In this document: one piece after another, positions 1 through 43,642 of the stretch
Numbering within the stretch: position 1 is the first letter of the stretch
Layout: each line of letters starts with the position of its first letter
Assembly (NCBI GenBank): GCA_947627195.1
Contig: CANQVC010000010.1
Coordinates: 1-43,642, forward strand
DNA length: 43,642 nt
Direction: 5' to 3'
Origin: an uncultured Bacilli bacterium
GTDB lineage: Bacteria; Bacillota_I; Bacilli_A; ML615J-28; CAG-698
Program-made: the position numbers and the translations under genes
Notes under the pieces: model-generated
The model's database searches: none
The model's input: the letters and a program-made list of their open reading frames with translations, nothing else
Told to the model about the DNA's origin: nothing

Positions 1-430
1 ATCAATTGTTAATTCAAATCCTTCATAATCATCATAACTTTCAATTATAGCTTCATATGTAACTTCATCAATCTTAACAGTGATTCCATCAGCTGTTATT
101 GTAACTTCATAAGTTACACCATTTTCTTCACCTTTAAATGTACCAATAAACGATTTATTAAAGTCTACTGATGGTTTTTCTTGACGAATTAAATCAAAAT
201 ACATAGTATAATCTTCATTAGCAAACATCATTTCAGTTTCATCTAATAATACAATATAATAAATTAAATCATTAACTACTAATGTAAATCCATAATATTC
301 ATCATAACTTTGAATAATTGCATCATAAGTTTCATCATCAATTTTAACAGTAATATTTTCACTTGTAATATTTACTTCATAAGATACTCCTTCATTTTCA
401 CCTTTAAATAAACCAATATATGATGAAGGT
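1..430 (-). repeat. Two 270-bp C-terminal coding repeats
   Basis: The stretch that encodes FKGE recurs at 129 and 399, a pitch of 270 bp (90 codons). The units are related but more diverged than the 252-bp repeats. The array may continue beyond the left edge of the window. Confidence 0.7.
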
Positions 431-2712
431 ATATTATTATCAACTTCTGGAACACCAGTAATTTCAATAGGTAATACAGTATTATTGAAATCAGAAAAAG
501 TTAATGTTACAATTTCACTAATGTATCCTTTAAAATCATAAGTAAAATTAACTTGATATAAAACATTATCTTTTAAAGTAATAGTACAATCTAAAGCATA
601 AGAATAATATTGCATTTGATCAATACCAACAGCAAATAATGATGCTATGGCACCTGCCAATAAGCCATAATCTTCCATAATAAATAAATCAGGAATTCTA
701 ATTGTATATTTTCCATCACCTACGTATTCAACAAGTGAATAAGAAAATTCATCAAATGTGAATACTGCTTTTAGTAAATCAAATGAATCAAGATAAATAC
801 CATTACCAAATTCAAATTCATTTGTATCAGCATAATAATCAAATTGGTAAACTAAACCATTGCGATAAACATATCCATTTTCCCAATTAGATACTTCTTC
901 ATAAATAGCATCTTCAGTAACATATATTTTACCAACAATATCTTCTGAATCATAAAATCTTTCCACTTTTTCTTCAAGAATTGTATAACTATTAGCATTA
1001 GCTGCATTAGTAAGAGCTTGTTTTAATATTTCATGTTCAGGAGTTAATTCATAATCTTTTAACCAATCTTCATTTACTCTTGCTGTGCCTATTTCTTTAA
1101 TATCATAAATATATTCATATTGAATATCAATTTGTTGTTGTTCATTTACAATACGTTTTGTTTTAATTTGTAATTTTGTGAAAACACCATTTTCTTGAAT
1201 AATATGTATAAATTCAATGTTTTCAACGTACCCTGTAATAGCAACAGAAGTTGCATCAACTTTATCACTATTTAATTCCCATACTCCATCTTCAACGAAT
1301 GTGAAATCTGATGGAGATAATAAAGCAAATGGATTAAAGTAATCTGTAAAGTTATCATTTGATTTATTTAAAACAATTTTTCCATTTTCATCGTGAGTTA
1401 TAAGAGCTATTTTGCCATTGTTATTAACATATACAGCATTAAAGACATAATCACCATCCAATATTTCTGATTGCCAAATAGCTTCATTTTCCTTATCAAA
1501 TAAAATTAAAATATCTACAGCTAATTCTTCATTAAATCCATAATCATGATTAATAAATTGACCTTCAAATAATATAGATCCCTGTAATGTTTTTAATTCA
1601 TCTTCTGTTAATACATTATTAATTGTAACAGTAACTGTCTTGGTATAATCTTTTCCATCTACTGTATATGTTAATGTTACTTCATAATCTCCTGCAACAT
1701 TAAATTGAACTTTTGATGAATCAATCATTTCTTTTGTTACAGTAACATTTTCTCCATCCACTGTAATAGTAAATAATTTAGTGAAATCAAAATTTGTATC
1801 ACCTCTATTAATTTCTTTAGATTCACTTGTTTCACTAATAACTACTACTTTTTCTGTTGCTACTTTTTCTTTAACTATAACATTAACTGTCTTTGTATAA
1901 TCTTTTCCATCTACTGTATATGTTAATGTTACTTCATAACTTCCTGCAACATTAAATTGAACCTTAGATGAATCAATCATTTCTTTTGTTACTTGAACAT
2001 TTTCTCCATCTACTGTAATAGTAAATAATTTAGTAAAATCAAATGTATTATCTCCATTTTCAATTTCTTTAGATACACTTGTTTCACTAATAACTACTAC
2101 TTTTTCTGTAGCTACTTTTTCTTTAACTGTAACATTAACTGTCTTTGTATAATCTTTTCCATCTACTGTATATGTTAATGTTACTTCATAACTTCCTGCA
2201 ACATTAAATTGAACTTTTGATGAATCAATCATTTCTTTTGTTACAGTAACATTTTCTCCATCTACGGTAATAGTAAATAATTTAGTAAAATCAAATGTAT
2301 TATCTCCATTTTCAATTTCTTTAGATACACTTGTTTCATTAATAACTACTACTTTTTCTGTTGCAGCTTTTGCAACAACATGCAATATACCATCTTTGGT
2401 ATAAATAGTCTCATATTCTTTATCGCCTACAATTTTATCAACAATTGAAGCTGTCAATGTAACTTGATAGTCACCTACTTCATTTAGATTAACAGCTGAA
2501 GAATCAATCATATCTTCTGTTACTACATAATCTTCATTATCAACTGTAATTTTGAACATCTTTGTATAATCAAATGATGTTGCTTCTACTTCAATAATGT
2601 TTTCTTCTGTTAGTGATATAAGAACTTCTTTATTAACTTCTTTTTTATCACAAGCAGTAACAGATAAAGTAAGAAGAAAGAAAAATAAAACAACAAATAA
2701 TTTTTTTCTCAT
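1..2712 (-). CDS. Large repeat-bearing surface lipoprotein, C-terminus cut by window edge
   Basis: The frame is open for 904 codons from ATG at 2712 to base 1, so the C-terminus is missing. The start has a GGAGA ribosome site 9 bases upstream. Residues 1-21 form a lipoprotein signal (MRKK, hydrophobic run, lipobox VTAC with Cys21), so the protein should be anchored on the outer face of the membrane. A divergent beta-sandwich-like unit (about 30-115) is followed by three near-identical 84-residue units (about 121-372; 252-bp pitch) that contain TVDGENVTVTKEMIDSS and VTLTYTVDGKDY. These look like bacterial Ig-like adhesin or stalk repeats. A non-repetitive middle follows, then two copies of a 90-residue unit (270-bp pitch, containing FKGENEGVSYEV) at the cut end. 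I do not recognise a catalytic domain. A binding or surface role is inference. Confidence 0.85.
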   Translation of the reverse strand, partial: MRKKLFVVLFFFLLTLSVTACDKKEVNKEVLISLTEENIIEVEATSFDYTKMFKITVDNEDYVVTEDMIDSSAVNLNEVGDYQVTLTASIVDKIVGDKEYETIYTKDGILHVVAKAATEKVVVINETSVSKEIENGDNTFDFTKLFTITVDGENVTVTKEMIDSSKVQFNVAGSYEVTLTYTVDGKDYTKTVNVTVKEKVATEKVVVISETSVSKEIENGDNTFDFTKLFTITVDGENVQVTKEMIDSSKVQFNVAGSYEVTLTYTVDGKDYTKTVNVIVKEKVATEKVVVISETSESKEINRGDTNFDFTKLFTITVDGENVTVTKEMIDSSKVQFNVAGDYEVTLTYTVDGKDYTKTVTVTINNVLTEDELKTLQGSILFEGQFINHDYGFNEELAVDILILFDKENEAIWQSEILDGDYVFNAVYVNNNGKIALITHDENGKIVLNKSNDNFTDYFNPFALLSPSDFTFVEDGVWELNSDKVDATSVAITGYVENIEFIHIIQENGVFTKLQIKTKRIVNEQQQIDIQYEYIYDIKEIGTARVNEDWLKDYELTPEHEILKQALTNAANANSYTILEEKVERFYDSEDIVGKIYVTEDAIYEEVSNWENGYVYRNGLVYQFDYYADTNEFEFGNGIYLDSFDLLKAVFTFDEFSYSLVEYVGDGKYTIRIPDLFIMEDYGLLAGAIASLFAVGIDQMQYYSYALDCTITLKDNVLYQVNFTYDFKGYISEIVTLTFSDFNNTVLPIEITGVPEVDNNIPSSYIGLFKGENEGVSYEVNITSENITVKIDDETYDAIIQSYDEYYGFTLVVNDLIYYIVLLDETEMMFANEDYTMYFDLIRQEKPSVDFNKSFIGTFKGEENGVTYEVTITADGITVKIDEVTYEAIIESYDDYEGFELTID
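1611..2362 (-). repeat. Three tandem 252-bp coding repeats
   Basis: The motif that encodes YTKTV recurs at 1637, 1889 and 2141, a pitch of exactly 252 bp (84 codons). The three units are almost identical at DNA level, so they duplicated recently or are kept alike by gene conversion. They lie inside the lipoprotein gene and keep its frame, so copy number could vary between strains. Confidence 0.85.
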
Positions 2713-2749
2713 TTTCTTATTTTCTCCTTTCAAAAAAAACTATAATTAG

Positions 2750-2778
2750 ATTTTACACTATATTAATTAATATGTAAA
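2750..2778 (-). promoter_or_regulatory. Candidate promoter of the repeat lipoprotein
   Basis: On the minus strand TTTACA (2778-2773) is followed after 17 bases by TAAAAT (2755-2750). It sits about 40 bases ahead of the start codon at 2712. The -35 element is imperfect. Confidence 0.45.
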
Positions 2779-2817
2779 TTATTTTTCACTGAAAACGCTT
2801 ATTTTGAATTTTTTTAA

Positions 2818-2850
2818 AAATAAAACAACGATTGAAATGAATCGTTGTTT
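2818..2850 (-). terminator. Rho-independent terminator after the phosphatase gene
   Basis: An 11-bp perfect stem (AAACAACGATT at 2823-2833 against AATCGTTGTTT at 2840-2850) has a 6-base loop. On the minus strand it is followed by a T-rich run. It lies just past the stop codon at 2858 and separates this gene from the lipoprotein promoter. Confidence 0.75.
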
Positions 2851-2857
2851 ATATTAT

Positions 2858-3571
2858 TTATATTAATATTTTAGATTTTTTATTATCATTTATATAGTAA
2901 CATTGACAATTATCAATACAAAAACAGCCAATAACATGACTAATATATGTTCCTAAATCAAGATGAATTTTATAATAATCTTTTATATTATTGCCATTTT
3001 TGTCTTTATATTTATATGTCAATATTTGAGGATGAAGTATATCATTAGATATAAAGAAAGTAGGTGTATGACCAAAAAATATACATTTTGATGTTTGAGG
3101 GATAACATATTCTTCTTTAAATTCACGATCATAAACAAATGATTCTTTTATTATTTGATTAAAAGGAATTAAATGTTGTTCATTATCTAAAGGTATACCA
3201 GCATGAACACATATGAAATCTTCTTCTTCAATAAAAAAAGGTAATGATAATATCCACTTTAAAATATCAATATTAAATAAATTATCTTCATTCATAAATA
3301 ATGAATTTATTTGTAACAAAATATTATTTATTTCAACATTTTTCTCTTTAAGACTTTGATAATATTTTATTAATTCATATTCATGATTCCCAATTATACA
3401 TTTAATGTTTTGTTTTTGATAAATATAATGAAGTAATTTTAAAGATTGATTTCCTTTTTCAATCATATCTCCACAAATATACATTATATCTTGATTACTA
3501 AAATTAATTTTATCTAATAATTTGATGAACAAATCATATTCACCATGAATATCAGATATGACATATTTCAT
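2858..3571 (-). CDS. Calcineurin-like PPP-family metallophosphatase
   Basis: The 237-residue protein has the full PPP metal-site set: DIHG (7-10), GDMIEKG (34-40), GNHE (61-64), CVHAG (His123) and GHTP (His168). This is the layout of bacterial protein Ser/Thr phosphatases and symmetrical Ap4A hydrolases (PrpE/ApaH type). Such enzymes use two metal ions to cleave phosphoesters in the cytoplasm. No signal peptide is present. The start at 3571 has GGAG 6 bases upstream. The next upstream gene, a GNAT, ends at 4583-3594, 22 bases away on the same strand, so the two may be co-transcribed. Substrate (protein phosphate or dinucleoside polyphosphate) cannot be told from the motifs. Confidence 0.85.
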   Translation of the reverse strand: MKYVISDIHGEYDLFIKLLDKINFSNQDIMYICGDMIEKGNQSLKLLHYIYQKQNIKCIIGNHEYELIKYYQSLKEKNVEINNILLQINSLFMNEDNLFNIDILKWILSLPFFIEEEDFICVHAGIPLDNEQHLIPFNQIIKESFVYDREFKEEYVIPQTSKCIFFGHTPTFFISNDILHPQILTYKYKDKNGNNIKDYYKIHLDLGTYISHVIGCFCIDNCQCYYINDNKKSKILI

Positions 3572-3593
3572 ATATTACTCCAAATAATATATA

Positions 3594-4583
3594 TTATTTA
3601 AATGTTTTATTCATACTTACATAAGACATTATAATTTTAAATCCAGCTCCCATGTAAATATATCTTGCATGATTGTTTAAACCTGTATAGAATGTCATAA
3701 ATTTGGCGCCATTCATTTTATTATAGTAAGCTAGATTAGCAAATAATGCTTTACCTAATCCTCTTCCTCTTACTTCTTCTAAAATGGCAATGCCATCAAA
3801 GTGACCTCTTCCACTTTCTTCATTCCACATTGCTCCTGTCCAACCTACTACTTTATTGTCTTTTGCAACAACTAAGAATGGATATGGTTTTTCTAAAGCT
3901 AAGTTTTCTTTAATAACTTTTTCAAAATCATAAATATTTAATTTACGATAAAATTCATCTAAGCCATAATGTTTATTAGGATCATATAATTCTATAGTAA
4001 TATTATCTTTTTTCGCATTTTCTAAAATGTTTTTAATATCACTACTCAATTCGTAATTTTCTAAATCTAAGTGAAAAGCATCACAATAATTATAAGGTTC
4101 ATAACCACGATGTAAATAATAGAAATATTCATTAGAATTGATTCTAATACCAGGAGCACATGGATGATCATGATTTTTAGTATTAGGAATATACCATGGA
4201 TAACATGATGGTAAAAAATAAGCAGCTGCTACTTTTTTTCTTCCTTGTTGTTTAAAATAATTCTCTAAATGAGATAATAACATTGAACCAATTCCTTGTT
4301 TACGATATTCTTTCTTAACCATAATTGTATTAATAATACCTGCAACTTCAGGATTATCAATAAATCTTTTTCTTAAATAACCTATAGCAAAAGCAATAAG
4401 TGTTTGATTATCATATATTACAAATGTACTATCAAATGAAAAATCAGGGTTTGATAAAAGGTAGTTCTCATAATCTGTTGTTGTAAATGGTTTTAAAAAA
4501 TATTCTTCTTTCACAACTTCATTCCAAAGATTACACATGTTTTTTAAATCTTGTTTGTTGGCATTTTTAATACAATAATTCAT
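3594..4583 (-). CDS. Two-domain GNAT N-acetyltransferase
   Basis: The 329-residue protein carries two acetyltransferase folds. The N-terminal one (about 1-180) has the acetyl-CoA motif VKKEYRKQGIGSMLL. The C-terminal one (about 195-329) has LEEVRGRGLGKALF followed by a typical GAGF strand. Both A-motifs (Q/R-x-x-G-x-G/A) look intact, so both halves may bind acetyl-CoA. Tandem GNATs acylate small amines, antibiotics or peptides; the substrate is unknown here. The start at 4583 has GGAGG spaced 6 bases. It lies upstream of the phosphatase gene on the same strand. Confidence 0.85.
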   Translation of the reverse strand: MNYCIKNANKQDLKNMCNLWNEVVKEEYFLKPFTTTDYENYLLSNPDFSFDSTFVIYDNQTLIAFAIGYLRKRFIDNPEVAGIINTIMVKKEYRKQGIGSMLLSHLENYFKQQGRKKVAAAYFLPSCYPWYIPNTKNHDHPCAPGIRINSNEYFYYLHRGYEPYNYCDAFHLDLENYELSSDIKNILENAKKDNITIELYDPNKHYGLDEFYRKLNIYDFEKVIKENLALEKPYPFLVVAKDNKVVGWTGAMWNEESGRGHFDGIAILEEVRGRGLGKALFANLAYYNKMNGAKFMTFYTGLNNHARYIYMGAGFKIIMSYVSMNKTFK

Positions 4584-4617
4584 TTTATCCTCCAGAACAT
4601 TATAATATATTATAAAT

Positions 4618-4643
4618 CATAATTTATAATTTATAATTTATAA
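4618..4643. repeat. Short ATAATTT tandem repeat
   Basis: A 7-base unit (ATAATTT) is repeated about three and a half times between the GNAT start and the ABC-operon terminator. It is simple AT-rich sequence. The rest of 4584-4778 holds only the terminator described next. Confidence 0.5.
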
Positions 4644-4715
4644 CATATTATTATTTTACCAAATTAAAAATCATTAATCAATATAAATAAATATTTTTAA
4701 ATATTTTTTTTTACA

Positions 4716-4758
4716 ATAAAAACCTTAGAAATTATAATTCATTATATATTCTAAGGTT
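4716..4758 (-). terminator. Terminator of the ABC-2 export operon
   Basis: A 10-bp stem (AACCTTAGAA at 4721-4730 against TTCTAAGGTT at 4749-4758) is followed on the minus strand by a run of five T. It lies 20 bases after the last small gene of the export operon. Confidence 0.65.
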
Positions 4759-4778
4759 ATATTCATTACATAAATTAT

Positions 4779-4964
4779 CTAATTAATATTATTACTTTTA
4801 TGATTTTTTCTATTTTTTATTTTAATATTTTTCTGATTATTTTCCGAATGGACTGTGAGTATTTTAATTTTATCTTCAAATGATTGAGCTTTCATAAACT
4901 TATTGAATTCATCATTATTTATTATTTCACTTTTATATCCATTTTTATTTTTTATTTTAATCAC
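4779..4964 (-). CDS. Small Lys/Asn-rich hypothetical protein
   Basis: This is a 61-residue frame with GTG start at 4964. It begins 5 bases after the stop of the ABC permease, with an AAAGG ribosome site that overlaps that stop. The product is basic and hydrophilic (repeated K/N), with no membrane segment and no recognised domain. It lies between the export operon and its terminator, so it would be transcribed with the transporters. The short ribosome-site spacing and biased composition leave real doubt that it is translated. Confidence 0.4.
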   Translation of the reverse strand: MIKIKNKNGYKSEIINNDEFNKFMKAQSFEDKIKILTVHSENNQKNIKIKNRKNHKSNNIN

Positions 4965-4969
4965 TACCT

Positions 4970-5752
4970 TTAAACAATATTTGTTTTATTTAATATAAGT
5001 TTACTAACAAAAGCAAGTCCAATACTAAATAATAAACCACCGGCAAAACACATAATGACATTTAGTATTCCTGCATCAAGTGGTGTCATCATTGGTATCA
5101 TCATAAATAATAACATTCCACAGCCTAAAACACAAATAATAGATAACCATAATTTTGTTTTCGCAACACATGCTAACGTTAAAGCGATAGAAATAAAGAT
5201 AAGTAAAATAAATATTTTTGATATTAAGCAACAAATAAGTGTGCCAACATTAAATCCATCCATATTAAATGGTAAATTACTAATTGAGCCACCTAATAAT
5301 CCACCAATAAAAAATAATAATAACATAATAATACTAGCAATAAAAGAAATAATTATTTTAGATATTACATAATCCATTCTTTTGGTTCTTATTGTGAAGA
5401 TATTTTTCGCATAACCACTTCTAAAATCTTCACTAACAAAGATACAAACAAAGATAGCAACTATAAAATAGATTAGATTAATATTACACATAGATGTTAA
5501 ATCCATTGCCATACCAGTATTTGATGTAGCACCGAATATTTGCCATGCATTCGTAAATGTTTCCATTACTGTTTCTTCTCCTGTTGATGGATCTACAACG
5601 GAGGTGTTCCCCATAAAACTGGTCATTACAAGAACAAGAATTGGCATCATTATACAAATACCAAACATGATATAGACTAAAGGAGTTTTAAACATTCTTC
5701 TACAATCCACTTTTAACATGCTATTAAGATTATTTAAGTTAACTTTATTCAT
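4970..5752 (-). CDS. ABC-2 type export permease, second module
   Basis: The 260-residue membrane protein has about six hydrophobic segments: one near residues 25-45, a pair at 90-145, and three between 170 and 255. A large soluble loop after the first segment contains FTNAWQIFGAT. This layout is that of the bacitracin/lantibiotic-export permeases (BcrB/ABC-2 family). Its ATG overlaps the stop of the ATPase gene as TAATG, so the two are translationally coupled. It is a paralogue of the permease at 6666-7487 and shares the TNAWQI motif after the first segment. Substrate is unknown; self-protection against peptide antibiotics is the usual role of the family. Confidence 0.85.
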   Translation of the reverse strand: MNKVNLNNLNSMLKVDCRRMFKTPLVYIMFGICIMMPILVLVMTSFMGNTSVVDPSTGEETVMETFTNAWQIFGATSNTGMAMDLTSMCNINLIYFIVAIFVCIFVSEDFRSGYAKNIFTIRTKRMDYVISKIIISFIASIIMLLLFFIGGLLGGSISNLPFNMDGFNVGTLICCLISKIFILLIFISIALTLACVAKTKLWLSIICVLGCGMLLFMMIPMMTPLDAGILNVIMCFAGGLLFSIGLAFVSKLILNKTNIV

Positions 5753-6654
5753 TATAAATTATCTCCTTTATCCATAAGATTAATGTAATATTCTTCTAAA
5801 TTAATTTTAGATGTTTGTACATAGATAGGTAAAATATTTTGACTATATAGATAACTTACAACATCTTTCGCCAAACAAGAATCATAAATACGAAGTTCTT
5901 CGTTTTCTTCTATAACTTTATTATATTTATTTTCTAATGTTATTTTAGCTTTTTTGTTGTCTTTTGTTTTTATAGCAACATATGTTGGACATTCTTTTTC
6001 TAATTCTTCTGCGGTCATTTCTTTTATCATTTTTCCATTTCGAATGATTCCATAATGGGTGGCGATTTTTTCAAGTTCTCCTAAAATATGTGATGAAATT
6101 AAAACTGTTGAATTTAAATTCTGAGTAATATCTATTAATACTTCTCGCATGATTCTCATTCCATCAGCATCAAGTCCATTAATAGGTTCATCTAGAATTA
6201 ATAATTTAGGATGTCCTAATAAGGCAAAAGCAATACCAATTCTTTGTTTCATACCTAAGGAACAATTTTTAAATTTGTTTGAAGCAGACCCTTCCATTCT
6301 TACAATTTTTAATACTCTTCTAATTTCTTCATTTTCATTTTTAATACCTAAATTAGCAGCTTGAATTTTCATATTATCCCAAACACTAATATTAGGAAAA
6401 CAGCCTGGACTTTCAATTAAAACACCTATTTGTGATCTAATTTCTTGATTTTGATATTCTTTTCCAAATAATTTAATTGTGCCACTATTTGCTTTAATTA
6501 ATCCACAAATTAATTTTTCAGTTGTGGATTTACCTGAACCATTTTCGCCAATAAAGCCATAAATTGCCCCTATCGGAACCGTCATATTTAAATTTGATAC
6601 AGCTTGTTTTTCTCGATAATTTTTATTTAAATTTCTGATTTCAATTGCATTCAT
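5752..6654 (-). CDS. ABC transporter ATPase, second module (BcrA-like)
   Basis: The 300-residue ATPase has Walker A GENGSGKST (36-44), signature SLGMKQR, and Walker B LLILDEP followed by INGLD. The C-terminal 80 residues form the extension typical of BcrA-like exporters. The signature is the SxGMKQR form seen in antibiotic-export ATPases. It should drive the permease that overlaps its 3' end. It is closely similar to the ATPase at 7487-8386, evidence of module duplication. Ribosome site GGAGATAA precedes ATG at 6654. Confidence 0.9.
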   Translation of the reverse strand: MNAIEIRNLNKNYREKQAVSNLNMTVPIGAIYGFIGENGSGKSTTEKLICGLIKANSGTIKLFGKEYQNQEIRSQIGVLIESPGCFPNISVWDNMKIQAANLGIKNENEEIRRVLKIVRMEGSASNKFKNCSLGMKQRIGIAFALLGHPKLLILDEPINGLDADGMRIMREVLIDITQNLNSTVLISSHILGELEKIATHYGIIRNGKMIKEMTAEELEKECPTYVAIKTKDNKKAKITLENKYNKVIEENEELRIYDSCLAKDVVSYLYSQNILPIYVQTSKINLEEYYINLMDKGDNL

Positions 6655-6665
6655 TTATTATCTCC

Positions 6666-7487
6666 TTAATAACAATCTCTTTTTGATAACACTAAGGTTC
6701 CAACTATATTATAAATAACTGTCCAAACTATACTTACACCTAGACAAGTAATTAAACTAATAATATTTGATGATAAACTAGCATTTACTGATGAACCATA
6801 TAAAAAGATATTTAAAATGGGGGAATTTCCAACGACTGATGATGCAACAATGACAGGAATACCCGTTCCAATAACAAAACATAAAGCAATAGAAATTCCA
6901 AATTTTCTTCTAAAAATAACGTTAATAAAAGTGTATAAACTTGCCCAACCTAGGCTCATAACCATCTTGCCTAAAATGGCTAATATAAGTGAACCAACAT
7001 TTATTGTAAATGGAAGACCTGTAAGAGCACCTGAAAGAGTGCCACCAATAAGATAGGTTATACACATACACATCATTGAAAAGGCACTAATAATGGTCTT
7101 AGACATCATATAATCTTGTTTTTTGGAATGTGTTGTAAATAATTGTTTTACATAACCACTATGGTAATCATGTCCAATAAAGATAGAAACCATAATTCCC
7201 CCAAAAATGAAGACCATATTCATATTGGCATACTCACCAATATTACTTACAACATACAAGGGTTTATCACTAGCTATGATTTGCCAAGCATTAGTAAACA
7301 TTCCTGTTGTTTCACTAGTATCTCCCATAGATCCCATAGAAACTAAAGCTGGAATAATAGCAGCAATAAACAAAAAGATATAAAATAAAGGGGTATGAAA
7401 TAACCGATAAAAATCAACACTTAACATTCCTTTAATTCTTTTTAAAAAAGAGGGCTTGGTAAATTCTATAGTAATATCTTTTTCCAT
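6666..7487 (-). CDS. ABC-2 type export permease, first module
   Basis: The 273-residue permease has a cytoplasmic N-terminus and about six membrane segments. The large loop after the first segment holds MFTNAWQIIASDKP. Its ATG overlaps the stop of the upstream ATPase (TAATG), the same coupling as in the second module. The gap to the next ATPase is 11 bases. The two permeases share layout but are clearly diverged, so they may form a heteromeric channel or two separate exporters. Confidence 0.85.
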   Translation of the reverse strand: MEKDITIEFTKPSFLKRIKGMLSVDFYRLFHTPLFYIFLFIAAIIPALVSMGSMGDTSETTGMFTNAWQIIASDKPLYVVSNIGEYANMNMVFIFGGIMVSIFIGHDYHSGYVKQLFTTHSKKQDYMMSKTIISAFSMMCMCITYLIGGTLSGALTGLPFTINVGSLILAILGKMVMSLGWASLYTFINVIFRRKFGISIALCFVIGTGIPVIVASSVVGNSPILNIFLYGSSVNASLSSNIISLITCLGVSIVWTVIYNIVGTLVLSKRDCY

Positions 7488-8386
7488 TATTTATTTACCT
7501 CCTTACTCATTAATTCAATATAATATTCTTCTAAACCAATTTTATTTTGCATAATCTTACTAACTTCAAAATGATTTGAAAGTAAATTTTTCATCACTTT
7601 TTCTGTATCATCTTCATCATAGATTTTTAAATTATTATCTAACCTAACATCATTAAAATGTTTTTTTAAAATATTATAAGCTTCTTTATTATTATTCGTT
7701 TCAACTTCAATAAAGGTACGATTTCTTGCTTCCATTTCTTTTGCGGAAATTTCTTGAATCATTTTACCTTGCCTAATAATACCATAATGAGTAGCTATTT
7801 TTTCAAGTTCACCTAAGATATGTGATGATATTAAAACTGTGCAATGATAATTTTTAGTTATGTCAACTAATATTTCCCGCATTATTTTCATACCATCAGT
7901 ATCTAAGCCATTAATTGGTTCATCTAAAATAAGTAAAAGAGGTTTACCAAGTAATGCCATGGCAATACCTACTCTTTGTTTCATACCTAAGGAGCATTTT
8001 TTAAATGGTAATTTAATATTATCTTCCATTCTTACTATTTTAAGTACTCGATTAATTTCTTCATCAATATTTTCTATTCCTAAATTTAAAGCTTGCATTT
8101 TTAAATTAGCATAAATACTAGAACTAGGAAAACATCCAGCATTTTCAATTAAAGATCCAATTTCTGATCTAACTCCTGGATCATTGTAATCTTTACCAAA
8201 TAATTTGATTTCACCTTGATTAGGAACTAGGTGCCCACATATTAATTTTTCTGTTGTTGATTTTCCTGAACCATTTTCACCAATAAAACCATAAATAGAT
8301 CCAACTGGTACAGTCATATGAAAATTATCAAGGGCATACAAACCACGAAAACTTTTTGATAAATTTTTAATTTCTATTGCGTTCAT
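7487..8386 (-). CDS. ABC transporter ATPase, first module (BcrA-like)
   Basis: I place the start at ATG 8386 (MNAIEIKNLSK), because the in-frame ATG at 8401 would translate the ribosome site AAAGGAGA itself. The product is 299 residues: Walker A GENGSGKST (36-44), signature CSLGMKQRVGIA, Walker B LLLILDEPINGLD. It is the first gene of the four-gene export operon. It reads away from the TetR-family gene across a 125-base shared control region, which makes TetR control likely. Confidence 0.9.
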   Translation of the reverse strand: MNAIEIKNLSKSFRGLYALDNFHMTVPVGSIYGFIGENGSGKSTTEKLICGHLVPNQGEIKLFGKDYNDPGVRSEIGSLIENAGCFPSSSIYANLKMQALNLGIENIDEEINRVLKIVRMEDNIKLPFKKCSLGMKQRVGIAMALLGKPLLLILDEPINGLDTDGMKIMREILVDITKNYHCTVLISSHILGELEKIATHYGIIRQGKMIQEISAKEMEARNRTFIEVETNNNKEAYNILKKHFNDVRLDNNLKIYDEDDTEKVMKNLLSNHFEVSKIMQNKIGLEEYYIELMSKEVNK

Positions 8387-8409
8387 TTTTTCTCCTTTCA
8401 AAACTACAT

Positions 8410-8452
8410 TTGTTGATTTTACAGTAATATTATAGTATAATTTATCTATAAT
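8410..8452. promoter_or_regulatory. Divergent promoter region with candidate TetR operator
   Basis: On the plus strand TTGATT (8413-8418), 17 bases, TATAAT (8436-8441) serves the TetR gene. On the minus strand TATACT/TATAAT boxes (8440-8429) serve the export operon. An inverted repeat ATTATAG-N10-CTATAAT (8429-8435 and 8446-8452) overlaps both -10 regions. That is where an autoregulating TetR repressor would act. The arms are AT-rich, so chance symmetry is possible. Confidence 0.5.
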
Positions 8453-8511
8453 TTATCCAACAATAAATCATACATATGTTGTTTTCACAAAAAAATTTTA
8501 AAGGAGTAACT

Positions 8512-9108
8512 ATGAATAAATCAGAAGTAAAATATCAAAATACAGCAATTAAAATGGATAAGGCGATGTTAAAGCTATTGGAAGAAAAAGATTTTTTAGA
8601 TATTAGTGTATCAGAAATTTGTAGAGAAGCTGGTGTAAATAGATCTACATTTTATGATCATTATTTGAATACTTATGATTTATTAAAAGAAACGCAAAAA
8701 AAGATTATGAATGATTTTAATAACCATTTTAATGATTTATCAATTGAATTTCCTAATTTCAAAAATGAAAATGAAGAATTGATATTTATATCTCCTAAAT
8801 ATTTAATTCCTTATTTAGAATATATGAAAGAAAATAAAAAGCTTTTTAAAACATATTTGTCTCATCTTTCAACGTTTAACGTGGAAGAAGCTTATGATGA
8901 TTTGTTTCAATATGTATTAAAACCTATTTTCATTCGTATGGGTATTAATGATAATTCAATTATGAATTATATGTCTAAATTTTATTTAACTGGTATAACA
9001 GCAATTGTGAATGAATGGATTAATAATGATTGTCAAGATGATTTATTATTTATTGTGGAGATAATAATTGCTTGTATATATCCTAATACACCATTACAAA
9101 ATAAATAA
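8512..9108 (+). CDS. TetR/AcrR-family transcriptional regulator
   Basis: I place the start at ATG 8512 (MNKSEVKYQ), 6 bases after AAGGAG. An earlier in-frame ATG at 8476 has no ribosome site. The 198-residue product has an N-terminal helix-turn-helix (about 28-58: ISVSEICREAGVNRSTFYDHY) that fits TetR, and a helical C-terminal domain of the type annotated TetR_C_7-like. It is the only regulator beside the divergent ABC exporters and is probably their repressor. A peptide antibiotic or a related ligand would be the expected inducer. Confidence 0.88.
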   Translation: MNKSEVKYQNTAIKMDKAMLKLLEEKDFLDISVSEICREAGVNRSTFYDHYLNTYDLLKETQKKIMNDFNNHFNDLSIEFPNFKNENEELIFISPKYLIPYLEYMKENKKLFKTYLSHLSTFNVEEAYDDLFQYVLKPIFIRMGINDNSIMNYMSKFYLTGITAIVNEWINNDCQDDLLFIVEIIIACIYPNTPLQNK

Positions 9109-9109
9109 T

Positions 9110-9188
9110 AAAAAGGGACTTAAACCTAGTTTATATAGTTCTTATTTAATCATGAGTAAGAAACTTGTATAGGTTTATAGTCCTTTTT
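9110..9188 (+). terminator. Long hairpin terminator after the TetR gene
   Basis: The left arm AAAAAGGGACTTAAACCTA (9110-9128) pairs with the right arm ending TAGTCCTTTTT (9170-9188). A second internal stem AGTTCTTA / TAAGAAACT lies inside. The T run ends the structure. It starts 2 bases after the stop. At about 80 bases it is longer than a simple terminator, so a small RNA or a minute inverted-repeat element is possible. Confidence 0.6.
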
Positions 9189-9225
9189 AAAATTGATTAT
9201 ATTATTTGATAATTTTAAATAAAAA

Positions 9226-9282
9226 GCAAAAAAGAGTTGGCTCTAGTGTAGTCCATAGACCAATATCCACTAGTAAGCCAAC
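9226..9282 (-). terminator. Strong minus-strand hairpin terminator at the island edge
   Basis: On the minus strand GTTGGCT and ACTAGTG (9282-9268) pair with CACTAG and AGCCAAC (9248-9236), followed by TCTTTTTT. It would stop minus-strand transcription before it reaches the TetR gene. Little else is recognisable between 9283 and 9380. Confidence 0.65.
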
Positions 9283-9381
9283 CCAATGAACAATAATGTT
9301 ATATTATATTAATTGTGAAAAGTAATAAAGCATTTGAAAAAATGTTAACATTTTTAATGTCAATATTTTTATCTTATCATA

Positions 9382-9436
9382 TTGGCAAAACAGTATCATT
9401 TTGATATAATGCATGCAAGTGAATGTAAATGCTAAC
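9382..9436 (+). promoter_or_regulatory. Plus-strand promoter with operator shared with the XRE promoter
   Basis: TTGGCA (9382-9387), 17 bases, TATAAT (9405-9410) is a consensus-like promoter. Downstream at 9425-9436 is GTAAATGCTAAC. The same 12-mer lies just after the -10 box of the XRE gene promoter (12670-12659, minus strand). No intact gene follows, so the promoter looks like a leftover from a lost divergent gene of the island. Confidence 0.6.
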
Positions 9437-9910
9437 CTGCTATAAACAAAAACAAACAAAATCATATTAGCTAATGGTGGTTTATCATATCGATATTTTT
9501 ACTTTTATTTTGTTTCCATTTTTAAAGTAAATCTCTATTTTTTGTCTTAATTAATAATGCTTATAATACTAGAAAAATGATTTATATAACTAAAATAGTA
9601 GGTACTAATATTAAAGTTCCTAGATATACTAGAATTAATGGCAAAATATGGTTGGTAATTTTATAAGTGATTTTATTCTTCAAGTATAATCCTTTGTTGA
9701 AAAAACAAAAGAACAATATTAAAGAAAAAATCTAAAGATACTAGAATTATAAAAAATATAAAGATTTAATGCATCTGATCCATTTAACACCAATGAAATA
9801 TTTGATAAGTACATTAATCAAAAAATAAAAAAATTGTATTAATCATTTAAGTATTTAGAGATATATTTTTAAAACTAAGTAGATAAGAAAACAAGAAATA
9901 TTACAATTAA
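9437..9910 (+). other. Gene-poor stretch with possible decayed coding sequence
   Basis: No intact gene is visible. A short plus-strand frame near 9530-9666 reads sensibly (it contains IVGTNIKVPRYTRINGKIW) and is then broken by stops. A further reading near 9779-9840 contains DPFNTNEIFDKYINQKI before a stop. These look like fragments of a lost gene, which I do not recognise. Confidence 0.35.
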
Positions 9911-9951
9911 AAGCTCATTACATATAGAAAATAATCTATTATGCAATGAAC
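9909..9951 (-). terminator. Terminator of the toxin/immunity operon
   Basis: GTTCATTGCATA (9951-9940) pairs imperfectly with the arm ending TGTAATGAGC (to 9913) and is followed by TTTTAATT on the minus strand. It lies 6 bases after the DUF4926 stop. Confidence 0.5.
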
Positions 9952-9956
9952 CTTTT

Positions 9957-10160
9957 TTAATTATCCTTATGTTCTGAATACTTCCAATATACCTCAAGAT
10001 AATCCCCTTTAATTGTGTAAACATCAATCGTTTCATGATTTTCATCAAAAAACTCTACTTCAAAATCATTTTCAGTATATTTTAGTACTATTGTTCCTTT
10101 TGTTCCAACTTTTAAATCTTCAAAAGGTTTTATTAATTTTACGCAATCTAGTTCTTCCAT
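9957..10160 (-). CDS. DUF4926-family small protein, probable immunity partner
   Basis: The 67-residue acidic protein has the DUF4926 pattern: LDCVKLIKP, then KVGTKGTIVLKY, then EVEFFDENHETIDVYTI. This is a small SH3-like beta barrel. In bacterial genomes this family often follows genes for DUF6883 or other secreted-toxin domains, and it is taken to be an antitoxin or immunity factor. Here it directly follows a DUF6883 gene with a 14-base gap. ATG 10160 has AGGAGG upstream. The immunity role is inferred from neighbourhood. Confidence 0.75.
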   Translation of the reverse strand: MEELDCVKLIKPFEDLKVGTKGTIVLKYTENDFEVEFFDENHETIDVYTIKGDYLEVYWKYSEHKDN

Positions 10161-10174
10161 GATGAATATCCTCC

Positions 10175-10645
10175 TTATTTATCTTTTTTGCCTGGAATTA
10201 ATGTAATCAATCTCCAGGATGTTTTGCCATTATCATTCTGAACTACTACAATAACGTTAGCTGAATGAAAATTATTGTCTTTACCTTTAAGTTTAATATC
10301 AAAATTATATTTTGTTCCAAAATTGGTATTTTTAACTTTCGTTGGAATTTTTCCATCTATAGCTCGACCTATAGCATTATGCAATTTTTGCCCATCACCT
10401 GTTTCATAGCCTAAAACATCTTTAAGAAACTTGGCTTTTGAACTCCCATCAACATGATCTGATTTCAATAGATAACCATCATATTTTGGTTCACTTTCCT
10501 TATAGTCAAATTTAGATGAATCAAATGGTTTAAGCTCCTTGCCTATTAATTCTTTTACTTTATTATCAAACTTGCATTGCTCAATGCTACCTTGTGGGGA
10601 TGATCCAACACCAATACCTAGTCCACTTTTATAAATCTTGCCCAT
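10175..10645 (-). CDS. DUF6883-domain protein, probable toxin
   Basis: The 156-residue protein has the DUF6883 core: YLLKSDHVDGSSKAKFLKDVLGY (about 58-80), then a Lys/His-containing helix, then beta strands ending SWRLITLIP. This domain is known as the C-terminal tip of polymorphic toxins. Here it stands alone with a short Gly/Ser-rich head (IGVGSSPQGS) and no visible secretion or trafficking domain. Its ATG lies 17 bases inside the end of the DUF4417 gene, whose coding sequence supplies the GGAGGTG ribosome site. With DUF4926 behind it, it forms a toxin-immunity-like cassette. Activity is unproven. Confidence 0.7.
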   Translation of the reverse strand: MGKIYKSGLGIGVGSSPQGSIEQCKFDNKVKELIGKELKPFDSSKFDYKESEPKYDGYLLKSDHVDGSSKAKFLKDVLGYETGDGQKLHNAIGRAIDGKIPTKVKNTNFGTKYNFDIKLKGKDNNFHSANVIVVVQNDNGKTSWRLITLIPGKKDK

Positions 10646-11375
10646 TTGACTTCACCTCCTTATTAATAATATTTCTTTCTTTAAGTATATTATTGGGGAT
10701 AACAATTTCTATTTCATTATTAGAGGCATATTCAAATAATTCGCGTACTTTATCATCGTTTACTGATACACTGTAAACAATAATTTTCTTTAATTTTTTA
10801 AGATTATCAACTGTATATTCAATTGCTTTTTGAAGCAATTTTCTTTCAGAACGTTTTTTTAATAAACCTTTTATACTGAAAGCAACAACTTCAGTATCTT
10901 CCATTCCATCTAGCATTATATTAAAATAAGTTTCGCTTGCATATGTAATATTAGGTATTACAATAATGTCACACTCAAGCCATAACCATAAAGCTACAAT
11001 TCTCGATTTAAATAATCGATATACATTTTCAATTCTAGGTATATCTCCAACCTCTGAATAATCGGGTGCAATTGCATATTTTACACCCTTAAATCTTTTT
11101 TTATATTTTTCAAGAAGTTTAACATCATTATGATAAATAGCTTCAAATATGCCATTTTTATTGTCAAACTTAACATCATATTGATAAAAGCATACAAATG
11201 TTCTATCTGTTTTATGATAATTAAATGTCTCACTATATAAAGCAAGGTAATCAGGGCTAACTATATTAGAACATTTAATATAAGGCAAGTCATATTTACC
11301 ACAATTATATGTTTTATTAGTTAAATCCACAAAATTTAGATTTAATAATTTATTTAGATCTTTTTTCTTTATCAT
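10629..11375 (-). CDS. DUF4417-domain protein of mobile elements
   Basis: The 248-residue protein matches DUF4417 by eye: APDYSEVGDIPRIENVYRLFKSRIVALWLW (about 103-132), IVIPNITY, and VVAFSIKGLLKK. The family is common in prophages and conjugative elements and has no established function. Its start overlaps the stop of the 63-residue gene as ATGA, and its end overlaps the DUF6883 gene by 17 bases. The whole block from XRE to DUF4926 is therefore one tightly packed operon. Confidence 0.8.
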   Translation of the reverse strand: MIKKKDLNKLLNLNFVDLTNKTYNCGKYDLPYIKCSNIVSPDYLALYSETFNYHKTDRTFVCFYQYDVKFDNKNGIFEAIYHNDVKLLEKYKKRFKGVKYAIAPDYSEVGDIPRIENVYRLFKSRIVALWLWLECDIIVIPNITYASETYFNIMLDGMEDTEVVAFSIKGLLKKRSERKLLQKAIEYTVDNLKKLKKIIVYSVSVNDDKVRELFEYASNNEIEIVIPNNILKERNIINKEVKSNGQDL

Positions 11376-11563
11376 AAACCACCATAAAGAAGGTTTATAT
11401 GCAAATATGCCTTATAACCATCGCCCTTTTTAGCACATAAATCTTGATTTTTTTTATCATGTATGGTAAAATTACAAGTGCTTATGTCGTGATATTCCCA
11501 TATCATGATTCCGCTCATTTGATATTCAAGTGAGCTTTTTTTATTTGTTTTTAATTTCAACAA
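11372..11563 (-). CDS. Hypothetical 63-residue protein, TTG start
   Basis: I do not recognise this protein (it contains MIWEYHDISTCNFTIHDKK and ends HINLLYGGL). It starts with TTG at 11563, 7 bases after AAAGGA, which lies in the last codons of the ImmA gene. It ends in a 4-base ATGA overlap with DUF4417. The position inside a packed operon supports it as a real gene. It has two Cys and one cluster of aromatic residues but no membrane segment. Confidence 0.65.
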   Translation of the reverse strand: MLKLKTNKKSSLEYQMSGIMIWEYHDISTCNFTIHDKKNQDLCAKKGDGYKAYLHINLLYGGL

Positions 11564-11566
11564 TAA

Positions 11567-12253
11567 TCAATCCTTTCTTTTTAAAATGTTTAAATCATAT
11601 AACCTATATAATACTGGATTATAATTTAGTCCAAAATCATCAGCTAAACCTCTTATATGTTTTTTCATATAGCTTGTGTATTCTATTGGATAATTTGGAA
11701 TATTTTTGTATCTTAATCTTTTAAAAAATTCTCTTTTTATCAAATCCCTTGGCATTTGTACTGCTGCGTTTAAATAATTAGTTTGTCTTTCAATAATATC
11801 TTCATCTTTCATTTTATTATTACAATAAGTTCTTTCAAATACGTCTTCTTTACATACCTGAATTAAATCTGTTGTATGAGTCTTAAAATAATTTTTATCC
11901 TTAACCCAATGCATTGCTTCATGTCCTGATACAAATCTTTCCTTTTTTATGTCTTTTTCATCAATGAGAATATTATTAATCACAACTGTTCCTTTTTTAA
12001 ACTTTTCGCAGTGAGGTATATCACCATCTTTACATTTGCCACTATCCCAAATAAACCAGTTTCCATCATCAAAAAATGTCATACCTAATATTTTTTTATT
12101 TGGAGAAATATACTTCCATTCAATTTCTAATCCTTGTTTTTCCATAAAATCATATGCATCAAAGTGACTAACTTTATCTAATCTTTCAGGATAAAATTCT
12201 TTATTAATATTATCGGCTATAGTTTCTAATTTTTCATTTGAATAAAAAAACAC
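11567..12253 (-). CDS. ImmA/IrrE-family metallopeptidase
   Basis: The 228-residue protein carries the zinc-protease motif HEAMH at 111-115, preceded by FVSG. A second cluster downstream (ERQTNYLNAAVQMPRDL) is typical of ImmA/IrrE and holds the third ligand Glu. Such proteases cleave a partner XRE repressor to switch on a mobile element after damage or crowding. The XRE gene is directly upstream with a 10-base gap. Together they match the ImmR/ImmA control pair of elements such as ICEBs1. No signal peptide is present. Confidence 0.88.
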   Translation of the reverse strand: MFFYSNEKLETIADNINKEFYPERLDKVSHFDAYDFMEKQGLEIEWKYISPNKKILGMTFFDDGNWFIWDSGKCKDGDIPHCEKFKKGTVVINNILIDEKDIKKERFVSGHEAMHWVKDKNYFKTHTTDLIQVCKEDVFERTYCNNKMKDEDIIERQTNYLNAAVQMPRDLIKREFFKRLRYKNIPNYPIEYTSYMKKHIRGLADDFGLNYNPVLYRLYDLNILKRKD

Positions 12254-12263
12254 AAAATCTCAC

Positions 12264-12629
12264 CTACTTCTTGTTTGCCATTTCTTCAATAATCTTAATC
12301 CATTCATCATCTCCTAAATTAAGGTCTTTTGCTTTGCGCAATGCTACTCTTACCTTTTGATTATAGCTAACATATTCTTTTAAATCTTGTGCTATTGCAT
12401 CTTTGCTACTAGCCGCTAAATCAAATAATTCATTCGCTTCTTCATTTGATAATTCTAATGCTTTCACCATTCTTTCTAAAATTTCTTGTGTTGGCGCATT
12501 TCTTTTGGATTTTTCAATATCACTCATATATGCAGGAGCAATATTAATCATATCCGCAAAAGATCTTAATGTAATACCTTTTTTTCTTCTCTTTTCCTTG
12601 ACAAATTCTCCGAATGTCATGTTTACCAT
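12264..12629 (-). CDS. XRE-family repressor (ImmR-like)
   Basis: The 121-residue protein has an N-terminal helix-turn-helix (about 8-62: FVKEKRRKKGITLRSFADMINIAPAYMSDIEKSKRNAPTQ in short) of the XRE/Cro type. A helical C-terminal half probably serves for dimer contact or cleavage by ImmA. ATG 12629 has AGGAGG 7 bases upstream. It is the first gene of the island operon and has its own strong promoter. It probably represses that promoter through the repeated TTAGC sites in its leader. Confidence 0.88.
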   Translation of the reverse strand: MVNMTFGEFVKEKRRKKGITLRSFADMINIAPAYMSDIEKSKRNAPTQEILERMVKALELSNEEANELFDLAASSKDAIAQDLKEYVSYNQKVRVALRKAKDLNLGDDEWIKIIEEMANKK

Positions 12630-12650
12630 TTTTATACCTCCTATATTTTT

Positions 12651-12705
12651 GTTAGCTTGTTAGCATTTACGCTTACATTATATCATAACTTAAATAATAT
12701 GTCAA
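12651..12705 (-). promoter_or_regulatory. XRE operon promoter and candidate operator
   Basis: TTGACA (12705-12700), exactly 17 bases, TATAAT (12682-12677) is a perfect consensus promoter. After the -10 comes GTAAGC then GTAAATGCTAAC, and a second GCTAAC 4 bases on. The 12-mer GTAAATGCTAAC recurs after a second promoter at 9425-9436. These are the likely repressor sites. The remaining 12706-12790 shows nothing else. Confidence 0.75.
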
Positions 12706-12790
12706 TATATTTGCCATTTCATTTATATGATATTTTTTAATACATATCTAAAATTCCTATAAAAATTATGCATGTATAAAAGGGTCTCAC

Positions 12791-13223
12791 TTAGCAAGAC
12801 ACTTTATCTATTATTGTTTCATTAATATTAAATGTTTTAAAGATTTTTTCTGTGCACTTAAAATTTCTGTTAACATTGACATGTTTTCAGTAAATTGTAT
12901 TACGAATATTTTTGCATCTCTTTAATTATATCATCAACACTATATTTACTTATATTTACATGTTCAATTATTGTATTGTATATTAATGTTTTAATAATCA
13001 ATGCTATAAATACTATGAACATCTTACCTTTTAATGTTCTTATATTATGCACTTTTAATTTTTTAACATCTAAATCATTTTTTAAATTATCAAATGCTTT
13101 TTCAACAACAGCATTTCTTCGATATTTATATAATACATCTTCAACATTTTTTAGATCATTACTAATAATAACCATATACCATTCATATTTCATTTCTTTT
13201 TCGACGACTTCATCCTTGACTTG
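12791..13223 (-). pseudogene. Remnant of a DDE transposase (IS1634/IS4-like), C-terminal part
   Basis: The fragment from 13223 to 12900 contains YRRNAVVEKAFDNLKNDLDVKKLKVHN and GKMFIVFIALI. This is the conserved C-terminal block of IS1634/IS4-like transposases. An upstream stop (13226-13224) removes the catalytic N-terminal part. After the stop at 12900 the homology resumes in other frames (MLTEI near 12873, then QKKIFKTFNI after a one-base slip) and ends at 12791. It is a dead insertion-sequence relic, and shows that the region has hosted mobile DNA. Confidence 0.75.
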
Positions 13224-13263
13224 TTATGTGATTCCTTTTTTATCTTTTTTATTACAGCTCACG

Positions 13264-13312
13264 CTAAAAAAGACTGACAATTCATACTTGTATGAATTTA
13301 TCAATCTTTTTC
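13264..13312 (-). terminator. Hairpin terminator, copy 1 of a repeated design
   Basis: On the minus strand GATTGATAAATTCATA pairs with TATGAATTGTCAGTC and is followed by TTTTTT. It resembles the hairpin at 14874-14917, with the same outer arms and a different, still paired, middle. It lies about 90 bases after the ATPase gene stop. Confidence 0.6.
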
Positions 13313-13403
13313 TTTTAATATGAAAGAAAAGTGCCATTTTAAACAATGTACGCAAATAAGAATTATGAATTTTCTCTTTAATTTTTAAATAAAGTTTAAT
13401 ATT

Positions 13404-14696
13404 CTAATCACGTAAATAATCTTCTAGTAAAAACTGTTCTACACCTACATAAAATATTCCATTTTCATCATGCCAAGGAATAATATTATCTTTAACAACA
13501 ACAATCTTTTTAAATGAATCATGAATGCGAGAAAATACTTTAGTTTCTTGTTTTCTTTTATCTTCTGTGGGGATAGCGAAAGCAGATTGAATATAGTATC
13601 TATTACTACCTTTATTAGCAATAAAATCAACCTCTAATTGTGTTTTTTTACTTATTCCATTAGAAGATTTATAATTATATTCAACAATTCCGACATCAAC
13701 ACTAAAACCTCTTATTAACAACTCATTATAAATGATATTTTCCATAATATGTGTTTCTTCTTGTTGTCTAAAATTTAATCTAGCATTTCTAAGTCCAATA
13801 TCTGAAAAATAATATTTTAAAGGAGTTTCTATATACTTCTTTCCTTTGATATCATATCTTTGTGCTTTAAAAATCATAAAAGCATCAATAAAATAATCTA
13901 AGTAATTACTTATCGTGGTATTTTTGATATTAATATGTTTTAGAGATAAAAAAGTATTTGACAATTTAGTTGGGTTTGTTAAAGAACCAACAGAGGAAGA
14001 AATTATATTTAATAAATCTTCTAATATTCTTTTATCGTTTTGAAGATTATGCCTTTCTAATATGTCTGATAAATATACTTTTTCAAATAAATTTGTTAAA
14101 TAATTTCTTTTATCTTCATGAGTTTCTAATGACATAATAAAGGGCATTCCACCATAGGTAAAATACTCCTGCCATGCAAGATGCTTATCTTGTTTATAAG
14201 CATCATAAAATTCTTTGTAAGACAGAGGGTTTACTCTTATTTCGTCACCTCTTCCTCTAAATTCTGTTAAAATATCAGAGGACAACATTTTAGAATTACT
14301 ACCTGTAACATAAAGATCAACATTAGTTTTTTTCATTAATCCAAGTAAAACGTCAACAAAGCTTATTTTTTCTTCTTCATCTTCTAAATATGGATTTTTT
14401 ATTGATTTAACTTTTTGAATTTCATCAAGTAAAACATAGTGCATTTTGTCATCTTGAAGTTTGTTTTGAATATATTCATCTAAATGAAGGGGATTTCTAT
14501 ATTTTGCATTTTGATTTTCTTCTAATGATAATGTAATAATATGCTTATCATCTACACCTATCGATTTCAAATAATCATAATAAATATTAAATAATAAATA
14601 GGACTTGCCACATCTTCTTATTCCAGTAATAATTTTGACTAATCCATTTTCTTTTTTTCTTATTAATTTATCAAGATACTGTTTTCTTTCAATCAT
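13404..14696 (-). CDS. AAA ATPase with DUF4143 domain
   Basis: The 430-residue protein has an AAA_14 ATPase at the N-terminus: Walker A GIRRCGKS (25-32), Walker B YVLLDEIQ (Asp91, Glu92) and the sensor strand LYVTGSNSKML. The C-terminal DUF4143 domain (about 225-400) has the nuclease-like pattern QLEVDFIANKG...YYIQSA (Glu, Asp, Gln). This family is widespread in anaerobes and is often near mobile or defence genes. Its function is unknown. ATG 14696 has AAGGAGAG upstream. The gene has its own promoter and is not part of the XRE operon. Confidence 0.88.
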   Translation of the reverse strand: MIERKQYLDKLIRKKENGLVKIITGIRRCGKSYLLFNIYYDYLKSIGVDDKHIITLSLEENQNAKYRNPLHLDEYIQNKLQDDKMHYVLLDEIQKVKSIKNPYLEDEEEKISFVDVLLGLMKKTNVDLYVTGSNSKMLSSDILTEFRGRGDEIRVNPLSYKEFYDAYKQDKHLAWQEYFTYGGMPFIMSLETHEDKRNYLTNLFEKVYLSDILERHNLQNDKRILEDLLNIISSSVGSLTNPTKLSNTFLSLKHINIKNTTISNYLDYFIDAFMIFKAQRYDIKGKKYIETPLKYYFSDIGLRNARLNFRQQEETHIMENIIYNELLIRGFSVDVGIVEYNYKSSNGISKKTQLEVDFIANKGSNRYYIQSAFAIPTEDKRKQETKVFSRIHDSFKKIVVVKDNIIPWHDENGIFYVGVEQFLLEDYLRD

Positions 14697-14712
14697 AAAA
14701 AACTCTCCTTAA

Positions 14713-14781
14713 GGGTTGTTTTTGCGTAAATACGCATTTTTAACCCGTAGTTAGTATAACATTTTAATAAAACTTTGTCAA
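14713..14781 (-). promoter_or_regulatory. ATPase promoter with palindromic leader
   Basis: TTGACA (14781-14776), 17 bases, TATACT (14758-14753). The leader then holds the palindrome TGCGTA-AA-TACGCA in plus-strand reading (14723-14736), nested between GGGTT (14713-14717) and AACCC (14742-14746). It may be an operator at the transcription start or a leader hairpin. The stretch 14782-14873 shows nothing else. Confidence 0.65.
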
Positions 14782-14873
14782 ATAAATCTTTTAGACAAAC
14801 ATTTCAAATAAATTTTTTAGCTATTATTATAATTTTTAAATAATATGTTTGACATAAAAAGTACATCTTATAT

Positions 14874-14917
14874 AAAAAAGACTGACAATGCAAACTTAAT
14901 TGCATTAGTATCAATCT
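14874..14917 (-). terminator. Terminator of tRNA-Leu, copy 2 of the repeated design
   Basis: On the minus strand GATTGA and AATGCA pair with TGCATT and TCAGTC around a short loop, followed by TTTTTT. It begins about 15 bases after the tRNA 3' end. Confidence 0.75.
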
Positions 14918-14931
14918 AGTTCTTTCAATAT

Positions 14932-15015
14932 TGGTGAAGCTAATGAGACTCGAACTCACACGTTAAAAACACTACCGCCTGAAGATAGCGCGTCTACCAA
15001 TTCCGCCATAGCTCC
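14932..15015 (-). tRNA. tRNA-Leu (anticodon CAG)
   Basis: The 84-base gene includes the encoded CCA (14934-14932). Acceptor arms GGAGCTA and TAGCTTC pair with one G-T. The D-arm has GGTAGACGCGC, typical of tRNA-Leu. The anticodon stem CTATC/GGTAG closes a 7-base loop TTCAGGC with anticodon CAG (14981-14979). The variable arm is long (class II), and the T-loop TTCGAGT is present. It sits between the cysK terminator and its own terminator. The accessory island lies directly on its 3' side, the usual place for element integration. Confidence 0.95.
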
Positions 15016-15055
15016 AAATTAAAATTATTTTATCATATTTTATTTTATAATTCAA

Positions 15056-15082
15056 GAAAAAATCCCATTCAATAGAATGGGA
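15056..15082 (-). terminator. Terminator of the asnA-cysK operon
   Basis: TCCCATTC (15063-15070) and GAATGGGA (15075-15082) form an 8-bp stem, followed on the minus strand by TTTTTT. It starts 8 bases after the cysK stop. Confidence 0.85.
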
Positions 15083-15089
15083 CTTATCG

Positions 15090-16016
15090 TTATTCAAAAG
15101 CTTTTGTTGATAAATATCTTTCACCTGTATCAGGAAGTAAAACAACAATTGTTTTACCTTCATTTTCTTTTCTTTTAGCAACATTTGTTGCTGCATATAA
15201 AGCAGCACCTGAAGATATTCCAACTAAAATACCATCTAATCTTCCTAATTTTCTTTCAGCTTCAAAAGCTTCTTCTTCTTTTACAGTAATAATTTCATCA
15301 TATATTGATTGATTAAGAGTTTTAGGAATAAATCCTGCGCCAATTCCTTGAATGCCATGAGGTCCTGATACACCTTTAGATAGAACTGGTGAATTAAATG
15401 GTTCAACAGCAATTATTTTTATATCTTTGTTTTTTTCTTTTAAATATTTACCTACACCACTAATTGTACCACCTGTACCAACTCCAGCAACAAATATATC
15501 AACATTACCATCAGTATCATTCCATATTTCTGGTCCAGTTGTTTTATAATGAGCTTCAGGATTACATAAATTTTCAAATTGACTTGGGATAAAACTATTA
15601 GGAATTTGTTTATGAAGTTCATTAGCTTTTTCAATAGCTCCCTTCATTCCTTTACTTCCTTCAGTTAATACAATTTCTGCTCCATATGCTTTTATTAACA
15701 ATCTTCTTTCAATACTCATTGTTTCAGGCATTGTTAATATCAATTTATATCCTCTTGATGCTGCTATAGAAGCTAAACCAATTCCTGTATTACCACTTGT
15801 TGGTTCAATTAAAACAGATCCTTGTTTTAATATTCCTTTTTCTTCAGCATCTAAAATCATTTCTTTCGCAATTCGATCTTTAGTACTACCAGCAGGATTA
15901 AAGCTTTCAACTTTCACATATAATTTAGCTTTTATTCCTTTTTCTTTAATATAACCAATTGGTTCAATTAAAGGGGTATTACCAATTAGTTCTATAATAC
16001 TTTTATATACTTTCAT
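15090..16016 (-). CDS. cysK: Cysteine synthase A (O-acetylserine sulfhydrylase)
   Basis: The 308-residue protein is a fold-type II PLP enzyme that makes L-cysteine from O-acetylserine and sulfide. The PLP lysine is Lys46 in FNPAGSTKDR. The substrate loop TSGNTG is at 73-78. The glycine-rich phosphate loop GTGGTISG and the C-terminal VGISSGAA are present. Length is normal for CysK. It follows asnA by 7 bases, so the two are co-transcribed. The ribosome site is weak (AGGT), which fits coupling to asnA. CysK can also act as CdiA-type partner or regulator in some species, but nothing here shows that. Confidence 0.93.
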   Translation of the reverse strand: MKVYKSIIELIGNTPLIEPIGYIKEKGIKAKLYVKVESFNPAGSTKDRIAKEMILDAEEKGILKQGSVLIEPTSGNTGIGLASIAASRGYKLILTMPETMSIERRLLIKAYGAEIVLTEGSKGMKGAIEKANELHKQIPNSFIPSQFENLCNPEAHYKTTGPEIWNDTDGNVDIFVAGVGTGGTISGVGKYLKEKNKDIKIIAVEPFNSPVLSKGVSGPHGIQGIGAGFIPKTLNQSIYDEIITVKEEEAFEAERKLGRLDGILVGISSGAALYAATNVAKRKENEGKTIVVLLPDTGERYLSTKAFE

Positions 16017-16023
16017 AATATAC

Positions 16024-17031
16024 CTATAATAAATGAATATTATTTTTTTCTAATAATGTTAAATCTTCTTTTGTCCAAGCTGAAGATTGAACTTCACCAA
16101 TATGAACTTTCTTTAACATATACATACACATTCTTGATTGACCAATTCCTCCACCAATAGTTAATGGTAAACGATCATTTAAAATATCTTTGGCATATGG
16201 TAAATCTAATTTATATTCTTCATGTTTTTGTTTTAATTGTTTTACTAAAGAATCTTTATCAACACGTATTCCCATTGATGAAATTTCAAAAGCAATATTT
16301 AAAACATCATACCAAACAACAATATCCCCATTAAGTTGCCAATCATCATAATCAGCAGCCCTACCATCATGAGGTTCCCCATCACTTAGTTTATCACCAA
16401 TTTGATAAATAAACACTGCTTTATGTTTTTTCGCAATTTCATTTTCACGATCTTTTCTTGATAAATCAGGATACATTTCTTCTAATGATTTTGTACTAAC
16501 AAATGTAATTGATTGAGGAAGATCATGTTTTAAAACAGGATAAGCATCTGATACAACTTTTTCAGTATCTAATAATGCTTGATATATTTTACGGACAATT
16601 GATTGTAAAAAAGAATAATTACGATCTTCTTTTTGAATTATTTTTTCCCAATCCCATTGATCTACATATAATGAATGTAAATTATCTAATTCTTCGAATG
16701 GACGAATGGCATTCATATCTGTATATAATCCTGTCCCATTACTAAAGCCGTATTTCTTTAATGCATTTCTTTTCCACTTTGCTAATGATTGAACAATTTC
16801 TAAATCATCCTCTAATTCTACCGCTTTGAAACTTACAGCTTTTTCATACCCATTCAAGTTATCATTTAACCCAGTTCCTGGAAAAACAAATAGAGGTGCA
16901 GAAACACGAACTAAATTCAATTGTTCTTGCAATTTACGCTCAAACGTATCCTTTACAAGTTTAATTGCTTTTTCTGTGTCAATCAAATTCAAAAGTGGTT
17001 TATACCCTTCTTTTATAATTAGATTTTTCAT
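16024..17031 (-). CDS. asnA: Aspartate-ammonia ligase
   Basis: The 335-residue protein is AsnA, the class II aminoacyl-tRNA-synthetase-like enzyme that makes asparagine from aspartate, ammonia and ATP. Recognised stretches are VRVSAPLFVFPGTGLNDNLNG near the N-terminus, FEELDNLHSLYVDQWDWE and, near the end, LPLTIGGGIGQSRMCM. Length fits the family (about 330). ATG 17031 has AGGAGG upstream. It leads the asnA-cysK operon. Confidence 0.95.
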   Translation of the reverse strand: MKNLIIKEGYKPLLNLIDTEKAIKLVKDTFERKLQEQLNLVRVSAPLFVFPGTGLNDNLNGYEKAVSFKAVELEDDLEIVQSLAKWKRNALKKYGFSNGTGLYTDMNAIRPFEELDNLHSLYVDQWDWEKIIQKEDRNYSFLQSIVRKIYQALLDTEKVVSDAYPVLKHDLPQSITFVSTKSLEEMYPDLSRKDRENEIAKKHKAVFIYQIGDKLSDGEPHDGRAADYDDWQLNGDIVVWYDVLNIAFEISSMGIRVDKDSLVKQLKQKHEEYKLDLPYAKDILNDRLPLTIGGGIGQSRMCMYMLKKVHIGEVQSSAWTKEDLTLLEKNNIHLL

Positions 17032-17053
17032 TTTATCTACCTCCTAAACAAAT

Positions 17054-17130
17054 AATAATACAAAGAATTATATATTAAAATATTTGTATTATTTAGATTT
17101 AATTATAATTCCTATTTAATTATTTGTCAA
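17054..17130 (-). promoter_or_regulatory. asnA promoter with inverted repeat in the leader
   Basis: TTGACA (17130-17125), 17 bases, TATAAT (17107-17102) is a consensus promoter. An inverted repeat AATAATACAAA (17054-17064) against TTTGTATTATT (17083-17093) lies right at and after the expected transcription start. It could be an operator for an amino-acid or nitrogen regulator or a leader hairpin. Confidence 0.7.
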
Positions 17131-17161
17131 ATCATTTAATTAAAAAAACATTTTCATAATA

Positions 17162-19132
17162 CTAAATATAAATATTATTTTCGTTTTTTAATGTTTCCAC
17201 GATTTCATTAAATGAATTAGTTGGTTCAATACAATAATTATCAATACATACTTGATATGTTATTTTATTATTTATTAATTGATTATCATTTTCTTCAACT
17301 CTTACAAATCTTTTTATAACATTAGGATTAAATTTTTGATTCATTCTTTTCTTTATTCGATGGATTTTATTATTACCATATAAACATGTTATATATACAT
17401 TAGGATGCAAATATTCCATTAAGGAAATTAAGAAAAATGAATGATCCATTGGATATTCTATTTTTTGACTCATAAATTTTAATTGTTTTATTAATGTATT
17501 TTGTAATAAAATATCATCATAAAATTTCGATAATTTAACTAAACAATATGTGGCAACACTATTGCCAGATGGAATAGCTCCATCATATAATGGTTTTAAA
17601 TCTAATATTAATTGTTCTTGTTCTTTAGATCTTAAATGAAATCCACCATTTTCTTCATCAAAAAATTGTTTAATCATTTCTTTTGTTACATTTAAACTAT
17701 CTTCTAAATATATTTCATTGTATGTACAATCAAATAAATATAGACCACATAAAGCAAAAAAAGCATAATCAATTAAAGTCCCAGGTTCATCACTTTTGTA
17801 CTGTAATAAAATATGATTATTATGTAATACTTCTTTTTTCAAAAATTCATAAGTTTCAAATGCAATGTGAATATAATCTTCTTTATCAGTTATTTTATAA
17901 GCTAAAGAATATGCCATAATAATCATAGCATTCCAACTTGTTAATATTTGATTATCCATTTGTAATGTTGAACGATTTTCACGATATTGTTTAACTTGTA
18001 ATCTAATAAAATCATTTTCTTCTTTTTTCTTTTTATCTTTTAGATATGGTAAGCTTGGTTTTTCTTTAATATGATAATAGTCACAAAATCTTTTACCATC
18101 TTCTTCACCAAGTAAGCGCATAATTTCTTCTTTAGTAAATAAATAATATTTACCTTCTATATGTTCACTATCAGCGTCAAAAGCTGAAAAGAATCCCCCT
18201 TTTTTTCTTTTTAAATTTTCGGTTGTAAATAATAGTACTTTTTCGCCAATTTCTAAATACTTTTTATTTTTAGTATATTGGTATGCTTCTAAATAACAAC
18301 AAGCAAGTAAAGCATTATCATATAACATTTTTTCATAATGAGGTCTTTTCCATTTACGATCTACACAATAACGAAAAAAGCCAAAACCAATTTGGTCAAA
18401 TATAGCACCATTCATCATTTTATTCAGTGTTTTTGTTACAATGTTTAACGCTTCTTTATCATGATAATAATAACTATATCTTAATAAAAACATTAAATAA
18501 TGAGGAGAAGGAAATTTAGGTGCTAAACCAAATCCACCATGAACAGGATCATGGATATATTTAATCATTCCATAACCTGATAATATGACATCATCTTCTT
18601 GAATTGTTATTTTTTTATTTTGTTCTTCTCTAATTTGTTCAATAATTTTATTAGCATCCATTTCTAAAGATTCTCTATCTTCATTCCATAAATGAGCAAA
18701 TGTTAATAAAATATCTTTTAAACCAAGTCCTTTAGTAGATGTATTTTTCGGAATATAAGTTGTTGCGAAAAATGGTTTTTGATCTGGTGTCATAATAATA
18801 GTCATTGGCCAACCACCATTATGAGTCATATGTTCACATATTTCCATATACACATGATCAATATCTGGATGTTCTTCTTTATCAACTTTAATAGATATAT
18901 AATATTGATTTAAATATTGAGCAACTGTTTTATCTTGAAAACTTTCTTTTTCCATGACATGACACCAATGACATGTACTATAACCAATACTTAAAAATAT
19001 TGGTTTATCTTCTTCTTTAGCTTTTTGAAAAGCTTCTTTACCCCATGGATACCAATCGACAGGATTATTAACATGTTGTTTTAAATATGGAGACTTTTCA
19101 TTAACTAAATGATTAGTTATTAATTTATTCAT
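17162..19132 (-). CDS. Thioredoxin-fold DUF255 protein (YyaL/spermatogenesis-associated 20 family)
   Basis: I place the start at ATG 19132 (MNKLITNHL), because GTG at 19141 lies in the ribosome site AAGAGGTGG. The product is 656 residues. The N-terminal domain (about 1-160) opens with [20 protein letters not shown] and has the thioredoxin-like [10 protein letters not shown] motif (CxxC). The rest is an alpha-alpha toroid similar to glycoside hydrolase or N-acylglucosamine epimerase folds, with [14 protein letters not shown] and [11 protein letters not shown]. Biochemical function in bacteria is not settled. No signal peptide is seen, so it acts in the cytoplasm. Confidence 0.9.
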
Positions 19133-19151
19133 GTATACCACCTCTTAATAT

Positions 19152-19177
19152 ATTGTTCACAATATATTGTTCACAAT
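19152..19177. promoter_or_regulatory. Two tandem 12-bp dyads upstream of the YyaL-family gene
   Basis: ATTGTTCACAAT occurs twice (19152-19163 and 19166-19177), spaced 14 bases start to start. Each copy is a near-perfect dyad (ATTGT..ACAAT). They overlap the expected promoter just ahead of the ribosome site, so they are a candidate operator pair. Confidence 0.5.
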
Positions 19178-19194
19178 AAATGGAAAAAATATAC

Positions 19195-19222
19195 AAAAAA
19201 ACCAACTCGATTAAGAGTTAGT
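19195..19222 (-). terminator. Terminator of the ABC exporter pair
   Basis: AACCAACTC (19200-19208) and GAGTTAGTT (19214-19222) form a stem, followed by TTTTTT on the minus strand. It directly abuts the exporter stop codon. Confidence 0.8.
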
Positions 19223-19223
19223 T

Positions 19224-21005
19224 TTATTCATACCATTTCTTTTGGGTCTCGTACATTTCTTTATATAAACTATTTCTATTCATTAATTTATCTGGTTCAT
19301 CATCTTCAATAATCTTTCCATCTTTAAATACTAATATTCTTTGGCATTGACGAGAAAATCCTAAACGATGAGAAATAAACAAAATAGTTTTATCTTTACA
19401 TAATGATTTGATTAAATCATATATTTCAATTTCCCCCATTGGATCTAAGAAAGATGTAGGTTCATCTAAAATCCATATTTTACTATCATCATTAGCTAAT
19501 AATCTAGCAATAGCTAATCTTTGCCATTGTCCTTTAGATAAATCAATACCTTGTTCAATTTGCCCTAACATTGTATTTATGCCATTTGGTAATGTATTGA
19601 CAAAATCAAGCAAACCAACTTTATTTAATATTTGTTCTATTTCTTCATCTTTAAATGTTTTATTGATATTACCTAAACAAATATTTTCTTTAATAGTAAA
19701 TGAATATTGAATGAAATCTTGAAAAATACAACTAATGCTATTTTTTAAAATACCCATTTCATTATTAATGTTTTTACCATTAACTATAATATTTCCTTGA
19801 TAATTTTTAGTAAGTTCAGTAAGTAAATTAACAAATGTTGTTTTACCACTTCCATTATATCCAACAATAGCGATTATTTCATTTTCATGAATTTTTAAAT
19901 TAAATGAATTTAATGCTTTATGTTCTGATTGTGGATATATGTATGTAACATCTTCAAATTCAATATTAAATGATGAAGATAATTGTTCATTTGAATTTGG
20001 CTTTTCTTCATCTAAATCCATTATTTCTAAATAACTTCGGTATATTTGGTTATCACGAATATCAAATTGATAATCAAATGATAAATTGTGAAGCATATTG
20101 CCAAAAGAAATAATATTAGTCATTACGATTGTGAAAAAGCCTATTTCTTGATTACCATTAACAATTTCAGTTATGACAAAATATAAAACAAATAAACAAA
20201 TAAGGGCATAAAACAAATTAGGAATTACTTCAAATTTGCTACTTACCAAGTCAGCTTTAATTGCTTCATTATTATAATTATCATTTAATTTACGCCATTT
20301 TTTAATTATTGGAATTGTTAAACGATTCATTAAACTATCTTGATGCGTTTCTTTAGATTGTGTTAGAAAATATAAATAATTTCTTCTTTGTCTTGTCAAT
20401 TCTAATTCATCATATTTATTATATAATTTTTTACCAAAATAAACACCTAATATAATATAAATGATGCAACAAATTATAAATATTAGAACTACCCACCAAG
20501 GAAGTCTAGTAGTTATAAATATAAAAATACCAATGCTAATAAAACAATAAAAAATGTCTAACCAACTATATAATGAAACTCTTGGATAAATATATGCGCC
20601 GAAATTTTTAACTAATTGAATTTTATTATCAATTTCTTGAGTTTCATAATATTCTAATGGTAAATTAGATAATTTTTTGTTTAATCTTTGCAAATAAAGA
20701 TATCTTAATTTACAATCTAATTTTTGTTGCAAAACATAACTAATTGCATTTAAAATAGCAAAAACAAATAAAATAAGACTAAATAAAATAATATTATGTA
20801 TTACTGGTAAAAAAGATGTTTCAACTCCATTAATAAAATCATATGCCTTATTAGTTATTTCTTCTAGTAAAAAAAGACCAATAAGTTGACTAGGAATTTC
20901 TGTTAACAAAATTAATAATTTAAAACTAACAATAAATGGACAATCTTTAAAAGCTCTTTTAAAAGCAAGGAAAGTTGTGGAAAAATAATTATATTTCTTC
21001 GCCAT
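19224..21005 (-). CDS. ABC exporter half-transporter, second subunit
   Basis: I place the start at ATG 21005 (MAKKYNYFST), 4 bases after AAGGTGAG. A start at 21050 would overlap the partner gene by 60 bases. The 593-residue product has six membrane segments (about 25-300) fused to an ATPase domain with Walker A GYNGSGKTT, signature LSKGQWQR and Walker B IWILDEP. The signature Gly is replaced by Lys (LSKGQ rather than LSGGQ), which is common for one half of a heterodimer. It overlaps the upstream half-transporter by 17 bases. Confidence 0.9.
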   Translation of the reverse strand: MAKKYNYFSTTFLAFKRAFKDCPFIVSFKLLILLTEIPSQLIGLFLLEEITNKAYDFINGVETSFLPVIHNIILFSLILFVFAILNAISYVLQQKLDCKLRYLYLQRLNKKLSNLPLEYYETQEIDNKIQLVKNFGAYIYPRVSLYSWLDIFYCFISIGIFIFITTRLPWWVVLIFIICCIIYIILGVYFGKKLYNKYDELELTRQRRNYLYFLTQSKETHQDSLMNRLTIPIIKKWRKLNDNYNNEAIKADLVSSKFEVIPNLFYALICLFVLYFVITEIVNGNQEIGFFTIVMTNIISFGNMLHNLSFDYQFDIRDNQIYRSYLEIMDLDEEKPNSNEQLSSSFNIEFEDVTYIYPQSEHKALNSFNLKIHENEIIAIVGYNGSGKTTFVNLLTELTKNYQGNIIVNGKNINNEMGILKNSISCIFQDFIQYSFTIKENICLGNINKTFKDEEIEQILNKVGLLDFVNTLPNGINTMLGQIEQGIDLSKGQWQRLAIARLLANDDSKIWILDEPTSFLDPMGEIEIYDLIKSLCKDKTILFISHRLGFSRQCQRILVFKDGKIIEDDEPDKLMNRNSLYKEMYETQKKWYE

Positions 21006-22830
21006 ATTTCTCACCTTGATATAGAGTTTGTTGAGCAGTAAACAATTCATAATAATAACCTTTTTTCTTTAAAAGTTCATCATGAGTTCCACTTTCAACA
21101 ATCATTCCATCTTTCATCATAATTATTTTTGAAGCAAGTCTGGCAAATGAAATTCGATGGGAAATTAATATAGCTGTTTTCCCTTGTAAATTATAACGAA
21201 ATTCTTTTAATATTCTTTCTTCTTCAATTGGATCAATAGCTGCTGTTGGTTCATCTAAAACAAGTATTTCAGGATTTTTCATATACGCTCTAGCTTGAAT
21301 AACTCTTTGCCATTGTCCACCACTTAAATCTTGACCATCTTTGTCATATTTTTTCCCTAAACAAGTATTAATTCCTTTAGGCAAATCATTAATTATACTT
21401 TCTAAATTAGCTTTTTTAATTGCTTCATTAATTAATTCTTCATTATCAATATCTTCAACTTTACCAAAAGCGATATTTTCTTTTAGTGATAATTGATATC
21501 TAGCATATTCTTGAAATCCAACACCAAAATACATTGATAATTCATTAAAAGGAATATCTTTAATATTTTTGTTATTAAAATAAATATTACCTGATGTTGG
21601 TTTAAATAAACCTAATAATAATTTTGATGTTGTTGTTTTACCACTTCCATTATAACCTAGAATAGAAATTATATCACCTTTCTTAATTTCTAAGTTTACA
21701 TCTTTAACAACATATTCTTCACACAATGGATAATGATAAGAGACATTTTCCAAACGTAAATTATCAAATTCACCTTGTGTTAAAGAAAATTCTTTTTCAC
21801 CTAAATGATTTATTTCCTTTTTTTCTTCTTTGGTTAATGGGAAAATTAATTCAACAATTACAGGAGCAATTTCCACGAATTCAACAATCTTTTCTAAAGG
21901 CCGTTTAAAATTATATCCTATTTGCGTTGCTGTTGAGATAGCAGCACTAATTAAAACCATTGTACCTAAATCAATTTGTTTTTTAAATACTAAATAAAGT
22001 AAAAAGATGTCATAAAATAATTTAATAGCAACAATAAATATATTAACACATCGAGAAATTATAGCTTCTTTTGTAAGAATTTTATATCTTTCTTTAGTTA
22101 TTGTTTGCGAAATATCATCTTGCTTTTTAAAGAAATAATTTTCTAATTGATTAACTTTTGTTTCTTTAATTGTATATTTTTGACTAATTAATGAAACATA
22201 ATTTTCCTTTTTTCTTTCATCATTATTAAATTTTTTGTCTAAATTTACTCTTTTTTTCGAATATATAATATTATATATTAAATTAAATAAAAATAATCCA
22301 ACACTAATTAATCCTGCATAAATATTAAATGAAAAAATAACAGCTAGATATATTATTTTTTTAAAAGAAAAGTCAAAAACAAAATTTAATATATGCCATG
22401 GTAATTGTTGGAAAACATATAAATTTCGATAAGCAAAATTATATTTATCATATGTATCTTTCTCGTATAATTTTTCTTGAGATAATTTACCTAATTTATA
22501 CATTAACAAAATTCTGAAATATCTATCAGCATTTTTATAATAATAACCATCAATTATTTCTCTCATAAATTCAACTAATGAATTAATAACTAATAATAAA
22601 ATAAGATATATAAATGTCATTATTAAAGCTTTTGTTAATATTTCTTTATTAATAACTAATTCAGCTACTAAATTTGTGGCATCTTTTAAGACATATAAGG
22701 CAACAAGACCAATAGATGTTTCAATAATTTTAATTAAAATCAATAAAGAGAACAAAACTGGCGTTGCTCTAAAGACACTTTCAATCATAAAAAGCAAGGT
22801 TTTGAAAGAAAACTTTTGTTTTAAATTCAT
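20989..22830 (-). CDS. ABC exporter half-transporter, first subunit
   Basis: The 613-residue protein has six membrane segments (about 20-310) followed by an ATPase domain: Walker A GYNGSGKTT (392-400), signature LSGGQ (502-506), Walker B ILVLDEPTAAID, and the H-loop SHR. It has the canonical signature, whereas its partner has LSKGQ, so the pair is probably an asymmetric heterodimer. Such exporters move drugs, lipids or peptides outward. ATG 22830 has GAGGT about 11 bases upstream. Substrate cannot be told. Confidence 0.9.
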   Translation of the reverse strand: MNLKQKFSFKTLLFMIESVFRATPVLFSLLILIKIIETSIGLVALYVLKDATNLVAELVINKEILTKALIMTFIYLILLLVINSLVEFMREIIDGYYYKNADRYFRILLMYKLGKLSQEKLYEKDTYDKYNFAYRNLYVFQQLPWHILNFVFDFSFKKIIYLAVIFSFNIYAGLISVGLFLFNLIYNIIYSKKRVNLDKKFNNDERKKENYVSLISQKYTIKETKVNQLENYFFKKQDDISQTITKERYKILTKEAIISRCVNIFIVAIKLFYDIFLLYLVFKKQIDLGTMVLISAAISTATQIGYNFKRPLEKIVEFVEIAPVIVELIFPLTKEEKKEINHLGEKEFSLTQGEFDNLRLENVSYHYPLCEEYVVKDVNLEIKKGDIISILGYNGSGKTTTSKLLLGLFKPTSGNIYFNNKNIKDIPFNELSMYFGVGFQEYARYQLSLKENIAFGKVEDIDNEELINEAIKKANLESIINDLPKGINTCLGKKYDKDGQDLSGGQWQRVIQARAYMKNPEILVLDEPTAAIDPIEEERILKEFRYNLQGKTAILISHRISFARLASKIIMMKDGMIVESGTHDELLKKKGYYYELFTAQQTLYQGEKYGEEI

Positions 22831-22903
22831 GATATTGTTTACCTCGGATAAGATATGTTTATTTTATCATATTTGATATTTAAAAATACTATAAGTCGAT
22901 TAA

Positions 22904-23734
22904 TTATTGATTATTTTTATTGTATTCATCTAAATAATTAAATCTAACACCATTCTTTTTATATTCTATTAATGTATCTAAATTAACATTATAAGTACTT
23001 CGAAAAATATTTGTATCAATAGTTGGATAAATCTTCTTTAATTCTTTAATTAGTTTTTTAATTTCTTGACGTTTTGAATCAACAGTGCCATTTTCTATAT
23101 TTTCGGTAAATCGACAAGCACATTGAAGAAATTCTAATTGATTATAATTTTTCCAAGCTATTATTGATTCTTCTTTCACAAAATATAAAGGTCTAATTAA
23201 TTCCATTCCTAAATGATTGGTACTTTTTAATTTTGGTAACATACTTTGAATTTGTGATCCATAAAACATAGCAATTAAAATAGTTTCAATTACATCATCA
23301 AAATGATGACCTAAAGCTATTTTATTACAACCTAATGATTTAGCATAATCATATAAACATCCACGACGCATTCTTGCACATAAATAACAAGGATGAGAAT
23401 CTTCTTTTGTGACAACATTAAATATATCTGAAGAAAAGAATTGAATAGGAATATTTAATATTTTGCCTTTTTCTTCTATTTTACGACGATTTTTTTCATT
23501 ATATCCTGGATCCATAACAATATAATGAACATTAAAAGTTACATCACTATGGCGATGTAACTCTTGCATACATTTCGCAAGAAGCATTGAATCTTTTCCT
23601 CCACTTATGCATACGGCGATATTATCACCTTCATTTACCATGGAAAATTCTTGAATTGCTTTAATGAATTTTCCCCAAATTCGTTTACGGTAAGTTGTTA
23701 TAATGCTTCTTTCTACTTCTTTATATTTATCCAT
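22904..23734 (-). CDS. ttcA: tRNA 2-thiocytidine biosynthesis protein (TtcA family)
   Basis: I place the start at ATG 23734 (MDKYKEVERS), with AGAGG 5 bases upstream; an in-frame ATG at 23752 would overlap the transporter end. The 276-residue protein has the PP-loop SGGKDS (44-49) and the paired cysteines CYLC (116, 119) that hold the iron-sulfur cluster, with further Cys in LQCACRF. TtcA thiolates cytidine 32 of certain tRNAs in the cytoplasm using ATP. It follows the Na/Pi symporter gene by 10 bases. Related TtcA/TtuA-family enzymes cannot be fully excluded. Confidence 0.85.
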   Translation of the reverse strand: MDKYKEVERSIITTYRKRIWGKFIKAIQEFSMVNEGDNIAVCISGGKDSMLLAKCMQELHRHSDVTFNVHYIVMDPGYNEKNRRKIEEKGKILNIPIQFFSSDIFNVVTKEDSHPCYLCARMRRGCLYDYAKSLGCNKIALGHHFDDVIETILIAMFYGSQIQSMLPKLKSTNHLGMELIRPLYFVKEESIIAWKNYNQLEFLQCACRFTENIENGTVDSKRQEIKKLIKELKKIYPTIDTNIFRSTYNVNLDTLIEYKKNGVRFNYLDEYNKNNQ

Positions 23735-23744
23735 AAAAACCTCT

Positions 23745-25397
23745 TTATGCATTTAAACGATTCATTTTTGTATCAACAATTTGGGTCATATAATTTAAGT
23801 GGTCACCTATACGTTCTAAATTACTAACAAGATTAATAAATACACCACTACTTTGTGGTTGACATGATCCTTCATTTAAACGTTTGATATGATCTGCAAT
23901 CATTTCTTTACGCATATCATCAATTCTATTTTCACATTCTCTTACTTGAGATAACGTTGAGGCATCATTATTTAAAATAATTGGTACAATTAATTCATAC
24001 ATTTCATGGATTTGATTATACATTTCTTGTAATGCATCTTTTACTTGATCAGAAAAATGAAGTTCTTCTTCAATTGATTTTTTTGTATATTTAACAACAT
24101 TATCAGATATTTCAGCGATACGAATAATATCTCCTAATGTATCATGTAATGATGAAACTGTTGATTCATCTTTATATGATAAATTTGTTGTTGATAACTT
24201 TACTAAATAAGTAATTGTGTTTTTACATGCTATGTTTACATCATTTGTTCCATCAAATACTTTGTTTTCTTCTTCAGTTGATTTTGATAAAAAACCATTT
24301 AAAGCTATTCCTAATGATTGCATAGCTATATCACACATACGTACCATTTCTTTACGAACTTGTTGCAAAGCAACAGATGGGTTATGTAATAATCTTTCAT
24401 CCAAATAAACAGATTTTGGTTCTTGTTTGGTCTTTTTGTCTTTCACAATCCATTGTGATAATTTCACAAAAGCACCAGTAAATGGCAAAAATATTAATGT
24501 ACATATTATATTAAAGAATGTATGGAACATTGCTATTTGATTTTGCGGATGAGTAAACCAACGACCAAATGTATCATCCATAAAATCTTTCCATATTAAT
24601 AACATAATCATAAATAATAAGGCACCAAACACGTTAAATAAAATGTGAATAACACTGGCTCTTTTTGCATTTGTACTTGCACCAATTGATGAAAATAAAG
24701 CTGTTACACATGTACCAATATTTGTTCCTAAAATAATATATAAAACAGAATTACCACCATTACCAACAACAATACCAGCTCCTGCCATTGATATAAGAAT
24801 AGTTGTAACTGCCGCTGAACTTTGTAATAATGCAGTAATTAGTAAACCAATCATTAGTAATAAAAGGGGATTATTAATAACAGAAAAAGCATGAACGAAT
24901 GATTCACTATCTCTAAAGGTACTCATTGAGTCAGACATACATTTCATACCGACAAAAACAAGTCCTAATCCAGCAAATATATAACCAATGCCTTTAATTC
25001 GGTCTTGTTTAGCTAGTAAATTCATAAAGCTACCAATGAATGTTAATATAATTGCAAAGCCAATAAAATCAAATGATTGTAATGATACTATTTGCGCAGT
25101 AATTGTGGTACCAATGTTTGCTCCCATAATAACTGTTGTGGCTTGATATAATGTCATTACTCCTGCATTAACAAAACCAACAACCATAACAGTTGTAACT
25201 GAAGAACTTTGGATAATAGCTGTTGTCGCTGCACCAACTCCTACTCCAACAAGTTTGTTTTTAGATGCTTTGCTGAATAATTGCTTTAATTTTGATGTAG
25301 CTAATTTTTCAATATTTTCTGATAAAATTTTAAATCCTATCAAAAATGTTCCTAAACCAGCAAGTAAGGAAATAACTGCTGTTACGTATACGTTCAT
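23745..25397 (-). CDS. Na+/phosphate symporter with PhoU domain
   Basis: The 550-residue protein has two inverted membrane repeats (about 1-310), each with the QSSS motif of the type II Na/Pi family: TTAIIQSSSVTTVMVV and ALLQSSAAVTTILI. The C-terminal 200 residues form a PhoU-like helical domain (about 345-550). It imports phosphate with sodium. ATG 25397 has AGAGG upstream. It leads a two-gene unit with ttcA. No Pho box can be claimed from the sequence. Confidence 0.9.
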   Translation of the reverse strand: MNVYVTAVISLLAGLGTFLIGFKILSENIEKLATSKLKQLFSKASKNKLVGVGVGAATTAIIQSSSVTTVMVVGFVNAGVMTLYQATTVIMGANIGTTITAQIVSLQSFDFIGFAIILTFIGSFMNLLAKQDRIKGIGYIFAGLGLVFVGMKCMSDSMSTFRDSESFVHAFSVINNPLLLLMIGLLITALLQSSAAVTTILISMAGAGIVVGNGGNSVLYIILGTNIGTCVTALFSSIGASTNAKRASVIHILFNVFGALLFMIMLLIWKDFMDDTFGRWFTHPQNQIAMFHTFFNIICTLIFLPFTGAFVKLSQWIVKDKKTKQEPKSVYLDERLLHNPSVALQQVRKEMVRMCDIAMQSLGIALNGFLSKSTEEENKVFDGTNDVNIACKNTITYLVKLSTTNLSYKDESTVSSLHDTLGDIIRIAEISDNVVKYTKKSIEEELHFSDQVKDALQEMYNQIHEMYELIVPIILNNDASTLSQVRECENRIDDMRKEMIADHIKRLNEGSCQPQSSGVFINLVSNLERIGDHLNYMTQIVDTKMNRLNA

Positions 25398-25619
25398 AAA
25401 TACCTCTTTCTATTTTATTTCTATATCTTTTTCCCTTCTTTACTTATTGTATCACACTTTACTATTTTTTTCCACACTTTATTTAGATACTTTAAAAAAA
25501 TAATAAATAAAGGTATTTTTTTATAAAATTATAGTTTATTTAGTAATATATAACATTATAATAAAAGTTTAAAACATAAAAAATTACATAAAATATTACT
25601 ATATTGGGAGGAATTAATA

Positions 25620-25787
25620 ATGAAAGAAAAAGAAAAAAGAAAATTACCAAAGTTAAGTGTTGTGGAAAACAGTGATTATTTTTATCGTGATCAAGAAACA
25701 GCACGTGTTGATATGGTAGATGCATCAGATAATGAAACAAATGATGCTTATACTGATCATGAACCAATAACACAAAAAAAAGCGTGA
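25620..25787 (+). CDS. Small acidic protein of 55 residues, plus strand
   Basis: ATG 25620 is preceded by GGGAGG, spaced 9 bases, an excellent ribosome site. The frame runs to TGA at 25785-25787. The product starts with a Lys-rich head (MKEKEKRKLPKLSVVEN), then an acidic tail rich in Asp, Glu and Thr (DMVDASDNETNDAY), ending QKKA. No membrane segment or known domain is visible. It is the only plus-strand gene between 9109 and the window end, and it converges on the sigma-factor gene through a shared terminator. Confidence 0.7.
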   Translation: MKEKEKRKLPKLSVVENSDYFYRDQETARVDMVDASDNETNDAYTDHEPITQKKA

Positions 25788-25814
25788 GAAGATTTATTCT
25801 AATCACACTTTTTT
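25773..25814. terminator. Bidirectional terminator between the small gene and the sigma factor
   Basis: A run of A followed by AGCGTGA (25781-25787) pairs with TCACACT (25803-25809), followed by T. It can act for both convergent genes, since A and T runs flank the stem. The stem overlaps both stop codons. Confidence 0.7.
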
Positions 25815-26366
25815 CACAATAATATCACTAAATTCTTTTTTTTCATATATTATTTTATTAATTCTTTTTTTAGCTTTTAGGTATCTTTTTTTACATTGAT
25901 CAATGGTTAATCCTAAATATTCAACACATTCAGTGTATTTCATTTTAGAAAAAACTCTTAACATAAAAATATCATATTCATCTTTAGAAATTTTGGCTTT
26001 AACTTCTTTTAAAAATTTATCTAATGCTGGATCTTCAATAGGATAATAATTTACATAGTGATGTACTTTATCATCATCATATATAATTTTACCTCTTTGT
26101 CTTGCCATTAAATAATTTTTAATATAGTTTTTAGCAACTTTAAAAAGCCAAAGGCTAAAAGAACCTTTTTTATAATCATATAGACATATGTTATCTAACA
26201 TTCTCATATAAATTTCTTGTTCAACATCATCAGAATCGAAATCATTCATTACATATTTTCTAATGTAGTTATATAAATTTTTATGATAAGTTTGATATAT
26301 GATGTTAAAAGCATCAGAATCTTTGTTTTTTAGTTTTTCGATAAATTTTTTATTGATTTTTTGCAT
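25803..26366 (-). CDS. RNA polymerase sigma factor, sigma-70/ECF-like
   Basis: I place the start at ATG 26366 (MQKINKKFIEKL), because an excellent promoter lies at 26386-26414 and earlier in-frame codons would precede the transcription start. The 187-residue product has region 2 (about 9-80: DAFNIIYQTYHKNLYNYIRKYV, DSDDVEQEIYMRM, FSLWLFKVAKNYIKNYL) and region 4 (about 125-175: DEYDIFMLRVFSKMKYTECVEYLGLT). It should direct RNA polymerase to an unknown regulon. No anti-sigma gene is adjacent. The ribosome site is weak (GTGGT). Confidence 0.85.
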   Translation of the reverse strand: MQKINKKFIEKLKNKDSDAFNIIYQTYHKNLYNYIRKYVMNDFDSDDVEQEIYMRMLDNICLYDYKKGSFSLWLFKVAKNYIKNYLMARQRGKIIYDDDKVHHYVNYYPIEDPALDKFLKEVKAKISKDEYDIFMLRVFSKMKYTECVEYLGLTIDQCKKRYLKAKKRINKIIYEKKEFSDIIVKKV

Positions 26367-26369
26367 AAT

Positions 26370-26414
26370 TACCACGATATGGTAAATTATACCAAAAATG
26401 CATAAAAATAGCAA
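26370..26414 (-). promoter_or_regulatory. Sigma-factor promoter with dyad at the transcription start
   Basis: TTGCTA (26414-26409), 17 bases, TATAAT (26391-26386). Directly after it the dyad TACCA-CGATA-TGGTA (26370-26384) covers the transcription start and ends 4 bases before the ATG. It could be an operator or a leader hairpin that hides the start codon. Confidence 0.6.
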
Positions 26415-26458
26415 TTTATTTATGAAATTTTTTTATTATGATTTCCTTCAACAAAGTT

Positions 26459-27853
26459 TTACTTATTTTGTATATATTCATCTATTGATTTAGCAGCTAA
26501 TTTTCCTGCTCCCATAGCAAGAATAACAGTTGCTGCGCCAGTAACAGCATCACCACCAGCATAAACACCAGGACGAGATGTCGCTCCTGTTTTTTCATCA
26601 ATCATAATACCACCAAATTTTTGTGTTTCTAAACCTTTAGTTGTTGATTTAATTAGTGGATTAGGAGATGTACCAATAGCCATAATAACACAATCGACAT
26701 CTAAAGTAAAAGTTGATCCTATTTTTTCAATTGGTCTTCTTCTTCCAGATGCATCTGGCTCTCCTAATTCCATTTCAACACATTCTATTCCTTGAACAAA
26801 TTTATTCTCATTACCAATTATTTTTATTGGATTAGCAAGAAGTTTAAATATAATACCTTCTTCTTTGGCATGTTCTACTTCTTCAACTCTAGCAGGTAGT
26901 TCTTCTAATGAACGGCGATATATAATATATACTTCTTCAGCACCTAGTCTTTTAGCAGATCTTGCTGCATCCATTGCAACATTTCCTCCACCCACTACAG
27001 CAACCTTTTTAGCTTTTTGAATTGGTGTTTGAGAATTTAATTCATATGATTTCATTAAATTAATTCTTGTTAAAAACTCATTTGCGGAATAAACACCATT
27101 TAAATTTTCACCAGGAATATTCATAAATCTTGGCAATCCTGCTCCTGAAGCAATGAAAACAGCTTCATATCCCTCAACATCCATAAGTTCATCAATAGAT
27201 AATGTTTTACCAATTACAACATTAGTTTGAATTGAAACACCTAATTTTTTTAATTCATTAATTTCTTTTTCAACAATTTTCTTTGGTAAACGAAATTCAG
27301 GAATACCATAAACTAATACACCACCAGCTAAATGTAAAGCTTCAAAAATAGTTATTTGATATCCTTTTTTAGCTAAATCACCTGCACATGTTAAACCTGA
27401 TGGACCTGAACCAATTATAGCTACTTTGTGATTATTTTTTTGTATTGCAAAATTAGATTCATTATTAGAATTTTGATTATGATAATCGGCAACAAATCTT
27501 TCTAAACGTCCAATACCAACTGATTCACCTTTAATTCCTCTAATGCATTTAGCTTCACATTGTGTTTCTTGGGGACAAACTCTCCCACAAACAGCAGGTA
27601 AAGAACTAGTTTTTGCTATTATTTGATAAGCTTCTTCATATTTTTTTTCTTTAATTTTTTCAATAAATTCAGGAATTTCAATTTGTACTGGACATCCTGT
27701 AACACATGGTTTGTTTTTGCAATGTAAACAACGATTTGCTTCATCAATTGCTTGTTCTTCAGTATATCCTAATGTAACTTCTAAAAAATTGTGATTTCTA
27801 ACATGAGGGTCTTGTGTAGGCATTTCATTTCTTTTAGGATTCATATTTGCCAT
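26459..27853 (-). CDS. nfnB: NfnB: large subunit of NADH-dependent ferredoxin:NADP oxidoreductase (GltA-like)
   Basis: I place the start at ATG 27853 (MANMNPKRNE), 9 bases after GGAGG; the longer frame runs into nfnA. The 464-residue product has an N-terminal [4Fe-4S] region (CLHCKNKPCVTGCP and CGRVCPQETQCEAKC), an FAD site GSGPSGLTCAGDLA, an NADP site VGGGNVAMDAARSA, and a C-terminal GGDAVTGAATVI. This is the layout of glutamate-synthase small subunits and of NfnB. The adjacent NfnA-like gene, one base upstream, makes electron-bifurcating Nfn far more likely than glutamate synthase, whose large subunit is absent. Confidence 0.88.
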   Translation of the reverse strand: MANMNPKRNEMPTQDPHVRNHNFLEVTLGYTEEQAIDEANRCLHCKNKPCVTGCPVQIEIPEFIEKIKEKKYEEAYQIIAKTSSLPAVCGRVCPQETQCEAKCIRGIKGESVGIGRLERFVADYHNQNSNNESNFAIQKNNHKVAIIGSGPSGLTCAGDLAKKGYQITIFEALHLAGGVLVYGIPEFRLPKKIVEKEINELKKLGVSIQTNVVIGKTLSIDELMDVEGYEAVFIASGAGLPRFMNIPGENLNGVYSANEFLTRINLMKSYELNSQTPIQKAKKVAVVGGGNVAMDAARSAKRLGAEEVYIIYRRSLEELPARVEEVEHAKEEGIIFKLLANPIKIIGNENKFVQGIECVEMELGEPDASGRRRPIEKIGSTFTLDVDCVIMAIGTSPNPLIKSTTKGLETQKFGGIMIDEKTGATSRPGVYAGGDAVTGAATVILAMGAGKLAAKSIDEYIQNK

Positions 27854-27854
27854 A

Positions 27855-28697
27855 TTACTTGACCTCCTTACGATATAAATTACATGTTGTTTCTCTTTCT
27901 TTTCTTTCAAATGATTGATACATCTTATTTCTTTCAATTGCTGTATCAAAATCAACTAAATGACCATCAAAATCTGGACCATCAACACAAGCAAATTTAG
28001 TTACGCCGCCAACATTTACTCGGCAACATCCACACATTCCTGTTCCATCAATCATAATTGGATTCATACTTACCATTGTTTTTATATTATATTCTTTTGT
28101 CAATTGACAAACAAATTTCATCATAATAAGTGGACCTATAGCAATTACTTCATCATATTGTTCATTATTTTTTAAATGGTTTTCTAAAGCATTAGTTACT
28201 AAGCCTTTCATACCATAACTACCATCATCAGTCATAACTTCATATTGATCACTTACATTACGAAATTCATCTTCTAATATAACTAAATCTTTATTTCTAA
28301 AACCAACAATTGTATGAACACATGCTCCTAATTGATGCAATTTTTTTGCAACTGGATAGGCAATTGCACAACCAACTCCTCCACCAATAACGGCAACTTT
28401 TTTTAATCCATCTAAATGAGATGGAACTCCTAATGGTCCAACAAAATCGTGTAAACAATCACCAATATTTAAATGATTTAGTTGTTCAGTTGTTGCACCA
28501 ACAATTTGAAAAATAATTGTTATTGTTCCTTTATCTTTATCATAATCAGCTATTGTTAATGGAATTCTTTCGCCATTTTCATGAACACGTAAAATGATAA
28601 ATTGTCCTGGTTCTGCTTTCTTGGCTATCAATGGAGCAGATATTACCATTAACGTAACTGTTTGATTTAAACTTTTTTTATTAATTATTTTATTCAT
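27855..28697 (-). CDS. nfnA: NfnA: FAD/[2Fe-2S] subunit of Nfn transhydrogenase
   Basis: The 280-residue protein has an FAD-binding barrel at the N-terminus (GQFIILRVHENGERIPLTIAD in part), an NAD-binding core (VAVIGGGVGCAIAYPV), and a Cys cluster MCGCCRV...FACVDGP that holds the [2Fe-2S] centre. This is the dihydroorotate-dehydrogenase-electron-transfer family subunit. With NfnB it couples NADH and reduced ferredoxin to NADP+ reduction in the anaerobe's cytoplasm. It lies 26 bases after the NAD kinase gene. Confidence 0.87.
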   Translation of the reverse strand: MNKIINKKSLNQTVTLMVISAPLIAKKAEPGQFIILRVHENGERIPLTIADYDKDKGTITIIFQIVGATTEQLNHLNIGDCLHDFVGPLGVPSHLDGLKKVAVIGGGVGCAIAYPVAKKLHQLGACVHTIVGFRNKDLVILEDEFRNVSDQYEVMTDDGSYGMKGLVTNALENHLKNNEQYDEVIAIGPLIMMKFVCQLTKEYNIKTMVSMNPIMIDGTGMCGCCRVNVGGVTKFACVDGPDFDGHLVDFDTAIERNKMYQSFERKERETTCNLYRKEVK

Positions 28698-28723
28698 TTG
28701 ATCACCTAATTCTAATCTTAATC

Positions 28724-29596
28724 TTATTTCATGTAGCCATTAAACATTTTTGAAATATGATTTTCTGTTATTTGACTGTTTTTTATATTCATAATATACA
28801 AAGATTGTTTAGCTTTTTTAATAATAACTTCTTTGGATAATAATAAAAATTGTTGTTCTTCACCATCTATTGTTACTAAAGGTTTACATTCATTAGATGA
28901 TTCTTGAGATAATATGCTTATTACATCATCTTCTGATACAACAGTTGATGGCATAATACCAAATTGGGAACAAATAGAAGTTATTGCAAAACATTTGGCT
29001 TGTGGTAATAATAATGGTCCACCTGCTGATAAATTATAAGCACTTGATCCCATTGTTGTTGCAACAAGTACACCATCAGCATAAAATGAATGTTGCCAAC
29101 CATTATTTATTTTTATCTCCATTTTTAACATCTTCGGATATAATCCTCGATGAATAACTACTTCATTAAAAGCAAACATTGTTTTTTGTTCATTGTTTTC
29201 ATTAAAGAATGTAACATTTAAATATGATTTTTCCTGGATATCATATTTTCCATCTAAAATTGATTGTAATAATTCTTCAATATGTTCATCACTTGTTTCA
29301 GATAAATATCCAACTCTACCAAGGTTTATCCCAACAAAAGGCATTTGATAAGAATAATATTTTTGAATTGAGGAAAGAAATGTTCCATCACCACCTAATA
29401 CAATACAACAAAACATTTGTTCATTTTCAAATTCTTGAACTAACTTTTTAATATTTAATTCTAATTTATTATATAAATTTTTATCAACATATACTTGAAC
29501 ATTATTTTTATTTAAAAAAGAAATAACTTGTTTAGTTTTTTCTAATGTTTTGTCTTTTAAGGTATTCGTTGAAACTAATATTTTTTTGTTTTCCAT
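28724..29596 (-). CDS. nadK: NAD kinase
   Basis: The 290-residue protein has the catalytic GGDG (68-71), the NE pair in FNEVVIHRG, and the nucleotide loop ADGVLVATTMGSSAYNLSAGGP. It phosphorylates NAD to NADP with ATP or polyphosphate. The loop reads TTMGSSAY where TTPTGSTAY is common, a mild change. ATG 29596 has AGGAGG upstream. The flanking nnr and nfnAB genes also act on NADP(H), which supports the assignment. Confidence 0.92.
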   Translation of the reverse strand: MENKKILVSTNTLKDKTLEKTKQVISFLNKNNVQVYVDKNLYNKLELNIKKLVQEFENEQMFCCIVLGGDGTFLSSIQKYYSYQMPFVGINLGRVGYLSETSDEHIEELLQSILDGKYDIQEKSYLNVTFFNENNEQKTMFAFNEVVIHRGLYPKMLKMEIKINNGWQHSFYADGVLVATTMGSSAYNLSAGGPLLLPQAKCFAITSICSQFGIMPSTVVSEDDVISILSQESSNECKPLVTIDGEEQQFLLLSKEVIIKKAKQSLYIMNIKNSQITENHISKMFNGYMK

Positions 29597-29602
29597 TTTA
29601 AT

Positions 29603-29653
29603 CCTCCTTAATAATTAATAATATTAATACTATTAATATTATTAATATTATTC
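29603..29653. repeat. ATTAAT simple repeat between nnr and nadK
   Basis: The interval is made almost only of ATTAATATT-like units. A similar AT-rich repeat with ATTAATAATT units lies at 32042-32096 between two other genes of the operon. Both look like slippage products. Confidence 0.6.
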
Positions 29654-31147
29654 TTTAATAACTTTAGGAATCATTTTAATAATATCGCTAGCTAAAATGC
29701 TATATTCATTTAAAGATATAGCTGCTTCTTCACCTGCTTTTCCCATAACATAACAAGCAATAGCACATTTTGTAATTATTTCTTCATCTAATGAAGAAAT
29801 AATACCTCCCATCAAACCTGCTAATGTATCCCCAGTTCCTGCTTTTGCCATGGCTGGTGTACCAGTAATATTCAAATAATTTTTAAAGCCATTAGTTATA
29901 AATGTTACGGCACTTTTTAGTACTAATGTAACTTTATATTCCATCGCAAATTCTTTTGCTATTGATATTTCATTTTCTTTTAGTTGTTTAATATTATTAT
30001 TACACAATTTAGAAACTGATAATAATCTTGAAAATTCCACAAGATGTGGAGTTAAAACAACATCACATGTTTTATTATATAATAAATCTAAAGCATTATT
30101 AATAGCTAATACATTTAAACCATCGGCATCAATAATCAAAATACCTTTATAATGTTGTAATAAATAACTTAAGATGAGAAAAATATTATGTTTTGTGCCT
30201 AGTCCCATGCCAAAAACAATTGTTTTAAATGATAATAACTTGGCGATTCTTTCCTCATCAAAAAGCATGTTACCATCTTCATCAGGCATTTTTTCTAATG
30301 TTACTTCTGGATTTTTTAAGGCATAAATAGAATATAAGCTTGCAGGAATACATAATGTAGCATATCCTGAACCACCCAATAGACTACAAAGAGCACTATA
30401 ACTAAGATATGGAGCTCCACAAAATGATGCACTCCCACCAATGATTAATGTTCTACCATATGTTCCTTTATTAGTATTTCTCTTTCTTTTAGGAAAGAAT
30501 TTTTTAATATCTTCTTGTTCTAATCTAATAATATTTGGTTTTAAAACATCATAATTTCCTAAAGAAACGACTTCAATTATGCCTGTTGAATCGATGCCAT
30601 CATTTAAATACAAACCTGTTTTTTCATATTGAACAGTAAATGTAATATTAGCTTTTATCGATATTGGATATAAATTACCATTAGTTCCATTTAATCCTGA
30701 TGGAACATCAACACTTATTTTAAGACTATTTGTTTTATTAATTTCTTCGATTAATTTAATGTCATTACTAGATAAGGGTCGATTTAAACCAATACCAAAT
30801 AGACTATCAATTATTATATCATATGATTTATCGATAAAACTATTTAAAACTTGTTTAGGAAATCTTTCTTTTAAGATTTTTGTTTCTTCTAAAATTGGTT
30901 GATAATGCATATAAATATCAACATCATATCCTCTTTCTAGTAACGATGTTGCAATAACATAACCATCTGCACCGTTACCACCACTACCTGTACAAACTAA
31001 AATATGTTTTTTGTTAGGATATAATTGTTCAATTCTATTAGCTATTTGTTTACCAACTGTTTCTATTAAAGAAAGAGAAGAAACATATTCTTTAATAATT
31101 GTTTGTTCAATAATTTTTGCTTCTTCAGCTGTTATAATATATTTCAT
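29648..31147 (-). CDS. nnr: Bifunctional NAD(P)HX epimerase/dehydratase
   Basis: The 499-residue protein fuses a YjeF-N epimerase (about 1-205; TGSGGNGADGYVIA and VDVPSGLNG) to an ADP-dependent dehydratase of the ribokinase fold (about 215-499; GGSASFCGAPYLS, IDADGLN, TPHLVEFSRL, GTGDTLAGLMGG). It repairs hydrated NADH and NADPH. Length is normal for the fused form. The ribosome site ahead of ATG 31147 is weak. The 51-base gap to nadK is pure ATTAAT-like repeat. Confidence 0.92.
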   Translation of the reverse strand: MKYIITAEEAKIIEQTIIKEYVSSLSLIETVGKQIANRIEQLYPNKKHILVCTGSGGNGADGYVIATSLLERGYDVDIYMHYQPILEETKILKERFPKQVLNSFIDKSYDIIIDSLFGIGLNRPLSSNDIKLIEEINKTNSLKISVDVPSGLNGTNGNLYPISIKANITFTVQYEKTGLYLNDGIDSTGIIEVVSLGNYDVLKPNIIRLEQEDIKKFFPKRKRNTNKGTYGRTLIIGGSASFCGAPYLSYSALCSLLGGSGYATLCIPASLYSIYALKNPEVTLEKMPDEDGNMLFDEERIAKLLSFKTIVFGMGLGTKHNIFLILSYLLQHYKGILIIDADGLNVLAINNALDLLYNKTCDVVLTPHLVEFSRLLSVSKLCNNNIKQLKENEISIAKEFAMEYKVTLVLKSAVTFITNGFKNYLNITGTPAMAKAGTGDTLAGLMGGIISSLDEEIITKCAIACYVMGKAGEEAAISLNEYSILASDIIKMIPKVIKE

Positions 31148-31171
31148 ATCTAATATATTCCATATATAATA

Positions 31172-32029
31172 TTATTCAACAATTTTTAATAAATCTTCTG
31201 CCATTCCTAAAAAGTAATCAGCTGTTGCTAGAAAATCAATATTAAGTTCTTTACTTAAACCAATTTTTTCTTTATACATAGCTACATTAAACCATTGGAA
31301 TCCTTGGTATATACGCCATAAATACAAATGTCTCATTTCTTTTGGTGATGGCTTCTTTCCTAAATAATGTTCTAACAATATTCCCGCATCAGCAATATTA
31401 TCATTACCAAAACATGCTATATCATAATATGGATCATTTAATCCTGAAAATTCATAATCTAATAAGTATAATTTATCACCATATACCCAATTTGCTCTTT
31501 GTGCATCTCCATGGCAAAAACATAATGGTTCATCTTTAAATTCATCATGTAATTTTAAGAATTGTTCTTTTAATTCATTATATTTAAGAGGATGAATATA
31601 ATTAAATTCTTTTAAATAATCTTCATATTGAGATAATCTTTTTAAAGGATCATAAACATTTGTTTTGACATCTAATGAATGCACTTTCTTCAATGTATTT
31701 ACAATTTCATCTAAATAAGGGGTGTAATCAATTTGTAATAAGTCATTACCAGCAATGAACTCACTAATTTTATATCCTGTTTTAACATCGAAATAAATTG
31801 TTTTAGGTCCAAGTTGATTTAAAGAGGCAATTTGTAAATTGTTTTCTTCTTCATGTCTATTAACAAATTTCTCACTTTTACTTCCTGGAATGCGAAATGT
31901 ATATTGTTTATTTTCTAATGAAAAAACATACATTATGTTGGATCTTCCTCCTTCTAATCTTCTTTCAATTTTAATGGATGAAGCATCCTTGTTTAATAAT
32001 GTTGCTATTAACTTTTCTATTTCTTTCAT
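31172..32029 (-). CDS. Aminoglycoside/choline kinase-like phosphotransferase (LicA-like)
   Basis: The 285-residue kinase-like protein has the glycine-rich opening EGGRSNIMYVF, the Brenner motif CFCHGDAQRANW and the metal motif LLDYEFSGLNDPYYDIA. This is the APH fold in the choline/ethanolamine kinase (LicA) branch. It would phosphorylate a small alcohol such as choline. No licB or licC genes are near, so the substrate is open. It lies 24 bases ahead of nnr. Confidence 0.82.
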   Translation of the reverse strand: MKEIEKLIATLLNKDASSIKIERRLEGGRSNIMYVFSLENKQYTFRIPGSKSEKFVNRHEEENNLQIASLNQLGPKTIYFDVKTGYKISEFIAGNDLLQIDYTPYLDEIVNTLKKVHSLDVKTNVYDPLKRLSQYEDYLKEFNYIHPLKYNELKEQFLKLHDEFKDEPLCFCHGDAQRANWVYGDKLYLLDYEFSGLNDPYYDIACFGNDNIADAGILLEHYLGKKPSPKEMRHLYLWRIYQGFQWFNVAMYKEKIGLSKELNIDFLATADYFLGMAEDLLKIVE

Positions 32030-32084
32030 TTTAATAATTCCTTTCTAATTAATAATTATTCTCTTATTAATAATTGTTTTCTTG

Positions 32085-32570
32085 TTAATAATTTTTTTCT
32101 AGTGTTAATAATTTTTCTTTCAAAGTTAAACCATAAGCAAAACCTGTCAATGAACCATTTTGTCCAATAACACGATGACAAGGAATAACAATAAAAATAG
32201 GATTATGTGCTACTGCTTTACCAACTGCTCGATATGCTTGAGGACGATTTATTTTAATTGCGATATCTTTATAGCTTACTTTCGATCCATAGGGAATATT
32301 TTGTAATTCTTGCCATACTTCTTTTTCAAATGGTGTACCAATAAGATCTAATGGTAAATCAAAATATTTTCTTTGATGATGAAAATATTCTTCTAATTCA
32401 ATAAATGCTTGAGAAATTATATTTGTTTCTTTTTGTATTCTTTTAATTACATCGTTTTTATATATATTATATTGAGCAGGGTAAATCGCGCAAATTTTAT
32501 CATTTTCTTCTTCAATTATAATATTTAAATCAAAACATTCAAGTGATAAACGATAAGAAAAGTAATACAC
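32085..32570 (-). CDS. ogt: Methylated-DNA-protein-cysteine methyltransferase
   Basis: The 161-residue protein has the active-site motif IPCHRVIG with Cys131, and the upstream DNA-binding helix RAVGKAVAHNP. It removes methyl groups from O6-methylguanine in a suicide reaction. The start is GTG at 32570 (VYYFSYRL), 5 bases after AAGGTG; no good ATG is available. It is the first gene of the run that ends with nfnB. Confidence 0.92.
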   Translation of the reverse strand: MYYFSYRLSLECFDLNIIIEEENDKICAIYPAQYNIYKNDVIKRIQKETNIISQAFIELEEYFHHQRKYFDLPLDLIGTPFEKEVWQELQNIPYGSKVSYKDIAIKINRPQAYRAVGKAVAHNPIFIVIPCHRVIGQNGSLTGFAYGLTLKEKLLTLEKNY

Positions 32571-32594
32571 CTTATCACCTTCTTTATAATGTTT

Positions 32595-32623
32595 ATTATA
32601 TCATAGAATTGATAAATTGTCAT
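32595..32623 (-). promoter_or_regulatory. Promoter of the ogt-to-nfnB operon
   Basis: ATGACA (32623-32618), 17 bases, TATAAT (32600-32595), about 25 bases ahead of the GTG start. No other strong promoter is seen until 26459. Confidence 0.6.
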
Positions 32624-32645
32624 TATAATAAAAAAGTAAACGTTA

Positions 32646-32685
32646 CAAAAAATAAGTATAAATCAATTAAGACTTATACTTATTT
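32646..32685 (-). terminator. Terminator of the feo operon
   Basis: AAATAAGTATAA (near 32649-32660) and its partner ending TTATACTTATTT (32674-32685) form a long AT-rich stem. It is followed by TTTTTTG on the minus strand. It starts 4 bases after the last feo gene. Confidence 0.7.
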
Positions 32686-32688
32686 AAA

Positions 32689-32856
32689 TTATCTATTTTT
32701 TGAGGAAGATTCTTTTAAACAATGATTGCATCGACTACAACATGAGCAAGAACTACAACATCCTTTGTGTTTCTTTTGTTTTCTTATATTATAAACAATG
32801 GTAAATAAAACAATTAAAATAGCAATAATCATGACAATTATTTCAATAGGTTGCAT
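32689..32856 (-). CDS. FeoB-associated Cys-rich membrane protein
   Basis: I place the start at ATG 32856 (MQPIEIIVM), with AGGAGG 5 bases upstream. The 55-residue product has one membrane helix (about 4-24) and a C-terminal Cys cluster (GCCSSCSCCSRCNHC). This is the small family found next to FeoB in Firmicutes. It may shuttle or hold iron at the transporter. It follows feoB by 10 bases. Confidence 0.85.
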   Translation of the reverse strand: MQPIEIIVMIIAILIVLFTIVYNIRKQKKHKGCCSSCSCCSRCNHCLKESSSKNR

Positions 32857-32866
32857 ATTAGCCTCC

Positions 32867-35074
32867 TTATTCACTTAATTTCATTGTAGTTTGTGAATGT
32901 TTTTTTACTAAAACTAGAATAGTTATAGTAATAACAATAATACCTAACAAAATTATGCCAATCCACCAATAAGTTCCAACCCAATAAATAATAAATGATA
33001 CTACATATGCTGTTATCATCCAAAAGGCAATTGTAAACCAGAATTTCTTTCTTGATTCTATTTCTCCTTTAGCTGCTGCTACTGCTGCCATACATGGAAC
33101 AGACAATAAATTAAATGCCATAAATGCGAAAGCTGCAGGGACGGAAATTGTACCTATTAATGCAGCAAGTGCTGAATTTCTTAATGTTTCACCATCACCA
33201 CCAAGTACTAAATCCTCATCCATTCCCGCAAATGTTCCTAATGTTGCTGGTACCATTTCTTTCGCAATTAATCCTGTAAAGGCGGCAACTACAAATTTCC
33301 ATCCATCACTACCTTTACCAAATCCTAATGGGATAAATAACCAAGTTATTCCTTTTGCTATTACCCCTAAAATACTATCTCCTGAATCTTCAACCATTTG
33401 CATTTTGAAACTAAATGTTGATAAAAACCAAATAACAATAATTGCTCCTGTAATAATTGTTGCGGCACGAACAATATAATGTTTTAATTTTTCCCATAAA
33501 TGAATTCCCACACTTTTTGCTCTTGGTAAATGATAAGCAGGTAATTCCATGATAAATGGCGCAGGTTCTCCCTTTAAAACTGTAAATTTTAGAATTATAG
33601 CTGTTATGATAGCAATAACAATACCTAATAAATACATACTAAATACTACTAAATCACCATATCTACCTGCAAACAATATGGCAGCAAATACTCCCCATAC
33701 AGGAAGTTTAGCACCACATGAAAAGAATGGGGCAAGCATAACAGATAATCGACGCTCCTTTTCGTTTTCTAATGTTCGAGTTGCCATTATTCCAGGTACT
33801 GCACATCCAAAACACATTAAAAGGGGCATAAAAGCTTTACCTGATAAACCAAATCTACGGAATGCTCTATCCATTATAAAAGCAACACGTGCCATGTATC
33901 CTGAATCTTCAAGAATACAAATGAAAAAGAACAAACACAAAATTTGGGGAATAAAGGATAATACTGAAGATAATCCTTCCCATACACCATCAACAATTAA
34001 ACTACTAATCCAAGTAGGGGCATTTTTTAACCAACCACTTAATAAATCACCAATCGTAGTTGTCAATAATTCCATACAAGATTGTAACATTACTCCTGGT
34101 GAATTAATCGCATCAGTACCAATAATAGGAATATCAAATGTACCTTCTTTAATAAATGCACCAATAAAGAATAAATTTTCACTAAATGTTAGATGGAATA
34201 CTAAAAACATAATAACAAGAAAAATAGGAATTCCCCATATACGATGAGTTAATACTTTATCTATTTTATCACTTTTAGTAAAATGTTCTTCGTTTTTCTT
34301 AGTAATGATATTAGAAAAATATTTTGCAATATATTGATATCTTGCATCAGCAACTTTTCCGCCAAAATCACCTTCAAATTCATCTAAAGGTTCTTTTGCT
34401 TCTAGTGAGGCAATTTCTTTTATTAATTGAGGATTTCTAGATTTTTCTACTTCATCCATTTCGATAAGTTTTACTGCATGGAATATAGGATTAACCATAT
34501 CTGTTTCACTTTTAACTATATCTAATGCTTTTTGATATAAATGATATAGTGGTGATTCAGTTAAAACTGTATAACCATCACGTTTATCATTATTTATTTC
34601 AATTACTTTATCTATTAATTCTTTTAAACCAGTTCCTTTTAATGCACTAATAGCAATAATGGGAACATTTAATATTTTTTCTAATTTTTTGATATCAATT
34701 GTATCACCTTGTTTTTCTAATACATCAATCATATTTAAGGCAATGACAACTGGTTTATCTACTTCTAATACTTGGGTTGTTAAATAGAGATTTCTTTCTA
34801 GATTTGTGGAATCTATTATATTAATTATAACATCAGGGTTTTCATCAATTAAAAAATTTCTAGAAACAATTTCTTCTGGTGTATAAGGACTTAAAGAATA
34901 AATACCAGGAAGATCGACAATTTGTACTTGTTCTTTACCTTTTTTATATATTCCTTCTTTCTTTTCAATAGTGACACCAGGCCAATTACCTACATGAGCA
35001 GTTGCTCCTGTTAAGGCATTAAATAAAGTAGTTTTCCCACAATTAGGATTACCAATTAAGGCAACTTTAATCAT
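32867..35074 (-). CDS. feoB: Ferrous iron transport protein B
   Basis: I place the start at ATG 35074 (MIKVALIGNPNCGKTT), with GGAGGTGG upstream, overlapping the feoA stop as ATGA. The 735-residue product has an N-terminal G domain (GNPNCGKTT 8-16, NWPGVT, DLPGIYSL, NMID) and a membrane part with the gate motifs CFGCAVPGIMATRT and later the second Cys-containing helix FFSCGAKLPV. It imports Fe2+ across the membrane. Length fits the family. The Cys-rich partner and two FeoA genes surround it. Confidence 0.95.
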   Translation of the reverse strand: MIKVALIGNPNCGKTTLFNALTGATAHVGNWPGVTIEKKEGIYKKGKEQVQIVDLPGIYSLSPYTPEEIVSRNFLIDENPDVIINIIDSTNLERNLYLTTQVLEVDKPVVIALNMIDVLEKQGDTIDIKKLEKILNVPIIAISALKGTGLKELIDKVIEINNDKRDGYTVLTESPLYHLYQKALDIVKSETDMVNPIFHAVKLIEMDEVEKSRNPQLIKEIASLEAKEPLDEFEGDFGGKVADARYQYIAKYFSNIITKKNEEHFTKSDKIDKVLTHRIWGIPIFLVIMFLVFHLTFSENLFFIGAFIKEGTFDIPIIGTDAINSPGVMLQSCMELLTTTIGDLLSGWLKNAPTWISSLIVDGVWEGLSSVLSFIPQILCLFFFICILEDSGYMARVAFIMDRAFRRFGLSGKAFMPLLMCFGCAVPGIMATRTLENEKERRLSVMLAPFFSCGAKLPVWGVFAAILFAGRYGDLVVFSMYLLGIVIAIITAIILKFTVLKGEPAPFIMELPAYHLPRAKSVGIHLWEKLKHYIVRAATIITGAIIVIWFLSTFSFKMQMVEDSGDSILGVIAKGITWLFIPLGFGKGSDGWKFVVAAFTGLIAKEMVPATLGTFAGMDEDLVLGGDGETLRNSALAALIGTISVPAAFAFMAFNLLSVPCMAAVAAAKGEIESRKKFWFTIAFWMITAYVVSFIIYWVGTYWWIGIILLGIIVITITILVLVKKHSQTTMKLSE

Positions 35075-35304
35075 TCTACCACCTCCATAATAATACATTC
35101 AGCTTCACTTTTTCTAAGTGATAATTCATAACCACGAACTGTTACTTCAATTGGATCACCAAGAGGAGCTATTTTTCTTAATGTTATTAATGCTCCTGGC
35201 GTAATACCCATATCATAAATTCTTCTTCTTATTCTTCCATCAGAAGCAACTTTCTTTACTTTACCAATTTCATTTGGTTTAAATTCCTTTAATGTTTTTT
35301 CCAT
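35071..35304 (-). CDS. feoA: FeoA-family protein, SH3-like
   Basis: The 77-residue protein has the FeoA core: EIGKVKKV, RRRIYDMGITPGALITLRKIAPLGDPIEV, RGYELSLRKSEA. It is a small cytoplasmic SH3-like barrel that helps FeoB. It ends in a 4-base overlap with feoB. ATG 35304 has AGGAGG upstream. Confidence 0.92.
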   Translation of the reverse strand: MEKTLKEFKPNEIGKVKKVASDGRIRRRIYDMGITPGALITLRKIAPLGDPIEVTVRGYELSLRKSEAECIIMEVVE

Positions 35305-35312
35305 ATACCCTC

Positions 35313-35543
35313 CTAAACTGCTACATAAATTTTATTTGCTACATCACGATTAATAGCAACCTTGCCATCTTTAACTTTTAAAATTAAATTTCCACTTATA
35401 TCCGAAATACTTTGTAATGTTGCACCGACAAGAATACCTAAATTATCTAAATGATGTTTTGTTTTATCATCCATATAAATCTTTAGAATTTTTAAATCTT
35501 GATTATGGGGTGCTAACGTCAGTGGCATCATACTTTCTTTCAT
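35313..35543 (-). CDS. Second, diverged FeoA-family protein
   Basis: The 76-residue protein is a distant FeoA: LNNLGI-like turn (HHLDNLGILVGATLQSISDISGNLILKV), followed by AINRDVANKIYV. It precedes the canonical feoA by 8 bases. Paired FeoA proteins before FeoB are usual in Firmicutes. ATG 35543 follows AAAGGAG. Confidence 0.85.
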   Translation of the reverse strand: MKESMMPLTLAPHNQDLKILKIYMDDKTKHHLDNLGILVGATLQSISDISGNLILKVKDGKVAINRDVANKIYVAV

Positions 35544-35562
35544 TCTAAGTCTCCTTTCATAA

Positions 35563-35672
35563 GTTAGTAAAGACTAACCTATATTTTATTTTAAAAGGTT
35601 GAAAGTTCAACCTAACTAGTTAGTTATAACTAACATCATAAATATTATACGCCAAAATAAAATGATTGTCAA
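35563..35672 (-). promoter_or_regulatory. feo operon promoter with three palindromes
   Basis: TTGACA (35672-35667), 17 bases, TATAAT (35649-35644) is a perfect promoter. Downstream come GTTAGTTATAACTAAC (35619-35634, perfect 16-bp palindrome), AGGTTGAA-AG-TTCAACCT (35596-35613) and GTTAGT-AAAG-ACTAAC (35563-35578). The TTAGGTT/AACCTAA core resembles DtxR/MntR-family metalloregulator sites. Iron repression is therefore likely. Folding in the leader RNA is also possible. Confidence 0.75.
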
Positions 35673-35674
35673 CA

Positions 35675-35745
35675 ACATTTTTAAAAAAATTATACATTTT
35701 TAAAAAAATTATACATTTTTAAAAAAATTATACATTTTTAAAAAA
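35675..35745. repeat. 19-bp tandem repeat, three full copies and a part
   Basis: The unit ACATTTTTAAAAAAATTAT starts at 35675, 35694 and 35713, with a partial copy at 35732. It lies between the feo promoter and the terminator of the SGNH lipoprotein. Copy number may vary between strains. Confidence 0.85.
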
Positions 35746-35771
35746 TCCTCCCATATTATATGGAAGGATTA
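35738..35771 (-). terminator. Terminator of the SGNH lipoprotein gene
   Basis: AATCCTTCC (35771-35763 on the minus strand) pairs with GGGAGGATT and is followed by TTTTTTAAA. It lies 6 bases after the stop codon. Confidence 0.8.
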
Positions 35772-35776
35772 ATTAA

Positions 35777-37123
35777 TTATTTCCATTCATGCATTAAAGC
35801 ACGATAGAAAGCATCACCAATTTGTAAATACCCATTTGTTGATGGATGCATACCCATTGCATTACCAACTTGTTCTTGAGTATTATTTTCATTATTTACT
35901 GGTTTACTTGATGTAGGCATATTATATTCAGAATCGAATTGTCCTTTACTATCTTCAAAACGAACAAAATCTTTATATTCATCTAATTCTGCCCATTCTT
36001 GTAAGAAATGATCATAATTCATGGCTGTAACTAATTGACCATAATTATCAGCATAACTTTGACCTAAAGTATAATATGCACCAAGTCCTGCATTAAGTGA
36101 TGGAAGAGGAATTGATAATAATGTTATTTTAACATTAGGATATTCTGTATGTAATTGATCAATAATTACTTTAGCACTTCTCATTGGTTCAGATGAAAAA
36201 TCAAATGTTCTAAATGATCCACCTACACCATTCCATGTTAATAAGAAATAAACTTCATCTAATTGCGTAAAGCCATTCTTATCACAATATTCTTTAAAAC
36301 TTACTTTTGATGCTGTTTTTGTTGATCTGAACGGACTGCTATCATCATTAATAAATGTTGACCATTGCCATCCACCATGTCCTTCATGTTTTACACCATT
36401 ACTTGTTATTGTTCCTAATAAATTAATTTTACCACCAGCAGCAGTATATTTTGAAGATCCTTGTTTTACCCAATCACCACTTACTGTTAAACTATCACCA
36501 ACACATAATACATTTTTAGTTGCGATTGGTGATATTTTATTTTTATTAACAACTAATTTAGTACTAGCTTCACCAAATACATTACCATTATTATCACATA
36601 CTTCTACTTTTAAATCATATGTTTTACCTGCATCACTTTCTTCAGGTAAAAATTCAAAATAACGATTATATGCATGACCAACTTTACCTGTCAAACGAAT
36701 ATAATATCCATAAGGATTTACTGCTTGCACAATACTACGATAAAATAATTGGAAATTATCTCCTACTACTAAATGATATTCTTTGGCAAGAAATACAGAA
36801 ACAGAACTATCAACTAATCCTGCACTATTAAATTGTTTTAATAAATCATCAACTTGTGTTTCTAATTCTTTAACTCTTTCAGTAAGTTCTGAATTACTCT
36901 TTTCTAAAGCTGTTACACTTCTAGCTAATACAGCTAATCTATCACTTAAATTTTTTAAATCTCCTTGCATGTCGCCCTCCAAAGCTTGACTTAATAAATC
37001 GACAAGTTCTTCTAATACTTCGATTCTTTCTTCTAATTCTTGTTCTTTTCCATTATCTTTAGTACATCCAACAAGACCAAACATAAATAATCCAATTAAA
37101 AATATAGTAATCAGTTTTCTCAT
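35777..37123 (-). CDS. SGNH/GDSL-type hydrolase lipoprotein
   Basis: I place the start at ATG 37123 (MRKLITIFLIG), 5 bases after GGAGG. The 448-residue product has a lipoprotein signal (lipobox LVGC, Cys20), a coiled coil (about 26-98), a beta-rich domain (about 105-195) and an SGNH hydrolase domain (about 200-448). Block I is VGDSLT with Ser211; the gly block is GGWQW; block V is GMHPSTNGY with His426. The usual Asp three residues before the His is replaced here (NAMGMHP). It probably deacylates surface glycans. Confidence 0.85.
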   Translation of the reverse strand: MRKLITIFLIGLFMFGLVGCTKDNGKEQELEERIEVLEELVDLLSQALEGDMQGDLKNLSDRLAVLARSVTALEKSNSELTERVKELETQVDDLLKQFNSAGLVDSSVSVFLAKEYHLVVGDNFQLFYRSIVQAVNPYGYYIRLTGKVGHAYNRYFEFLPEESDAGKTYDLKVEVCDNNGNVFGEASTKLVVNKNKISPIATKNVLCVGDSLTVSGDWVKQGSSKYTAAGGKINLLGTITSNGVKHEGHGGWQWSTFINDDSSPFRSTKTASKVSFKEYCDKNGFTQLDEVYFLLTWNGVGGSFRTFDFSSEPMRSAKVIIDQLHTEYPNVKITLLSIPLPSLNAGLGAYYTLGQSYADNYGQLVTAMNYDHFLQEWAELDEYKDFVRFEDSKGQFDSEYNMPTSSKPVNNENNTQEQVGNAMGMHPSTNGYLQIGDAFYRALMHEWK

Positions 37124-37195
37124 TTTCTCCTCCTTAAGAAAAACGTTTACTATATTATTATACACTATTTATCAATAAAATAAAAGAACAAAATA

Positions 37196-37237
37196 AAAAA
37201 ACACAAAATACATATTAATATTAAGTATTTGTGTTTT
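37196..37237 (-). terminator. Terminator after the DUF362 gene
   Basis: AACACAAATAC and GTATTTTGTGTT form a stem with one mismatch and are followed by TTTTTT on the minus strand. It starts 13 bases after the stop at 37250. Confidence 0.75.
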
Positions 37238-37249
37238 ATTATTCTAAAA

Positions 37250-38134
37250 TTATTTATCAATAGAGATTAATTCATAATCAGTAGTACCAATACCTAATTC
37301 TTCAGCATGTTCTATTGTATGAATTCCATGTCTTGATTCTACTCTTTCTAAGAAATGATCTCTTCCAGGATCATTAGATTGATAAATTAAATCTAAACTT
37401 GCTTTATCAACTGCAACTGGATCAAGACTAGCAGTAATACCAATATCTTCCATACATGGATCTTCTGGATGAGAATCACAATCACAATCAATTGATAAAT
37501 TGTTTAGAACATTAATATAAACAATTTTACCTTTCATATATTTAATTACTGATTCATCAGCCTCAGCCATACTTTCTAAAAAATCATCTTGTTTAGCTAT
37601 ATTACTCCACAATTCTTTGACATCATTTGTTTTACCTGCTGTATGAATCCATGCTTTACCTTGAGATGAAGCTACCCCAATTGACATATTTTTTAATGCT
37701 CCACCAAAGCCACCCATAGCATGACCTTTAAAATGAGAAAGCATTAACATTGAATCATAATTCTTCAAATGAGAACCTACATAATTTACTTTTAAATGTT
37801 TACCATTTGTAACGGGAATTGGGAAATCACCTTCAGCATCCATAATATCTACAGGAGCAATAGCAGTAAAGCCATGATCTTTTACAGTTTGTAAATGATC
37901 TTCTAAACGAATTCTTTTTCCTTCATATGCTGTACAGCATTCAACAATCGTACCATTTAATTTCTTTACTAATTTTTCAATTAATTTAGGATTTAAAAAA
38001 TTGTGTCCACCTGGTTCTCCAGTTGAAATTTTTACAGCAACTTTACCTTCTAATTCTTTGTTTAAACATTCAAACATTTTAACTAAACTATCTGGTGTTA
38101 TTTCATTTGTAAAAAAAACTTTTGCTTTTTCCAT
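37250..38134 (-). CDS. DUF362-domain protein
   Basis: The 294-residue protein matches DUF362: VAVKISTGEPGGHNFLNP, a central LSHFKGHAMGGFGGALKNMSIG, and Cys residues in DCDCDSHPEDPCMEDIG followed by SLDPVAVDKASLD. The family has uncertain function and is often linked to iron-sulfur or redox proteins. This copy lacks the appended ferredoxin domain seen in longer members. It ends the four-gene run that starts with tcdA. Confidence 0.88.
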   Translation of the reverse strand: MEKAKVFFTNEITPDSLVKMFECLNKELEGKVAVKISTGEPGGHNFLNPKLIEKLVKKLNGTIVECCTAYEGKRIRLEDHLQTVKDHGFTAIAPVDIMDAEGDFPIPVTNGKHLKVNYVGSHLKNYDSMLMLSHFKGHAMGGFGGALKNMSIGVASSQGKAWIHTAGKTNDVKELWSNIAKQDDFLESMAEADESVIKYMKGKIVYINVLNNLSIDCDCDSHPEDPCMEDIGITASLDPVAVDKASLDLIYQSNDPGRDHFLERVESRHGIHTIEHAEELGIGTTDYELISIDK

Positions 38135-38192
38135 TTTAATACCTCACAATACAATATTATTATATTATACTTCTTTAAATATTTCAATAATT

Positions 38193-38813
38193 TTAAGAAA
38201 TAAAATTAGTACTTTGTCTACTTTCTTTTATTGGTAAGCCATTTTTATTTTTTTGATCATTAATAGCTTTTATTAAAAATGCCATATTTCTACCTAAAAC
38301 TCTCATTGTTTGTAAACCTTCTAAATCTTTTTCCACATCTTGTTCAGTATATCCATGAACCATATTCCAATATTGACTTGTTACTATTGGCATACTACTA
38401 ATAGAAAAATATTTATTTAATTCATCAAATGTTGCTGTATTTCCACCTCGTCTCGCGGAAACAACACAAGCTCCAACTTTCATTGTCTTATCAAATCTTG
38501 AACTATAAAATAAACGATCTAAAAAAGAAATTAATGTTCCATTAGCAGATCCATAATATACTGGAGATCCAACTAATAAACCATCAGCTTTAAAAAAATT
38601 ATTTGATGCTTCACAAACAATATCTTTTAATACACATCCATCATTTTTATGACAATATCCACATGCTTTACAACCTGTAATATTCATATTACCAATATTT
38701 AACCATTCTGTTTCAATTTCATTTTCATGAAGTATTTTTTCTACTTCTCTTAATGCTCTAGCTGTACATCCTTTTAAATGGGGACTACCATTAATAATTA
38801 ATACTTTACTCAT
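38193..38813 (-). CDS. Flavodoxin-like NAD(P)H-dependent oxidoreductase
   Basis: The 206-residue protein opens with the FMN-binding VLIINGSPHLKGCTARAL and has the CKACGYCHKNDGCV cysteine cluster (about 48-61). GSPVYYGSANGTLISFLDR completes the flavin site. This is the iron-sulfur flavoprotein-like/NADPH-dependent FMN-reductase family; electrons go to quinones or other acceptors. It lies 16 bases after the aldehyde dehydrogenase gene. Confidence 0.87.
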   Translation of the reverse strand: MSKVLIINGSPHLKGCTARALREVEKILHENEIETEWLNIGNMNITGCKACGYCHKNDGCVLKDIVCEASNNFFKADGLLVGSPVYYGSANGTLISFLDRLFYSSRFDKTMKVGACVVSARRGGNTATFDELNKYFSISSMPIVTSQYWNMVHGYTEQDVEKDLEGLQTMRVLGRNMAFLIKAINDQKNKNGLPIKESRQSTNFIS

Positions 38814-38829
38814 TTTATTACCTCTTATA

Positions 38830-40203
38830 TTATTTTAAAAAGAAATGAATTATTTTATCTTTTTTATATGGTTGATAACGAATGTTTAAATCAATCCACA
38901 TTTTCTTATCAACAATCCCTTTTTCATGGGAAAAAGTTTTATATCCTTCATATCCATGATATTTTCCAATACCACTTTCTTTAAATCCACCAAATCCCAT
39001 ATTAGTTGTAGCAAGATGAATAATTACATCATTTATACATCCTCCACCAAAATCTACTTGATTAAATATTTGTTTTATTCTTTTTTTATTTTTAGAAAAG
39101 AAATATAAAGCTAAAGGTGTATCATTATCATTTATATAATCTAATACTTCATTTAATGAATGATAAGTCATTATTGGTAAAATAGGACCAAATATTTCTT
39201 CTTTCATTACTAAATCTTCTTTAGTAACATTATCCATAATAGTTGGTTCAATTTGTAATGTTTGTTCATTTACTTTACCACCATAAATTATTTTATCTTT
39301 ATTCATTAAACCTTGCAAACGAATGAAATGTTTTTGATTAATTATTTTACCATAACTAGGATTATTTAATGGTTCATTACTATATTGTAATTTAATTTGT
39401 TTTATTAATTCTTCAATTAATTGATCATGAATTTTTTCATGACAATAAATATAATCAGGAGCTACACACGTTTGCCCAACATTCAATAATTTGCCAAATA
39501 TTATTCTTTTAGCGGCAAGTTTAATATTAGCAGTTTCATCGATTATACAAGGGCTTTTCCCTCCTAATTCTAATGTAACTGGTGTTAAATATTTGGCTGC
39601 TTTTTCATAAACTAAAGAACCGACATTTTTACTTCCTGTGAAAAAGATATAATCAAATTTTTGTTCTAATAAAATTGTATTTTCATCTTTTCCACCAAAT
39701 ATGACACAAACATATTCTTTAGGGAAAACTTCTTCAATTATCTTTTTTATTATTTTATTAGTATTTTCGGAATATCTACTTGTTTTTAATAAAACAGTAT
39801 TACCACTTGATATTGCTTCAATTGTTGGATCTAATGATAATAGAAATGGATAATTCCATGGGCTCATTACTAATACATTTCCATATGGGACAAGTATTGT
39901 ATAACTTTTGGCTTTAAATTGTGCTAGAGGTGTTTTTACTTTTTTAGGTTTATTATATTTTTTGATATGTTTTATCATATGTGATAATTCATTTAAAACC
40001 ATACCAATTTCACACATATAACTTTCTGTTCTACTTTTTCCTAAATCAAGATATAAAGCATTGATAATTTCATCTTCATATTTTTTTATTGTTTTATATA
40101 GTTTATTTAAATATGATAAACGATATGAAACATTATATGTAATATTTGATTTATAAAAGTTTTGTTGTTTTTTGATTATTTCAATTATTTCTTCTTTTGT
40201 CAT
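38830..40203 (-). CDS. Aldehyde dehydrogenase
   Basis: The 457-residue protein has the full catalytic set: PWNYPF with Asn117, Lys140 in VLLKTS, LELGGKSP with Glu212, and GQTCVAPD with Cys246. FFTGS (187-191) binds NAD(P). It is a short class-3-like member of the type that oxidises fatty or aromatic aldehydes and often sits at the membrane through its C-terminus, which here ends in KKDKIIHFFLK. It follows tcdA by 15 bases. Confidence 0.92.
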   Translation of the reverse strand: MTKEEIIEIIKKQQNFYKSNITYNVSYRLSYLNKLYKTIKKYEDEIINALYLDLGKSRTESYMCEIGMVLNELSHMIKHIKKYNKPKKVKTPLAQFKAKSYTILVPYGNVLVMSPWNYPFLLSLDPTIEAISSGNTVLLKTSRYSENTNKIIKKIIEEVFPKEYVCVIFGGKDENTILLEQKFDYIFFTGSKNVGSLVYEKAAKYLTPVTLELGGKSPCIIDETANIKLAAKRIIFGKLLNVGQTCVAPDYIYCHEKIHDQLIEELIKQIKLQYSNEPLNNPSYGKIINQKHFIRLQGLMNKDKIIYGGKVNEQTLQIEPTIMDNVTKEDLVMKEEIFGPILPIMTYHSLNEVLDYINDNDTPLALYFFSKNKKRIKQIFNQVDFGGGCINDVIIHLATTNMGFGGFKESGIGKYHGYEGYKTFSHEKGIVDKKMWIDLNIRYQPYKKDKIIHFFLK

Positions 40204-40218
40204 TTATATCCTCAATTA

Positions 40219-40926
40219 TTATTTCCATTGAAGAAAATCTCTTATTACTTCTCCAGCAATCATTGTACCAGCAATTGGTGGAACAAATGATGTACTACCT
40301 GGAATTACTTTATTATTATTTTGAATGATTGTTTTAGGTTTGATTGGTTTTTCTTTGGAATATAATACTTTCACATGATTAACATTTCTTTTCCTTAATT
40401 CTTGACGAATAATTCTAGCTAATGGACAAATAGATGTTTTAGATATATCTGTTATTTCTAATAATTCAGGATGAATTTTATTACCTGTACCCATTGATGA
40501 TATAATTGGTATATTATTATTTATACATGTTTCAATTATAGTTAATTTTGAACTTACTGTATCAATAGCATCTATAACATAATCAAATTGTGATAAATCT
40601 ATAATATCTTTACTTTCAGGTAAATAAAAACATTTAAGAGTCTTAATATCTGCATCTAAAGAAATGTTTAATATATGTTCTTTCATAACATCAACTTTAT
40701 ATTTACCAATTGTATTATAATTAGCAATTAATTGACGATTAATATTAGAAATAGAAATAACATCATGATCAATTAATGTGAAATGTTTAATACCACTTCT
40801 AGCAAGAGCATCGCAAACATTTCCTCCAACTCCACCAAGACCAAAAATTGCAACATTTTTTGTATGTAATTTATTTAAATTTTCTTTACCTATTAATATT
40901 TCTAATCTTGAAAAAGGTTGATCCAT
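40219..40926 (-). CDS. tcdA: tRNA threonylcarbamoyladenosine dehydratase
   Basis: The 235-residue protein is an E1/ThiF-like enzyme. It opens with FSRLEILIGKENLNKL, has GLGGVGG (29-35) for ATP, DHDVISISNINRQL, and DYVIDAIDTVSSKL. It turns t6A37 of ANN-decoding tRNAs into its cyclic form. ATG 40926 has GGAGG upstream. Length and motifs fit TcdA rather than MoeB or ThiF. Confidence 0.9.
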   Translation of the reverse strand: MDQPFSRLEILIGKENLNKLHTKNVAIFGLGGVGGNVCDALARSGIKHFTLIDHDVISISNINRQLIANYNTIGKYKVDVMKEHILNISLDADIKTLKCFYLPESKDIIDLSQFDYVIDAIDTVSSKLTIIETCINNNIPIISSMGTGNKIHPELLEITDISKTSICPLARIIRQELRKRNVNHVKVLYSKEKPIKPKTIIQNNNKVIPGSTSFVPPIAGTMIAGEVIRDFLQWK

Positions 40927-40971
40927 TTAATTGACCTCCAAATTAATTATATTTTAATCAATAAATATGAA

Positions 40972-41000
40972 ATTATACTAACAGCCATCATTTATATGAA
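40972..41000 (-). promoter_or_regulatory. Candidate promoter of the tcdA run
   Basis: TTCATA (41000-40995), 17 bases, TATAAT (40977-40972). The -35 is weak. It lies 13 bases from the degenerate end of the CRISPR array, so transcription of the array, if not stopped, would run into it. Confidence 0.4.
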
Positions 41001-41013
41001 TTTGATTTAAAAC

Positions 41014-43642
41014 AATAAAATTCCTATAAAGGTAATATTGTTATAAGAATGGTTACACAAAAATTTGGCTTTGGGGAATTGTGTTTCAATTCCTGTAAAG
41101 GTAATATTGTTATCTGGGGATGGTTTTAAAATGTCAGACCAAAATTGTTTCAATTCCTGTAAAGGTAATATTGTTATACCATCTCAATTTTATTTATCAT
41201 TGCATACTTTGGGTTTCAATTCCTGTAAAGGTAATATTGTTATTTGAAGAAGAATTACATATGAAATTTTATAGATATAGTTTCAATTCCTGTAAAGGTA
41301 ATATTGTTATACAAAGTTATCACCTAATTTTAAGGTTAAAGAATTCCAGTTTCAATTCCTGTAAAGGTAATATTGTTATCAAACTTGGAATATAAACCGA
41401 TAGGTTTAAATTTGGTTTCAATTCCTGTAAAGGTAATATTGTTATTATAAACATGAAAGCAATTGAAATTTTAAACAAAAAGTTTCAATTCCTGTAAAGG
41501 TAATATTGTTATAAAGAAGAATTTAAAGCTATTGAAGACTATTTGAGTTTCAATTCCTGTAAAGGTAATATTGTTATAAAAAAAGCATCTATAAAATATC
41601 AAAAAAAATTAATGTTTCAATTCCTGTAAAGGTAATATTGTTATTTCAAAGATCACCAAGAAGTGTTGTAAATGGGATTTGTTTCAATTCCTGTAAAGGT
41701 AATATTGTTATTCCAACGGCTGCAGTTATCTGCTGTTTAAAAGCAGTTTCAATTCCTGTAAAGGTAATATTGTTATTAATGCATTTTGACCGAGAAGACA
41801 GGCAATATATCGTTTCAATTCCTGTAAAGGTAATATTGTTATTAGTGCTGCGAAAGGTAAAAAATAAGTATGATAGAAGTTTCAATTCCTGTAAAGGTAA
41901 TATTGTTATAGGTATACAAATATGAAAACAATTGAAATTTTAAAGTTTCAATTCCTGTAAAGGTAATATTGTTATAAAGAAAAAATGAAAAAATTAAAAA
42001 TCAATTTAGGGTTTCAATTCCTGTAAAGGTAATATTGTTATTTTAATAACAACGTCATCTAGCATTTTATCTAAAAGTTTCAATTCCTGTAAAGGTAATA
42101 TTGTTATTATAACAAATATATTGAACGTGACAAACAAATTCAAGTTTCAATTCCTGTAAAGGTAATATTGTTATTTTAGTAAATTTTACGGAAGATAAAT
42201 TACTTTATAGCGTTTCAATTCCTGTAAAGGTAATATTGTTATTTTTAAAAAGAGAAGAAAAAAATGAATAATAAAGAAGTTTCAATTCCTGTAAAGGTAA
42301 TATTGTTATTGCTCGTGTTCCGTTAAATAGTTTGTTTTTAACTAAGTTTCAATTCCTGTAAAGGTAATATTGTTATTACATTTTAAATCACTAATAACAT
42401 ACTCGAAAAAGTTTCAATTCCTGTAAAGGTAATATTGTTATTGAAGATTACTTGTTAAAATGGTCAAATCAAAACGGTTTCAATTCCTGTAAAGGTAATA
42501 TTGTTATGCGATAGTGTCCCAGTAGCATTTGAAGATGAAAAAGGTTTCAATTCCTGTAAAGGTAATATTGTTATTAACCACTAGGAGAAAAAATTATGAG
42601 TTCATATAGTGTTTCAATTCCTGTAAAGGTAATATTGTTATAAATATACGGAAAACAATAACATATACGAATATTTGTTTCAATTCCTGTAAAGGTAATA
42701 TTGTTATATGTATATATCCGATTCATACTAATCCAGATTATCCGTTTCAATTCCTGTAAAGGTAATATTGTTATAAATGAAAGGAAATAAAAAAATGAAA
42801 ACTTTAAAAATGTTTCAATTCCTGTAAAGGTAATATTGTTATAAAATATATTTAAACCTATAAAACTTGAATTATTAGAGTTTCAATTCCTGTAAAGGTA
42901 ATATTGTTATTTAGAAGCCAAAACAAAACGATTTTGACAAAGGTAAAGTTTCAATTCCTGTAAAGGTAATATTGTTATAAATCCATCACAGAGAAACAAA
43001 GTTTCACGATGAAGTTTCAATTCCTGTAAAGGTAATATTGTTATAATAAGCATGAAAATAAAAATTAGTTTAATCGGAAGGTTTCAATTCCTGTAAAGGT
43101 AATATTGTTATTCTTTACCCAAAATCTCAATATCACACCTGATATTGTTTCAATTCCTGTAAAGGTAATATTGTTATAAAAATGAATAATAAAGAAATTG
43201 ATTCACAAAAAAGTTTCAATTCCTGTAAAGGTAATATTGTTATAAAAAATGAGGCAATTTGAATTGGTAGGGTACAAAGGAGTTTCAATTCCTGTAAAGG
43301 TAATATTGTTATTTAATCATAATGAATTTTTAACGGATAAAGAATTAGTTTCAATTCCTGTAAAGGTAATATTGTTATTTTGAAAAAGAAGAGGATGCAA
43401 GGGAATATTTTAAAGTTTCAATTCCTGTAAAGGTAATATTGTTATGCATAAGCTGACCCAATTTCAGCGACAAGTTCTTCGTTTCAATTCCTGTAAAGGT
43501 AATATTGTTATTTAAAACTTCTTGGCAAAACATCGATAACAAACCAGTTTCAATTCCTGTAAAGGTAATATTGTTATCAAACCGTACACATTTCCGTTTC
43601 AATTTGATGGCGTTTCAATTCCTGTAAAGGTAATATTGTTAT
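41014..43642 (-). CRISPR. CRISPR array, 40 repeats and 39 spacers, open at the right edge
   Basis: The repeat is 31 bp. On the plus strand it starts GTTTCAATTCC and ends TATTGTTAT. I count 39 identical copies (first 41083-41113, last 43612-43642) plus one degenerate copy at 41014-41044 with about five changes in its first 13 bases. Spacers are 33-38 bp, mostly 35-36. On the minus strand the repeat ends ATTGAAAC, the typical crRNA 5' tag of type I and III systems. With the degenerate repeat at the left, transcription is probably leftward from a leader beyond the window. No cas gene is in the window. The small frames seen here are artefacts of the repeat. Confidence 0.97.

What the first reader, a model, noticed from the sequence alone, without database searches (positions are those of the whole stretch)
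41045..43611. Spacers show strong coding-strand bias: crRNAs would be antisense to mRNA
I read each spacer in three frames on both strands. About 32 of 39 look like sense protein on the plus strand, for example 43379-43414 FEKEEDAREYFK, 42108-42143 YNKYIERDKQIQ, 41777-41811 MHFDREDRQYI, 42508-42543 DSVPVAFEDEK, 41513-41546 KEEFKAIEDYL, 43313-43347 NHNEFLTDKEL, 42175-42211 LVNFTEDKLLYS. Four look like sense on the minus strand (42042, 43446, 42377, 41712) and three are unclear. Because the array is probably transcribed on the minus strand, most crRNAs would pair with mRNA. DNA-targeting type I arrays normally show no such bias. The pattern fits a type III interference complex or spacer capture from RNA by an RT-Cas1.
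Basis: partly seen in the sequence, partly recalled or inferred. Interest (0 to 1): 0.8.

Follow-up and report, generated by a model that had tools for sequence, protein, structure and literature searches.

The report
Type III-A CRISPR array targeting mRNA
This is the memory bank of an ordinary RNA-sensing (type III-A) bacterial immune system, and about three quarters of its entries are stored in the direction that lets the guide RNA pair with the invader's messenger RNA, as such systems are already known to do.

Summary
The array (41014-43642, 39 spacers) is real. A codon-usage strand test spacers plus-strand sense with host codons and 32/39 with AT-rich phage codons (estimated sense fraction 0.76-0.83). 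In this array alone much of the signal is purine/A richness (p=0.155 beyond dinucleotide composition). Pooling it with type III arrays from nine related genomes settles the matter: 181/249 spacers give antisense crRNA (p=5e-13), against 47/91 in two arrays with type I-C repeats.
The array continues on another contig beside a leader and a complete type III-A operon. The RT-Cas1 reading is not: Cas1 is stand-alone and no reverse transcriptase was found in this 98%-complete genome.
The likely mechanism is the known one: RT-free capture of spacers from DNA, then selection for crRNAs that pair with phage mRNA. A published survey gives about 65% coding-strand spacers for type III (PMC8482600). No protospacer was found, so all strand calls are statistical. 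Newest spacers are as biased as old ones. An apparent start-codon enrichment did not replicate.

The parts
41014..43642 (-). CRISPR array, 40 repeats and 39 spacers; crRNA strand is minus; the contig ends inside the array
41014..41044 (-). Degenerate terminal repeat (5 mismatches), trailer (oldest) end
41045..43611 (+). 39 spacers, 33-38 nt; 27 (host codons) or 32 (phage codons) read as sense coding on the plus strand, so crRNA would be antisense to mRNA
43446..43480 (-). Clearest exception: spacer that reads as coding on the minus strand (LLR -7.1), so its crRNA would be sense
43612..43642 (-). Last repeat of the contig. Contig G000:C27 begins with the same repeat (2-32), then a leader-like stretch (33-194) and, all on the minus strand of C27: cas2 195-461, cas1 463-1452, cas6 1449-2180, Cas6-like gene 2158-2853, csm5 2853-3965, csm4 3975-4898, csm3 4902-5492, csm2 5489-5959, cas10 5952-8243, csm6 8245-9570 (outside the window)

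Best explanation
The array is the memory of a complete, RT-free type III-A (Csm) CRISPR-Cas system of an uncultured low-GC bacterium. Stand-alone Cas1-Cas2 insert pieces of invader DNA next to the leader. Cas6 cuts the minus-strand transcript, leaving an 8-nt ATTGAAAC tag. The Csm complex with Cas10 is triggered only when the crRNA pairs with invader RNA; Cas10 then cuts DNA (HD domain) and makes the signal that activates Csm6 (GGDD motif). Only cells whose new spacer yields an antisense crRNA are protected, so antisense spacers accumulate at about 3:1 to 4:1. Shown here by sequence: architecture, absence of an RT, likely orientation, and the statistical bias. Inferred from studied type III-A systems: capture from DNA, crRNA cutting, interference, and selection as the cause of the bias.
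For: Complete III-A operon beside the array with intact Cas10 HD and GGDD and a Csm6 R-x4-H motif. No RT in the genome, one Cas1, one Cas10. Window array 27-32 of 39 antisense crRNA; pooled type III 181/249, p=5e-13; without the window 154/210, p=9e-12; I-C-repeat arrays 47/91. Signal remains after composition control in the pool. Published type III average 65% coding strand (PMC8482600) and counter-selection as the cause in an RT-free Thermus system (PMC9048733).
Against: No protospacer was found in any collection, so strands are inferred from codon statistics. In the window alone the bias is not significant beyond dinucleotide composition (p=0.155). The three newest spacers of each array are already as biased (30/41) as older ones, so selection, if the cause, must act at once.
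Confidence: 0.85

Rival explanations
1. Spacers are copied from RNA by an RT-Cas1 fusion or a separate reverse transcriptase.
For: Would give enrichment for transcribed regions, and the newest spacers would be biased at once, as seen.
Against: Cas1 is 329 aa without an RT domain; no RT family match in the 98%-complete genome. The review states that RT-active type III systems show no strand bias at most genes (PMC9048733).
Confidence: 0.03
2. RT-free Cas1-Cas2 capture is itself biased towards one strand of transcribed or purine-rich DNA, so orientation is set at acquisition rather than by selection.
For: No age gradient (30/41 in the three newest spacers against 106/152 in older ones). Target strands of type III spacers are as purine-rich as complete phage coding strands, more than a 75-80% sense mixture would suggest.
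Against: The review describes counter-selection as the cause of the bias in an RT-free Thermus system, and no direct correlation of acquisition with transcription in Streptococcus thermophilus (PMC9048733). Fast selection within one infection also gives no age gradient.
Confidence: 0.1
3. The signal is only purine or A richness of the spacer strand and has nothing to do with coding.
For: Window alone: not significant beyond dinucleotide composition (p=0.155).
Against: Pooled type III arrays stay strongly significant after dinucleotide shuffling (394 against 177 +- 30), and I-C-repeat arrays show neither bias.
Confidence: 0.04

Closest known systems
RT-free type III-A (Csm) CRISPR-Cas systems (Staphylococcus epidermidis, Streptococcus thermophilus)
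   Same: Cas10, Csm2-6, Cas6 and stand-alone Cas1-Cas2; most crRNAs antisense to mRNA
   Different: Csm6 is at the upstream end of the operon and an additional Cas6-like cysteine-rich gene lies between csm5 and cas6; sequence divergent
Coding-strand bias of type III spacers in a large survey (Vink et al. 2021, PMC8482600)
   Same: Same direction and similar size: 65% there, 69-82% called here
   Different: The survey used mapped protospacers; here none could be mapped and the strand was inferred from codon usage
RT-free type III adaptation in Thermus thermophilus (Artamonova 2020, as described in PMC9048733)
   Same: No RT, and a strand bias explained by counter-selection
   Different: Observed experimentally there; only inferred here
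RT-Cas1 type III systems (Marinomonas, Fusicatenibacter)
   Same: Type III interference on RNA
   Different: No reverse transcriptase here

Membership tests
Type III-A CRISPR-Cas system | Cas10/Csm1 with Csm2-Csm5 | tested here: met
   Cas10 3e-111, Csm2 5e-17, Csm3 9e-60, Csm4 2e-25, Csm5 2e-10; Csm5 falls just below the NCBIfam cut-off, 37.6 against 38.3 bits
Type III-A CRISPR-Cas system | Active-site motifs of Cas10 (HD, GGDD) and a CARF-HEPN Csm6 | tested here: met
   HDIG, GGDD and RNDSAH motifs; Csm6 family match
Type III-A CRISPR-Cas system | Array adjacent to the operon, crRNA tag from the repeat end | tested here: met
   C27 begins with the same repeat, then leader and cas2; the join of the two contigs is inferred
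Type III-A CRISPR-Cas system | RNA-triggered interference with cyclic oligoadenylate signalling | not testable with these tools
   Needs biochemistry
RT-Cas1 type III system | Reverse transcriptase fused to or beside Cas1 | tested here: not met
   No RVT_1 match in the genome; Cas1 of 329 aa
Type I system | Cas3 with Cascade genes | tested here: not met
   No cas3_core match over the cut-off; the only Cas1 lies in the csm operon
Type III arrays with coding-strand bias | Excess of spacers whose crRNA pairs with mRNA | tested here: met
   By codon statistics, not by protospacers

The most novel reading that the evidence does not exclude
The antisense and purine-rich preference is imposed at spacer capture by an RT-free Cas1-Cas2, without reverse transcription and before selection, as the lack of an age gradient would allow.
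Probability: 0.1. Interest if true: 0.6.

Novelty: new member of a known kind. Interest (0 to 1): 0.22.

Why it matters
Spacer orientation could be read from codon statistics although no target phage is known, and it correctly pointed to an RNA-targeting system on a contig that carries no cas gene. The absence of an age gradient across the pooled type III arrays is a small constraint on how the bias arises. The bias itself is established knowledge.

Tried and rejected
Protospacer searches: all 39 spacers against phages, plasmids and genomes of the family; 80 spacers from four related type III loci and most of 130 spacers from five further loci against phages; eight IMG/VR pattern scans. No true protospacer. 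The one IMG/VR hit set (ATGAAARCAATTGAAATTTTAAA) matches starts of other viral genes at 27-29 of 35-36 nt and is not a protospacer.

Start-codon enrichment: 7/39 window spacers looked like ribosome-binding site plus ATG against about 1.5 expected (p about 0.001). The idea came after seeing the data; a simpler test gave 5 against 2.7 (p=0.12), pooled type III arrays gave 16 against 17, and G026 gave 4/64. Rejected as a general property.

Age gradient of the bias: none; it does not separate rapid selection from biased capture.

Naming the genome by its exact repeat: no match.

Full report
What was checked. The window's right end holds 39 exact copies of GTTTCAATTCCTGTAAAGGTAATATTGTTAT and one degenerate copy at 41014-41044, with 39 spacers of 33-38 nt. 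The window is contig C10 of a 1.84-Mb, 98%-complete genome in 78 contigs, and the contig ends inside the array. Contig C27 begins with the same repeat and is taken to be the continuation; more spacers may lie in the gap. After a leader-like stretch (33-194) it carries, all on its minus strand, cas2, cas1, cas6, a Cas6-like extra gene, csm5, csm4, csm3, csm2, cas10 and csm6. This is a complete type III-A system. Catalytic motifs are present: HD and GGDD in Cas10, R-x4-H in Csm6. The genome has one Cas1, one Cas10, no Cas3 over the cut-off and no reverse transcriptase.

Orientation. The degenerate repeat is at the low-coordinate end (trailer), the leader and cas operon lie beyond the high-coordinate end, and the reverse complement of the repeat ends in ATTGAAAC, the usual form of the crRNA tag in related repeats (established knowledge).

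Strand statistics. Stop-free frames are uninformative on 35-nt AT-rich pieces (55 against 61). A codon-usage likelihood ratio trained on 307 host genes classifies 35-nt gene fragments with 88% accuracy and spacers plus-sense (p=0.024). Trained on two AT-rich Staphylococcus phages it. The maximum-likelihood sense fraction is 0.76 (0.57-0.91) or 0.83 (0.67-0.94). Purines exceed one half in 31 spacers and fall below in 8. Part of this is composition: after dinucleotide shuffling the window alone is not significant (p=0.155).

Comparison. Type III loci of nine further genomes of the same class were found and their arrays read. PADLOC models confirm Cas10 of III-A in G079, G333 and G203 and a III-B complex in G054; the others rest on Cas10 matches. 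Antisense crRNA: G001 8/11, G003 1/2, G009 3/3, G026 43/64, G333 23/27, G079 37/54, G327 8/10, G054 13/16, G203 18/23; with the window 181/249, p=5e-13. A three-spacer array of G058 was left out because its repeat unit was not resolved. Two arrays with I-C repeats gave 47/91: G006, with Cas3c and Cas8c, 34/65; and G106, which has both Cas3c and a Cmr (III-B) complex beside the array, 13/26. G106 is thus a mixed control. After dinucleotide shuffling the pooled type III signal is 394 against 177 +- 30, while the I-C arrays show none. Orientation of the compared arrays was set from repeat ends; the degenerate terminal repeat agrees in most arrays, is uninformative in G001, G003 and G009, and points the other way by one mismatch in one array of G054.

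How it arises. The known explanation is that type III complexes are triggered by RNA, so only antisense spacers protect (PMC8482600; PMC9048733). The RT-Cas1 alternative fails here. The bias is the same in the three newest spacers of each array (30/41) as in older ones (45/56 and 106/152). This fits selection during the infection in which the spacer was gained, or biased capture, and cannot separate them. The target strands are as purine-rich as complete phage coding strands, which is more than a 75-80% sense fraction alone would suggest; without known phages this stays open.

Limits. The query held most but not all of the 130 spacers of that set. IMG/VR was scanned with single patterns for only a few spacers.

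Verdict. A correct and well-reasoned observation, of a phenomenon already described for type III systems, in a new uncultured host.

Noticed in passing
L009 (G000:C27) 2158-2853 minus strand; also L033:6826-7527, L077:5493-6191, L081:13814-14533: Extra conserved protein of about 230 aa between csm5 and cas6 in type III-A operons of this class: weak Cas6 match (2e-6), four invariant cysteines (C-x6-C-x2-C-x5-C), glycine-rich C-terminal end, no Pfam family. Possibly a second, cysteine-cluster Cas6-like RAMP.
   Followed up: partly
L009 (G000:C27) 9840-15461 plus strand: Three-gene cluster beside csm6: SNF2-type helicase (1111 aa), AAA ATPase (372 aa) and DUF2201 metallopeptidase/VWA protein (394 aa). 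Weak similarity of the helicase to DISARM and BREX helicases; a candidate defence cluster.
   Followed up: partly
L033 (G026) array 456-4697: Three spacers come from related copies of one site (reads GPDTLEYP) and two overlap at another (YWKNGTWAG), each set in one orientation: repeated sampling of the same target.
   Followed up: partly
L078 (G106) 3623-5348: Array with I-C repeats beside both Cas3c and a Cmr (III-B) complex, yet no strand bias (13/26): a possible exception worth a look.
   Followed up: no
Pooled type III spacers, target strand ends: The last base of the target strand (next to the crRNA tag) is A in 51% and the third base from its other end is a purine in 71%. Unexplained; could be a capture preference.
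   Followed up: no
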